Positions 1 through 64,000 of a stretch of 64,000 bases of DNA are shown here, piece after piece. How positions within the stretch are numbered: position 1 is the stretch's first letter; every line of letters begins with the position of its first letter. The DNA comes from Laburnicola sp. R22_1 (Eukaryota > Ascomycota > Dothideomycetes > Pleosporales > Didymosphaeriaceae), in assembly GCA_014281115.1 (NCBI GenBank), contig JACONQ010000014.1:1922001-1986000 (forward strand). The letters are read 5' to 3'. Both the position numbers and the translations under genes were made by a program. The notes under the pieces are model-generated. The model saw only the letters and a program-made list of their open reading frames with translations. It was not told the DNA's origin and made no database searches.

Positions 1-1345
1 TAGAGACTAAATAAAAGAGTCGCGTATAAGCTTTAACTAGGATCCAAACTCAAGGGTATTGCTTAGAGTCCTGGCTTGCCATAGTGTATCCAGTAGGGTA
101 CCCTAAGGTGGAGTGTGAATACGCACATTAAGGCGATCTACCACTACTAACATATCTAAAGGAACAAGCCTAGAGGCCTTAAAGACTTTCTTATAGTTTT
201 CTAGTATAAACACATTAAAAACGCGTCGCGAAAGGCTAGTAGGAAGCCCTCTTTATTAATATAAAAGACGCGTTAGCACGCTAAGTCCTATATGCGCTAG
301 AAGTACTTTAGCTTTAGTAGCGCAAAACAGACCATATTAAGCGGCTAGAGGATATAAGATAAGTGCGCTGGCATATAGAGTGTTAGGATCTTCTATTATA
401 GGCAATAATCCTTAAAATTCTAGGAGTAGTGGCTCTTATAGCTGTTTAGAATAAGTAACCTCTATAACCCTACTATGCGCGGCCTTATATACGCGTTAAA
501 GTGCTTTAACTATGCGACTTTAAGCTCGCTATTAGTCTAGCCAGTCTTAGAGACTAAGAGCTTCTAATTGCGGGGGATACTAGTCTTCTTATACTACGCT
601 AAGATATAGACTTGCCCTTTATAAATAATAAAGGGTAGGGCAGCATACCTAGTAGCGCAAATATTCTAAATTACTATAACTCACTCGCAGTTGTCTGGCT
701 AAAAAAGCGTAGGTTAAAAACGTCTTTCTAAACTAGTTATAATCTTTATTAAGCTAATAACTTCTATCTAGAAGCCTATCTTATTAAAGTTATACATGTC
801 TTTATCCTACACTCTATACTTGGCTTTTGTGTTCTTTACTAGCTAAAACTACGCGTTTATAACCTCTAGATCTTTCTATTATATTCTCTATTAGTCCTTC
901 GCTTAATTAAAAGCTATTTTAAGCTTAGGTACGCGCTTTATAAAGCGCTAAGTCTAGTATTATCCTATAGGGTCTCTGTGCTGCGCAGCTAGCAGTTTAT
1001 TAGCTATATTTTTTACCTCACCTAGCTAGGGTGCAAATCCTCGCAAATCTAGGTTAAGAATATACTATATAAGCGTCTACTCTTTAGTTATAGTAAGCTT
1101 TGCCATGCCTAATTATGTATCTGCTTAGGCGGTAATTTCGTTAATTTAATTGCTTAGTGTAGACTTTAGGATATTATATGCTATAGCAGCGCATTATAGG
1201 CTTAAAATTTGCTTATTCTAATAGGCGTAAAGGGCAAGCTTAATTCTGCCTTCTTAATTAGATAATAATACGTTGTGTTATTAAGACATTATAATTTATA
1301 GTAAAGTGTTATAGTCTTAGTAAAAACTATCTAGCGGACTAATCT
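1..1345 (-). pseudogene. pogo/Fot1-like DDE transposase relic, cut by the window edge
   Basis: Read on the minus strand, this AT-rich stretch gives the C-terminal half of a pogo/Fot1 (Tc1-mariner superfamily) transposase. Around 300-420 there is a degraded form of the block that carries the second catalytic aspartate and the 'PxHxSHxLQPLxVxCF' motif (here AHLSYILQPLNMVCFALL). Around 20-130 follow the 'LNVR.HTPP' and 'W..RTLSNT.E.GS' motifs typical of the region after the DDE core. Many in-frame TAG/TAA codons stand where Gln or Trp is expected, so it is a RIPed pseudogene. The 3' end lies beyond base 1. The 5' end is set loosely near 1,345, where similarity fades beside a small inverted repeat (CGGAC taatct GTCCG). 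Family assignment is fairly secure; the boundaries are not. Confidence 0.6.
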
Positions 1346-1955
1346 GTCCGGGCTACTAATAGAATATATTATATAAATAATATATTATTGCTATAATCTT
1401 ATTATTAACTATATAATCTTACCCTTAACTACTATTAGCTAAACTAATACTCTACTACTAATAAGCCTAATTACGCCTTTAACAAATAGTAGTAAAGTAT
1501 AATAAATAGTTACTTAATAGAATCTTCCTATTAACTAGAATAAACTAGCTAGAGTAGAAGGCGTATAGATAGAGAAATAATAAATAGATAGGATAAATAT
1601 TAGTAAATAGATAGTTTATATAGAGGAAGGAAAACTACTAATAGTAACTTTAAAATAAAAAGTTACTAGTGTTTATACACTATATAGGCAAGAGTACCTA
1701 AGAATATTTAAGTTTTAATATTACTATATAATAGTATTATATAGAAATTATATAATGTCTGTGCGCTATAGCCTATATACTATAGAATTTTCTTCTTTCT
1801 ATTTGCATCCTCTCTAGAGACAAGCAATTAATACTAAGTTGTTTTATTATATTATTTCTTTTCCTTACATAATTATTTTATACACCCTTTACATTTAATA
1901 ATATAGAGTATTAGATATTAATATTTATAGAGCTAGCTATAGAGCCTATTTAACA
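1346..1955. other. AT-rich RIPed DNA without a recognisable gene
   Basis: The sequence is dominated by TA, TAA and CTA words with very few CA/TG dinucleotides. No open frame or motif could be recognised. It ends at the target duplication of Copia-1. Confidence 0.6.
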
Positions 1956-1960
1956 TACTC

Positions 1961-2248
1961 TGTTGAATGGGTACTCTACAGCTAGCTGTATAGACATCGA
2001 ATTCTAATCCTCTATACTGGCAAGCGTGGAGGGTGTACGGGGCGATCGTACGAGGAAAGGAAATAACATAACAGAACGACTTGGTATTGATTGCTTGTCT
2101 CTAGAGAGGGTGCGGATGGAAAGGAGAAGATCTTGCGGCGCACGGGCCGCGGCGCACGGGCATCACGTGATGCCCACGTGATGCCATCGTGCGGCAATAT
2201 TGAAACCTCAACACCCTCAGGTGCCCTTGCCCGTACGGTGTACGGACA
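1961..2248 (-). repeat. 3' LTR of Copia-1
   Basis: 288 bp, identical by eye to 8,950-9,237. It starts TGTTGAATGG and ends GTACGGACA on the plus strand. It contains two CACGTG palindromes (2,164-2,169 and 2,175-2,180), two GGCGCACGGG repeats and several CGTACG-type motifs. Confidence 0.95.
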
Positions 2249-3367
2249 CTGGCAACTTTTTGTTTTGAGGTTGCTGTTAGTGGTTCTCCCTTCCTCCGCA
2301 CGAACTATCTACTTGCCAATATTCACCCTGTCCATTCATTATTCCCCTGTCCGTACGCCTCCTGCTCTGGCTAGTTTGCTCTAGTTAACAGGAAGATTCT
2401 ATCAAGTAACTATTTGTCGTACTTTGCTGCCATTTGTCGGAGGCGCGATCAGGCTTATCAGTGGTGGAGTAGCGGTCTGGCCAATAGCGGTCAAGGGTAA
2501 GATTGCGCAGTCAACAACAAGATTGCGGCGACGATGTGTTGTTCGTACGGAGTTCTTTTGCTCAGTTTGTTCCTCGTACGATGGGTGGACCTAGTTGTCT
2601 TATCTGTTCAGGCAGCGATGTTGGGCAATCGTGCAACGTTGGATGAGGGGAAGACAAACGCCGATGAGGGGTAGGAATTGAGGCTCTGGACAGAAGGGAG
2701 AGGCATATAAGGTAGGCTTTCCTCCCTCTGTCCTTCTCTCTCTTATCCTCCACTTCGAACATCTCTCCGTACGTGTCCCTTCTCCCTGGCTCTTTTCTCT
2801 TTTTGTTAAGCTAATTCCCTGTTTCGTACGGTGCTGAATTGTGGAAAATAGGCTGAGGAGTTGCGTGTCGCACATCTGCCTTCGCACGATGTCGATGTCA
2901 TTCTTGCGGCTGGTACGGACCTGCGTCTGTGGGTTGCTAAGCTCATTCGGCGCGAGGGCTACTTTCGCGCGCTTCTTGTCCAGTCGCGCGGTGTCCTTAG
3001 GGGCACTGCGTGCGCTCACCGCTGTGGCGGTAACTCTGGCCCTGGGCCCTTTACTGAGTGTCGTACGGTGGCAAACTTCCAGGCGGGATCGTGCGGTTCT
3101 TGCGTGTGGCAGAGCCATGGTGCTAGGTGCGATCATCGCACGGGATAGGGCTGGATGGTAGGATAGACACTTCTGGACATTGTCCATAAGTACTGAAATG
3201 AAAAACTCTTCTCTAAATGAATGTGTGCTGTGTCTCTTCTCTTTCTGTGCGAATAAATAGATAGGAAAAAAACGCATTTTTAAGTAATGTGTGCGTGCGG
3301 AAAGAATTAAATAAATGTATCGCGCGAAAGAATAAATAAACAATAAGGAAATAGTCCTGTGTGGAGG
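2249..3367 (-). other. Copia-1 3' untranslated region with an in-frame open stretch
   Basis: About 1.1 kb between the pol stop (TAG, 3,368-3,370) and the 3' LTR, unusually long for a copia element. In the pol frame, translation after the TAG stays open for about 255 codons, down to 2,600, but has no ATG near its start. The predicted product is basic and low in recognisable structure. It may be chance, a readthrough extension or an eroded accessory gene. The region shares the dense CGTACG/CGTGCG motifs. Short plus-strand frames here are not convincing. Confidence 0.4.
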
Positions 3368-6300
3368 CTAGGAAGAGCTCGCGCGGGCGGGCTTGAGGCG
3401 ATCCACTGATGCTTCAACAGTGATTGTTAAGGTGTTGCTAGAGATTAAGGACTCTAGAGCCTGGTTTGGGGCCTTCTTCGTACAGGCATCAGCAGGGTTG
3501 TCCTTCCCATTGATCCATCTGATCTCAGAGATCTCGCGGTGCTCGTACGATTCGCGGAGTGACATGATGTCAATCATAAGGCGCTTCTCATTCGTGGTTC
3601 CTAGTCGTACGAGGCAGTCATAGAGAGACTTCGAATCTGTACAGACAACCACAGGAATTGGCGGTAGACTGAGCGTGCGTACGATCTTCTGGAGGGTTGT
3701 GCTGATAGCAATAGCATTGTCAAACCCTCCTACCATACCGTACAGCTCACTGGCAAGAACGCTCCTTGTTACTCTCTTGCACTTGGTTGAATTCCAGTGT
3801 ACGATGTTTGCCAGGATCTTGAAGTTGTCGCCATTACCCGTACGATGCTCATTGCCTAGAGCGATCAGGAATCCCAGCTGTGAGCTCAGGTCCTTGTTGT
3901 TGGCAAATGAGCCATTAGTGAAGATGAACAGCTTCGCGCGTTGAAGATCCAATGGTATGAAGGTGAGACCGCGCTCACTGTTGTTGATCTGCCATTGGAT
4001 TCGTGCGTTTAATGCCTTAATGTCTTCGTGCGAGGGTGATGTAGTCTGAGCGGCAACAGACAAATCGAATGCGGCTTCTGGTTGGCACACAGATGCGATG
4101 TAGGCGCCTCTCGCACGCTGCTCTACATACCTCTGAGCGGCACCCTTGTCTTCAGGGTTAATCGTGCGAAGGCCCTTTGCTTGCCCTTTCTGTGTAAGAA
4201 CCATAGTGTCATGCACAAGCCGAATTCTTCCACCATTGAACTCAATGGGTTGGTCTTCAGCAAGGACAGTCTTGTCCTTCGCACGGAAGGCTGCTTTCTT
4301 TAGCTCTTCTTCTTCTCTTCGTGCGAAGTTCTCATTGACAATGCTGAGAGTATCATCTGTCTGAAGGCCAGTGATCCCAAAGGTGTGCTCTCCTTCATCA
4401 GTGATGAGCAGACATGGGTCGTACGACGAAGTCTTCATGCCAAGTTTCTCTTTATGGTGGTTGTGGTAGGTCTTGAACCAGTAAAGACCTGATTCAGCTG
4501 CACCATAGAGTGGTCGTACGATGCGGAAGATTGTGTCTTGCGGAAAGTTCGTGCGCAGTTCCTTGGGTGGTCTAGCATAGAGCGTGCGGTTCAGTTTGTC
4601 AGTGGACTGAATGTAGGCCTGGGTGATGTCTCGCAGTTCGAAATGCATTCCGTACGTTGCCCGAAGGCTTGCTCCTAACGCGAGGAGTAGGCGCTGGCTC
4701 ATTCTTTGGATGGTGGGTGATTGGGTAAGGATTTTGTCCTTCTCCTCATCGGAGTGGCCAGCAAACACAAGGCGGGATTTCTCGTACGGTTGAGTAGTCT
4801 TGCCCTTAACTTCTCGTACGAGGCGGAGGTTGAAGATTCTGCCCTTATGCTTGGATGGGTCAAAGAGAAGAATCTCAAATGTGCCATTGGCGATTAGAGC
4901 GTTCATCTCCGTGCGGTCTGACTCTTCAAAAGGTGCTCCAGGTGTTGTGATTGTACCTTCCGCACGGAGCTTCAGAGACAGTTCCCAATCGCTTGTCTCC
5001 TTTTGGGAAAGGAATACAGCATCCTTCCTTGGGCGGCCTCTCCTCCTCTTCTCTGGAGGATCTCTTTGCACGGGGGCGGCATCATCTGCTTCGTGCGATG
5101 GTGGGAAAGTGTGATCTTCTTCGCGATAGTACGGCTTGACTTGCGTACAGCGAAACTTCACTGGACCATTCCCTAGGTCAAGGATCACATCTCTGTCCTC
5201 AATGCCCTTGATCTTGTACGGGCCTGTCCATCCACCTTTCTCTCTCCAGACCATGACCTCAGATCCAAGTGGGAGCTTAAGGACTTCGTGCGCTGCTGAC
5301 GGACCATTGCGGGTGTTCAGCGCACGATTAATGTTAGTCTTGTCCCTTTCCTTATGCAACATCTTCATCGCCTTTCGTACGGCATTTGTACGTGCGATAA
5401 TGTCGGGCGATGGGGGAGAATCTATGTTAATCCTGGGATATGCGCCAAAGACTAGCAGTGTGGGTACGAGGCCGTCTGGGCCTGCAGTGTCATTGATAGC
5501 TTTGACAGCCATCTGGAGGATGTCCTCCTCATCCGTACGATCTCCCAGTTCAGCCTTAAGAATGTCGAAGGCTCTGCGGAGGGGTGCGTGCGAACGCTCA
5601 ACCTTCCCTATTGCCCAATGTGCTTCTACGGGCATCTGCCTGCAGGTTGCGCCAATAATCTTCGCGCGGTTCCTGAACTCATCTGATGCGAAGTTCGTAC
5701 CTGGGTCATGTACGATGTAGTCAGGTGGACCTTGGTAGACATTGATCCAGCATCTACAGAGGGCTTCCCACGCATCTCGTGCGGACATTGATTTCAAGAA
5801 GATTGCAGCTTGAAATAATGTGTCTGCATCCACAACATGCAGTGCGTCTCTAGTTCCAATGCGTACGACATCAATGATGATCTCATAGTTAAAGTGGGTG
5901 TCATCCTTAATAGTGAACTTGAAGCGACGCGGGGCTTGTTCGTGCGATTGACAGTGGTGGCAAAACTTCTGGATTTCGTTCAGTACGGTGGCATCTACTT
6001 CATGGCCAGCGTTGGTAAGCATCTTCTGAAGTCTTTCCGTACGGGGATGTCCGAATCGTCGATGAAGGCGACGGAGTTCTTGTTCAGTGAAGAAAGACAC
6101 AGTTTCTTCCTTGCTAACATTGAAGAAAGGGTGTCCCCATTTGCGTACGACAGGTATAGTTGTGCCGTCCTTTCGTACGATGACATCTAGAACATTGTTG
6201 AAGTAGGCACCCAGCTTGTCAGCATCTGCCAGTGACAGCAGGAATGGTGTTGGAGTGTCTAGGATGTGGTAGGTAACCGTTCCTATTGGATTCGTGATTC

Positions 6301-8110
6301 GTACGGTTCCTAGAGATCCTTGTGGGTTCTGACCTCCAAAGCTGATGTTGGTGTTGCTAGGTGTCCAATCGATCTTCGTACAGGGGTTCTCTCGTACGTA
6401 TGCCTCTAGCTGTGCTTTGCCAACAGTGGAAATCCTTGCTGCACCTGTATCCCACAGTTCACCTTGGTATGTCGTACGGTATCGATCTTCAAGGATAAAC
6501 TGTTCCGCACACTCCTCTGGCTCTGTCTTATAGATGTGTTCGCCAGTCGTGCGGTAAAGATAGGCAGCAGTGGTCAGGTAGGACACTTGATTGTTGCCGT
6601 CCTCATTATCTTCACTCTGCTCCTCTTCTTCGTGCGAAGCAGGTCCCTCATCATCATACCCTTCTATGTCCTGAATGTAGGACTGAACGGTTTCGTACGA
6701 AGGCGTTTCATCATTGTGCTCTTCATAGAAGGTGATGTACTGCCTTGTCGCGCGGGTACGCTCATCGCGCGGATGGTTGGAAGACCAACAACCTTCCTTA
6801 TGGCACACAAAACACTTCTTCGGTCTCGTACGAATGTCGTTTGATCGGGATCTGAATCGCGATAATGATGGTACGAATCGTCCGCGAAATCCTCGTCCGC
6901 GAGGGACTGGTGGTCTGCCTCTTCGTGCGGGAAAGTTGTATTTGCGATCAGTGTAGTATGCATCAGCCTCTTGCAAGTGCTGATTAGATTGGCGATCAAT
7001 TGCAACTTGGATTGACGCACGGAGATCAGCAAATAGAGCTTCACAGGTAGGCTTAGGGGTGAACATAGCCTGCTCTAGCTCTAGGTGTCCGCGGCATGCT
7101 CGTACGACAGCAGTATGGAGAGGAATTTCCCCAGCGAAGTCCGCACCTAATGCTCTCTGTGCGAGGGTGAGCCTGTCAATCATTGCCTCTAGGACTTCGT
7201 GCAGACTCTTGTTAGGGTTCTCGCGCTGGCATCGTGCGAAAGTCATCGTGGTCCAGTCTGTCCAATACTGGTTATGGTTAACAGTAGTGTTAAAGTGACT
7301 GTTAAGTGCTTCGTACAAGCACTTCCACGATTGTCCAGGACGGATAGTATGGAGGTAATACTGTGCCGCACGGCCAGTAAGGATATCTGGAAAGATGTCT
7401 GGGTATTGATCCTCAGCAATATCTAGGCGTCTGCATAGATCTATAAAGATCCTAGTCTTGTCTGCCAAAATGTCGTACGGAGCTCCAGTATAGTTGTTAT
7501 CCTTGTTCCATGCCTTTTGAAATTGGATCATCTTGTCAGCTGGAATTCTCCGAGGAGGTAGGTTGTGCTTGGGTGGAAGCTCGTACGGGTTGGATTGTAG
7601 CATAGGCTCAGTCTGTGTAGATTGGTACAGTGCCTGTGATTCGCGTTTGACTAGTGGTGGCTCTATTCCGTACGGCGTTTGATAATCGCGAGCAGGTGGG
7701 CGAAGTGGTAGTTGGGTACCATGTGCGAAGAGTGGTGGTTCATTCGGTTGTTCGTACGAATGGGATTGTCTTTGGTACTCGTGCGAAGGTTCTCTTGAGA
7801 TGTCTGCAGGGACCTGCAGCTGTGTAGGTGCCTGCGGTGGCAGCGGCTTGCTCTGTTCGGGTTCGTGCGACAGCCTAACTGGCTCAGGTGTCTTTGAGAT
7901 TGGCCTTGGTGTTTGCGTACGAGGAGTTGAGCGAGCTGGCGAAGGCAGTGTTGTACGAGTGGTATCTGCATTGCCTTGGGCTACTTCGTACAGCTTGCTA
8001 GTATTTGTGGCTCTAGCATCTGTCCTTAGCTTAATGCCCTTTTCTCTTAGGACTGCTACAAGCTCTCTCTTGTACGCACGGCCTAACTCCAAAAATGGTG
8101 TTCTTCCCAT
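3368..8110 (-). CDS. Copia-1 Gag-Pol polyprotein (1,580 aa, intact)
   Basis: A single uninterrupted frame with all copia domains in order. An N-terminal basic helix resembles a SAP-like segment (KRELVAVLREKGIKL, about residues 14-28), then a proline-rich linker. The Gag core (about 200-390) precedes an Arg-rich stretch and a fungal-copia type zinc knuckle (KKCFVCHKEGCW..NH, about 430). The aspartic protease motif is LWDTGAARIS (about 552). The integrase has H/H (HRRFGHP) and CHHC (about 680-722), then D, D and E in IIIDVVRIG, VHDPGTNF and IGKVERSH (about 745-840). Reverse transcriptase (about 1,080-1,290) has the active site QTDDTL in place of the commoner YVDD. RNase H (about 1,380-1,560) includes VVVCTDSKS. 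It catalyses reverse transcription and integration of the element. No RIP nonsense codons are present, so it is potentially active. The T-D-D variant, its Gag and the CGTACG motifs mark a distinct lineage. Confidence 0.93.
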   Translation of the reverse strand: MGRTPFLELGRAYKRELVAVLREKGIKLRTDARATNTSKLYEVAQGNADTTRTTLPSPARSTPRTQTPRPISKTPEPVRLSHEPEQSKPLPPQAPTQLQVPADISREPSHEYQRQSHSYEQPNEPPLFAHGTQLPLRPPARDYQTPYGIEPPLVKRESQALYQSTQTEPMLQSNPYELPPKHNLPPRRIPADKMIQFQKAWNKDNNYTGAPYDILADKTRIFIDLCRRLDIAEDQYPDIFPDILTGRAAQYYLHTIRPGQSWKCLYEALNSHFNTTVNHNQYWTDWTTMTFARCQRENPNKSLHEVLEAMIDRLTLAQRALGADFAGEIPLHTAVVRACRGHLELEQAMFTPKPTCEALFADLRASIQVAIDRQSNQHLQEADAYYTDRKYNFPARRGRPPVPRGRGFRGRFVPSLSRFRSRSNDIRTRPKKCFVCHKEGCWSSNHPRDERTRATRQYITFYEEHNDETPSYETVQSYIQDIEGYDDEGPASHEEEEQSEDNEDGNNQVSYLTTAAYLYRTTGEHIYKTEPEECAEQFILEDRYRTTYQGELWDTGAARISTVGKAQLEAYVRENPCTKIDWTPSNTNISFGGQNPQGSLGTVRITNPIGTVTYHILDTPTPFLLSLADADKLGAYFNNVLDVIVRKDGTTIPVVRKWGHPFFNVSKEETVSFFTEQELRRLHRRFGHPRTERLQKMLTNAGHEVDATVLNEIQKFCHHCQSHEQAPRRFKFTIKDDTHFNYEIIIDVVRIGTRDALHVVDADTLFQAAIFLKSMSARDAWEALCRCWINVYQGPPDYIVHDPGTNFASDEFRNRAKIIGATCRQMPVEAHWAIGKVERSHAPLRRAFDILKAELGDRTDEEDILQMAVKAINDTAGPDGLVPTLLVFGAYPRINIDSPPSPDIIARTNAVRKAMKMLHKERDKTNINRALNTRNGPSAAHEVLKLPLGSEVMVWREKGGWTGPYKIKGIEDRDVILDLGNGPVKFRCTQVKPYYREEDHTFPPSHEADDAAPVQRDPPEKRRRGRPRKDAVFLSQKETSDWELSLKLRAEGTITTPGAPFEESDRTEMNALIANGTFEILLFDPSKHKGRIFNLRLVREVKGKTTQPYEKSRLVFAGHSDEEKDKILTQSPTIQRMSQRLLLALGASLRATYGMHFELRDITQAYIQSTDKLNRTLYARPPKELRTNFPQDTIFRIVRPLYGAAESGLYWFKTYHNHHKEKLGMKTSSYDPCLLITDEGEHTFGITGLQTDDTLSIVNENFARREEEELKKAAFRAKDKTVLAEDQPIEFNGGRIRLVHDTMVLTQKGQAKGLRTINPEDKGAAQRYVEQRARGAYIASVCQPEAAFDLSVAAQTTSPSHEDIKALNARIQWQINNSERGLTFIPLDLQRAKLFIFTNGSFANNKDLSSQLGFLIALGNEHRTGNGDNFKILANIVHWNSTKCKRVTRSVLASELYGMVGGFDNAIAISTTLQKIVRTLSLPPIPVVVCTDSKSLYDCLVRLGTTNEKRLMIDIMSLRESYEHREISEIRWINGKDNPADACTKKAPNQALESLISSNTLTITVEASVDRLKPARASSS

Positions 8111-8418
8111 CCTTCAAAGTCTTCCTGGAATGACTCCAAGAAAGCTGTCCCTTTCTGGTATGACGCACGATACTCAGCAATAGTATATGCCGCGTACGAT
8201 TGCATTTCCAACTGAGAAGGATTGTTTGCCATGTTGATCTCATCATTCCAATACACAGGTCTTGTTCCCTTGCGCAGTGTTTCCTCTGATATTCCTGTTC
8301 CTTTGACATACCGATCGTACGGTCCGGTATACTCAGGCACATCAGTGTTGTCTTGTGAGGCGATGGGGACTTCGTGCGAGGCGGTGGAGGCTTCTTGCGA
8401 GGTGGTAGGGGTAGCCAT
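8083..8418 (-). CDS. Copia-1 ORF1, short N-terminal Gag-like protein (111 aa)
   Basis: The first open frame after the 5' LTR and leader. It starts at an ATG (8,418) and ends in TAG at 8,083. The N-terminus is rich in Ser, Thr and Ala (residues 1-25). The rest is acidic and aromatic, with the stretch EYTGPYDRYVKGTG and a Trp/Glu-rich end (EGWEEHHFWS). I recognise no domain. Its last 28 bases overlap the start of the Gag-Pol frame, which lies in the -1 frame, at a run of five T (coding strand). ORF1 may therefore be the N-terminal part of a frameshifted Gag, or a separate small protein with pol started at its own ATG (8,110). There is no sign of RIP. The position and intact frame in a young element argue that it is real. 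Confidence 0.75.
   Translation of the reverse strand: MATPTTSQEASTASHEVPIASQDNTDVPEYTGPYDRYVKGTGISEETLRKGTRPVYWNDEINMANNPSQLEMQSYAAYTIAEYRASYQKGTAFLESFQEDFEGWEEHHFWS
8088..8100 (-). other. Candidate -1 ribosomal frameshift site in the ORF1/pol overlap
   Basis: In ORF1 the codons are CAC CAT TTT TGG AGT TAG. Slipping back one base on the T5 run (8,091-8,095) gives CA TTT TTG GAG, which continues directly into the long pol frame. It is not a canonical X XXY YYZ heptamer, so either simple slippage on the T run or initiation at the pol ATG (8,110) would explain expression. Confidence 0.4.
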
Positions 8419-8545
8419 TGCGTGACTGGTTCGTTCGATAGGTCGGTCGTACGGAGGGTCGCGCTTTATCGGGGTTTGTTGTTGTCTAACCGTGTCTTCG
8501 TACGGTTACTGGTGGTGTGCTTGGTGCACTATCTCCTCTTGAATC

Positions 8546-8890
8546 TCGTACAGCAGCGACATCTACTTACTGACTTGATAAAAGAGTTAATCTGCTATCC
8601 CTATAGATAAGGATAGGTTTTGTACGTCTCGTACAATCGCTTCCTAGGTTTTGTACAGCAGCGACATCTACTTACTGACTCCACAAAGGTTTGATCTGCT
8701 ATCCTCTTGCGTACGGAGGACAGGGTATAACGAAACAAATCGTACAGCTGATAACGTCTCGTACAATCGCTTCCTTTGTTTTGTACAGCAGCGACATCTA
8801 CTTACTGACTCCACAAAGTTTTTGGTCTGCTATCCTCTTGCGTACGGAGGGCAGGGTATGCGAAACAAATTGTATAGCTGATAACAACTT
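8546..8890 (-). repeat. Three direct repeats in the Copia-1 5' leader (period about 130 bp)
   Basis: The string CAGCAGCGACATCTACTTAC occurs at 8,551, 8,656 and 8,786. Units two and three share about 130 bp, including CTGCTATCCTCTTGCGTACGGAGG, CGAAACAAAT and CAGCTGATAAC; unit one is shorter. The linking word GTCTCGTACAATCGCTTCCT is present twice. The array lies between the 5' LTR and ORF1, where packaging, primer-binding or translation signals usually are. The units carry CGTACG cores. Confidence 0.85.
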
Positions 8891-8949
8891 GTGCGATCCG
8901 TCTTCACTCTTGCCAATTTGCAGTTGAGGGTTAGTCAACCACTAATTAG

Positions 8950-9237
8950 TGTTGAATGGGTACTCTACAGCTAGCTGTATAGACATCGAATTCTAATCCT
9001 CTATACTGGCAAGCGTGGAGGGTGTACGGGGCGATCGTACGAGGAAAGGAAATAACATAACAGAACGACTTGGTATTGATTGCTTGTCTCTAGAGAGGGT
9101 GCGGATGGAAAGGAGAAGATCTTGCGGCGCACGGGCCGCGGCGCACGGGCATCACGTGATGCCCACGTGATGCCATCGTGCGGCAATATTGAAACCTCAA
9201 CACCCTCAGGTGCCCTTGCCCGTACGGTGTACGGACA
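8950..9237 (-). repeat. 5' LTR of Copia-1
   Basis: 288 bp, identical to the 3' LTR at 1,961-2,248 and followed by the second TACTC. As the 5' LTR of a minus-strand element it should hold the promoter. The CACGTG pair (9,153-9,158 and 9,164-9,169) is a candidate bHLH-type site. No promoter element was proved. Confidence 0.95.
9153..9169. promoter_or_regulatory. Paired CACGTG E-box palindromes in the Copia-1 5' LTR
   Basis: Two CACGTG hexamers 11 bp apart, embedded in ATCACGTGAT and CCACGTGATG. The same pair is in the other LTR. CACGTG is the known core of fungal bHLH factors, so this is a plausible upstream site for the LTR promoter. Binding is inference. Confidence 0.35.
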
Positions 9238-9242
9238 TACTC

Positions 9243-11480
9243 ACTATTTTTACTTAATAATTATTAACTACTAACTAGAACGCGCGTAATATATTAATTT
9301 ATAAGTCTATAAAATTTTAAGTAAAACTCTATTAATAGAAACTTAAGCGTAAGACTAAAGAATTATAAAAATAGATTACTTAACTTCTCTTTCTAATATA
9401 CTACTTTAGTTGCCTATTAAATTAGGCTCCTAGTAAGGGCTTTACTAATCCTCTAAGCATATATATATTAACTAAAAAGAAGGTAATAAAATAGAAATGC
9501 GCTTAAACTATTTTTTTATTCGTTTTTATTTGGCTATTCTTACTAAGAGGAACGTTAGTCAGCTATATTACGTACGCTTAGTTATTAATTACGTAATATT
9601 ATTTTAGTGCACTGTTCCTATGCATATATTAGTAACTACTCTATACTTATAAACTGTAAGTACATATAACGCATTACTATAGGCAGAATTGTTAACTGTT
9701 AACTAGCTCCTCGTAAGTCCGTACTATAGATTTAAATACCTAGCGAGCGCTTAAACTATAACGCCTAAGTAATCTAAGCCTATTAAGGAGCCTACCTAAT
9801 CTTATAAGAAAACTCTAAAGTAAAATAATAATAATTAAGTTACCTCTATAGCTAAACCTTTAAGTAAAGCTAAGTTTATAATTAATCTTAAAACTCCTAT
9901 AAATAAAAAAGTAAGAAAGACAAGCTTAGTTTAGCCTTTACTTAAATATATAGCCTTAAGTATAGATATCTATATATTAAATACTTTAGATCTAGTCTTT
10001 CTAGTAGCTTATATAGTAGGTATTTTAAAAATATATTAGTCTCGACTAAGACCCATAGGCCCTTTATAGTTAAATCACATAATCAAGAAACTTTTTAATT
10101 TTAGAAATAACGCGGTTATAGGTAATTACTACCTATAGCTAGTTTAACAGCTTTTAAATATTATTTAACTACTTAGCACCTTCCTTATTACACTCTCTTA
10201 GCTCCTAAAGGGACTTATTATTATTTATAGTATTAAGTAGCCTTATTAGGTTCCTCCTCTACTACGTAATATATTCTAGATTTGCCTTAGTCTATTATGT
10301 AGTCCCTACGCGTATTATTAATATATATATAATCTAAGCTAGCAAATAGCAGCACAGACTATATATCTGCATTATATAGTAATCTAGTATAAGCAACGTA
10401 ACTCGAAGCTTATTACTATTAGCTATTTTAAGCTTTAGCTTCTTTTTAGCGATAATTATAAGCTTGTTAATTAAGTTTTAAGGATATAAGGAGGGATCTA
10501 TAGTAAAATAGGCGTACTTAAGGTTTAAACTTTACTTTATAGTGCAGTCGCATCTTTATCTTATTTAATTTAGCTATAGTTATTAGTTATAGTAGTGCAT
10601 AAAATAGTAGTAGGATTAGGCTCTCTTTATATAGGTAATGAGCACCCTAACCTTATTACTACCTATATAGGCAAAATAAGTTACTACTTAATAATAGTTC
10701 TAAACTATAGTTAAGTTAACCCTGCCTATATATATAACAGCCTTATAGGATGCCGCATAATAAGCGCGTTATTAACTTAGTTTGTTCAATTTATGCTTTA
10801 GATAGACAATAGGCCACTAGTGTTAGTTTTCCCTTAACTCCCTTTAAAGGGCTTTTTTCACTAGGGAAAAGTGCTCCTCGTCCACCTATACGATTTGCCT
10901 GTGGCTGTATTTACTCTACAGAAAATTTTAGAAGCAATGGAAACGTTAATAATAATTAACTTAGTTACGTATATTTATATAGTATCTTATAGAGCTAGTA
11001 CACAAAAAAATAAGTTATAGCTAGTTATTTCTTTTACTAAAGTATAGCTACGAGATGCGACTTTATTTACAAAAACTATATATTAAGTAAATACTTAAAT
11101 ACTTATTATTATTATTACGCGGCTAGTTATATATATAAGCCTTTACATAAAATTCTAATCCTCTTTAGTAATTCTTCTTTACTAATACTTTCTAAACCTA
11201 AAAAGCTTAAGAATAAGCGCGCTAGTTTATTTAGCGTTAGGCGAATAATAATTTAGTATATAATTATTTATACTTTTTCTAATTATTTATTAATTTAGGT
11301 AATACTAATCTTCTTACCCAAATCTTATAAAGTGTCTTAAAAATCGCTTAAAGATATACTTCAGTAAGAAGAAAATAAAGAAGAGTAGTACTTTATCTTC
11401 TAATCCCCTTTTAGGTAACAGTAGTGAGCACTAATCTCTTTTAGGAGATTATAGCGCTATTATACTAATTAAAGATGCCT
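9243..11480. other. AT-rich RIPed DNA with a short unmutated island
   Basis: No gene or element could be identified. Most of it is strongly RIP-like. Around 10,845-10,950 lies a roughly 100-bp island that keeps normal CA/TG content (for example CTCGTCCACCTATACG and TTTGCCTGTGGCTGTA). This suggests a short sequence inserted after, or too short for, RIP. Confidence 0.5.
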
Positions 11481-11592
11481 CTATATATTGTTAAATTAAC
11501 TACCTAGGAGTAGAACAACATAGGCTTTTATCTTAAATAACATAATAAAAAAAAGCAGAGCCCCCTGCTTAGTAATTAAAAAGAGCGTAAAA
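11481..11592 (+). repeat. Left inverted arm of the fold-back element
   Basis: Pairs with 12,200-12,314. It carries more C-to-T/G-to-A changes than the right arm. Confidence 0.75.
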
Positions 11593-12199
11593 AAGGTAAT
11601 GTGATTACAAAAAAACGCGTTCGAACTGGTAAGCGAATGTCTCTATAGGTTAGATTAATCTTACTTAAATAAGTCTATTTAATTAAGCGCTTCTATTCTA
11701 TAATATAAATTATTTTGCGTTAATGCTTAATTACACTCTATAGAATTAGAATCTTTAATATAGTACTACTTAAACTAGTTTAGGTGCGCTATAAGGTTAT
11801 ATAATTATAAATTAGTTAATTAACTAACCTTCTAATTAATATATTAGTGTCTTTATAGCTATAATTAATATATAGTAATCTGCTTAGGTTACTAGCGTTT
11901 ATAATTTATTTTACTTATCTACTTCTACTCTATATAAAATTACTTAGCCTTAGTTATTAAAGGAATAGGTTACTTAAATAACTAGTAACTTCTTAAACTA
12001 TAAGTCTAATACTCTAGTTATAATTAATTATTACACTTTCTTAAGTAAAGCTTAATCTACTTTTATTAAGACTACATAGTTATTACCCTTAAAGAATATT
12101 ATAGTGTGCGTCTTAGACTTACTAGATAGGCTAGCATATTAACTACTTAATTTAATTAACAATTAGGTACACCCTCTTAGTAGAAAAATATAGATTTAG

Positions 12200-12314
12200 T
12201 TTTACGCTCTTTTTAATTACTAAGCAGGGGGCTCTGCTTTTTTTGTAATGTTATTTGAGATGAAAGCCCTTGTCGTACTATCCCTAGGTAGTTAATTTAA
12301 CGCCACACACATAG
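12200..12314 (-). repeat. Right inverted arm of the fold-back element
   Basis: Pairs with 11,481-11,592 and keeps words such as GGGGGCTCTGC and GATGAAAGCCC that are damaged or altered on the left. Confidence 0.75.
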
Positions 12315-13184
12315 ATTTAGTTAATTCTATTACTTATTTGAAAAGAGATATTGTTGCTTATTCTTAATCCTTAGCATTAATTACTTAAAAGAATTAAAGC
12401 TGTCTAATTATTTCTAATTAAGGTTTATCTTAGTTAGCTAATACTAGTGCTCTTATTAATAATCTTTAAGTATAACTTAAGCATTATACTTCTTCTAATA
12501 ATTAATAATAATCTTAGAAGCCGCATAATTTTAAAGATCTATTTAGCTAGCATAGTATAAATCCTAAGAATTATTTAACTTAGCGCGCTTTAATATTTAG
12601 TAATTAACTACTTAGTTCTTATAATCAGTCTAGGACCACTAGTTTTACTTACTAGGGTAGTAGATAAGGTGTTTAAACTACTTATAAGTCCTCTTATTTC
12701 TACTATAGAACTCTCTTAAGTATAGTGCTAATTATTTAGGGCCTTTAGCTACTAGCTTTAATCTAGCTAATAAGCTACTTAAGAACGTTACACTATCTAT
12801 TAAATAGCTCTAATCTTAGGCTAAGAACGCTAACCTCTTTAGTAATAATAATATTAATTTAGAGAGAGGATTATCTCCTTATATCTTGCTAGAGAAACTA
12901 ATAGACCTAAAGAGTACTTCTTACTATAGCTAGACTAATTAAGAGAAACCTAGCCTAGAGTGTTATAAGACTACTTATAATCTTTTATATACTTATTAAG
13001 CTGTTATAATAGTAAACTAATATAAGCTTCTTAATAAGCTATTTAATATTCTCTTAAAGAAGTAATTAGCTAGATCTGCTTTTAGATAGGCGTTAGTCCG
13101 CGCTTATTAAGTCTTATAATAGGATCTTATTTACACAAGTCTATTAAACAGGTAGTAGCTCTATGGAGCTTAAATTTATAATTA
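12315..13184. other. AT-rich RIPed DNA, possible 3' end of Copia-3
   Basis: No recognisable gene. Given the minus-strand copia relic that ends near 13,185, its 3' untranslated region and LTR would be expected here, but no matching second LTR was found to define them. Confidence 0.4.
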
Positions 13185-15330
13185 ATTTATAACTTATACT
13201 CTCTTTATAATAAGTCTACTTATATTCTTAAGATTTAAGAGCTCTTTAAAGTAAGCAAACTACTGTTAAGTAAACGCTTTTATAAGTCTATCTGCTAGCA
13301 TATTACTTATTTTTAGGTAGGTAATCTTAAATAATCCTTTTATATACTCTTCACATAGCTATATATTCTAAATATTAATATAGCATAGGTAAGTATTTAT
13401 ACGCTTATTCTTTCTAATAACTAGTTAAATTATTTATTAATTATTATAGAAAACATTCTATATATATTCTAAATTAAGGTTAAGATTTTTAAAAAACTAC
13501 TTTAGTGCTATTACTTCTTTGCTTATATACTTAGGTGTAAGTAGCTTAACCTTAGTAGTAGAGGTTATAACTATGCTCTACTCGCTTAGCGAGCTTAGGC
13601 CACCGCACTAACTTCTTTTTGTTAAATACCTTAGAACGCTTTTCTGTGTCAACAACAGTAGGATGGATAACTACTATTATTATAATATTTTTTTTTAGAA
13701 ATCCCTTAGTCGCAAAAAAAAAACTATAACTATGCTCTAATAAGTAGCCTTTTAGAGTATTGCTCTACTATAAAGCATAACTATATAGCTATAAATTTTT
13801 TTAAGTTTTTACATTATTTGCGAATAACATATTACCGCAAATTATAAGATTAGGTCTATTATATTAGCTGTACTATATAGACTACTAGCGCGTTCTATAA
13901 AAATATATAATTACTTAATTAACTATAATAAAATATTATTTGCTTAAATTTATTAGAAAGTGCAAAAGCTTTAAAATAGCAAATATAATATTAGGCCTAA
14001 GCATAATTACTATATATAGTACTAAGCTAACGCGTTTCTAGTAGTTCTTAATCTCCTACTTACTTACTTCCTAGTATTCTTTATAAGCTCTTCTAATAGA
14101 AGAGGCGTTATAGGAAAGCTCCTACTATCTTTAAAATTAAACCTCTTTATAATTTTATTAATATACATATTATAAACAAGTGTAATTATTTTATTTCTAT
14201 AATCTTAAATTACTTAGACACCTAGAAACTATTTAAATAGTCTATAGTTTTTAATCTTTTATTTTATTTTATTTTAACTCTGAAGCGTTTATACCTTTAC
14301 TTTATAAGCTTTATTAAAAATTAGAAGTATATTATTAATATAAAAGAGTACTAAGGTTCTGCAATCTTTACTTATAAATAAATAAGGTTCTTTTTTACTA
14401 TAGTAAGTCTTATAAATCTTAGCAATCCTAAGAACTTCTTATACTAGAGTAGTAGCGAGTCTCTTAATCTATATAGAGCTTGATTAAAGGACACGCACTT
14501 GCTATATTACTTAAACCTATCTAGAAGCTTATAAATAACTAGGTTTTTAGCTATACTATAAGCGTTTAAGAACATTCCTACTATATTATATTAAATAATC
14601 TCTAGATTGTTTTCTACTATAAATATTATTATAGTTCTAAATAACTATAGTATAAGCGTTACTATATAGATTAACTATAGTAAGTCCTTATTCTAGAAAT
14701 TACTTCTTACAATAATTTAAGCCTTATACTTTAGAAAGTATCTATTTTATTAAACTTATAAGTCTAAACCTACTTTAATAGAAGTAGTTATTTAGTAGCT
14801 TATACTTAATAAATTACTATTTAGGTTTCTTTCTTTTTAAGTGTACTAATCTTAATATAAGAGGCTTACTTAAAGAGCTTTCTAAGTAGATATTTAGTAA
14901 GGTATTTCTATAAGATAAGTTACTTTAGCAGCTTATCTCTATATAAATAAGTAGAAGGCAATGCTAGTAGTATTTTTTTAAGTATTACTATAGCAACTAT
15001 AGAATTTATTATAGTGTACTTTTAGTACTTATTTTAGACTTTCTATACTTCTAAAATATATATAAATAGAAAGTTATCTTAGAGATCTTTTATTATATAA
15101 CTAGCGATTAGTATATATATATATATCTAACCTATCCCTAGCTAATTAGTAATATTATTATATTAATTATAATCTCTTTATTATTAAAGAGGTAGATAGT
15201 TCTAAACGCGCGTATCTATATTATTACCTTAAAGTCTTTTACTTAATTTTATAGGTACTTAATTTTGCCTTTGCCTTTGACTTACTAGTAGGTTATTTAC
15301 TTCCTTTAGTATAGTTAAGCTTCTAAGGCT
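13185..15330 (-). pseudogene. Copia-3: RIPed copia reverse transcriptase and RNase H
   Basis: Minus-strand reading shows successive copia blocks. Near 14,340-14,480 is the end of the RT palm, with W-Y-K-K-F-L-G-like and VLFYINNILLIF motifs; the latter is a RIPed YVDD, with both Asp read as Asn. Near 13,950-14,280 is the FLGIRV...T....Y segment and the 'RPD..FAV..L..' region. The RNase H end near 13,200-13,450 includes ISNMLADRLIKAF and FAYFKELLNL, matching the usual 'DMLADGLTKAL...F..FR.LL'. Frames are broken by many TAA/TAG codons. A 144-bp retroposon (13,581-13,724) interrupts the RNase H. The integrase and Gag that should lie upstream are not found; pogo elements occupy the region beyond 15,529. 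Confidence 0.65.
13581..13724 (+). mobile_element. Short retroposon (SINE or 5'-truncated LINE) with 15-bp target duplication
   Basis: A 144-bp insert ends in a run of nine A and is flanked by perfect 15-bp direct repeats TATAACTATGCTCTA (13,566-13,580 and 13,725-13,739). It interrupts the RNase H of Copia-3. A variable-length duplication plus an A tail is the hallmark of target-primed reverse transcription. Its 3' half (from about 13,636, TTTTCTGTGTCAACAACAG, to ATCCCTTAGTCGCAAAA) recurs in reverse at 21,845-21,940, so it is a family. It is barely RIPed, consistent with being too short or too recent. No convincing tRNA-type A and B boxes were seen. Confidence 0.75.
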
Positions 15331-15528
15331 AGATTAAGAGGCAGCTATAGAGCTCTTAGTCTCTACACTTTAGAGATAACGCTTTCTAGAATTTAATAGG
15401 CTAGCTCGCCTAGATTAGTACAAACTCTAGTAGCTATAAGGGGCTTTAGACTAAGAGGTTAGAGTTGCCTTAGTAAACTTATAAATTTAATAGAGTTTAA
15501 AGATAGTTCTAGCTATAGACTTAATGTA

Positions 15529-17352
15529 ATCTACTAGTGAGCTGCGTACACCACTAAGCTATGCATCCTACTAAAACGCGACATAATGCGTCCACCTTTT
15601 TAACTATGGCTTAATAATAACGAGCTTAATTGCTATTAAAAGAAGGCAGACTTAGTCTTGCCCTTGTCTTAATTAAGTCTTATCCTTATTAGTTAATTCG
15701 CGCTATGGCAGCAGTCTATAATGTCTCTAAATTAACCCTCTAGTCGCGCCTCTGTAGTGTCTAAGCTAGAATTAAGACAACGTTTAATAAACGCAAGCTA
15801 TTACCTCTTTAAGAGTAGTCTCTTGTTCGCTAGATTCTAGATCTTAATAGATAAGACTTTCCACCCTATATTATTAATGTGCGCTAAATAGCAGACGTCC
15901 TACTTTAAGCTTATGGTTAGATCCCACCTCTACAATCTATTAGTAAGAACTAGGTGTCACACTTTGTTAATAGCTAGGCAGAGCTTATAACTAAGTAGGA
16001 CAAAAAGCTGCATGCTTATCGTGCTCTCTATTAGGATTTAGTTAAGTTTAGAGCCTAGTTTAAGCTTATTAAGGATACGCGTTAGAAGTACGGTATAATA
16101 GATAAAGACACATATAATTTTAACAAGATAGGATTTATAATAGGAGTTGCTAGCATGTCTAAGCTTATTATAAGCTCTAATAGAGTTAGGCGAGCAATTG
16201 CTATATAGCCTAGCAATCGCAACTAGGTTATAGTAATTAAATATATTAGTGCGTTAGGCTGAGCGCTCTCGCCATTTATTATACTGTCTGGAAAGCTACA
16301 CTAAGCTAGCTGGTATTAGCTTATCCTAGGCAACTAGAGGCTTGCAGTAAGCGATAATAGCTAGATAACTAATAAGCTTAGCCTAGAATAGCTTAAGCAC
16401 TTTAACTATTAGACCGCATTGCGCTTAGCTAGAGCCTATCGTCTACTTATCCTAGATAGCCATAGCAGCTATACAACGCCTAAGTTTAATTAGTTCTATA
16501 TAGAGAACAAGATTATTAGTCTTTATATGCTAGCTTATAGCTTATATCTACTATAGTTACTAAATATTACCTACTACGCGTCGCTTAAAGCTATGTATAG
16601 ATATAAGATATCTAAGCTTACGCGCAATTATATCTTTTATATTAATAAGTAAAAATTTCTTAATATCTATACGCATATTAGGGCTTTAGTCTTCTTAGAG
16701 CAGTTAATTAAGAGTGGCTTTTAAGTAGCAGGGCTTATCCTACACTATCCTAAGCGCGTTCTATTGTCGCTTACTATAGTCTAAATGCTATCTTCTCTAA
16801 GATAAGAAGCTAATAGTAAGAGACACTAGACTACTAAGACGCTTTATATAGTTGCTTAGCTACAATAGTAGGCCTAGCTACTATATAACTTTTTTAGTTG
16901 TTAATTGCAAAGCCCTACACATTAGGCTTTAGCTTAGCTTATAAAAGAATATTAGATAGTAATACACTTTATAATAATCCTTACTAAGAAGAATACTAAG
17001 CTATGTTAGGCTAACTATCGCTAAGAGAAAAAGAGGCAACAGCGATAGTAGTATATTACTATAGGAGGGACTCTTATAGGCTAGAAAGATTAGAGGCTAG
17101 CTATAGAGGCAGAAATAAGAGCGTAGGTAGATATCTAGCGCTAGGCATCTTAGAACAATTAGCGAGCATTACTAATATACTTAAAGTACTATATATAAGA
17201 CTATAAGAAGACTTAATATAAAAGTAATTAGGAATATTTTATATGTATATTTATATAGGTTTAATTTAGTTGTTATTTAGTTATCTATTAAAAAGGCGTA
17301 CGCGTTTTAGTAGGGTGCATAGCTTAGTAGTGTACATAGCTTACTAGTAGAT
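15529..17352 (+). mobile_element. pogo-1: RIPed pogo/Fot1 element with TIRs and TA duplication
   Basis: Inverted repeats of about 55 bp start ATCTACTAG and share ACTAAGCTATGCAYCCTACT and ACTAAAACGCG. Each end abuts TA (15,527-15,528 and 17,353-17,354), the Tc1/mariner-superfamily target. The plus-strand interior encodes a degraded pogo transposase. Near 16,450-16,560 the second DDE block (GHSSYTTPKFN, NKIISLYM, then a RIPed PHSSHLLQPLDV) is recognisable despite stops. At 1,824 bp it is close to the usual 1.8-1.9 kb of Fot1-like elements. It is dead. Confidence 0.8.
15574..17200 (+). pseudogene. Transposase relic of pogo-1
   Basis: Reading begins soon after the left inverted repeat (an ATG occurs at about 15,594) but frames shift and carry numerous TAG/TAA. 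The DDE-region motifs around 16,450-16,560 and the later 'GF..AGL..YPKRVL' (about 16,710-16,760) are the best anchors. The N-terminal helix-turn-helix part cannot be read reliably. The function was cut-and-paste transposition. Confidence 0.55.
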
Positions 17353-17515
17353 TATATTATATACTTTTAGCTTAGTAAGAGTATAAACTTAGAACTCTAA
17401 GGCTCTAAGGTAGTAGGCTAAGTAACTAGTAAAAGAGCGCTTAGCTTCTTATATATACTCTCCTCTCCTAAAAAAATCTAGTATTATATTTTATACTTTC
17501 TATAGTAGTAATGTA
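17353..17515. other. 163-bp AT-rich spacer between two pogo elements
   Basis: It holds no gene. It begins and ends with the TA duplications of the neighbours. Confidence 0.6.
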
Positions 17516-19376
17516 CTTTACACTCAAGTCGATTATTCTATTAAGTTAATTACTTTACTAAGACCTTACTAAAATATACTATTAGTAATAATATAACGCG
17601 ATGCCTTAACCATATAATAAACTACTAGCATTAAAAGAAGCGCGTATATAGCTTGCGATTTAGGCTATTAAATAAGACGCGACACTCTTTTAGCGATGCG
17701 CTGCAGCCCTCTATAACGTCTTTTAAAGTACACTTAGTAACTAATGTGCTAAAAAGACGTTTAGACGCGACTACGCACCTAATAAAATAAGACTTACTAT
17801 AAAAGAGGAGTAGGTGATTGTGCAGCATATACTTAATCTAGATGCGCGAGAATTTCTGCCCTAGCTTAATACTATAAAAGATATGGCCGATTCTTTACTA
17901 GCTGCACGCCACTATAAGCTAGTTAGCTAGAGGTGGCCTTATAACTTTATTAAGCGCTAGCTAAAGCTTTAAGTTAAGTTTAATCGAAAGTACAACTATA
18001 AGAAAGCCCTCTAGAAGGATCCTAAGGTAATACAAGACTAGTTCTAGCTTATAGAAAATATAAAGGCTAAGTATAGTATTCTAGATAAGAACACCTATAA
18101 TTTTAATAAGTCTGACTTTATAATAGGCATAATATTAACTAGAGCAGTAGTTATAGGCTCTAAGTATTAAGAATAGCTAAAGCAGGTGTAGTAGGGCAAT
18201 AGAAAGTAGATAATAGTTATCTAAGGTATTAACGCAATGGGGTGGTAGATTCTATCCTTTATTATCTTTGAGGGCAAGCACTACCTCTCCGCCTAGTATA
18301 AGGAGAAGGATCTACCTTATAATTAGGTTATTATAGTCTCTAAGAATAGCTAGATAATAAATAAGCTTAGTCTATAATGGCTAAAGCACTTTAATAAGTA
18401 TACAAAGAGGCGTACTACTAGTAGAGCACGTTTACTTATTATTAATGGCTATAAAAGTCATAACTCGCTTAAATTCTAGAATTATTATAAAAATACTAAT
18501 ATTATTACTCTCTATATGCCTCCACATTCGTCGCACCTCTTATAGCCACTTAATATAGGTTGTTTTACGCCATTAAAGAAGGCGTATAGGCGCTAAGCCA
18601 AGAATCTAATGCGTAACCACATTACACATATTACTAAAATTAAGTTCCTACCTTGCTTTATTGCTACTTTTAAGGCTTTAATTACTAAAAGTAATATTAA
18701 AGGAGGCTTTTAAGATGCTGGCCTAGTGCTCCATAATCTAGAAGTTGTAATATCGCAGCTTAACGTCCGCCTACGTACGCCTCCACTTTGTACTATTTGT
18801 AATAGTATATAGAAGTTGTAAACTCCGTGAAATAGTATAAAACTTAGGTCGCAATTGACGCTAGTTAAGTAGAGGATTTAAAGGCATATAGATAGTTCTC
18901 TAACTTATATAGTTAAGGTGGTGGAAAAGCTTGTTAAAGACGCCAAGCTAATAGGGCATTCTTTAGTATTAATAACTAAACGTAACACTAAACTTTAAGC
19001 TGCTAATAAGGCTACCACGCAATATAAATTATATAAAAGAAAGCGAGTACAGCGTAAAGAAGTTCTAATAGCTAAAGAGGGCTAGCGGCTAGCCACTCTA
19101 AAGGAGTTTAGGGTGCGTAGTGATAGGTAAAAGGTAAAGAAGAGAGTGCGCGCTAATAGAGGCGAATCTGCTTAATAGCGCTGTAGACGCTACGGCAAGC
19201 CCAGGCATAACAAAATAACCTCTAGGCAGCCTATAGAAGTAGATTCTAAATAGATTAGCCTATTTAGACTATTGAAAATAGTTTGCGTTAACTCTGTACT
19301 ATTGTAAATAGTATAGAACTTAGTGGGGTCTTGGCAAAGTAATTAACTTAATAGAATAATTAACTCGAGTGCAAAG
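17516..19376 (+). mobile_element. pogo-2: RIPed pogo/Fot1 element with TIRs and TA duplication
   Basis: Inverted repeats of about 60 bp: left CTTTACACTCAAGTCGATTA..., right (reverse complement) CTTTGCACTCGAGTTAATTA..., both continuing through ATTCTATTAAGTTAATTACTTT to the inner block (C)CAAGACCCCACTAA. TA lies outside each end (17,514-17,515 and 19,377-19,378). The interior is collinear with pogo-3 (43,050-44,922) but much more RIPed, and its outer inverted repeat is different. Length 1,861 bp. Confidence 0.82.
17601..19255 (+). pseudogene. Transposase relic of pogo-2
   Basis: It starts at an ATG (17,601) at the same place as in pogo-3, in the shared context ACGCGATGCCTTAA. Recognisable pieces include the helix-turn-helix region, YKKAL.KDPK, DKNTYNFNKS (first catalytic Asp read as Asn), the KHYLSA.YKEKDL block, NGYKSHNSLKF (second Asp read as Asn) and MPPHSSHLL.PLNIGCF (about 18,510-18,560). 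The C-terminal zinc knuckle seen in pogo-3 is mutated. Stops are scattered throughout. Confidence 0.65.
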
Positions 19377-19378
19377 TA

Positions 19379-21325
19379 TATTAGCACCTATCCCCTTTCA
19401 ATATACCTAAAGTCTTAAGAATATATCTAATACTGCGTGTACTAGTAATAGTACTTTAAGCCTCTATAAGGTTCTAAGTGTACTTTAGCTATAGAGATTA
19501 CTAGACGTCTATCCTCCTATCTTTAGTAGAGTAGTCTAGTTATTATATCTAACGTATTTATATTTATATCTTTCTATTTCTATAAAGCAATCTAGTTATT
19601 ATATCTAATGCGTTTATATTTATATCTCTTAGTTTTTATAGCGCAGCTACCTATTTTAGTTAAGAATTTACGCTAGTATTGTTTGCTTTAGCTAAAGTAA
19701 ATAAAAAATTTCTATCTTAGTTCTACTTTTCTTCTCTACTCTACTAATATATCTGCAACACTCCTTATTATTATTATACTATACTCTTATTATCCCTCCT
19801 ACTTTAGTACTATTTTTGCTATCTTCCTTATTATTAATCTTTATTATAAGTAGAGTCTCTAAGTAATACTTTATACTAGGCCTTATAACTCTAAGTAAGT
19901 GTATAAAGTCTAGCTTAACTACAGCTTAGCATTCCTTTATAAAGATTTTAATTTATAGCACTTTTACTTATAATAGTAAGCCTTTACTTTCTATTCTAGA
20001 CGCCTATAATATAAAGAACCTTAAGAAGTTTATGCATAATAAAACTATAAAGAACTATTAAAAAGTTAGTTCCTTAGTTCTTCTATATTGTTCCTTACTA
20101 ATTTTAAATAGTTCTTTAAGGACCTAAGCTGCAATTAAAAGACTCTTAAGGCTATCTATATAATATTTAAAAACTTTATTTTTAAGGCCGCCTATTTTTA
20201 TAAGAGGTCCTACTAGCGCTATCTTAAGTAGTTTATTCTTTATATATAAAGACTTATAAGAAGGAAGTGTAACTATAAGGCTTATATTCTTTACTTTAGT
20301 AAGTGCTTAGGCAAAATATAATAATTCTCTAGTAAACTTTTTTCTTACTAATTTATATCCTAAATCTAGGATAGCTTATTAGAGAACTGTACTAAAACTA
20401 AGTTTACTAACCTAATTTTAAAATATATTCTTTATAGTAAGGATTATCCTAGTAAGCCTTTTATTAATTTCTAGTAAGTTTATCTTAACATCTTTATCTA
20501 TAAGTATAGCTTTACTATTTAGAGTGCTTAATCTAAAACTTAAAAAATAGATAATATTAAGGCTAGATATTCTAAATATAATATAGAGCTTCTATATTAG
20601 ATTCTTGTAGTTTAATAAAATACTTACACTACCCTTTAAGCTTTTTCTAATAAACTTATTATAAGTTCTAGATTTTAGAGTTATTTTTCTTAGCTAATAT
20701 TACGCTATAGCTGTTTATCCTCCCTACTTTAGCTATTCTTAAGCCTTTCTATAAGGATCTAGTTAAGCTTATTTTAGATATTATAGAGACTATCTACTCT
20801 AGTAAGATATTAGAAGGTTATAAGATTGCTGCTCTTCTAAAGCATATTAAAAGAATTCTAGGTTTTGTGGCTATTAGTCCTAATTAAATTACTATTTTTT
20901 ATAGGAAGATTAAGGAGATAGTCCTTAATCTTGCTCTAGATAAAGGCAAGTTTATTAAAAAGAAGTAGTATTTTTATTCATTCTTTTAGAATATTACGAT
21001 TCTTTGCATCTAGCTCTATTATAGGGGTCTAAGGGTGTTTTTTTAAATAGTCTGCAACTCTATAAAAATAGCTAAGCTATAAGCTTAGCTCCTTAAATAT
21101 TTTCTACTCTTCTAAGTAGATTATAGTCTTATTTCTTACTAATCCCTAAGTAATCAGTAAAGGAGGCTAGAGGTCCAGGCTTATTCTAACCTTCTTTTAG
21201 TAAGGGCCTTCTAAGTTCTCTACTAGAGATGTAACTCCTATACTAGAAGCTATAGTATATTTATAATTTAGAGAGTTTATATAAAAGTCTATAAGTAACT
21301 TTTTATTATTATTTTAGAATAGGAA
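19379..21325. other. AT-rich RIPed DNA with a short readable plus-strand frame
   Basis: Mostly unidentifiable. From about 20,700 to 20,975 the plus strand reads almost without stops (for example LAILKPFYKDLVKLILDII and ALLKHIKRILGFVAIS), which suggests an eroded coding region. I recognise no family. Confidence 0.35.
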
Positions 21326-21329
21326 GATA

Positions 21330-23740
21330 TATATTTTCTAGCAATCTAATACCTTTATAGTAGAGAGATTTATAGTAGGTTCCTAAGTTAAATTAGTATT
21401 ATTTAACTACTTAACTTAATAAAGTAATCTCTATAGCTCCTTCCCTATTTAGGTAGGTTTTTTTAGCTAGAATATCTTTTATAACTTATTCCTCTTTTTC
21501 TTTAATAATAATAGCCTCTAGTTTTCTATTATCTATAACCTAGCTAAAAAGAGGGTCTTCTTTAGCTAAGCGGAGACAATTTACTAAGTACACTAGATAG
21601 ACCTTAAATAGAATATCTATCTCTATAATATAGAAGTCTACTACTTATATAACTATAAACTTTATATTTTTTTAGTTTAGCTTTTTATTAGGTTAGAAGT
21701 TAGATAAGTAGTCACTATACTAGAGCTAAACTTTATCTCTTTTCTTTAATACTAGAGCGTCTCTTTAGTGCTAGTTTACTTACTATTTCTACTCTTATTA
21801 GAACTTATTTATTTTAGCTTAAATAAATATAAAAACTTTTTAGTTGTTTTTACGACTAAGGGGTTTCTAATAAAAATATTATAATAATAGTAGATATCCC
21901 TTCTACTATTATACACACAGAAAACCATTTTAAGGCATTAATAAAAAGGGTTAGCGCGTTATAAGCAAGCTTAGTAGGCTTAGCGCGCCTACTCTAACTA
22001 AAAGAAATTTATATACAAAACTATATATAAGGCTATATTACTATACTATAGTTTAGAGTCGAGAAGGTATAAGATAGCGCTAGCGTCGCAACTAGTATAA
22101 CACTATAACTATCTCTCTCTACTATTATTTCTAAAAATTACTAGAAGTAATAGCTATTATATTAGTAGATTTATGCTACTTATAAGTAATATATACTAGA
22201 TAGAAGCTTACATACTATAGGTATACTAACGCTCTATTTTTATATTTAAGTTAAGTTAAAGTTAACCTTAAGAAGACTTTTACTATCGCTCTATTTCCTA
22301 CTATTCTTCTAAGCCCTGATACTAAAATCGCAGTTAACATCGCCTAAAAGTATGCTCTAATCTATCTATCTAAAGATACTAGGTTTACACTAGAGTACTA
22401 CTCTATTTAGAATTTTTTAATAGAAAATAGAAGGTATACCTTACTCTATATAAAGTAGTTCTAGTATACTAGTTAGGCTAGTAATAGATTAGTAACTATA
22501 GGCCCTATAATAGACACGCAAAGTTACTACTACAATTTCTTATATTACTACTAGTTAGAAAGGCAATAATAACTTTAAAGAAGAGTAATAAAGGAAAAGA
22601 GAAAATAAAGGTGTTTATTAATAGGTTGCTAGAGAAGAAGAGCATTACGTAGATATATTAAATCCTTATAGTAAGGGTGTTAGATAAGTGTGTTATATAA
22701 GTGTACTACGTAGTAGCGTACAAATATAGCGCAATTACTAATAATAGTAATAATAAAGCAAAAGTTAGTTTTCTATACATACTTTAAGTAACTTTTAATA
22801 AGTGTTAAAGTGCTTATAAATTATAGAAGGTAAGTATGTAGTTTATAAACTATTCTTATAAACTATTATTATATTAGTAGAGACTAGTAGACTATATTTT
22901 TAGGCGCTATACTAGGACAGCCTTTCTATCCTAACCTACGCAGGCTCAAATTAAAAAAATATATTAAAAAAGGTAATTAATACTAAATAAACAATGCAAC
23001 CTTAAAAACTTTTTTAAATATCTGTAATAAAGCTTTAGCAGACTTTACTAGTTATAAATTCTACTAGTAATAGTTAATAGCTTCTATCTCTATATCTAGC
23101 TTAGCTAGGTCTATATTATACCTATGCTAGAGAAAAAATAGTGCTACTCTAGTAGAAGTGGCTTTTTGCCTATTAATAGCTATTTGTACTATAGGGTAGT
23201 ATAAAGCCTAATTCTTCTAATTCTATTATATAAAAGTATAGAGGTAGGCCTTAATTATAGAGTTTATATATTCTATAGTATTATTAGTTTTTAGAGATTT
23301 AGAAAAGAATCATTTCTTCTAAATCTTTATTTTTTTACATAGATATCTCTAAAAGCTGCTTACAAATTAACTTCTATAATTAGAAGTTATAGTGTTAGAA
23401 AACTAATAGTAGGCTATAATATAATAGAGGAATATCTCTACTATAGTTTTTACCTCTAAGTCTAGTAGAGGGACTAAAACTATTCCTTTTCCTAGTCTAT
23501 TATACACTACTATTATATTTATATTTCCTTTACTTATAAAGAGCTTAGTAATAAAGTCTATAGAGATTTTCTTTTATATTTAGTTAGGGAGAAGAAAAAA
23601 ATTTTAGTAACCCTTATTTTATATCCCTTTATAGCTTAGTTTTTTTATATATATTATAGTTCTTAATAAATCTATAAATAAAGTCTAATATTATAGGAGA
23701 ATCTAGTCCTAATTAGGGCTTAGTAGAAAGATAGATTAAG
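21330..23740 (-). pseudogene. Gypsy-1: chromodomain Ty3/gypsy integrase relic, split by a retroposon
   Basis: Minus strand. At about 23,480-23,580 the integrase core reads ISIDFITKLFISKGNINIIV then VYNRLGKGIVLV, the classic gypsy 'DFI..LP.S.G...I.VVVDR' block. It continues through NTIEYINSIIKAYLYTFI and YYPIVQIAINRQKATSTRVA (about 23,090-23,240). After a 1,162-bp insertion (21,842-23,003) it resumes with SSSIVTTYLTSNLIKSQTKK (IN C-terminus). A chromodomain at about 21,330-21,500 (IKDILAKKTYLNREG, EPTINLSTIKVLDC) closes the polyprotein. Chromodomains target such elements to methylated H3. RT and Gag upstream of 23,740 are missing. RIP stops are frequent. Confidence 0.75.
21842..23003 (-). mobile_element. 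Longer retroposon of the 13,581 family, 11-bp target duplication
   Basis: The integrase frame of Gypsy-1 can be joined exactly across this 1,162-bp block, which is flanked by AAAAACTTTTT on both sides (21,831-21,841 and 23,004-23,014). Its minus-strand 3' end reads TTAGAAACCCCTTAGTCGTAAAAA. This matches the 3' end and A-rich tail of the 144-bp insert at 13,581-13,724, including the TATTATAATAATAGTAG stretch before it. It is therefore a longer member of the same target-primed family. The interior gives no recognisable reverse transcriptase, so it may be a non-autonomous LINE derivative or a long SINE. Confidence 0.65.
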
Positions 23741-24146
23741 TTATGTGTGTTAGAAGAAAGAAACCGCCTATTAAATTCTTAAGAGTCAATTAGGCACCGG
23801 CTTACTACGTAACCTCTATAGTAGAGTTTATTCTACCACATACCTTCCTACCCACAAAAGCTTAACCCCATTAAGCTTTATACTAAACACCCTTCTAGAA
23901 AATACTATAAATATTTTATAGCGTCTCCTGCTAGTAAGTAGAGATTAGGTCCGCCTCTAATAGTAAGCTTCGCTAATTACCTAGCTTTGTGTAACCTTAA
24001 ACAACAGCCCACAAACGCCCACCTATTTTTATTACTAACCTATCTATTCTACTTACTCTCCGCACTCTTATAATTTTCCTATAGTTTAGCTTCTTATCCT
24101 CCTAAACCCTAAATCATTCTTAAGCCTTTACTTAGCCTGCCTTATT
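23741..24146. other. Moderately AT-rich DNA, possible LTR or leader
   Basis: It has a somewhat higher C content on the plus strand (for example CACATACCTTCCTACCCAC) and no stop-free frame. It precedes the unassigned plus-strand frame and could be its leader or an LTR, but no second copy is present. Confidence 0.3.
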
Positions 24147-26940
24147 ATGCCTCCCTATCTTTAGATTAACTATACCCTAGGCGCCTACGCATCTAGCCAC
24201 CTTAGTTCTAGTAGTAGTAGCGGCGGCGGCAAGCCTCCTTATTAAGGCGACAATAGTGTAGGCTTTAGTAGTTTTAACCTTCTACTAGTACCTAAAAAGC
24301 CCTCTATTAGCGCATTTATCACCTTCTTATCTCTGTATAAGTCCCTCGCACTCTAATAGTCTCTTAGGCTAACTTCTAGGAAGTAATTCCTCTCTTAGAC
24401 GCACGCATTAGCTTTAATATTATAGCCTAAGTTTTTGCAGCCCTTAGACAGAGCGTTAGTAACAATAATAACCTATCTCGCGGTTTGCAACCCTAGGTAA
24501 ATAGTTAAGATAATTTCTCACTTTAGTTAGACTATGACCCTAATAAACTTATAATTAACGCCTCGCTCTTCTATTTTCTCTACTATAGTTAGGAAGCGCG
24601 ACGATGCAACACTAAGGACAAGCGAGTCGCATTCTACTAGGCCTAATAGTCCTTCTTCTATCTATAACACTAATGTGGAGAATAAAGCCCAGACTTAAGT
24701 TTCCTAGGAGTTATAGCGCTCTCTAGAGCAGAACTTCTTCTAGAGGCTATTGTAGGATCCTTAAGTCTAGGCTAGAGTTACTTAGGCTTATAGGTTCTAT
24801 AACAAATATAAGAAGGAGAAGAAGTAGAAGAATAGTAGCAGTTCTGGCCTATAGCCTACTAGTAAAAGCTGCCAAAGTCCCTTTTGTAACTAAGGGCTAC
24901 CTAGGCTTTAGATAGCTTATTAGCACTTAAATACATTCTTCTCTACTACTATAACTCTACTCTTTTCCTTATAATGCCACGTCTTCTATTCTGTGCCTAC
25001 AAGCTATTTACTCCTTAATTACTTATCTATAAGTGCCTAATTCGCTCTTAGAGTTTCTTGCTAGTAGTAATATAGTCGCACTTTCCTTAAAGGGTACTGC
25101 CACCTATTACTAGTCTAGAAGCGGCGTTTACGCACACGCCTTACTTACTATAACCTAATAGAGTCTTATAGCCACTTAGAGTATATAACCTGCCCTTTAT
25201 ATCCTTTTACTTTCCTTCTTATCCTACTATTCCAACTCTTCTACCTAATAGTCTTAACCTTCTCCTTAACTATAACTGCTATTAATTTCTCCTTTGGTAG
25301 CCACGCCTCTAGTGCTAGTAATAATAATAATAGTAATAGTAAGAAAGGCAGCTAAGGCCTATAATAGCCCTTACCGCCGCCTATTAACAACACTCTATAG
25401 CTACTCCTATTCCGTTGTGCGTATGCCTGCCCTAATTGCCCCTTAGCTTACTAACCCATATTCTAGTTATTGCCCTCTTAAATTAGCTATATAATTTCGA
25501 CACTATTTATAAGATTATAAGTCTCTTACGCGACGTTTACACTAAGCATTTATTATTAGGCTATCTTGCATAGTTTTCTTAGGGTATAGATAGCTTTAAA
25601 ATTAATTCTAATTTTGCTAATAACACTCCTATTGCCTACACTATCCTCTTCTATTAGCTATACTAAGCTGCCCTTATAAAGGATATAAGCACTAATAAAC
25701 AAAGGCGTAATTACTTTAAATAGCACTTAGTGTCTAGTTATACTCCTTATATATCCTATTTTCCTACTCTTCTCTTTACTATTAGCTAAGGCCGCATTAA
25801 CTATAATTCTAGTGCGGCTAAGAGTAATTATAACCGAGCCTATGGGGCTTGTGTCTAGAGTTATTATTTCTACTTTTAGTATATTAATAGTAGTTAGCGT
25901 CTTCTTCTTAAGAGCTGCTATATTCTATACTAAATAACTTTCTAATATTAGTAGTGCTCCTTTAACCGCCACAGTAAGCCCTAATTTGCTCTTGGCTAGT
26001 TTTCTATTACTAATCCATCTGCCTAGCTTTATTTCCTCTAGTATCCGCCATAAACACTTAAGTTAATTCTTTCTAGTAGGGTTATTAGCAAGTGCGTAAG
26101 CTACAGACAAAGCGACTAGAAGTAAATACCTATATCTGTAATAGAATTAGCAAGCTACTTAGTTCTAGCAACACTGCCATAATGCTCCGTACTAGGCGCC
26201 TAGGCAGGCCTTATCTAATTATTAAGAGTTCCTTAGAGGCGCCTAATTCTCTATTAGGCACTAATTCTAACATTACTAAGCCTTCCCCACGCACGCCCCT
26301 CTTTAGGCATTGTCGCGCCTAACTTATTATCCTTTCTAGTAGTAATAGCGGCAGTCCTTTCTTATTCTAAGGTTCTCCCTACATATTATTCTTTTTCCGT
26401 TTTTCTTAACCTATTATCTTCTCTAGTAGCGACAGCGGCAGCCCTTCCCTATCTTAGGGCCAGACTACTCCTACTCCTAGTTATCTACTCTCTAGCCCTA
26501 ATTTCTCTCTAGGCTAGGTCTTACTTAATGCGGTGCTATAGGTTAGCTCTTTATCCTCTAATTTATCTTCCTTTTAGGCTACTAACAATTCTCCTAAAGT
26601 TCTATTCTACTTGCCTTTTCCTATACGTCTAGCTTCCTAATAGTCTATTAATTTCGCCTATACTTTCTTATCCCTACTTAGCCGCAGCAGCATAATCTCC
26701 TCTTCTCCTTCTTTAGGTCTATCCTCTATTTATTCTAACCTCTCTGCCTAAACTGCACGCTTAGATTTGGGCTCTAGCAGAACTTAAGCTATAGAGCAAG
26801 GTAGCCCTATGCCTCGTTCCTATTAGAGTCGCAATCCAAGCCCTAATTATGGCTTAGACTATGGCGGTCGCAGGGGCTTAGATTCTCGTAAAGGTTAGCA
26901 TAGTAGTTCTTAGCTTTTAATTTTCCAGCTATCTAATTAT
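24147..26940 (+). pseudogene. RIPed long Ser/Gln/Pro-rich frame, possible retrotransposon Gag
   Basis: From the ATG at 24,147 the plus strand stays readable for long stretches, with almost all stops being TAG/TAA at likely Gln positions. The first part is a Ser/Gly-rich head (SSSSSGGGKPPY), then FITFLSLYKSLAL and LTSRK.FLS.THALALIL. A charged segment follows near 24,780-24,830 (YRFYNKYKKEKK). Composition and position suggest a Gag-type protein of an LTR element, but no zinc knuckle or protease was seen. The reading frame shifts at least once before the Arg/Gly end near 26,870 (YGLDYGGRRGLDSRKG). The family is unknown. An unrelated duplicated host gene is possible. Confidence 0.35.
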
Positions 26941-27009
26941 TAGTTAGGCTTTATTATTAGGGTCTTATAACTTATAATTCTATCCTAGTAATTATATATA
27001 TATATTAGA

Positions 27010-28303
27010 CTTTAATTTAACTTAGTACTAATACTATTATTCTATCTTCTTTTTCTAACTTTTCTTCTTTAACTACTTCCTTCTCCCCTAAGAAATAAGC
27101 TGTCCCTTAGCTTATAATGCGCCGAGGTTTCGGCTAGCTTACTCCTCCTAATAGGCAAAGTCTAAGAGATTAAAGTTTGCTAGTAGCGGCGAAATCCCTA
27201 CTTACTTTATCCTTATAGGGACATCCTATATATATCTTATCAGCCTCTATAATCTGCGCGCAAATATAGGATGTTTAGGCTTAGGTGTCTATATAACTTT
27301 ATTAAGGTCTGTAGGATTAATTCCCTCTAAGGAATTAGTAATTTCTTCTAAGAGGTTGTTAGTGTCTATAATATTAGGTTCTAGCATTGTGTTAAAGTCT
27401 ATTGTCATACATAGTTAGAATTAAACAATGCGGTTACCTAGCGTTCTATTATAAAAGGATATTCTATTAAGCTTTTTAAGCATATACTATCCTTCACTGT
27501 GCGATAGCATGGCCCTAATCCTAAAGGGGCCCTAGTACCTTCTAGCGAGCTTCACTTTACGACTTATATTGCTGGCCTAAAAAGTATTATATACTAACAC
27601 TAGATCGCCTTATTATAGTGGCTCTGTCCTAAAAGTGCGCTAGTTATTAAACCATTCCTTTTCTTATTTGCGCAGTTAGATAGTTTAGTTAATAGCTTCT
27701 TAAAGGCAATAGTTATATTTCTTAAACTGCTCCGCTCTAATAGCTAGAAGTTCTTTAGTAGTATAAACCTATTTCTATAGAAGTGTCTGCTAGGTTAGAA
27801 TGCAAAGTTTAATAGGGAGAATATATTCTCTTCTATAGATTAGAAAAGCTAGTGTTTTGCCTATAAATTATTTTACTATAACCTAATTAGCTCATAGCAC
27901 TTTAGGTAGGTTCTAGACCTAGTCGCCCTTTATTTTCCGCAGTGCACTAATAAGCTCTTAGTGGCCTCTTTCTACTAGACTCTACCCTTATAGGTAATAA
28001 GCACTAGATACCACTTATTAGACCCTAAACTATTTAGCCAAGTCCTCTACTAAGCCTCTATTCTCTAGTTCTCTATCCACTAATAGGCGAAAAGGAATGT
28101 CCCACCTACTAAAAATAGATTCTTCTAAGAACTAGGCAACTACGGCTGAGTTAGCGTTAGTGAGCACTTTCTCTTTGGGCTATTTAGAGGTATAGTCCCT
28201 AGCAACAACTATAAATTCCTTCTATTATATTCCCTATTCGTAATAATATAGTCCTTCCCACATTTAAAGTATTCTTTAAAATAGTCTTTTTCTTACTATG
28301 TTA
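27010..28303 (-). pseudogene. Gypsy-2: Ty3/gypsy integrase relic
   Basis: Minus strand, only lightly RIPed. From about 28,235 down it reads KEFIVVARDYTSK, KVLTNANSAVVAQFLEESIF, RWDIPFRLLVDRELENRGLV, VVSSAYY, SLVERGH and NLPKVL. This follows gypsy integrase order: D of VARDY, D of LLVDRE, and the E of LVERGH. A C-terminal tail (FNTMLEPNIIDTNNLLEEI, about 27,310-27,400) ends the frame. It has no visible chromodomain and belongs to a different lineage from Gypsy-1. It stops at the Copia-2 insertion point (28,304-28,308). A Gag frame continues on the other side at 33,690-35,025, so RT and RNase H are missing. Confidence 0.65.
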
Positions 28304-28308
28304 GATCT

Positions 28309-28545
28309 TGTCAGATTTGATAGTGTTCTGTCACTTTAAGATAATATATTAATAAGAATTGATGACTGTGATGATTTTTATTGTGATAGAGAAGCCCAGC
28401 TATCGCGAGAAGTTTCTATCTATGCTAAGGCCCTTATACTATCTAGGATAGTACAGGGGCAATGCAAAACAGTAGTGCACCAGCCTCCTCAGTGTATTTC
28501 ACAGAGAAATTATCACTAGAATGCACAGTGACCGTCTATCTGACA
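28309..28545 (-). repeat. 3' LTR of Copia-2
   Basis: 237 bp, about 98% identical to 33,441-33,677. This copy carries A where the other has G at four of the five differing sites. Confidence 0.92.
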
Positions 28546-28559
28546 CACCCCCTCAGCTT

Positions 28560-31500
28560 GGAGCCATCCTAAGCTGGACCCAATTCTTCGCAGCTGTACT
28601 ATTGCTCATAGTCCAAAAGCTTCCATCCTTTGTTCTAATTTGTCCAGGTCGACCTTGTAGTCGGTGATCCTACCCTTGACGTCTTCAAGTCCGAGTTGAT
28701 TTACGAACTTGGCCCATTTTCCAGCTGGCAGAGCCTTTGTAAGGCCATCTGCTGCTATTTCTTCTAATTGTTGGTATTGGATTTTGATAGCTCCACAAGC
28801 TACTTCTTATCGAAGCCAATAATTATGTATATTGACGTGCCTAAGCTTAGTCTGTAACTTGGCGATTTCTTTAGTAACGAGTCGAATAGTTTGTTGATTA
28901 TCGCAGTTGATAGTGATTGTTAATGGGGAGAGTTTGATCTTAAGTTTAGTAATCAACTAAGAGGTAAAGAGTGCCTCTTTTGCAACTTGTGAAAGGGCTA
29001 GCAACTTAGCTTTAGTTGTTAAGGTGGTGACTGTGTCTTGCTTACTCGCCTTCTAGGCAACAAGACTACTAAACAGCTTAATAATGTATCCTTGTGAGCT
29101 CTTTCTATCGAGGGTGTTGTTAGCGAATGAGGCATCGCTAGCAACCTTATAAGTGTCTGCTCCTCCAAAGCGTAGCCCTAATAATCGGGTGGAGGACAGG
29201 TAAAGCAGTACGCGGTCGGCGGCGTTGTGATGCTCCTCGCTGGGATTTGACAGGAATCGCGATAATTAAGAGCTTGCGAATGCGATATTAGGGCGTGTGG
29301 TTACTGTGGCGTAAAGGATTAATCTGATCTTTTGCTAGTATTAATTAATCTTAGCCTTTGTAGCGAGTCCTTCTTGGGGTAGCAGTTCGACTGTGGACAT
29401 TGGGGTATCGTGTTTAAGGTCGCGTTGGTCAATTAGGCGATTAATCTTGTCTATATAGGACGCCTAGAACAGCTAGAGTTGCCTATTTGCACGGTCTCTA
29501 ACAATTTCAATCCCTAGAAACCACTAAAGATTATTACCACCAGTGAGGATGAACCATATACTTATCTTTTCCATCACTGCGTTAGCAGCGTGTTTCTAAT
29601 CTTTAGAGTAGGCGACGATGAGGTCGTCCACATAGAAGAAGATGATAATGCCGTCTTTAATCATACAGCAAGGCTCATGAGGGACTGTAGTAAAACCAAG
29701 ATCCCTGAGAGCGCTGGTAAATTCTCTCTGCCACAGCAGTGGTGAGATTTAAAGACCATACAGTGCCTTGTGCAACTATAGAATAGTGCCAGGTCGTGTG
29801 TAACCTCGCGGCATTCTCATGTAGAGTTCTCTGTCCAGATTCGCATGGACGAAAGCGTTGGTAACGTCGTACTAGCTGAGCTCTAGGTCGTATCAAGCTG
29901 CTATGGACATAATCAGGCGAAATAATCGTCCTGCGAGAGTTGCAGCATAGGTGTCTTAAGTAGTAAGGTGGCGTTATTAATCTCCGCGCACTACTAACCT
30001 AGCCTTGCACTTCTGAAATTAATAATATTTATCGAGTTTGTAAGTATACACCCACATGCAATTAAGAATTTAGTGGCCGCGTGATCGCACTAAGGTAATA
30101 GACACCTCACTCCAAGACTTCATTTCCTTATGGCTTTGTAGGTGTACCTGCTTGGCCTCCTTCCACATATTAAATAGCGGGTAATTGTCTATCTGTGTTC
30201 CGCTAAATAGAGGTTCTAGTAATTGACTTTAGTGGGGTTTCTATCCTATTGCAAGCATACGATTAAATTAAGCTTTGTCGAGCAGCTTCCCCTTATACTT
30301 ACCTCTGCTTCCTGCTTGTGTACCTGCTAGGAAAGCGGCTGCCCATAGCACAGCGCGTTAATCTAGCTATGATAATCTAATAGGTAACTAGTCGTGTTAA
30401 TCGTGTTTAAAACTCACCATTAATTGGACAAGCAATGCGACAGGCGGAGGTGTCACTAGTAGTGTTAGGTAGGTGTAATTAATCTTCCTCCCTTAGTAAT
30501 ACCCTAGCGGGTCTTCTTCTTCATCCTCGCGATTGCGGGTGTCAGTGATTAACTCATCCTCATAGAAGGATTCAGTGTTTTCTTGCTTAGGTAGTGGAGG
30601 TGGCAACTCTACTAATTAGGTCCATGCAGCAATCTCTTCAGTAGTGCTGTGCATAAGGTTGTCTAACAGGTCCTCTGTTTTACCTAAGAACACCTTATCT
30701 TCGTCAAAGATAACGTCGCGTGTACTGATGACTTTGTTAAGTAGTAGGATCCATATCCTCCAGATGTTTAATGATTAGTAGCCCACTAGGTATCCAACCT
30801 ATGCCTTCAGGTCTAACCTTTGGAGCTTGCTCTTGCCGCGTTTAGTATTGTTAGTCAAGGCAAAGGCTTTACAGCCATAGGCCCTAAGGTAAGCCTGGTT
30901 TAGTTTCTTTGGTTGAGTGACAATGCCGTTTTGAAAAGCAACCATCATAAAAAATACTTTGTGTGGTAATCGCCATTGGTTAGCGTAGTTCGGAGTTCGA
31001 TTATATAGGTATACGGCCGCTCGTGTGATTTCTGGCCATAGGTTAAAAGGGAGATTGGCGTCAAGTCGCATTGCACGACCCTTCTCCTTAATTACACCCC
31101 CTAAGCGTTCAGCTCCTCCATTTTAAGCTTGGGTATCAGGTGCTAAAGGCTCGATAACAATACCTTCACTAACGCACCACCTATGAACGTCTTATTTGAC
31201 TAAAAAGATCTCATTGTCAGATTCGATGACCTTGACCGTTACATTAAATTGTACTTTTATGAATAGTACAAATTCCTTTAGCAACTTAATGATTATTCGT
31301 GCTAGTCGATTGTCTTTGAAGTAGAAATCCCAAGCTATGCCTAAGAATCAATCGGTGATGAGCATCTGGCTTTTCTCGCTAGTGAAGCTCTGATCTTCAT
31401 AATCGTAAAAGTCTATAGCGACTCTCTCGCCAGGACCATCGTTGATTTGCCTGGGTTGTTGTCTAATTTGTCGCTTGAGCTTTAATCTGCCGCAGGCGTC

Positions 31501-33399
31501 GCATTAGACTATAGTAAGTCCTTTGAGGCGCACCCCCTCACAGTGATTCACAGTGTGTTCTAGTGCCTGAGGACCTGGGTGGCCTAGTCGTTTATGCCAT
31601 GTGATAGCGTCTGCCTTCTACACACCTCGTGCGGTGCGCGTTATAATTTTGTGTGTGGCATACGTACTATTGTGTATAGTACAATTTTGTTTGGGCATAT
31701 ATTCTAGTACCTATTGACTATAAAGTTCTTAAAGGTCAGCCAGAAGTGTATTGTCCCTTCTCTTAATTATTGTTGGATCTGCCTTTGTGTCCCACTAAAG
31801 GCCTTGCCTGCGGAGTAATTGGAAGAACACAAGATTGCATAGCAGATTAGGGCAGTAGGCGACGTTGTCTAGCCTTAGTACCCTATTTCCGTGTACGCTC
31901 TTAACATGTAGATGGACACTCCTATATCCCCTTATCCAAACTCGTGATAATCCCGCCCATATAAAGTCTCCTGGCGACGGTGGTCGCATCGTAACAAAAC
32001 AGTTGATATTATTAAAGATATGGCATGTTGTGCTAGAATTAAGGATCGCGGAGTAACGTAGTAGATAGGTATTCGGGTCTAAGTAGTAGAAAGATGCGAT
32101 AGCATTAAAGCTCGCTAAGAGGACAGTAATTTGTCTGCCATCTAGTTATTCATTATTAGTAACCTTAGTAATTCGGGTTGGAGTAGGAGTATGCGATAGT
32201 TTAATTCTAGGTGTTTAAGACCTTAGTCTTTTCACCTTCCTTATCTCCTCTTATAGATCTAAATTATTTTGGATCCTGTATTATACTATGTCTGTAAAGC
32301 CAGGTCGTGGCCTAAACCACTCTGGTGCATAATCTAGGTATGCGTAGAAGCAGTCTTTTAGACTATGCCTTTGTCCACAAGCAGGGCATTTTCTGCCTTT
32401 AACTGCTGTTGTATCCTCTATTAAGGACTGCTTGGATATAGTACTTTAACCAAAGGATCGTTTTTATTAAGGTCTCCCCCGTCCACGTTAGTTATTCGTG
32501 GAAGATGGCGCGTCTTCAGCAGCGTAAGAGGCGTCCCTATTAGTGCCTAGGGTGGATGCACCACCAGCAGCGAGAGATGGCTCACTAGCAGCAAAGGCGC
32601 CCCTATACTGTTTGCCCTTAATTGGGTGGAGTATTGCCATATGTTCTTGGAAGCGTTTTATCATCTCCTTCCTTGTTATATCTGCGTCTTAGCGTCCAGT
32701 TTCTTAAAAGGACACGCCCTAGGTAGGGGCAGCCTTCATAATCGCAGTCAGGAAGTCCTTCATAGTATTATAGATTAATTATACTTCAGCGACATTGTTT
32801 GTCTCTGCTTCTGTAGCTGCCTAATCATACTCAGTTAGCCAGGTATCCCAGTTTAAGGGTTGTCTCATTGGCTTAAGAGCCTATAGGTATCGTGCTCTCG
32901 CCCTATCCCGCTCGTCTTCCTTATCAACGCCTACTGTCTGCGTTAGAGATTTAATCCATTTTCAGATCTGCTCTCTAGGCTTGCAGCAGTTACGTTGCAG
33001 GTGTTGCAACACAGTAGATTGGATATAGATAACCACTTTCTTAAGACTTGTTCTCTCTTCTTAGTATTCTTTGTCCTTAATCTTGTAGTCCTTAAGCTGT
33101 ATCTTATAGAACTCAATGTCCTCCTTATATGCCTTAAGGCCTGAGTTTGATAGCTCTAATAGGCGTGTTAGAGGGTTCTGTTAATCGTCGTTGTTTACGC
33201 GGATAATCAGCTGGTAACTCGCTATTTCTGGCGGCGACGGCGGTGTCGGCTTTTCGCGTGGGAGTTTGGCTCCGTCTGGATTAATAATAGGCCATATATC
33301 CATTAGCTCGCATCGCGCTTTTAGCTGCTGCAGCCATAGTGTATAGTTGGTGTAATCAGTCAACACGATCGTTGAGTCGCGGAGCGTTGACAGCGACAT
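28560..33399 (-). pseudogene. Gag-Pol pseudogene of Copia-2
   Basis: It starts at an ATG at 33,399 with 72 clean codons (MSLSTLRDSTIVLTDYTNYT, then LWLQQLKARCELM, the UBN2/copia Gag start). A Gag zinc knuckle RKCPACGQRHSLKDC lies at about 32,343-32,395. The protease-proximal block VRVLRLDNVAYCPNLLCNLV-like is at 31,795-31,989. The integrase C-terminal half (MRLDANLPFNLWPEI, YLYNRTPNY, LRAYGCKAFAL) is at 30,799-31,071. Reverse transcriptase is intact around its active site FFYVDDLIVAY (about 29,605-29,640), and RNase H runs to about 28,600. In-frame TAA/TAG codons and a few indels separate these pieces. YVDD is conserved here, unlike TDD in Copia-1. Confidence 0.8.
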
Positions 33400-33422
33400 T
33401 GTCTTTTCTTAGGGTTGATTGA

Positions 33423-33440
33423 GGCAGTGAGACTCTTAAT
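33423..33440 (-). other. Primer-binding site matching an internal tRNA-Lys(CUU) fragment
   Basis: Directly after the 5' LTR the coding strand reads ATTAAGAGTCTCACTGCC. Its complement GGCAGTGAGACTCTTAAT resembles the D-arm/anticodon-arm part of eukaryotic tRNA-Lys, with anticodon CTT inside GACTCTTAAT. Copia of Drosophila and Ty5 are known to use half-tRNA primers cut in the anticodon arm (iMet). Here the primer would be a Lys half-tRNA. The same bases occur next to the Copia-2b LTR at 40,625-40,642. The tRNA match is from memory of the family. Confidence 0.5.
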
Positions 33441-33677
33441 TGTCAGATTTGATAGTGTTCTGTCACTTTAAGATAATATATTAATGAGAATTGATAACTG
33501 TGATGATTTTTATTGTGATAGAGAAGCCCAGCTATCGCGAGAAGTTTCTATCTATGCTAAGGCCCTTGTACTATCTAGGATAGTACAGGGGCAATGCAAA
33601 ACAGTAGTGCGCCAGCCTCCTCAGTGTATTTCACAGAGAAATTATCACTGGAATGCACAGTGACCGTCTATCTGACA
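33441..33677 (-). repeat. 5' LTR of Copia-2
   Basis: 237 bp, partner of 28,309-28,545, followed by the second GATCT. Confidence 0.92.
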
Positions 33678-33689
33678 GATCTATTACTA

Positions 33690-35025
33690 CTACAGCCACG
33701 TGCATGTCGACTTGTATTAGCGCTACTAAGTAGGCCTAAGACTAGGTTAGTGCATAGTACTAAGGTCGTTGTGGTACTATCTACTCTAGGGCCTATTCTA
33801 CCCTTATGGTAATTTCCTAGCAGATAACTAGGTCTAACAGAATCTCTATCTCTTAAGGGTCCTAGTTCTAAACTAGGACGTTCTAAAGCCTTATAACCTT
33901 AAGCCTTTTAGTTAGCTCGTCCACTTTGTGTTAAAAAATAGTTAAGCCTAGGATTACTCGCGCGCCTAGAGCTCCTTATAGTCTTGCTTATTAAAAGTTT
34001 AGGTTAAGTCTAGTAGGTTAGAAAACACTCTATAGCATTAGTAGTACTTATGGCTTAATAGTCTAAGATAATATTAGCGCTTAGATTTAGTATGTTAGAT
34101 CTAGTATGTGTTCTTCTAACTAGATTTAAGTTCTACTTAAAAGCCATCTCTCTATTATATCGAAGTTAAGCTCTATAGGTCTCTCTATTAACTAGTCGTT
34201 CTTTATTAGGATATTGCCCGCTAGTTGTTTACTTAGGCTATAGATAAAAAGCATACCCTTCTAGCTTTCTATAACTATGCCTATCCTTAGGCATTTCTCA
34301 AACCTAATTATAAACTAGTCTAGAAAATTATAAGTATTAAGGTTTATTATTACTTAATACTGCGCTAGCCACACCTTTAATACTTCCTCTATCTCTTTAG
34401 CTTAGACCTAATTCTAACTCCGCTAACATCTACACATAGCCACCTATAGCTTTTACTATGCCCTTTCTTTTTCTACCTTAGAGTATTCTAGTATTAAAAA
34501 GTTAAGCATATTCTAGATCTCTTGGCTATAATATTCCTTAACTCTAACAATCTTATCTTTCTTAGAGTACTAGTAGTAGTTCGCACGTTTTTTATAGTCT
34601 TAAAGAAATTAGGTTATATTATCTCCTACAAAGTGTATTTCCTTGCCTAAGAATAGGTCGGGTTCTATAATAAGGCTCTACACGAGGTTCCACTAGGTGG
34701 CTTTATTAGTAAGGGACTATAGGGCTATTACTATTTGCGCTATAAGGGCATTAGCGTCTTTAGCTAGTTAAGGCAGTATTAGTGCTTTTCCTTTAAATCC
34801 TTGCGAGAAGCTTTCTATAAGGGGCGAAGACCCTCTAGCGGGTGTATAGATACCCTTATTAGTTAAGCTTATTGTCTCTACGAAACTAACAGCCTAAGGG
34901 GATTTTAGGCTTAGGTTCTTATACTTTCTAAGTGCTAGGACGTTAAGGAACTTACGCATCTTACTGTAATCTAGGCCCTCTAACTAGAATCGCTAATAGT
35001 TATTTAGTCTTCTAGTGGCGGACAT
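33690..35025 (-). pseudogene. Gypsy-2 Gag relic
   Basis: An ATG at 35,025 opens a minus-strand frame that is readable for over 400 codons with scattered TAG/TAA. It begins MSATRRLNNY, then LEGLDYSKMRKFLNVLALRK, SQGFKGKALILPQLAKDANA and, further on, RFEKCLRIGIVIES and MLFIYSLSKQLAGN (the capsid region of gypsy Gag proteins). An Arg/Pro-rich tail follows near 33,760-33,900. It stops at the GATCT duplication of Copia-2; the integrase of Gypsy-2 continues on the other side. Confidence 0.6.
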
Positions 35026-35383
35026 TATTATTACTAGTTATCTAGTTAGTTTCTTAGGTAGTTAGAGTTAGTGTTCTAGTTCTTTTTTTTTCTATTTCTA
35101 CCTCCGCGCAACTATACTTATTATTATCTCTCAGCTTTCTCTAACTTCGCCTTAGTTTCGGATTCTAAGGGTAATGTGGTGTCTAGCTTTGGTTCTTTCC
35201 TTAGTCTAGGTCTGGATGCCCTAGTCTATTCTTAGTTCTTGTCTATTTATAATTGCTTAATTATCTAGTCCTAGCGGGGTAATTTTGGCTCTAAGCGTCT
35301 TTTAGCGCTTAGTTCTAACTACTTCTTAAACTAGGCTTCTATTTTTATTCTATTTCTATACTCCTTATACCTAGGCCCATACT

Positions 35384-35645
35384 CTACGCATAATATTATG
35401 TGCATACTAGGGTTATTATTTTTTATTATTTATTCCTAGAGGCTTAATATTCTAACTCTAAGAGTCGCTTAGTGCCTAGTTCTAGTTGTTTCCTAGTCTA
35501 GTGCTAGTCTAGTCTAGTGCTAGTCTAGTCTAGTGCTAGTCTAGTCTAGTCTAGTCCTAGAGCCCACGCTCTATACATAATATATACCTATACTAGAGTT
35601 ATTAGTGTTTATTATTTATTTCTAGAGGCTTAATATTCTAACTCT
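35384..35645. repeat. 75-bp direct duplication and a 16-bp minisatellite upstream of Copia-2b
   Basis: About 75 bp ending ...TTTATTCCTAGAGGCTTAATATTCTAACTCT occurs at roughly 35,384-35,455 and, with RIP-type changes, at 35,571-35,645. Between them lies a 16-bp tandem (TAGTCTAGTCTAGTGC, about 3.5 copies, 35,493-35,559). The second copy abuts the left LTR of Copia-2b. Confidence 0.65.
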
Positions 35646-35810
35646 TATTAGATTTAAGCACTATTTAAGCTTATTAAAATGAGGGGTCTAATAGATAAGA
35701 TAGATAAATAGTTATATTGTGTGTGTTCTGTAGCTTGTTAGCTCTAGGTCTAATTTAGAGAGTAGAGCCGACTACGTACCCTTGTTCTGCAACACGACTC
35801 TAATCTAACA
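35646..35810 (-). repeat. 3' LTR of Copia-2b
   Basis: 165 bp, aligned with 40,643-40,804. Both contain TAAGCACTATTTAAGCTTAT and end CGACTCTAATCTAACA-like. Confidence 0.8.
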
Positions 35811-35829
35811 CACCCCCTTAGCTTAGGCT

Positions 35830-38800
35830 TATCCTTAAGCTAGACCCCTTATAGCCGTCCTTTATTCTAGAGTAATAGCCTCTATCCTTTGTTCTAGCTC
35901 GTTAATTTGTATCTCCTTTCTATTAAGATCCTCTACTATATTAATAAGTCCTATTTAATCTAGAAATTTACTCTATTTATTAATAAAAAGGGCCTTTATA
36001 AGCCTATTAGCTATTATTTTGTTTAACTAAGTGTAGGTAACCCTAATCCTTCCTTACGCTACCTTTTATCTTAACTAATAGTTATAAATATCCACATGGC
36101 GAAGTTTAGTATTAAGCTGTGTAGTCTCCTTAGCAACAAGCTATATTATCTGCTAGTTGTCGCATTTAATAGTAATTATTTAATCCGCGAGCTTAACCTA
36201 GAGCTTATTAAGTAGGCGTAATATAAATAGTGCCTTCTTGGCTGCCTATAATAGGGCTAGTAGCTCGGCTTTAGTAGTGGATATAGTAATAGTATCTTGC
36301 TTGCTTGCTTTCTACATAATTAGCCCACTAAACAGTTTAATAATATATTCTTAAGAACTCTTTTAGTCTAGTATATTGTTTACAAATAAGGCATTACTTA
36401 CTACCTTAAAACTATCTTCTCTACCTAGCTGTAATGCTCTTGTGTGTGTTTCTTAGAGGTATAGTAGGACTTAATTGGCGGCATCTTAATATTAGCTGCC
36501 AGGGTTAGTAAGAAATTATACTAATTAGGAGGACGCGAAAGCAGTGTCTAGCCGGGTAGTAACTGCAGCGAATAGGATTAATCCGACCTTACGTTAGTAT
36601 CTATTAATCTTAAATAGACTAGCGAAGCCTAATTATAAAGTAAGCTTAATACTACTTATTAGGATATTATGCCTAAGGCTTTAGTTATTAACTAGCCTAG
36701 TAATCTTATTAACATATAACACTTGTAAGAGCCAGATCTTTTATTATAGGCGATTCCTAAGAATCTTAACCCCTAGGAACCATTAGAGATCTTTTCCTCC
36801 TATAAGGGTATACTTTTCTTATAGCTGCTTAATAACTAGCTTAGCCTAGGGTTTGTTCTCTTATTTATAGGTAATAATAATATTATCTACGTAGAAGAAG
36901 ATAATTACGCCTTGTTTAATTATACAATAAGATTTATAGGGTATACTAATAAGGCCTAAGCCTCGCGGTGTTAAAGTAAACTCTCTCTACCAGAGTAGTA
37001 GTGAGATCTAGAGTCTGTATAGCGCCTTGTTAAGCTTTAAGATTGTCCTAGGTTTATTATAGCCTCGTAGCATCCTTATATATATATCTCGGTTAATCTT
37101 CGCATAAATAAAGGCATTCGTGACGTTGTATTAAAGAAGCTCTAGGTCGAATCGCGCCGTAATCGCCATAAGCATACGAAATAATTGTCTAGCCAATATT
37201 GCCGTATATATATCTTATAACGTAATATTTCTCTATTAATTACTATAAATAACAAGGCGTGCTTTACACTTCTTAAGTTAGTAATATTTATTAAACTTAT
37301 AGGTGTATACCTATATATAGTTAAGGATCTATTCTCTAGATAGCTTAATTATTTTAGCTAGTATCTTAGTCTAGGATCTTATATCCTAGTAACTGTTTAG
37401 GTGCTATTTCTTAGCTTCCTTAAACATATCGCACAGTAGATATTCTTTAAGCTTATTACGTTAGAAAGGTAGCATAGGCAACTAGCTTCTATGTAGCTTT
37501 AATTCTTTAGAGAGCAATCTTTTTAACTGCGCCTTATCTAATATTTTCCTATTAAAGTTTTCTGCGTTTCTTACTTTGGTGCTAGCTATAAATACTGCGG
37601 CCTATGAATATATTATTAATAATAAGAGTTAGTGGTCTTTTTCTTTATCTTTCTCTACTAGTAATTATATAAGGAGTGTTACTAGTAGTAGTATAATTAG
37701 CGAAGTAGGATAAGTATAGTCTACTTTCCTGTCTTGTTAATATCTAGGCTAGTCTTTATCCTACGAGTTGTCTTAAATCGTCTCATCTTTATAGAACAAC
37801 TCTGTCTCTAGTTTAGCTAGTTTAGCTATGGACAGTAGTTTAACTAATCAGATCTATGCGGCGATCTCTTTAAGGGTATTATGCATAAGGTTATCTACAA
37901 GGTCCTTTGTCTTTTTACTAAAGATGCTGTCTTTGTTAAATATTATATTTTAGATGCTAATTACTTTCCTAAGCGAGGGTATCCATATCTAAAAGATATT
38001 AGAGGATTAGTATCCTACTAAATATCTAATCCACGCCTTTAGGTCGAGGCGTTATAGCCTACTCTTACCATAGCGGGTATTATTTGTTATTGTAAAAGCT
38101 TTGCACCTATATGCCTTAAGATAGATTTAATCTAGCTTTTATAGTACTATAACTACTTTATTCTAAAAGGCTACTATTATAAAGAAGACTTTGTATAGTG
38201 TTCTCTAGTAATTCGCATAGTTTAGTGTTTAATTATAGAGGTAGATAGCTAACTAGATAATCTCTAGCCATATCTCCTATAGTAGGTTAGTATTAAGTTG
38301 TATTGCCTAGGCTTTATCTTTTATTACACCCCCTAAGTGTTTAGCTTCCCTATTCTATACTTATATGTTAGGTGCTAAAGGCTTAATTGTAATTCTCTAG
38401 GCTGTGTACTAGCGATTAACTTCTAGTTTAACTATAAATATTTTATTATTCGCTTTAATTACCTTAACTAAAAGGTTAAATTAGTTCTTAATAAATGTTG
38501 TAAAAGTGGCCAAAGTTTAGATAATAGATTAAGCTATGCGATTGTCCTTAAAGTAGAAATCTTATATTAGTCCTAAGTATTAATTAGTAATTAGTATTTG
38601 GCTCTTCTCTTTTGTTAAGCTGCTATCCTCGTAGCTGTGGAAGTCTATTGCGACTCGTTCTCCTAGTCCTTTGTTAATGGGTCGTGGTGTTCGGCGGATT
38701 AACCTCTTAGATTTGGCTCGTCCGTAGGCGTCGCACTATACTATAGTAATGCCTTTAATCCGCACCCCCTTAGATTGCTGCACTAGGTGCTTAAGAGCAC

Positions 38801-40600
38801 TAGGGCCTAGATGCCCTAGTCGCTTATGCTATTGTAGTGCGTCTACCTTTTGCGGAGATCTCTTAGTGAGTGAGGTAATTCTGTGGGTGTGGAAGGTTGC
38901 CTATTCTATTAGTTCTAGTTAGTATTCTAGAACCTATTAGTTATAGAGCTTTTGTAGTTTAGCAATAACTGTATTATTTGCTCGCTTTAGGCTTATGGGT
39001 TCTAATTTAGTATTCTACTATAGCCCTTAACACTATAGTATTCTAAAAGACACTAGGTTGTATAGAAGGTCTGGGCAATAGGCCATATTATTAAGGCGTA
39101 GTATCCGCCGTCTAGCCGGGCCCTTTAGTTTAAGGTAAACCGTGCCATATCCTTTAACCTATATTTGTGTATTTCTAGCCCATATAAAGTCTCTAGGCGA
39201 TAGAGGGCGAAATGAGATGAATTAATTAAGATTGTTCGCGATATGGCAGGTGGTACCTAAATTAAGGATTAAGGAGTATTATAGTAGATAGCTCGTAGAA
39301 TCGGATTAATATAATGCCGCATTAAAGCTGGCTTAAATAGTGGAAATTTTCCGTCTATCTAGTTAATTATTATTAATCTTAGGAGTAGGGGTATGTAAAT
39401 TCTTAATTTGTAGAGTTTAAGACCTTAATCTCTTTACCTTCCTTATCTCCTCTTATAGATCTAAATTATTTCTAATCCTATATTATACTATGTCTATAAA
39501 GCCAGGTTGTGGCCTAAACCACTCTAGTGCATATTCTAAATATGCGTAGAAGCAGTCTTTTAGACTATGCCTTTATCTATAAGTAGGGCATTTTTTGCCT
39601 TTAACTACCGTTGTATCCTCTATTAAGGACTGCTTAGATATAGTACTTTAACCAAAGGATTATTTTTATTAAGGTCTTCCTTATTTATATTAGTTATTTA
39701 TAGAAAATAGCGTGTCTTTATTAGTATAAGAGGCGTCCCTATTAGTGCCTAGGGTGGATACACTACTAGTAGTAAGAGATAGCTTACTAGTAGCAAAGGC
39801 GCCCCTATACTATTTGTCCTTAATTAGGTAGAGTATTACTATATATTCTTAGAAGCGTTTTATTATCTCCTTCCTTATTATATTTGCGTCTTAGCGTCTA
39901 ATTTCTTAAAAGGACAAGCCCTAGGTGGGGGTAGTCTTTATAATTGCAGTTAGAAAGTCCTTTATAGTATTATGGATTAATTATACTTTAGCAACATTAT
40001 TCGTCTCTGCTTCTATAGCCGCCTAATTATACTTAGTTAGCTAGGTATTCTAGTTTAAGGGTTATCTTATCGGCTTAAGAGCCTATAGGTATCGTGCTCT
40101 CGCTCTATCCTGCTTATCTTCCTTATTAACGCCTACTATCTACGTTAGAGATTTAATCCATTGCTAGATCTGCTCTTTAGGCTTGTAGTAGTTACGTTAT
40201 AGGTGTTATAACACAGTTAATTAGATATAGATAACTACTTTTTTAAGACTTGTTCTCTCCTCTTAGTATTTCTTATCCTTAATCTTATAGTTCTTAAGCT
40301 GTATCTTATAGAACTTAATGTCCTCCTTATATGCCTTAAGGCCTAAGTTTAATAGCTCTAATAGGCGCGTTAGAGGGTTTTATTAATTGTTGTTGTTTAC
40401 GCAGATAATTGGCTAGTAACTTGCTATTTCTAGTAGCGACGGCGGTGTCGGCTTTTCGCATAGGAGTTTGGCTCCATTTAGATTAATAATAGGCTATATA
40501 TCTATTAGCTTGCATTGCGCTTTTAGCTACTACAGCCATAGTGTATAGTTAGTATAATTAGTTAACACGATTGTTAAGTCGCGAAGTGTTAACAGCGACA
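35830..40600 (-). pseudogene. Gag-Pol pseudogene of Copia-2b
   Basis: Same order as Copia-2: Gag start at about 40,600 (a degraded MSLLTLRDLTIVLTNYTNYT-type start), zinc knuckle region near 39,545-39,600 (one Cys lost), integrase near 38,000-38,750, reverse transcriptase with a RIPed YVDD (FFYVDNIII, about 36,870-36,900), and RNase H to about 35,850. Stops occur every few codons in places. It is plainly non-functional. Confidence 0.7.
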
Positions 40601-40642
40601 TTGTCTTTTCTTAGGATTAATTAAGGCAGTGAGACTCTTAAT

Positions 40643-40804
40643 TGTTAGATTTAAGCACTATTTAAGCTTATTAAGATAGGGGGTCTAATAGATAAGATGG
40701 ATAAATAGTTGTATTGTGTGTTCGTGACTTGTTCGCTCGAGGTCTAATTTAGAGGATAGAGCTAACCACGTGCCCGTGTTTGGCAACCCGACTCTAATCT
40801 AACA
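40643..40804 (-). repeat. 5' LTR of Copia-2b
   Basis: 162 bp, partner of 35,646-35,810, less RIPed (keeps ACCACGTGCCCGTGTT). Confidence 0.8.
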
Positions 40805-42114
40805 CTATAAGATATAAGACTCTAACCCCGATAGCATAACAGTATAGAACCTAGCTAGACTATTTAGCTGCAACGCGACCGCATTCTATAGCATAATTAA
40901 CATTATTACACAAGATATAATAGGCAATAAGCATGTGAATTTTAACTACTCACAGCTAAACAAATTACCCAATATTATAAGTGTTAAGTAAACAATACTT
41001 AAGCACGTTTAAGACCTTCTAGAGTGCAAAGTTATTAACAACTTAAGTCTTATAGATGCAGTTTTTAACGTCCTATAAAATATAGCCTTATTTTACTATT
41101 AAGCCTAGTATAGTAGAGTGAAAGAAGATAATATTAATAGTAGACAAAATACACAAGTGTATAGAATGTAGGCTACAACTACTAGTGGGTAGAACACGCG
41201 TACACTTATTCTAGAGCGCTAGCGCCTTATCTAAAACGTATCTATACTAGTTATAGAAGAGTCTTTTACAAAATTTAATAATATTCTAGTTACTATATAT
41301 AATAGGTGCAATAACTAGCTTCTAGCCCTAGCAATATATATATACTTAAAGTGTCTAATTTAATAACTAAAAGATAATAAGCTAATATTATAAAAAAAGA
41401 CTATACTAGTAAGCTTACCTATAAAAGCATTATGTATACTAGAATAAGAAAAAAAAAGAAGAAGAAAAGCAGCTACAGCCTCTAGTTATAAACTATTTAA
41501 TAGGACTAGATAGTAGAAGTAACGCTTATAGTGCGGTATTAAGGATGTACCCATTCTATTTAAGTTGCAGAGCCTTATTTCCAACTAGGCCTATATGCTA
41601 AAAGAGCGCGATATAAGGGTATGGCTAGTAATTTTAGTTAATAAGCATAAGGACCTAGAAGGTATACTTACCACACCTACTTATACTATAATACACTACT
41701 AAGTATTCTAGAATAAAAACTTACGTAGTATATAAAACTTATTAGGTAAACCACACTATAAGGTATCTCTAAAGACGTTCTAATATTAGGATAGGGTTGG
41801 TAACAAAGATTTTACATAAGATAAGAATATAAAATTCTATTTATTACTAAGAATTACACTAGAAACTAGAAATCTATACATACCTACACAGCGTAAACAT
41901 CTTAATACTACTTAGCTAATACTTACTAATAGTTAAGAGTCTATAATAAATTAGTTAGGTTCGTGTTTATAAATATATCTAATATTAGAATGCTATACGC
42001 TAAAGAGAAACAACACTAGTTATAGTAAATCGCTATGCTATTTATAACTAGACTCCCATGTTTAGCTAGTATAGCCTTATAGTGTAGATATCTACTACTT
42101 GTCTATTAAGTCAC
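40805..42114 (+). other. AT-rich RIPed DNA, possible N-terminal part of the tandem-repeat gene
   Basis: No element ends were found. From about 41,400 to 42,110 the plus strand keeps a readable frame (for example KKKKKKSS, and a Cys/Arg-containing stretch near 41,540-41,620) leading into the 99-bp array. This suggests that the array is the C-terminal part of a degraded gene. I do not recognise the family. Confidence 0.35.
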
Positions 42115-43006
42115 AGTAATTTACTATACTATTTAATAGTAGAACCTTATAGGCGCAATATAATTTAAAAGTGTAAAGATAACTGCAAAGTAAGCTAAGA
42201 AAAGGATATATTATAGTAATTTACTATGCCGTTTAAATACAGAGCTTCTAAAGTATAATATAAAATTATAGTCTAAAGTAGCTACAAAGTAAGCTAAGGA
42301 AAGGATATATTATAGTAATTTACTATACTATTTAAATATAGAGTTTCTAAAGCATAATATAGATTAGTAGTCTAAGGTAACTACGAAGCAAATTAAGGAA
42401 AGAGTAGGTTACAGTAATTTATTATACTGTCTAAGAGTAAGGTATCTAAAGCGCGACTTAGGTTTATAGTCTAAGGTAGCTGCAAAGCAAATTAAGAAAA
42501 GGGCAGGTTACAGTAATTTATTATGCTATCTAAGAATAGGGCACCTAAAGCGCGACTTAGGTTAGTAGTCTAAGGTAACTATAAAGCAAATCGAGAGAAG
42601 GGCAGGTTATAGTAATTTATTATACTATCTAAGAGTAGGGCACCCAAAGCGCAACCTAAATTTATAGTCTAAGGTAGCTGCGAAGTAAATTAAGGAAAGG
42701 GCTAGTTATAGTAAGTTATTATACTATCTAAGAGTAGGGCACCTAAAGTATAACCTAGGTTAGTAGTCTAAGGTAACCGCAAAGTAAATCGAGGAAAGGG
42801 CAGATTATAGTAATTTCTTATACTATCTAAGAGTAGGGCACCTAAAGCGCGACTTAGGTTTATAGTCTAAGATAGCTGCGAAGCAAATTAAGAAAAGAGT
42901 AGGTTATAGTAATTTATTATACTATCTAAGAGTAAAGTATCTAAAGCGCAATATAGGTTAGTAGTCTAAGGTAACTACAAAGAAAGCTAAGAGAAGGGCA
43001 TATTAT
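42115..43006 (+). repeat. Nine-unit 99-bp tandem array, apparently coding for a 33-aa repeat
   Basis: Units start at 42,115, 42,215, 42,314, 42,413, 42,512, 42,611, 42,710, 42,809 and 42,908. The period is exactly 99 bp except for one extra base in the first unit. A tenth start at 43,007 breaks off just before pogo-3. In the plus frame with fewest stops each unit reads roughly NLLYYLRVGHLKRDLGL, a stop or Trp, SKVAAKQIEERAGYS, with a single recurrent TAG where Trp is likely. Units 3-9 alternate strictly between two versions (AGTAGTCTAAGGTAACT and TATAGTCTAAGGTAGCT), giving a 198-bp higher-order period. It does not match ankyrin, TPR, PPR or WD40 patterns that I know. There are no spacers, so it is not a CRISPR array. 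Confidence 0.8.
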
Positions 43007-43049
43007 AGTAATTTACTATAGTAATGTGCGATGGCTGTAGAATAAAGTA

Positions 43050-44922
43050 ACGTACTCCACAACCAAGCGACTTACCTAACCGAGCGACTCACTTTTGCCA
43101 AGACCCCACTAAAACGTACTACTATTAATAGTACAACGCGATGCCTTAATAACACAATAAACTACTAGCGTTAAACAAAGCTTATATACAGCTTGCGATC
43201 TAGGCTATTAAACAAGACGCGTTACTTTCGCAAAGACGCGCTACCGCCATCTATAATATCCCTTAAAAGACCCTTAGCTAATAACGCGCTAGAATCGCCT
43301 TCTAACGCAACTGTCTACCCAACACAATAAAGCTTACTATATGAGAGGAGCAGGCAATTATACAGCATGTACTCAACCTAGACTCGCAAGGATTCCCGCC
43401 ACAGCTTACTACTGTGGAGGATATAGCCAATTCTTTGCTAGCTAAGCGGCATCACAACCCTATAGGCCATAACTAGGCTCCAAACTTTGTTAAGCGCTAG
43501 CTAGAGCTTAAAGTTAGGTTTAATCGAAAGTACGACTATAAGAGAGCCCTCTAGGAGGATCCTAAGGTAATACGAGGCTGGTTCCGACTTGTAGAGAACA
43601 TGAAGGCTAAGTATAGTATCCTAGATAAGGACACCTATAATTTCGACAAGTCTGGCTTTATAATGGGCATAATATCAACTAGAGCGGTAGTCACAGGCTC
43701 TAAGCGTTAAGGACGGCTAAAGTAGGTGCAGCAGGGCAATAGAGAGTGGACAACAGTCATCTAAGGCATCAACGCGATAGGGTGGTAGATTCCACCCTTC
43801 ATTATCTTTGGGGACAAGCACCACCTCTCCGCCTAGTATAAGGAGAAGGATCTACCTTATAATTAGGTTATTGCAGTCTCTAAGAACAGCTAGACAATAA
43901 ATAAGCTTAGTCTATAATAGCTAAAGCACTTTAATAAGTATATAAAGAGGCGTACTACTAGTAGAGCACGTTTGCTTATTATTAATGGCCATAAAAGTTA
44001 TAACTAGCTCGAATTCCAGGATTACTACAACAAGAGTAATATTATTACTTTCTATATGCCTTCACATTTGTCGCACCTCTTGCAGCCACTTAACGTGAGT
44101 TGTTTTGCGCTGTTAAAGAAGGCGTATAGGCGCCAAGCTAAGAATCTATTGCGCAACCACATCACGCACATGACTAAAATCGAGTTCCTACCTTGCTTTA
44201 TTACTGCTTTTAAGGCTTTAATTACTGAAAGTAATATTAAAGAAGGCTTTCGAGGTGCTGGCCTAGTGCCCTACAACCTAGAGGCTGTACTATCGCAGCT
44301 TAACGTCCGCCTGCATACGCCTCCAGAATGTACTATTTGCGATAGTATATAGGAGTTGCAAACTCCGCGAAATAGTATAGAACTTAGGTTACAATTAATG
44401 CTAGTTAAGTAGAGGATTTAAAGGCATGTAGATAGTTCCCTAAATTATATAGTTAAGGCGGTGGAAAAGCTTGTTAAAGGTGCTAAGCTAATGGGGCATT
44501 CTTTAGTGTTAATAACCAAACGCAACGCCAAACTTTAAGCTGCTAATAAGGCCGCCACGCGACGTAAATCGCACAAAAGAAAGCGATTGCAGTAAGAAGA
44601 AGCTCTTATAGCTAAAGAGGGCCAGTGGTTGGCTACTCTAAAGGACTTTGCGGCGCACAGTGATGGTAAGAAGGCAAAGAAGAGAGCGCGCGTTAATGGA
44701 GGCGAGCCAACTCAACGGCGCTGTGGATGCTGCGGCGAGCCTAGGCACAATAGAACAACGTGTAAGTAACCTGCAGAAGTAGATTCTGAATAGATTGGCC
44801 TATTTAGACTATTAATAATAGTTCGTATTAACTCTGTACTGTCGTGAATAGTATATGTTTTAGTGGGGTCTTGGCAAAAGTGAGTCGCTTGGTTAGGTGA
44901 GTCGCTTAGTTGTGGAGTACGT
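43050..44922 (+). mobile_element. pogo-3: least-damaged pogo/Fot1 element, TA duplication
   Basis: It begins ACGTACTCCACAACCAAGCG and has inverted repeats of about 70 bp that contain two subterminal copies of AACCAAGCGACTCACCT, then CTTTTGCCAAGACCCCACT. TA flanks both ends (43,048-43,049 and 44,923-44,924). The 1,873-bp length and internal gene fit Fot1/pogo. It is collinear with pogo-2, sharing the inner part of the inverted repeats but not the outer part. It is inserted at the end of the 99-bp array. Confidence 0.9.
43141..44790 (+). pseudogene. pogo-3 transposase, mildly RIPed
   Basis: From ATG 43,141 the frame gives a pogo-type transposase of about 550 codons with roughly twenty TAG/TAA/TGA. 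Order: N-terminal helix-turn-helix/CENP-B-like DNA-binding part; NRKYDYKRAL and VIRGWFRLVENMKAKY; first Asp region DKDTYNFDKSGFIMG; KHHLSA.YKEKDLPYN; second Asp region LLIINGHKSYN (Asp changed to Asn); then a 98-codon clean stretch at 44,056-44,352 (MPSHLSHLLQPLNVSCFALL, FRGAGLVPYNLEAVLSQLNV). The C-terminus has a Lys/Arg-rich segment and a CX2CX4HX4C zinc knuckle (CGCCGEPRHNRTTC, about 44,721-44,763), which many Fot1-type proteins lack. It is inactive as it stands. Confidence 0.8.
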
Positions 44923-44924
44923 TA

Positions 44925-46990
44925 ACCTATAGTAAAGGCGAATAGTCGACCACGCTAGTCTAATCGCGCTAGTCTTAGGTAAGTCATACAGTTAAGACAC
45001 TAGTAGAGTTAAGTAACTACTAATAGCTACTAATAATAGCAACCTAGGACTAATTTCTTTACGCTATATAATTATATATATATAACCTTATCTATATTTA
45101 TACCACGCGTGTAAATATAACTATAATAGGGGCAGCCAAAAATTAGCTAAATATAAAATAGTGTAAGAAGACTACTATAAAGCATCTATAATAAGTATTA
45201 AAGAATGTGATTATAAAAGATTTCTAGCTTATTAGACAAAAGATAAAAATATAACACAATATAGTAAAATGTGTAACTAACAAAATTAATAGGTACCTAA
45301 TATTATTTAACCTAGCATTATAGACAAAAGTATATAAGACTACACGCAATAATATAATAGCAGAACTATAGGCTAATAAATACTTTAAGATAGTTTACAA
45401 ACTTCTAAACTCTACGCTAAAGAATAAGTAGAAAGCTAGAAAGTAGCGCGAATAGGCTGGGCTTAATTTCTAGACAATAGTCCTGCGGAGACAAAATAAA
45501 AACATAAAGATATCTAAGGCTGAGGCGAATATAATAGACTAAACGCGGGTTTATTATAGGGTAATATTGTAATAACTTATAAGTTAGATATCTTTAGTTA
45601 CTTTATAATAAAACATAGGCATAGCTAATATAACTATGCTATAAGCACTTTGTATTAATAATACTCTATATACTAATACGTAAACTATAAACTACTTATT
45701 TAGGAAGAATAAAATAAATATTCGAGTTACTAATACAAAGAGGAAAGGTTTTTTTAACTCGCCTATTATTAAGTATCTAATATAATTACGTACTGATAAT
45801 AAGTAGACGCAATAGTAGGGAGAAGAACCTAACTCTAGTTACACTTAACGCCCTTTAAGATATTATACAAAAGACTCTAAAACTAATATAGAAGCCGCTA
45901 AATATATTTTATATATAGGCACCTAGAGTTATATAACTAATAAAGATTAAGATAACTAGCGTCCTTTAGACAGAACTGCAACTACTAGCAGCAACTATAG
46001 TAATAGAATAGAATATTATAATAGTATAACCGCTAGTTATAATAAAGGTCTTTTAATATACTTACTCTATACTATAGCACTAATAGATATACTAGACAAA
46101 TAACTTCTAGCACTTTATATATCTCTCTATAAATAATATAGTATAGTTAATATAGACTCTAATTCTAACTTATTGCAAATATAGAAAGGTGAGAATTAAA
46201 AGTTACTAGATAGAACTTAGTATAAATTATAGTAAATTAATAGATAACAGATTCTACTCCTATATTCTATACTAGCGATAACAGCTTAAATAGCAAATTA
46301 GACAACTAAAGAAAGACACAACAATAATAGAAAAATAAGAAGAGTAATTTTCTAAGTAGTAGCGAGTTAGATAAGTACACAATAATTAGAGGAAGGCAAT
46401 AATAGTAGAATAAGAAGAAGAGCGACTTTCGCCAAAGCTATAATTTAAATAGCAACCTATCTTAGCCTAGTTGCACTTTGTCACAAACTAATAGTATAAA
46501 GAGAATCCGCACACTATTGCTATATATTTTACTAATACTCTTATTACTCTAATATAGTGTAACAGCTATTAATAAGAATAAAGTATAGAGAACTATTAAT
46601 GTAGATAGTGCTAATCTATCCAGAGGAGGCGAATTTTAAAATACTAAGTACAGATAGTAATTATTATAATAATAGCTAACTAAGACGCAGTGTGTGCTAT
46701 AGTAAGTTACTATAACTCTATATAATACTAAAATCTCGCTAACAATTATCCACAGAGCAAATGCGACCATTAACACTAATCTTAGCCAGGTACGCGCTTA
46801 TATAATAGAATAGTCATACACTATAATAGCGCAGATAGTTATACTTAACTAGGCCACGCTTATAATATTATATAATATAATTATATTCCCTATAATATAG
46901 ACCCTTACTCTAGGTTCTATAATACTTCCCTACTAATAGATAGTATTAGCTAAAATAGTTGTGTAGAGCGAGCGATATAGTAGTAATAGT
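44925..46990. other. AT-rich RIPed DNA, nothing identified
   Basis: No element ends, long frame or motif recognised. It might hold the N-terminal lobe of the helicase relic that follows, but no helicase motif could be read. Confidence 0.4.
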
Positions 46991-46999
46991 AATAAGTCT

Positions 47000-49190
47000 A
47001 GTCCTAGCATTAGAAAGTCCTACCCCTATCTAGTGAGGTTAATTATAGGGTTCTACATTATAAGATAGAGAATGATTATTAATCTTGCGTAAAAATACAA
47101 AATAGGCGAGTTATCTACCTAAAGGAGTAGCAGGTCTATGCCTAAGACAGGACTAATACTCACTATCACATCCTTGCTTAGCTAATTTATAGACATATAA
47201 CTACTAAATACTAATAGAATGTGGCTAGATTATAATAGTTGTAAATACTAGTAGTAACTAGAGAAACGTTATCTTAAGCCTACTATACTAAGCGCAGATA
47301 GCAAAATTCTCTAAACTACTATTTAGGCTCGCTATTAAACACAAACTAATAAGACGTATTATAAAGAACTAGCTTAAAGAGCAATATACGCAAGAGCTTA
47401 ATAACCATTATATATATATAGAAAGAAAGTGGCAATAAACCTATAGCACGCTTAATAACTTTTAGCCACTATTACAAATGCAGCCAGTTAACCTAATGCT
47501 ATCCTAGACGTTAACAGACAAAGAGCTGACTAGTATTTATAGAACCTTATAGTATAATAATATAGCTAAAGAAAATAAAGACTATTATAAACTATAATGG
47601 GTATGCAATATAGCATATTATATACTACGAGGTTTGCAACAACTTATAACAATAATAGTACTAAAATGTCTAGCCTAGATACTAAAGCTATTCTAACTAA
47701 CGTAATAAAGTAGGCGATAAGTCTAGAGACTTATTATAAACTACTTCTTATACTATATTATCTAAATGTCTTAGCGACTAAGATATATAGGAAAATCTTA
47801 TAATCCTAAAAGCGCGAGAATACATAAGTCTATACTCTAACATCTTACCTTTGAGTATAGCCCACAAATAGTAGCCGTGGTAAATACTAGTATAAGAGGG
47901 GTAAAACCTTCCTTACAGCCATATAAAAAAATACTATCTACCCTTAATATAATCTAAAAAGGTGGCACTCAGGCTGCTCACAAAGTAAGAAAGATAGAAA
48001 AGGAGTATACTATGCTTAAAGACTATAAGTTTCTTTAATACAGCAAGATTATAGCAAATATTATACAGATAATATTAATCGAATGCGATAAACACATATA
48101 AAGGCTAGATAGAAAGCCTCTACTAAAAATAGCGAATATTAAACTTATCTAGAAGGACGTTGTTATCGAATATAACTAGACGAGTAGAGATATAATGCAA
48201 AATATTGTTTAGTTAGTAAACTAAAAAAAAGAGCGTCTAGAGCACAAGGGAAGAATGGAATAATTAATATTAGATATTAAAGTCTTACTATAATCTATGT
48301 ATTGCAGGCACAGCGTTATTACTTATTAAGTTCTATAATAAGTATAGCATAGATACGCATTCTAACTAACTACAAAGCATTTCTAGCAACCTTAAAGCGT
48401 TGCTCTTATTCACTAATTTTGGCAAGGCTATTAAGGGCAATTTAAAGTAGGCATATATACAACAGTATATTTAGAAGATTAAGGTATTAAGGAAGAGCGT
48501 GTTTTTAGGGCTTTACTCTAATAGGAAGCTGCGCTAGAATAAGATTATAATTAAGATAAAGATGCTAACAATTATATTACTTAACGCTATTATACGTATA
48601 TTATAAATCGTAATAAGTTACTATACTAACAGCTATAGGGTGTATAGAAGCTTATTAAGAGTCAAGTAAACGTTACTAAGAAGTTTTACACTATTGTTTA
48701 GATTATCTAGAATAAAATGCATGTTGCACTTATCTATAGTGGGATGAGCTTTCCTAAGCGAAGGATAATTATTAACGCATTTAATAGCGTTAATAGCTTA
48801 TTAAGGGTTATTATAACAACTATAAACTTGTATACTAAGGGTATTAACCTCGTAGATACAAACTACATTATTATAAAATCGCCAGCTCGTAAAATTAAGG
48901 AGCTTAAATAGTTTATCTAATAGCTAGTCTGGCTAAAGCAAAAGAAGTTAGTTGTAAACGCGCGCTTGCTCTATAATAAATATAGCTAGGTTAATATAAG
49001 GAGGGCAATAAAGCGTAAGCAGTTATTAGAGAAAGTAGATATAGTAATTGTAAAGGACACGATAGGCGTAGAGGAATATAAACATTCTAATAAAAAAACT
49101 ACTCTAGACTTAGAGTTGGCATACTATAAAGCGTTAAGATTATATAAGGCTAGGGCAAAGGCTAGTAGATGCACCTTAAGATGCAAAAAA
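47000..49190 (+). pseudogene. SNF2-like helicase relic (C-terminal lobe readable)
   Basis: The plus strand is readable with RIP stops. The clearest part, 48,717-49,010, reads MHVALIYSGMSFPKRRIIIN, then VIITTINLYTKGINLVDTNY and the motif VI-like segment ending LVWLKQKKLVVNARLLYN. This matches the order of SNF2/RAD5-type C-terminal helicase lobes ('GS....R...I..F', 'TT...G.GINL..A..VI...P', 'QAI.R..RLGQ.K.V...RL'). The upstream stretch 47,340-48,240 is in a long readable frame (EYSPQIVAVVNTSIRGVK and others) and may be the inter-lobe insertion. The N-terminal ATPase motifs were not found. The proteins in RIPed regions that carry this domain are often repeated families, which may be why it was RIPed. 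Confidence 0.5.
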
Positions 49191-49199
49191 TAGGAAGAA

Positions 49200-49640
49200 T
49201 AGGTAACTAAAGGAACTTAAATGCATGCGTAGTTAGAGTGAATTATAACTATTACTGGGACGTAGTAAGTTATAGCGATTTAGAATTAATATAGGGCGTA
49301 GTAAAAGAGGTTACAACTAGTACTATATTATAGTAAGTTATAGTAATTTAGAATTAAATGTATGCGCATTTAAATAGAATTATAACTATTACTAGGACAT
49401 AGTAAGTTATAGTAATTTAGAGTTAAGTATTATATAACCTAGGTTTATATATACTTTCTTATAATATTATATATCTATATACTTATATATTTAGGCAGAT
49501 TTGCACATGCCTACACATATCTATACATACTTGTATATTTAGGTAGGTTTGCATATAACTACGCATACCTATATATACTTATATATTTAGGCAGGTTTAC
49601 GCATACCTACGCATATTTATACACGTTTAAGCAAAATTGC
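49200..49640. repeat. Two adjacent short tandem arrays (about 67 bp x3 and about 49 bp x3)
   Basis: TAGTAAGTTATAGYRATTTAG occurs at about 49,264, 49,331 and 49,399. Directly after it, TATATATTTAGGCAGRTTTGCACATGCC-like units occur at about 49,483, 49,532 and 49,581. The arrays lie exactly where the P-loop half of the NACHT domain of the downstream pseudogene should be. Confidence 0.6.
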
Positions 49641-49649
49641 GCTAAGCTA

Positions 49650-51552
49650 AAATGAATTTTTTTCCTAATATATAGGGTTTACTATACTTGCTTATTATTT
49701 AGCAGCCTTTACTTATTTTACATATTTAAAAAAAGTATAATTATATAGGCAAAGCACTATTTAAGGATATAAACGCATAGATTGCCTTATTTAAGATTTT
49801 TATAAGTATTTTATAGGATTTAAATTTAGGCAGCACGTACTTAGTTATTAATAGGCTTAATAAGTGTATAGTAGACTTACTAAAATTGCTTAATTTTATT
49901 GCCTAGTAATCTTTTACATCGCCTTACTTTAAGTAAATTATATTAAGCTATAATTGGCTAGATATTAAGAAACAGTTAGCAAAGGCCAAATAGAGAGTAA
50001 GACTAAGCCTAGAGCTAAACGCAGAGTTAGTATTAGCCGCTATTAGTATTTTTATTTAGTAGAAAGTACTCTAATTATTATAGAATAAAAAGTATAATAG
50101 CAAAATAAGAGAAGCTATACAATATTACCTATCCATAAATATAGACAGCACTTTTCTTTAGGTAGCATTAGTATACTAGAATCTTAAAGATGTCCCTAAG
50201 CGGAATATTATAAAGAAGTTAAGCGCCTTTCTACTTAGCCTTAACTTACTCTATAAGCAGATAATATAGCAGCTATACAGTTTAGATAATACTAATATTT
50301 ATATAGAAATTCTAGCCGTCGCTGCAACTATATATTAACTCACTACTCTCGAGGAGCTAGTTGCACTTACTAAACAGCTTAAGGATATTACAGACAATCC
50401 TAAGTTAATATAAGAAATTATTGGCCACTATAGGTTATTTCTTACACTATAAAAGAATACTATCTACTTTGTGCATTAATCTAAAAAGAACTTTCTACTC
50501 GCACAGGCATCTAGAGATATTTTCCTATTAGGGCAGGACGCAGTTTACCGCGTACTCGCCGTAAGATTGCTCTAGGCCATATTTGCCACGCTTAAATAAG
50601 ATATATATAGCTTATATAAGCTAGACTATTCTATTAAGTAGATTAAACTCCCACAACTAGATCTACTAGCGTCGTCGCGCTATTTATATATCTACTAGGT
50701 TAATTATCTTTATAATGGGAATTCTATCCCTTTTGCAGCTAATCTAGTTAACCTTTAGGATAATAATAGTGTTTACGAGTTTCTAAGGCAGAAATATCTT
50801 AACTAGCTAGAGGCTCTGAGTCTTTATAAGAGTATGCTAAAGAGAGTAGTATTAATAGTAAAACTTAAGAGTTTAATCTATATAATACTTAAATAAGCGC
50901 CTTACTTATAATAAGTACATGCTAATATTAATTAGAAACGAGTAGACACCTCTGCCATACTTTAATTAGTTTGTAATACCCGTTAGTTTATTATATATTA
51001 TAAGGTAGTAATAGAGAACATACCTCTTTAAATATATATATTAGCACTTATATTTAGTCTAAGGGAAAGCTTAATATAAAATCTATTCTAACACAAAGCA
51101 CCTCTCTAACTTATAATAAAACTAGCTATAATAAATAAGTGGGGAGCCTACTTACAGACGCTTAAGGGCCATAGTAGTTAGGTTAGCTTAGTAGCCTTCT
51201 CTTACAACTTAACCTAAATCGCGTCGGCATTAGCTAATAGCATAGTTAAGATCTAGAATACTAGTAGTAACAAGCATCTATAGACGCTTAAGGGCTATAG
51301 CGCTTAGGTTAGGTTAGTAGCCTTCTCTTATAACTTAACCCAAATTGCGTTAGCATTAGATAATAGCATCGTTAAGATCTAGGATGCTAGTAGTAGTAAG
51401 TACCTATAGACGCTTAAGGGCCATAGCGCTTAGGTTAGCCTAGTGACCTTTTTTTATAACTTAACCTAAATCGCGTTAGTGTTAGCCAATAGTATAGTTA
51501 AGATCTAGAACGCCAGCAGCGGTAAGCACCTATAGACGCTTAAGGGTCATAG
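49650..51552 (+). pseudogene. NACHT-WD40 STAND/NLR-type protein relic (HET-E/HET-D family)
   Basis: A continuous plus-strand frame with RIP stops. It begins inside the NACHT domain (GLLYLLII.QPLLILHI, GKALFKDINA, then the Walker B region LVINRLNKC, expected LVIDALDEC, about 49,830-49,860). It continues through the NACHT-to-arm region typical of fungal NLRs (LSLELNAELVLAAISIFI, about 50,010-50,060; YFVHQSKKNFLLAQASRDIF-like, about 50,465-50,525). It ends in WD40 repeats of exactly 126 bp (42 aa) starting at 51,161, 51,287, 51,413 and 51,539, each with LKGHS.VSLVAFSYNLT and NSIVKI.(D/N). Such proteins act in heterokaryon incompatibility and non-self recognition. The P-loop half and N-terminal effector are missing, and the fourth repeat is cut by the SLA1 fragment. 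Confidence 0.8.
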
Positions 51553-52183
51553 TAGTAGGATTAGAATTATACTAGTAAGCACGGTAGTAGGGCTCTAATA
51601 TATAGGGCTATCTAGAGTAGGCGACTATTATTTATTATTAGAGTCTTACACTGCGGCAGCAACTAGTAGCTAAGAAGAGAGTAAGGGAGCTGTAGGCGGC
51701 TTAGCAGTAGTACCCGCCTTAAACTTAATATAGTTAAATAGTGTAAAGCCATAGTTGTCGCTAAAGCCTACTAGCGTCTAGTCTAAATCCAAGTTATTAT
51801 ATATATTAAGGATAGCGTCTTCCTTAAAGGAAAGCTCTTTATTAGTCTGGCGTGTATAGTTATAGAGCGCTTTAGCCTTAGAGATAGGCACAGCCTAGCG
51901 TATATTAGTGGCTACTATATACATTTTTCTGTATAGATAGCGTCTATATAGGGTAAGGCATGGCTAGTGGCCTTGTGCAGCTTACCTCCTTAATATAGTT
52001 GTTTGGGATTAACCCCTTAGACTTGTCCTTGTCCTTATCCGCGGCCTTCTTCTTAGCCTTCTACTAGTTATTGTTAGTCGACTTCTCTAGCACTATTAGG
52101 ACATTGCCCTTAGCCAGGGCGATCTTATTCTCGCTCTAGGGCACATAGTTGTAGAGGGCGCAGTAAATATCTAGAAACACCAT
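51553..52183 (-). pseudogene. SLA1: Duplicated 5' part of SLA1 (two SH3 domains), RIPed
   Basis: From ATG 52,183 the minus strand reads MVFLDIYCALYNYVP, then NKIALAKGNVLIVLEKS, a DNNWWK-type segment with both Trp turned into TAG, KAKKKAADKDKDKSKGLIPN and NYIKE. This is the first SH3 domain of the actin-cytoskeleton regulator Sla1, including its characteristic long charged RT-n-Src insert. A GTAAGC donor follows (about 51,986-51,991) and, after about 70 bp, an acceptor. Exon 2 gives the second SH3 (KALYNYTRQTNKELSFKEDA, then LVGF..NYGF....NYIKFK) and a Pro/Ala-rich linker. It stops at about 51,553 against the NLR WD40 repeats. Sla1 couples endocytic cargo to actin patches. This is only the first 200 or so residues. 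The parent gene should be elsewhere in the genome. Confidence 0.75.
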
Positions 52184-53106
52184 AGCTATGGCTAGGGGTA
52201 AAGTACGCGGCGTAGCTATATAATAGTAAACAAAGACTTATTCGTATTAGTACTATAAAAAACACAGGAGCCTACTGCAGTGCGCTGCATACACTAGGCG
52301 AAGGCTAATAGGGGTATACTAGAGGGTAAATGCCCATACTATTAAGGGGCTTATTAATAGCCTACTAGCGGTAGGAGTAGGCAGAAAGTGTAAAAAGCGC
52401 CTAGAAAAGGGTAAGTAGGTGTAAAAGCGCAGAGAAGGAGCGTAAGAGGCGACTACAATAGCAAATATAAAGGCAAATATAAAAGCAAACGCAAACGTAA
52501 CAGCAAAGGCAAGATAAAATAGAGGCCAGCCACTATCCACGCAGTATTAAAGCTAGGGCGCAAGCACGGGCCACCCTTCGAATTGGGCAGGGGCTCAACT
52601 ATAGACCATATCAATTGCAGTGTGGGGACGTCTCTCTCCACACATTTAAGATTGTACAGTAGTAAATATTTCTAGTTATATGGCTATCTTCTACTGCTAA
52701 CCTAGCCACTAGATTTAATCTCCTATTAAGCACTCATAAACAACAATACAGGTTTGTCGCCCACTACTTCTTTTCCTTAGCAGCTATATACTAATCTGTT
52801 TAGAAACTAATTTGCTCAACCTATAATGCTTTTATTGCCCTATTTACTCACTATTAGTTTACTAGGAGAAGGTAATTTCTTTTTAAATTCTTATATTACA
52901 AAGGCACTATTATTAACTAGGTCGGAGCCTAACTACTATGAGTTAGGCTCTAGTTAGCTAGCTTGCACCTTGGCTTAAGTTTGCCCCAGTATAACTTATA
53001 TACCCCTCGCTCCAATCTCCCACTACTATTAAATATATATGTATGGCTTTCCTTCGCTCCTATATAATTATAATTTTTCCTCCTCCCCCTCCCTCTTCTC
53101 GCCAGG
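52184..53106. other. Upstream DNA of the SLA1 copy, spacer and MFS leader
   Basis: 52,184-52,640 is probably the duplicated promoter/5' UTR of SLA1; it keeps more GC than its surroundings. At 52,926-52,952 AGCCTAAC and GTTAGGCT form a perfect 8-bp stem around an 11-base loop. From about 53,060 a CT-rich stretch (TTTTTCCTCCTCCCCCTCCC) precedes the MFS start, as is common for fungal leaders. No gene was seen here. Confidence 0.45.
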
Positions 53107-54612
53107 ATGATAAAGGCGCCATCGCCGCAAGAGTTAGCCCTACTAGTAACAGACATTTAAGATGTGGCTACAGATAAGTAAGAAGAGCCCGATACTACCA
53201 ACACGTAAGCTCGCGCGCGTAAGATCTAGTTAAAGGTTAATTTCTAATTACTGTCTATTACCAGCATTCTCTATAGTTTAAACCTGCTAAATAGCAGAGT
53301 TATCTTAAGCGCGTTAGTAACAAGCATACTGTTGGATCTGCAACTTAATTAAGGAAACTACTAGTTAGTGTTAATCTTTATCTTTACAATCACCTCTATT
53401 GCCTTCTAGCTTCTATTAACCATTGTGGTCTGGATATTTGGCCTAAGAATCTAGTTTAGTTTTATTACCTTCTGCTTTGGCATTATCACGCTATACACGG
53501 CTTTTGTTTAGACCTAGAGGCAGATAATTACACTGCGCATTTTACTCGGCATGGCCATAAGTAGTATCTATTCCAGCTTAACGTACCTAATATTAACGTA
53601 GTACACGCGTAAAGAACAGCAACTGCGTTTTGCTCTTATGTAGAGTAGCAAGGTTACAGTACTGGCCACAGAAAGTATTGTTAATTTTGGACTGAATAAG
53701 CTCAATAGGTTATCTGGGCTAAAAGGATAACAATGGATATTTGTTTTACAGGAATCTATTACAGCGTTTATTAGCATTCTTACTTACTAGTAGATGGTAG
53801 ATTTTCTAGACAGCTTACACAACAGCTTTATATTTCTGAGCCCAGAAGAGTTAAAAATCGCTGCAAGTTGTATTAAGAAAGACTAGGGCGACGTCGAGCT
53901 AGACCCCTTCTCCTGGTCCAAGGTCCTTATCCACACTAAAGACCCCAAAGTGTATGGATTCTGCGTCTTGTACTTCTTCTAGAACCTAGTATTAATAAGT
54001 CTGTTGTACTTTCTACCCATTATTCTCTAGGGGGGCATGGGCTTTAGCACAAATGTGGCCATCTTGCTCTTCGCTCTACTGTACTACTACTCTGTTATTC
54101 CCACTATCCTCTCCTTGCTTATTGGCGACAAGTATTAGCTCCGCGGGCCCATTGTCACGTTTAATTCACTTTGCCTTATTGCTGGCTTCTGTATGCTTGG
54201 CTTTAGTGACTAAGTTACTGTCCGCTATGTTGGTATATACCTTGGCACCAAAGCTTATGTTGCTAACTGGGCGGGTATGGCGACCTACTACCGGTAAGCG
54301 AATAATATTGTGGGACAATGGAAACAGGTATTTATAGCTGCCGCAGTGACCGCTTTTAATGGGGCTGGTGGTATTGCTGGCAGCTTTATTGTGAGGCAAC
54401 TAGAGGCGCCAAGGTACATGACCGCGATCTGGGTCTTGATAGGGTGAGTGTATACTTTATGCGTGATAACGTGCGCTAACAAGAATAGATCGCACATTCT
54501 AATTATTGGATGCATCGCTGCATTCTCTGTATATTTTTACATGGCCAATAAGAGACAGAGAGTGGGAAAGGAAATCTTGGAATTGACCCAAGGCTTCAGG
54601 TTCACATACTAA
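53107..54612 (+). pseudogene. Major facilitator superfamily transporter (allantoate/anion-cation symporter type), RIPed
   Basis: A full-length gene can be followed from ATG 53,107 to TAA 54,610-54,612. The N-terminal hydrophilic part is followed by membrane segments. Readable anchors are SITSILYSLNLLN (TM1 region, in place of 'YFLSYLDR.N'), FRIQFSFITFCFGIITLYTA-like TM3 with a degraded loop after it, then QQWIFVLQESITAF, and the C-terminal half DPKVYGFCVLYFFQNLVL, FSTNVAILLFA, YIGTKAYVANWAGMATYYR-like and GPAGGIAGSFIVRQLEAPRY-like. An intron at 54,444-54,488 (GTGAGT, branch GCTAAC, AATAG) restores IGSHILIIGCIAAFSVYFYM across the splice. About twenty TAA/TAG replace Gln/Trp, densest at the 5' end. 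It is non-functional. It converges on the SDR gene with 53 bp between them. Confidence 0.8.
54444..54488 (+). other. Conserved spliceosomal intron in the MFS pseudogene
   Basis: 45 bp with GTGAGT donor, GCTAAC branch site and TAG acceptor. Removing it joins ATA GG to A TCG CAC, giving IGSH in the expected family context. Confidence 0.6.
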
Positions 54613-54665
54613 GAGGTACTCTACAGACCTCGAGATATATCGAGCAATATAGTCCTCTATAGCTT

Positions 54666-55742
54666 CTACCAAGCAAACTTCTCTCCCACCAACCCCTCGC
54701 TAACCTCCCACAACCTATCCGCCGCCCCCTTATCCAACGCATAGCCCGGCACCTGCGCCGAAACCCGACAATCACTCAAATACGTGCCCTGCCCATCCGG
54801 CCCAGGCAACTCCAGCCCCGGATCCGTCGCGGCCCTCACCGCCGTCGCGGCCCCCTCATCCAGCGACTTAAACCCCCCATGCCCCGCCTTGGCCCTCGCC
54901 TCCATCGCCTTAGCCAACCACTCCTTATCCGTCGACCGCTGCAACTCGGTCATCACCTCCCCCGGATGCACGGCAAAACTCCGCACCCCAAACCTCTCCC
55001 CCAACCTCTTATTCAGCCCCACGGAAAACAAAATATTCGCCGTCTTGCTCATCCCATACGCGCCCATGGGAATATACGTCGTATCGTCATCCACCTCCAG
55101 GTTCGCCATCTTCAGCATCGCTACATTCGGCGCCTCAGCAGCGGGAAGCTGCGAGAGCGGCGTCGACCACGTAAGATCGCTGAACCGCACCGGCGACACG
55201 AACGCCCCCACGCTACTCACGTTGACAATGCGCGGCTGCGTCCCCGCCAGGATCTTCCCCATGATGAGATTGGTAAACAAGAAGTGTCCCACGTGGTTCG
55301 TCGCGAAGTGCATCTCTATCCCCTCGGCGCTCAGCGTCTTCTCTTGGATATTCATTACTCCCGCGTTGTTGATCACGATGTCGATGGCGGGCACGTCGGG
55401 CCAGCTGAGGACTTGGGCGGCGGCAGCGCGCACCGAGGCCTGCGAGCTGAGGTCGAGGAGGAGCGGTTTGAAGGTCACGGTTGGGTGGGCGGTGCGCAGG
55501 GTGTGCAGGCTTTGGTCGAGTTTGGCGGGGGTGCGGCCCGTGAGGATTATGAGGTTGGGGGATTGTGTGGCGAGGGCGGAGGCGGTGCTGTGGCCGAGGC
55601 CGGTGGGGTTGACGCCTGTTATGAGGATTGTGCGGGAGTGGATGGAGGGGGCGAAGGTGCTGGATATGGTGGAGGCGGTGGTGGTGGGGCCCCATGAGGT
55701 TGGGGAGGAGGAGGGGGTGGTGGTGGTGGTGGATGAGGACAT
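54666..55742 (-). CDS. Short-chain dehydrogenase/reductase (358 aa, intact)
   Basis: An uninterrupted, GC-rich frame with normal fungal codon use, the only intact cellular gene in the window. The N-terminal 30 residues are Ser/Thr-rich and low complexity. The Rossmann fold starts at about 38 with TILITGVNPTGLG (cofactor loop TGxxxxGxG variant, residues 42-50). NNAG stabilises the sheet at 125-128. The catalytic Ser lies in VNVSSVGA (about 176-177), and Tyr229/Lys233 in YGMSK complete the triad. An HPGEVMTELQ loop (about 268) resembles the retinol-dehydrogenase/WWOX-like 'classical' branch. It should catalyse NAD(P)H-dependent oxidoreduction of a carbonyl or alcohol. The substrate cannot be told. 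It needs no intron. Its left neighbour is the RIPed MFS transporter (convergent), which places it exactly at the AT-rich/GC-normal boundary, yet it shows no RIP. Confidence 0.93.
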   Translation of the reverse strand: MSSSTTTTTPSSSPTSWGPTTTASTISSTFAPSIHSRTILITGVNPTGLGHSTASALATQSPNLIILTGRTPAKLDQSLHTLRTAHPTVTFKPLLLDLSSQASVRAAAAQVLSWPDVPAIDIVINNAGVMNIQEKTLSAEGIEMHFATNHVGHFLFTNLIMGKILAGTQPRIVNVSSVGAFVSPVRFSDLTWSTPLSQLPAAEAPNVAMLKMANLEVDDDTTYIPMGAYGMSKTANILFSVGLNKRLGERFGVRSFAVHPGEVMTELQRSTDKEWLAKAMEARAKAGHGGFKSLDEGAATAVRAATDPGLELPGPDGQGTYLSDCRVSAQVPGYALDKGAADRLWEVSEGLVGEKFAW

Positions 55743-57050
55743 TTTCTTTGGTTTGGGGTCGTTGGGTCGCTGGGAGGGAGTGGGCAGGATAGGTTTGGAT
55801 TCGAGGCTGGATTGAAGCCTTATCTTGTCTTTGAGGAAGGAAGTGCGTGGGGAAGCAGCAGTAGCAGTATGAGCGTTCCGCTAGGTGAAGTAAGAGCAAG
55901 CAAGCAAGCGATATGCGAAGGAAAGCGCAACCTACATCTCTCACCCTCCGACTCTATTTATCCCCTCACTTGCAGCCTACCAACCCACATCACCTTCTAA
56001 ACTCCTTCCTAACTCCACCTGCGCCTTCGCGTTTGCGCGTTCGGGCATAATTCCCGTGTAACACCGCTGCTTGCTTCGGGAATTTCACCACGACCGGCGA
56101 GCCAATCAGCGTGCGGGGTTTCCGAGCGGCCGTATTAGCGGGCGGGCAGCTCTTCGCGTCATCATATCACAACCGACCGAGCATGATGGTGTCCGATCAT
56201 GGAGAGATGTGTGGGTGTGGGCGTGCTTACTAGTGATGATGGTGATGATGATGGTGACGAGCAGCACCGAGAGTTTTCGTCACTGCTGGTGGGTGTGGTG
56301 TGGTGCGGTGTGTGGGGTGCAAGGCGAAGCGCATGCAGTGACTCTAAGGTGGTTTTTTTTCCTTTGAGGTAGATTCAGAGTGTGAGTGTGACGAGGGCGG
56401 ACGAGACATGATCAGAGTTCTCTTCAATTTCCGACATGGGCTTTGGGGTTTAGGGGGGTGGGTGAGCTTGTGGTGCGGGCTTCTCTGGATAGAGGATGTG
56501 TAAGGAAGATGTGTGCGTGTGGCGCAGAGCATCAGGGCCAAATCCATGCGTTTTTTTAGAGGGGAAGGAGGTTGGCGTGGTGAGACGGGTGGGGGAGCAT
56601 GAAGTAGTCTGAGTGATCATTTTGAGAGAGGGATGGGGGTGTGCTCCCGGATGGGTTGGTGGGCGTGAGTTGAGGTACTGCTCGGTTGGATTTGAGAGTT
56701 GTGATTTCACAATGTGTGGCTTCGGTGCCGAGACGGCGCATGAACTCGCTCTCGACGTTTTTGGAGAAGAGGCATAGGGTAGCGAGAAGCTGGCGGCGAC
56801 CATTATAGGTATTTGTGGGAATTTTAAGAAGGGAGAATTAGAGATGTGGCGCGGGGAGGGTCGAGCTGCTCCCTCCTCTGCTCATTTACTATCGGGAGTG
56901 GTGCTGTGTTGGTGCAGCAGCGAGACATGTGCATCAGCGGTATGAATTTTTAAGAAGGTGGGTTATTCCAATGAGAACCAAGCGGAAGACCATGTTTTTT
57001 ATGTCTTCGTCTTTTTTGCAAGTTGCATGTGCACATAACTTGGACAGGGA
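55743..57050. other. Intergenic region upstream of the SDR gene
   Basis: GC-normal. GAGCCAATCAGCG (56,099-56,111) holds a CCAAT box about 360 bp upstream of the SDR start, next to GAGCGGCCGTATTAGCGG, which has two CGG triplets and one CCG of the kind bound by Zn2Cys6 factors. A GAT/GGT-rich microsatellite lies at 56,231-56,260. A 117-codon minus frame (56,450-56,803, Pro/Ser/Thr-rich) is open but looks like composition-driven chance. No gene is called. Confidence 0.45.
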
Positions 57051-57289
57051 TACGCTGCTACGCGCTCATGTCGGACGCGCGGTTGTTTTGAGAAACATAC
57101 CATATGCACATGCAGGGTTTTCTTTTACAACGGGGCCGCAAGCCTCTCATGAATAGTCTTGCTTTTGGTTTCTGGTTCCCCCGGACTTTGGAGAGGGCGG
57201 AGGAGGCTTGCCCAGCATATCTACGTCCTCGTTTCCTTTTGGTACCGGCATGTGTTGCTTTCTTGGGGGTTTTAGGTGGAGTTTTTTGG

Positions 57290-57770
57290 GTGTAGCGCGT
57301 ATGCCGCATTTTGCTGATGTATTCCGGTTTTTAGTTTCTGGAGTTTTTGGTGTGGTGGAGGAGATCTTCCAGAATAATATAGTGACCAGGGCCTTTTGTT
57401 GGGTACGGCGCGTTCACCACATTCAGTGATGTCTTCCAAGTTTTAGTTCGTGGCTTCTTTTGATTGGAGGGAGAAGAACTTCTGGTCTGCCATCGGTACG
57501 TGTGAAAGGTGTTTTGTTTTTTTGGATACAGCGCGTCCACCGCCATTATTAAGGTCTTCTAGGTTTTAGTTCGCGGCGTCTTTTGATGGGGGTGGAGGAG
57601 AACTTCTAGCAGGAGGTCGTCATCCATACTTTTTGTCGTATACAGCGCGTCCACCGCCATTATTAAGGCCTTCCAGGTTTTTAGTTCCCAGGTGGGGTTG
57701 TTTGGTGTAATGGGGGGAACCCCTCCAGCGTATTTTAAAGGACTGTCTGATTTTGAAGCCGACATCAAGA
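57290..57770 (-). repeat. Four imperfect direct repeats of about 118 bp, frame-preserving on the minus strand
   Basis: Units begin near 57,295, 57,408, 57,528 and 57,646 with TACRGCGCGTCCACCGCCAT-like sequence, followed by TTAAGGYCTTCYAGGTTTTAGT. On the minus strand all units share one frame, from an ATG at 57,768 through KTWKALIMAVDALYTTK, then the same motif with TAG for Trp (KT.KTLIMAVDALYPKK), then KTWKTSLNVVNAPYPTK, to a TAA at about 57,331. Low-complexity charged or polar linkers lie between. This looks like a degenerating repeat-protein gene, or a minisatellite that happens to keep frame. No family is recognised. Confidence 0.5.
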
Positions 57771-59450
57771 TCGCGAATAGTGACTTTTAGAAGTGACATT
57801 TGCTGTGTGGAGAAAGAGAGCGAGGCTGTGTGCGCCCATTTATACCCTGGGATATGCCTTGTATGTACCTCAGGTAATTGGATACGATTTGGGAATAAGA
57901 AAGGCGCACGGCTCCCATAAGCGGTTCATGTCGACTTTTCAGGCCCCAAGAAAGAAATTTTAGTGAAGACGATATCAGAGATTTTGGATGGCTTCGTAGA
58001 TTCCTGACACATGGTTCCTGTCTGCATCTTTTTGAAGTATGGGATGACAGGCATCCAGGTTCATGCGTACCACTTTGATGATTCTAGGTCCTGTGATATT
58101 TTAATGCGATGATAGAGAGACCAACAGAAGGACATATCGAGAAATTTGTATACTTTCCGCAAGGCAATAATGTTGCTAGTATTGATTTTTGAAGTCAGGG
58201 TTGACTGGTATCGATGATGCAGGCAGAGTTCCTCGGCAGAATTTTAGTCCCCTGGCATTTGGACTTCGATGAAGAGACCAACATAGTAGCAGCATATAGA
58301 TCCTTTTATCATCTTTAGAAAATTATGATTTAAGCTGCGATCGCTTTAAGGAATGAGAGGTGACAGATAGAGAGGGTTCATGCCTAGCTTCTTCATGGAT
58401 TTTTGGTCTCCCATGGAAGGAGTTTAGCCAAAGAGACGGACAGAAACACATATCGAGGGCCTCGTATACTTTCCACACAGGCATGGTCTTCCTCTGCAAC
58501 CATTTCAGAAATAAAATTTGGGAAACATAATGGCTGCAGGCGTTACAGCCAACAAAGTCTCTGAATTTAGTTCTATGTGAATGGTCAAGCGCGCAGGACT
58601 CCGACACGGTTATACCGTGGTGCATCATATGGTTTTTTTTCTTTTTAAGAGGCTGGGCGCAAGTTTAAAACATAGGGAAGTGCTCTCGCTTTTTTAGGTA
58701 CTGGATATAGGGCTTAGAGTTGGAAGGTGAGGAAGAGCTTGTGGTTTTATAGACTCATAGTGACCGAAGTAGATAAGACGCACACTGACTGCAGGTAAAC
58801 CGGCCATTAGAGTCTCTGAAATTTTTCCAAATCACTAGTCATAATAGAAGAGTGATAAGAAAAGGGTCCAGCTAAACCGCATTGCAGGTTCCAGGCATCC
58901 GCCTTCTTCCTTAGATTTTCTTTTTAAAAACACTTGGCTCGAGCCCAGAACATGTGCGTCTCCACTACTGTTTTTAATCATAGGCTCTGGATTTGTGTGT
59001 GGTGTAGTAAAGAGGGAAGAGCGACTGGCTTTTATAGATTAATAATGACTATATTAGGTAGGTAGAGAATGACTAGGTGGTATTAAATATCCCCTGAGTA
59101 AATGTAGCATATAGTGTCCATAACGATGTTTCCTATGTGCAAAGGTTTGGCTGATTTAAATGCCTTCTCTATAGAAAGAAATTATTCGGAACTATATGTC
59201 CCCATAAAACACATTCAAATCGTTTTTTACTTAGAAAAGCTAGAGCAACATTTATCTTTTCGTTGTGCATTTTGGTCAGGCCAACTAAATAGTACACATC
59301 TCCCGTTGGCTCTAAAAAAAAAGTATGAGAGCACACCCACGCAGCTTCCCACAAAGCGAGCGCATGGTTATAGTTTCCCATCCTTTTGAGAAAGGTATAA
59401 ACCCTTTTTATCCCCTTTTTCACGCTCGGAGCCACATTAAAGGATCCAAT
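57771..59450. other. Intergenic DNA with faint diverged repeats
   Basis: GC-normal, no convincing gene. Diverged direct similarities about 310 bp apart are visible: ACATATCGAGAAATTTGTATACTTTCC at about 58,131 against ACATATCGAGGGCCTCGTATACTTTCC at about 58,451, with GAGACCAAC/CAGAAGGAC words nearby. Open minus frames at 58,323-58,628 and 59,169-59,435 lack recognisable features. Confidence 0.4.
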
Positions 59451-59850
59451 TCACTTTTTAGTGAGCACTTGCGGGGTTGAGTACTAGAAACGTGAAGAGT
59501 AAGCAGGGCATTAGGGAGCTTTATATACTTAAGCAGCACGTGAAAGTCTAGGAGTTCTTCTAAAGATACTATAAACAGAGACGACTATACTAGCATATTC
59601 TGGCCGATTTGATCACGTGACTTTTAAACAGTCGGGCCCACAATCCTCCAGGCACATCTATGCAGATATAAGTATGAGGCAATCTTCCTGCCTTAATTTA
59701 ATAAGTAATTATATATATTTAGTAAAATGTAAAGTCGTCCTAAAGACAGCAATTTATTTAAAATTTAATAAGTTGTCAAAGAAAGCGACATCAGCACCCT
59801 AATCACCTGTGAACCATAGCGCACTCTGCTGCACATCTTAAGCAACTATA
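59451..59850. other. Short AT-rich intergenic stretch
   Basis: Mixed composition, with a TTGATCACGTGACTTT palindrome-like word near 59,609 (TCACGTGA). No gene is seen. It probably contains the 3' flank of the transcription-factor pseudogene. Confidence 0.4.
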
Positions 59851-59869
59851 TCCCTATTAATAGGAGTTA

Positions 59870-61797
59870 CTTTATTAAAAATCTCCTCTAAGGGCTGCGA
59901 CACGTTGTGCAGCTTAAGAGGAAGTAGCAGATTATAATTAGAGAGGAGGCGTTCGACACTAATCTTTCTACAATAGGGGATAGAAATGCCAAGAGTGTTC
60001 CTATAGTTGCTCAGTTTACTACTGCACTTAAGAGACTCTTCTATACCTCCAGTAGCAAAAACAGTGCTAAAGCTAGCGCGGCTTTTTGCAGCGTCCTTAC
60101 AAGTAAGTAGAGGTTAAAGTATATTAACAATCTTTAATGCGATAGCGTTCTTGTTAGAGTGTGCTGTTTTCTCTATTTGTATAAGCGTTCTTTCTATTAA
60201 ACCGCGGTCTGGGAGGCGCTAATGCACGAGATAATTAAAGACTTTGCCACTATTAGTGTTGTTAAGGGGCATTTGTTGCCAGCGACTAGCGACTATATGC
60301 GCGAGGCATAACACAGTGCTAGCGATTAGGACAATAAAGTCGACCCTGTAATAGTAGAAAGCAATTGACTGCCAATTCTAAAATGCAACGAATCGTGTTA
60401 GTATGTCCTAGCTCGCGCTAACAGCCATTATCTTGCTATATATATACTAATACTTATTGGAGGGATATAGTAGGTAGGGTAGGTGTAGTTGCGTTAGGAG
60501 AAAGTAGTGTGTAAATTAGAGTATAAGGCATTCTGTTTCTATTAAAGCGTTGTTGCTGCTCATTAAGAAGTTGGGAACTAGCCACTATTGTGGTGGCATA
60601 TAAGCTAAGGTGTATTATAGGAGTTAGTTAATTTCTTGAGTTACTGTAAGGTCCTACATATTGGCTTTATTGCGTTTAAGAATACGGCCACCTGCGACGC
60701 ATAGCATTCTATCTATCTTCTCTTTGGACGTACACAGTCCTAGCACATCCTGACCTATATAGTTACTATTAGGTGCAACTTGGGGCAATCCTAGTATTAA
60801 TAAGAGGTAGCGATCCGTTTCCACAAGGCGAAACCAAACGTTATTTATGTTAATTTGTGTTAGGGTTTCCGACTCGAGGGTTACTAGTAATGAGTGGGCA
60901 TGTTGATGTAAGCCCATTATTTGAGCTAATACTATGGCTCGGCGCAGCGAAAGTAGCGCACAATATAAGTGTCTAGCGTTGTTGTAATATATACTTTTAA
61001 GCATAATGCACTCTATTCCTTTAATAGACTAGACAAGTTTATTATTACTCGTGACAAAGGCGACGGCTTTGTCTAACCGAGATGCGATTTCGCGGTGATT
61101 TACGCTTGCGCTTGCTATGCCCCTTAGTGAATAAGGCGATATTTGCTGTAAGAAAAGGCCTAATAAAAGGAGTCTTTGAGCGAATAAGATAGGGTGTGAT
61201 CCTAGAGGAGGTAGTCGCAGTATATCCCGTAGTAATAGAGCCCCATAACATATAAATCTAGAATATGGCGTGTAGAATAGACCACAAAGAAACTTCCCAT
61301 ATTATACTAGTATATTTAAGAACTTGTCTAGATTATTCTCTTTAGGCCAAGCCGCAATAAGTGTGAGAGTTGTCTTATAGTAGCGTTGTGTCACTGGATG
61401 GGTGGGTTTAGATAAATGTCGGAGCAAAAGGCTAACCTTCCACTCCTAAGAATAGAAGAATAATGAACCGTCACAATAAAGGATTTTAATAGTCTCTGTA
61501 AATTGGCTCGTCCTAACTTAGGCTGCTTTGAACAGGTTGATTATTTAAAGACCTTATTTAACTATTAATTCCTGTTTTGCTGCGTGTTGCAGGTATCTTA
61601 TTATGAAATTGCTAGCAGAGACACCTAGTTTGACAGCTTTTGCACCCTACACAAGCGCGTTCTCTGGGCGAAGAGAAGATGCATTTCGTTTTGCGTCTTT
61701 TACACTCCTAGCAACTCTAAGTGCCCTTACAGATCTTTTGTTCTTAAAGTATAGGTAAAGTGCTGGCGATCTGTTCTATTTCGCCGTTGCAGCTCAT
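59870..61797 (-). pseudogene. Zn(II)2Cys6 fungal transcription factor, RIPed
   Basis: From ATG 61,797 the minus frame reads MSCNGEIEQIASTLPIL, then a Zn2Cys6 cluster with all six Cys still present: SC.ECKRRKTKCIF, RERACVGCKSCQTRC (about 61,621-61,713; the dot is a TAG for Gln). A fungal_trans middle-homology region follows at 60,654-61,004: YYNNARHLYCALLSLRRAIV, AQIMGLHQHAH, VWFRLVETDRYLLLILGLPQ. A preceding segment at 61,045-61,251 is open. Upstream stops (TAA, TAG twice) precede and interrupt the cluster. Several frameshifts or unmarked introns separate the blocks. Such factors bind CGG-rich sites and regulate neighbouring metabolic genes. It is divergent from the NmrA-like gene with 330 bp between the start codons. 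Confidence 0.75.
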
Positions 61798-62674
61798 CGC
61801 ATTGCTGCATTCCTAATGCATACTAGATTCTTTAGCAAGGACTTAAAGATAATACCTTAAGGTAATAGAGTTGTGTGTTGTGCAATGGTTTAGCCGCAAA
61901 GGTTGGTTTTCTTTCACCGCAGCAAACCAACGTTGACCTAAAGCTAAACCCAATTGGGATGCACCAAGTCTGCTTGTTCCTACTTTTTCGCTGCAGTGGA
62001 AATAAACTTGGGCGTATATCTAGAACAATGTAATTTAAGAAGAGTCTAGAAATCCGAGACCTGGCTCGTTAATTTGGCTTCGCATATCACTAACCTCCTT
62101 GGAATAGTTAGCGACCAATATTCCGCAATGGTAACAATCGCAATTACTAGTAGCACTAGACGTATGTTAATAATTAACTTGCTAATATCCAAAAGCTAAT
62201 CCTAAAAAGAGGTCGCGAAAGAGGTAATCAACGCGCTGCTTACAGCAAAGAAGCACCACATTATTATCTTAATAAGAAAAGTGGGTAGCATCACCCTTAA
62301 AGTCGCAGACGACAACTAACAGACCTACTCAGGGCTCTACTAATAATCTTGGTCCGAAGATTGCGCAATATGCTGTGGATTACCATAATGTAAACGACTT
62401 AGTGGCCGTCCTGCGTGGGGTACATACTATTATGTCCTTTATCCAGATCCTCTCAGATATAGACCAGAAATCGCAGAAGAATCTCATCAATGCCGCCATT
62501 ACCACTAGAGTTAAACGCTTTGCGCCAAGCGAATATAGAAGGTACGTAGCGATTAATCTCCCAGAACAAACAAAAGATTAACATTTGTTCAGCGCAAGGA
62601 CTACGAGCATGCCGTGATACAAAGGCAAGCAGAAAGTCAGAGACTATCTAAAGAAAGTGAACGAGAATAGCGAA

Positions 62675-62724
62675 GTATGCCCACACCTGTTTAAAATCCA
62701 ATCCCAATTAACTCAGGCTTTCAG
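62675..62724 (+). other. Intron 1 recognised in the NmrA-like pseudogene
   Basis: 50 bp, donor GTATGC, branch-like TTAACTC, acceptor CAG. Removal fuses NSE to VLECCLFQPG in the family's expected order. Confidence 0.65.
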
Positions 62725-63016
62725 GTCCTCGAATGTTGCCTATTCCAGCCAGGTCTGTTCCTAAACTACCTGGCATTCCCATGCAAGACTGCCAGACATT
62801 TGAGCCCGCTCGGAACAGTCTTTGATTTTCAAAACCGGCGCGCCATTATTGTCGATGGCCATGAAGATGCGGTTATGACATTGACAACTATATCCGACTT
62901 TGCAGCTTTACTTGTACGCGCAGTTAACCACCAAGGTCACTGGCCTAAAGTAGGGGGAATCCAGGGAGATAATGTTACTGTCTCGCGAATCGTCGAGATT
63001 AGTGAGATAGTTCGTG

Positions 63017-63074
63017 GTTCGTGTGCCCCTCTTTCATATTACCAAGACCCCTTTTACTGAGAACGCAATCCCAG
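63017..63074 (+). other. Intron 2 recognised in the NmrA-like pseudogene
   Basis: 58 bp, donor GTTCGT, acceptor CAG. Removal gives IVRGQPFVVEKV, matching the family's 'RGxPFxVEKV'. Confidence 0.6.
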
Positions 63075-63337
63075 GCCAACCGTTCGTCGTGGAGAAAGTC
63101 AACATCGAAGACCTCGAACAAGGGAACTTGGAAACTTCTTAGAGCTTGACAGCGCCTCATAAAGCTGTATCTGGGGAGGAAGCAGCTAGAATGCTGAAAC
63201 AGGTCACTATTGGTATGCTGCTGAGTACCGCAAAGGGTGCGTGGGAGGGATCAGATGAACTCAATCGGTTGTTCCCTGACTATCGGTTCTCTTCAGCTGA
63301 AGATTTTCTCGTCAAGGTATGGAATGGGAAGGCGTGA

Positions 63338-64000
63338 TAGTAGGGTCTCAAGACTCGAGCAGTGATGATTGGTGGTGATTGGGTTATTCCTAAACCCGTT
63401 TCGGTCACGGTGACCACCATAGATAGATGGCGAGGACGTTTGACTAAACGATCAACTTCTTCAGCCGGAGTAATCAAGTTCTGACTAACTTTGTCAATTC
63501 TTACATGCTATAAATGTGCCATTGTCTTGGAGCGGTAAGCCGCATCAGGTTAGGCCTGGACCGAAATGTCTTATTGATCATTCGGTATAGGTCGTGGCAC
63601 GGAAGACGGATATTCGATAGGATCTTCCGTATTTAGAGCTGAATGTGAAATCTTCGTGAGCACATGGCTTCCTTATAGTCAGATCCAACCAAATAACAGC
63701 TGGTTGATGCGTTAAGCTAGTCAAAACAGAGACACTCGTCTGGCGCTGCCAATGGGAGCAATTCACTTGGACGGAGGCATGTAGGTCCAGATGACGCCAA
63801 GTGTTTATTCTGGTATTGCTGAGGCGCTGTTGTGGGTGTCTTACCTCATCTAAGGTTTTGGTTCAGTTCGTTGAGAGCTTAGCGTTACGGCGCAGCTGAA
63901 GACATCCTAGCGTCACGAGCACAGTCTTCCACGGACATGTGATGCAATTGATATTTAGCAAAATGTCACAGCTTTCTTCAGACATGTGATGAAATTCATC
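63338..64000. other. Intergenic DNA at the right edge
   Basis: GC-normal, no gene seen. ACATGTGATGMAATT occurs twice near the end (63,936 and 63,984). Short open frames show no features. Confidence 0.45.

Follow-up and report, generated by a model that had tools for sequence, protein, structure and literature searches.

The Copia element in the window

The window, a stretch of 64,000 nucleotides of contig JACONQ010000014.1 from Laburnicola sp. R22_1, carries a Ty1/copia-type LTR retrotransposon read on the reverse strand. The features of the element and of its borders are listed below.

1395..1955, plus strand (opposite orientation): RIP-mutated relic of the same Copia family, LTR and 3' region
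1956..1960, no strand: target-site duplication TACTC of the Copia element, read out at the junction
1961..9237, minus-strand sense: Ty1/copia-type LTR retrotransposon, 7277 bp, 91 CGYRCG including 42 CGTACG
1961..2248, minus strand: 3' LTR in the sense direction, 288 nt, with no difference from the 5' LTR, 5 CGYRCG
2249..3367, minus strand: region from pol to the 3' LTR, 1.1 kb, 15 CGYRCG
2852..3145, plus strand, antisense of the 3' region: accessory ORF with a domain of the DUF3716 (PF12511) family, candidate binder of the motif
3368..8110, minus strand: gag-pol ORF of 1580 codons, 26 CGTACG in all three phases
8083..8505, minus strand: Gag N-terminus, in a frame other than that of gag-pol
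8519..8822, no strand: three leader repeats of 69 nt each, with CGTACG-like sites
8950..9237, minus strand: 5' LTR in the sense direction, 288 nt, 5 CGYRCG
9238..9242, no strand: second copy of the target-site duplication TACTC, read out at the junction

The identical LTRs have TG...CA ends and are bordered by the 5-bp TACTC duplication. In profile searches, gag-pol matched RVT_2 above the cut-off (E 2e-8, residues 1105-1285) and gag_pre-integrs below it (672-721). No integrase profile matched gag-pol; alignment with relatives placed the integrase region between these two domains, upstream of RVT_2. With such ends, and with RVT_2 following the integrase, the element is a Ty1/copia LTR retrotransposon. 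A sense-strand open frame at 2600-3367 gave no relatives in a database search; most plausibly it is just the strand complementary to the DUF3716 gene. No relatives were found in the viral contigs scanned, and a search of genome contigs returned one distant contig (L001), from which the motif described below is absent. One sequence search of the PDB gave no match and another a single match at chance level (E 1). The Foldseek and VIA lists were weak or empty, which does not count against a fold.

Excess, form and conservation of the motif

CGTACG was counted 45 times in the window, and 42 of these copies start within 1961-9237, where a first-order Markov model expects 1.1. CGTGCG was found 29 times in the window and 26 times in the element, CGCACG 19 and 15 times, and all 13 copies of TCGTACGA lie inside the element. 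Taken together as CGYRCG, the sites number 91, about one per 80 bp. The preliminary description had judged by eye that the element holds about 40 CGTACG, with one or two expected by chance, and about 35 CGTGCG/CGCACG; the counts bear this out, with 41 for the latter pair. It had also placed the sites in the LTRs, the leader, the 3' region and all codon phases of pol, and had denied that the protein sequence causes them. The density is indeed 5.4-7.2 CGTACG per kb across LTR, 3' region, ORF and leader alike, and the gag-pol copies divide 6/9/11 over the codon phases. In 2000 synonymous-codon shuffles of gag-pol, a check that it had proposed, CGTACG reached a mean of 2.7 and a maximum of 9 (26 observed) and CGYRCG a mean of 8.6 and a maximum of 18 (58 observed).

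The flanks were said to be nearly free of the motif. They do hold just 3 CGTACG in 56.7 kb, but with a GC of 0.36 (0.50 in the element) and a TpA/ApT of 1.61 they are AT-rich and for the most part RIP-mutated, so the scarcity is partly compositional. In the relic at 1395..1955, each of the seven aligned sites is consistent with a mutated CGYRCG, against a background of 12 in 540 windows. The CGYRCG sites of the Copia element are evenly spaced (CV 0.59 against 0.98 for random placement, lower than all 20,000 simulations); the evenness is weaker for CGTACG alone (CV 0.74, P 0.03) and in L032 (0.74), a diverged Copia copy with 83% DNA identity to the window element that was used for the conservation tests.

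Where the protein permits CGTACG in Copia, 26 of 39 positions hold it and 32 of 39 hold some CGYRCG; permitted positions were occupied in 9 of 11 and 1 of 1 cases in a hAT transposon and in 3 of 6 in a pogo-like element, both introduced below. Control palindromes were little used in the Copia ORF: ACGCGT 0/14, CGATCG 0/17, GTCGAC 0/14, GCTAGC 0/13, GCATGC 1/4, TACGTA 1/17 and TCGCGA 3/29. Between the window element and L032, 53 of 79 motif hexamers are identical, compared with 2106 of 5455 control hexamers. At synonymous sites, to which the preliminary description had drawn attention, codons are conserved in 114 of 129 cases inside motif sites and in 850 of 1174 elsewhere (Fisher 3e-5), the amino-acid-matched expectation inside sites being 92.1. 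When all 23 relatives are included, motif codons have a slightly lower mean identity than the rest (0.49 vs 0.55). As judged from these comparisons, the Copia motif is selected at the level of the DNA.

The motif has the form of a dyad, YCG-N2-CGR. This everted arrangement was observed 59 times in Copia (5.2 expected), 44 times in L032 (4.8), 16 times in the hAT transposon (1.3) and 11 times in the pogo-like element (2.7), and in these four elements none of the other everted spacers between 0 and 8 shows a comparable excess. Among one-step variants in Copia, TGTACG/CGTACA occur 21 times against 2.8 expected, and CATACG/CGTATG once against 2.7. Since CpG decay would give the latter as often, the former do not simply reflect such decay; they look like tolerated variants. 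The contrast is a mere trend in L032 (14 vs 5), hAT (7 vs 2) and pogo-like (4 vs 1). The suggestion that sites decay and are renewed holds in part: comparison with the diverged copy, which had also been proposed, revealed sites lost by such transitions and sites gained, but the common one-step variants are better taken as tolerated.

Motif and DUF3716 in other transposons of the genome

Two further families came to light through clusters of the motif within the initial 2.9 Mb of a single contig; with discovery limited in this way, more motif families without DUF3716 may exist. The hAT transposon (L036) has 19 CGTACG against 0.43 expected and carries the hAT C-terminal dimerisation domain PF05699 (E 2e-11) in a 127-codon frame. 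The pogo-like element (L037) has 7 CGTACG against 0.18 expected; its DDE_1 transposase (PF03184, E 1.2e-29) lies between 63-bp inverted repeats at 4442-4504 and 6545-6607 that are 92% complementary. The motif thus occurs in three transposon superfamilies, Copia, hAT and pogo-like. Its detail varies between families, the hAT transposon having 19 CGTACG and no other CGYRCG and Copia 42 and 49 (P 4e-6). Five further elements sampled had little or no motif, and a faint excess was seen in presumed non-users (CGTACG 3/0.40 in hAT L041, P 0.008; TGTACG 10/2.4 in Copia L033, P 2e-4).

DUF3716 was recognised in the Copia accessory ORF with 41.4 bits (E 1.4e-10) and in an ORF of the hAT transposon with 53.3 bits (E 2.6e-14), the curated cut-off being 22 bits; the two domains share 40% identity over 93 columns. 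The genome holds 15 matches to DUF3716, and 14 of them fall within the Copia and hAT families, with a match inside 8 kb at all five close hAT copies. The remaining one, unassigned, is weak (C4:2531527, E 1.2e-4). Two of the 14 (on C4 and C18) have the same flank and differ at 1 of 7728 bases, and are probably one locus assembled twice. Only two families bear DUF3716, so its association with the motif rests on two events, and the motif is present without it in the pogo-like family and in the Copia branch of L032. Between two Copia copies, the non-RIP differences in the DUF3716 ORF number 15/8/26 at codon positions 1/2/3. Neither open frame has an ATG upstream of the domain, and both genes therefore require splicing or another start.

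The Zn2Cys6 zinc cluster has the spacing C-x2-C-x6-C-x5-12-C-x2-C-x6-8-C. DUF3716 was considered as such a cluster and rejected: its spacings are x2-12-10-2-8 (hAT) and x3-11-10-2-8 (Copia), and no Zn_clus match was found at E<=1. It bears a resemblance only to a zinc cluster, a kind of domain that everted CGR half-sites would suit. The NCBIfam scan gave no match, and the AlphaFold model is unusable (pLDDT 38). No paper in the open-licence collection searched names DUF3716; one names PF12511, for a Colletotrichum gene that is strain-specific and has no known function.

The preliminary description had named ORF1 and the SAP-like N-terminal part of Gag as candidate binders of the motif. What it called ORF1 is probably the stretch at 8083-8505, which is the N-terminal part of Gag and is joined to Gag in relatives and other copies; its modelled resemblance to a helix-turn-helix is very weak. 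These binders are not favoured, and the DUF3716 protein of the opposite strand, which that description does not mention, is the better candidate.

A candidate system of transposon self-recognition

These data suggest that a shared self-recognition system may protect these transposons from silencing. We put at about even the chance that DUF3716 is the motif binder in a system that acts in trans like that of VANC and most likely serves anti-silencing. YCGYRCGR would be the recognition site of a DNA-binding dimer, with two everted CGR half-sites exactly two bases apart, and selection or drive would have spread the sites over the whole element, to most places that the protein allows. The most likely binder would be the DUF3716 protein encoded by the Copia and hAT elements, coating the DNA of its own family in trans so that it stays transcribable, as in the VANC-VANDAL model. 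The pogo-like family, which would have acquired the motif, and the L032 branch, which would have lost the gene, would be free riders. That DUF3716 binds the motif, and does so for anti-silencing and not for another DNA-level benefit, is what we infer to be most likely. A wider claim is more tentative and falls somewhat short of even: DUF3716 would represent sequence-specific self-recognition borne by ascomycete transposons, its gene having been transferred between an LTR retrotransposon and a hAT element, both of which would have rewritten their DNA, synonymous positions included, into a dense array of dimer sites, with others free-riding via the site alone.

Pseudocercospora fijiensis is a Dothideomycete, as is the host here. 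In the accessible parts of two reports, TCGTACGA is the palindromic core of its Cyp51 promoter element, more copies of which go with higher Cyp51 expression (PMC6637983, PMC6797121); that element lies in a host gene promoter, and those parts name no binding factor. It is conceivable, if rather unlikely, that the binder of TCGTACGA is a transcription or chromatin factor of the host, that the families gathered their sites independently for transcription, and that DUF3716 does something else. The pogo-like family, bearing the motif without DUF3716, would fit, but 14 of the 15 DUF3716 matches would be left unexplained in motif-rich families, the sites run through coding sequence from end to end without confinement to promoters, and 32 of the 34 transposon places sampled on C1 have at most one TCGTACGA inside 2.5 kb. 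The motif also gives copies no exemption from RIP, which in this genome hits CpG and CpA and destroys it: of the 898 sites aligned across ten RIP-mutated copies, 99 are still intact. This agrees with a purpose of DUF3716 binding other than anti-silencing (control of integration site or copy number, nuclear handling of cDNA or DNA, repression of rivals, protection of DNA ends), which the motif and DUF3716 evidence fits equally and which we still consider improbable. What LTR retrotransposons share with hAT and pogo-like elements are the stages of chromatin, transcription, replication and strand transfer, and dense coverage of the whole element suits coating or chromatin over end-specific steps of transposition.

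A role in RNA, by which the Copia transcript would be packaged or dimerised, is very improbable. CGUACG is self-complementary and present all along the transcript, and in predicted folds the motif sites have a mean unpaired probability of 0.28 (controls 0.42) and are fully paired in 24 of 91 cases (controls 27 of 400). However, the motif is also present in DNA transposons, the hAT and the pogo-like element, which also makes the packaging role raised in the preliminary description unlikely; sense variants capable of G-U self-pairing (25) are not favoured over non-pairing ones (37), and flank preferences are roughly dyad-symmetric. We give almost no credence to a mutational or compositional artefact through CpG-biased mutation, RIP avoidance or codon bias. 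The higher GC of the element would accord with it, but synonymous shuffles fall far below the observed counts, control palindromes are little used, C1 to T variants are enriched and G2 to A variants are not, and RIP, mutating CpG and CpA, destroys the motif.

The DNA uptake sequences of Neisseria and Pasteurellaceae are also short motifs, dispersed by point mutation through coding and non-coding DNA under recognition-based drive, but they serve bacterial DNA uptake, whereas the present motif lies in fungal mobile elements. The preferred reading, with DUF3716 as binder, comes closer to VANC/VANDAL of Arabidopsis: in the accessible text, a short motif is concentrated in transposons, an element-encoded accessory protein acts in trans, and motif and protein differ between families (PMC5735166). 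The VANC6 motif is also found in the unrelated AT9TSD1, as our motif is in the pogo-like family. The VANC21 motifs are non-coding and were spread by tandem repeats; here the motif has likewise accumulated within the element family, but mostly as dispersed single sites, 58 CGYRCG lying in the ORF and site-bearing repeats only in the leader. The present case moreover concerns a fungus, elements of the Copia, hAT and pogo-like kinds, and a protein that Pfam assigns to DUF3716. The likeness to VANC/VANDAL drawn in the preliminary description stands as regards DNA-level selection, three superfamilies and an accessory protein in two of them; its binders are not favoured. The TET/JBP genes of fungal DNA transposons also form a possible silencing-countering gene across unrelated lineages; they encode an enzyme, and the accessible part of that report describes no element-wide target motif and has no LTR retrotransposon among its 11 named lineages (PMC12730594). 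Among the matches listed in open-licence titles and abstract beginnings, none reports CGTACG or TCGTACGA in transposons, and one (PMC4595289) only mentions the enzyme BsiWI.

A single small protein and an 8-base probe would allow a direct test of the claim, and motif clusters offer a simple handle for finding such systems in other genomes. We know of no earlier system outside plants in which a motif would guide anti-silencing across both retrotransposons and DNA transposons. If the reading is true, a Pfam family hitherto without a function would gain one, motif-guided anti-silencing of transposons would be no peculiarity of plants, unrelated transposons would share one "passport", and the Copia element would be a clear case of a DNA-level signal reshaping synonymous sites element-wide.

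Selection on the motif in the Copia element

The Copia element (1961-9237, minus strand) harbors 42 CGTACG, 26 CGTGCG, 15 CGCACG and 8 CGCGCG, a sum of 91 CGYRCG with both LTRs counted, and only 1.1 CGTACG are expected from its dinucleotides. The counts given in the preliminary description were therefore accurate, as was its placement of the sites in the LTRs, the leader, the 3' region and all three codon phases, where the density was found to be alike throughout. The codon-preserving shuffle that it proposed was performed on the gag-pol ORF (3368..8110, minus strand): none of 2000 synonymous-codon shuffles exceeded 9 CGTACG, and the ORF has 26. A refined symmetric position matrix gave the dyad YCG-(T/C)(A/G)-CGR, with 91 sites in the element with one LTR counted, at a threshold allowing 4 false positives. 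The spacing of CGYRCG was more even than random (CV 0.59 vs a random mean of 0.98; 0/20,000 simulations as low); the CV was 0.74 for CGTACG only (P 0.03) and 0.74 in the diverged copy L032. In the ORF, this evenness may be partly due to where the protein leaves room.

At the 39 gag-pol positions where synonymous codons of the protein permit CGTACG, the motif is present at 26, and some CGYRCG at 32. Other palindromes occupied 0/14, 0/17, 0/14, 0/13 and 1/4 of their permitted positions, and the controls TACGTA and TCGCGA 1/17 and 3/29. Amino acids encoded by motif codons match a consensus built from the 6 closest relatives about as often as those elsewhere do (0.76 vs 0.71), and their mean identity over all 23 relatives is slightly lower (0.49 vs 0.55). 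The motif is selected at the DNA level, neither via the protein nor by mutation.

The host genome consists of 64 Mb in 26 contigs, from which 30 family loci were fetched, comprising a few near-identical copies and about 19 heavily mutated by RIP. The copies at C4:1697692 and C18:34017 have the same flank and show a single difference in 7728 bases, so a single locus was probably assembled twice, with contig C18 possibly repeating a stretch of C4. L032, on contig C11, has 82.7% aligned DNA identity to the window copy and no RIP bias. It carries 75 CGYRCG, and 57 motif columns are common to both copies. Gap-free sites of the window copy were identical in L032 in 53/79 cases vs 2106/5455 control hexamers, or 180/517 when the controls were CpG-bearing and GC-rich. 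The conservation also holds at synonymous sites, which the preliminary description had proposed to examine: where the amino acid is unchanged, 114/129 codons in sites are identical vs 850/1174 others, and the amino-acid-matched expectation for the former is 92.1.

Eighteen sites are private to L032 and 22 gap-free sites to the window copy, so sites have been both gained and lost. The comparison of related copies revealed motif gain, for which the preliminary description had proposed to look. Its proposal that sites decay and are renewed stands as far as gain and loss are concerned, but the variants do not come mainly from CpG decay, since C1-to-T variants are enriched in the element (21 vs 2.8 expected) and G2-to-A variants are not (1 vs 2.7). 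This contrast is a trend only in L032 and in the hAT and pogo-like transposons L036 and L037.

RIP and the surroundings of the element

In ten RIP-mutated copies (L006-L015), 888/898 aligned motif columns were compatible with a mutated CGYRCG, vs 676/61,548 other windows, and 99 of the 898 were still intact; the sites are therefore older than those copies. Within the adjacent relic (1395-1955), RIP was found far more often at CpG (54/64) and CpA (62/73) than at CpC (19/68) and CpT (12/70). As RIP acts mainly on CpG and CpA, it destroys the motif. Older copies were not saved from RIP by the motif, and this counts against the strongest form of the anti-silencing idea.

The insertion point of the element coincides exactly with the 5 bases next to where the LTR ends in this RIP-mutated relic of its own family (1395-1961), and L032 (1577-8268 of its locus) likewise lies inside a RIP-mutated copy of the same family. 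For L003, L004, L005, L022 and L023, the 360-373 bp of 5' flank contained no family match. Positions 10000-52000 of the window are mostly AT-rich and RIP-mutated, with TpA/ApT reaching 1.9 when computed by 4-kb steps and lower values at 28001-32000. Other features were noted as follows.

8083-8505, minus strand: Gag N-terminus, in a different frame here and in one continuous frame in some genome copies; helix-turn-helix-like by eye, and its weak top Foldseek matches, from a predicted model, are MerR-type regulators
42115-43069: about nine tandem copies of a 99-bp unit
54666-55742, minus strand: 358-codon ORF in a higher-GC part, short-chain dehydrogenase-like by eye

The motif in other elements of the genome

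The pattern TCGTACGA occurs at 1190 places in the genome and its reversed pattern at 985. Among the matches listed, three clusters lie on contig C1, all within its first 2.9 Mb; the DNA transposons were found from motif matches covering about 5% of the genome. The first cluster is a run of WD40-like repeats. By eye, a WD40-like repeat frame with near-identical repeats (L038 4700-5500) adjoins a HET-like and NACHT-like ORF. The second is L037, a DDE_1 pogo-like transposon with 7 CGTACG inside, bounded by inverted repeats.

L037 4442-4504 and 6545-6607: inverted repeats of 63 bp each

The third is the hAT transposon L036, with 19 CGTACG in 3 kb vs 0.43 expected, 14 of them being TCGTACGA. Its match to another hAT copy stops at L036 6972, and no CGTACG was found in the gene adjoining it on the right. 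Permitted positions are used at 9/11 and 1/1 in the hAT frames and at 3/6 in the pogo-like frame. All four elements that bear the motif (Copia, L032, hAT and pogo-like) show an enrichment of the everted YCG-N2-CGR, and among everted spacers of 0 to 8 only N2 was raised to such a degree. Some direct-repeat spacings were mildly raised (hAT n=0: 6 vs 1.4), as were some in the controls.

Little or no CGTACG enrichment was observed (observed/expected) in a less degraded LTR element of the window (28308-33677, 238-nt repeats 98% identical; 0/0.56), in L033, a Copia element of 50% protein identity (4/1.28, P 0.04; TGTACG 10/2.4), in the multicopy hAT L041 (3/0.40, P 0.008), in the multicopy pogo L042 (2/0.36, P 0.05) and in the Copia element L001 (1/1.05). 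The last (JAPYPR010000046.1) comes from the record of an Erythrobacter MAG, is probably fungal and likely represents contamination of the bacterial genome. A set of 34 transposon places on C1 was assembled by hand from the matches listed, with at least 2 elements entered twice; only the L036 hAT and L037 pogo-like copies had two or more TCGTACGA within 2.5 kb, while 6/34 had one and 26/34 none.

DUF3716 as a candidate reader of the motif

Both the Copia element and the hAT locus encode a DUF3716 domain (PF12511, cut-off 22 bits).

2852-3145, plus strand: DUF3716 in the Copia 3' region, antisense to the element, 41.4 bits
L036 3745-4263, minus strand: DUF3716 on the left side of the hAT locus, 53.3 bits

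Over 93 columns the two domains show 40% identity (BLASTP 5e-18, single comparison), and three CGTACG lie inside the hAT ORF. No ATG was found upstream of the domain in either open frame. Non-RIP differences between two copies of the Copia ORF fall 15/8/26 on the codon positions, favoring the third. Six cysteines are present in each domain, and five of these align between the two; their spacings (x2-12-10-2-8 or x3-11-10-2-8) are reminiscent of fungal Zn2Cys6 clusters but do not match them. Such clusters bind CGG half-sites, which the CGR half-sites of the motif resemble.

Fifteen DUF3716 matches were obtained genome-wide: every one of the 5 close hAT copies has a match no more than 8 kb away, 9 matches lie next to Copia copies of this family (including C4 and C18, probably the same locus), and one weak match is on C4. 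The latter (C4:2531527-2531634, partial, E 1.2e-4) lies away from both families and may mark a third element or a relic. By tblastn, the domain was matched in 22/30 gag-pol loci L002-L031, some others of which do not reach this part, and also in L034 and L035. It was not found by tblastn in the motif-rich L032, where the corresponding stretch is absent, nor in L033 and L001, which have little or no motif enrichment.

The 8-base dyad, present in the Copia element, the hAT transposon and the pogo-like one, most likely acts at the level of DNA. Because DUF3716 is common to two motif families and hardly occurs elsewhere in the genome, it would be the natural candidate to read it. The hAT center is stricter (19 CGTACG and 0 other CGYRCG vs 42 and 49 in Copia, P 4e-6), which fits two diverged proteins, each with its own version of the site; the pogo-like element, with 7 CGTACG and 1 other, resembles the hAT form (P 0.03 vs Copia, 0.30 vs hAT). 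A host protein could read the motif instead of DUF3716. The best named relatives of a host gene are in Pleosporales (Dothideomycetes) such as Paraphaeosphaeria (70% identical). In favor of a host factor, PMC6637983 and PMC6797121 place the TCGTACGA core in a Pfcyp51 promoter element of a Dothideomycete.

With DUF3716 as the putative reader, two families of this genome bear the gene (Copia and hAT), and motif users lacking it would be the pogo-like family together with the L032 branch. They would resemble AT9TSD1, the user without the gene in the VANC6 case, where VANC relieves silencing in trans (PMC5735166). By analogy with VANC, we infer that the benefit of the motif and DUF3716 would most likely be relief from silencing in trans.
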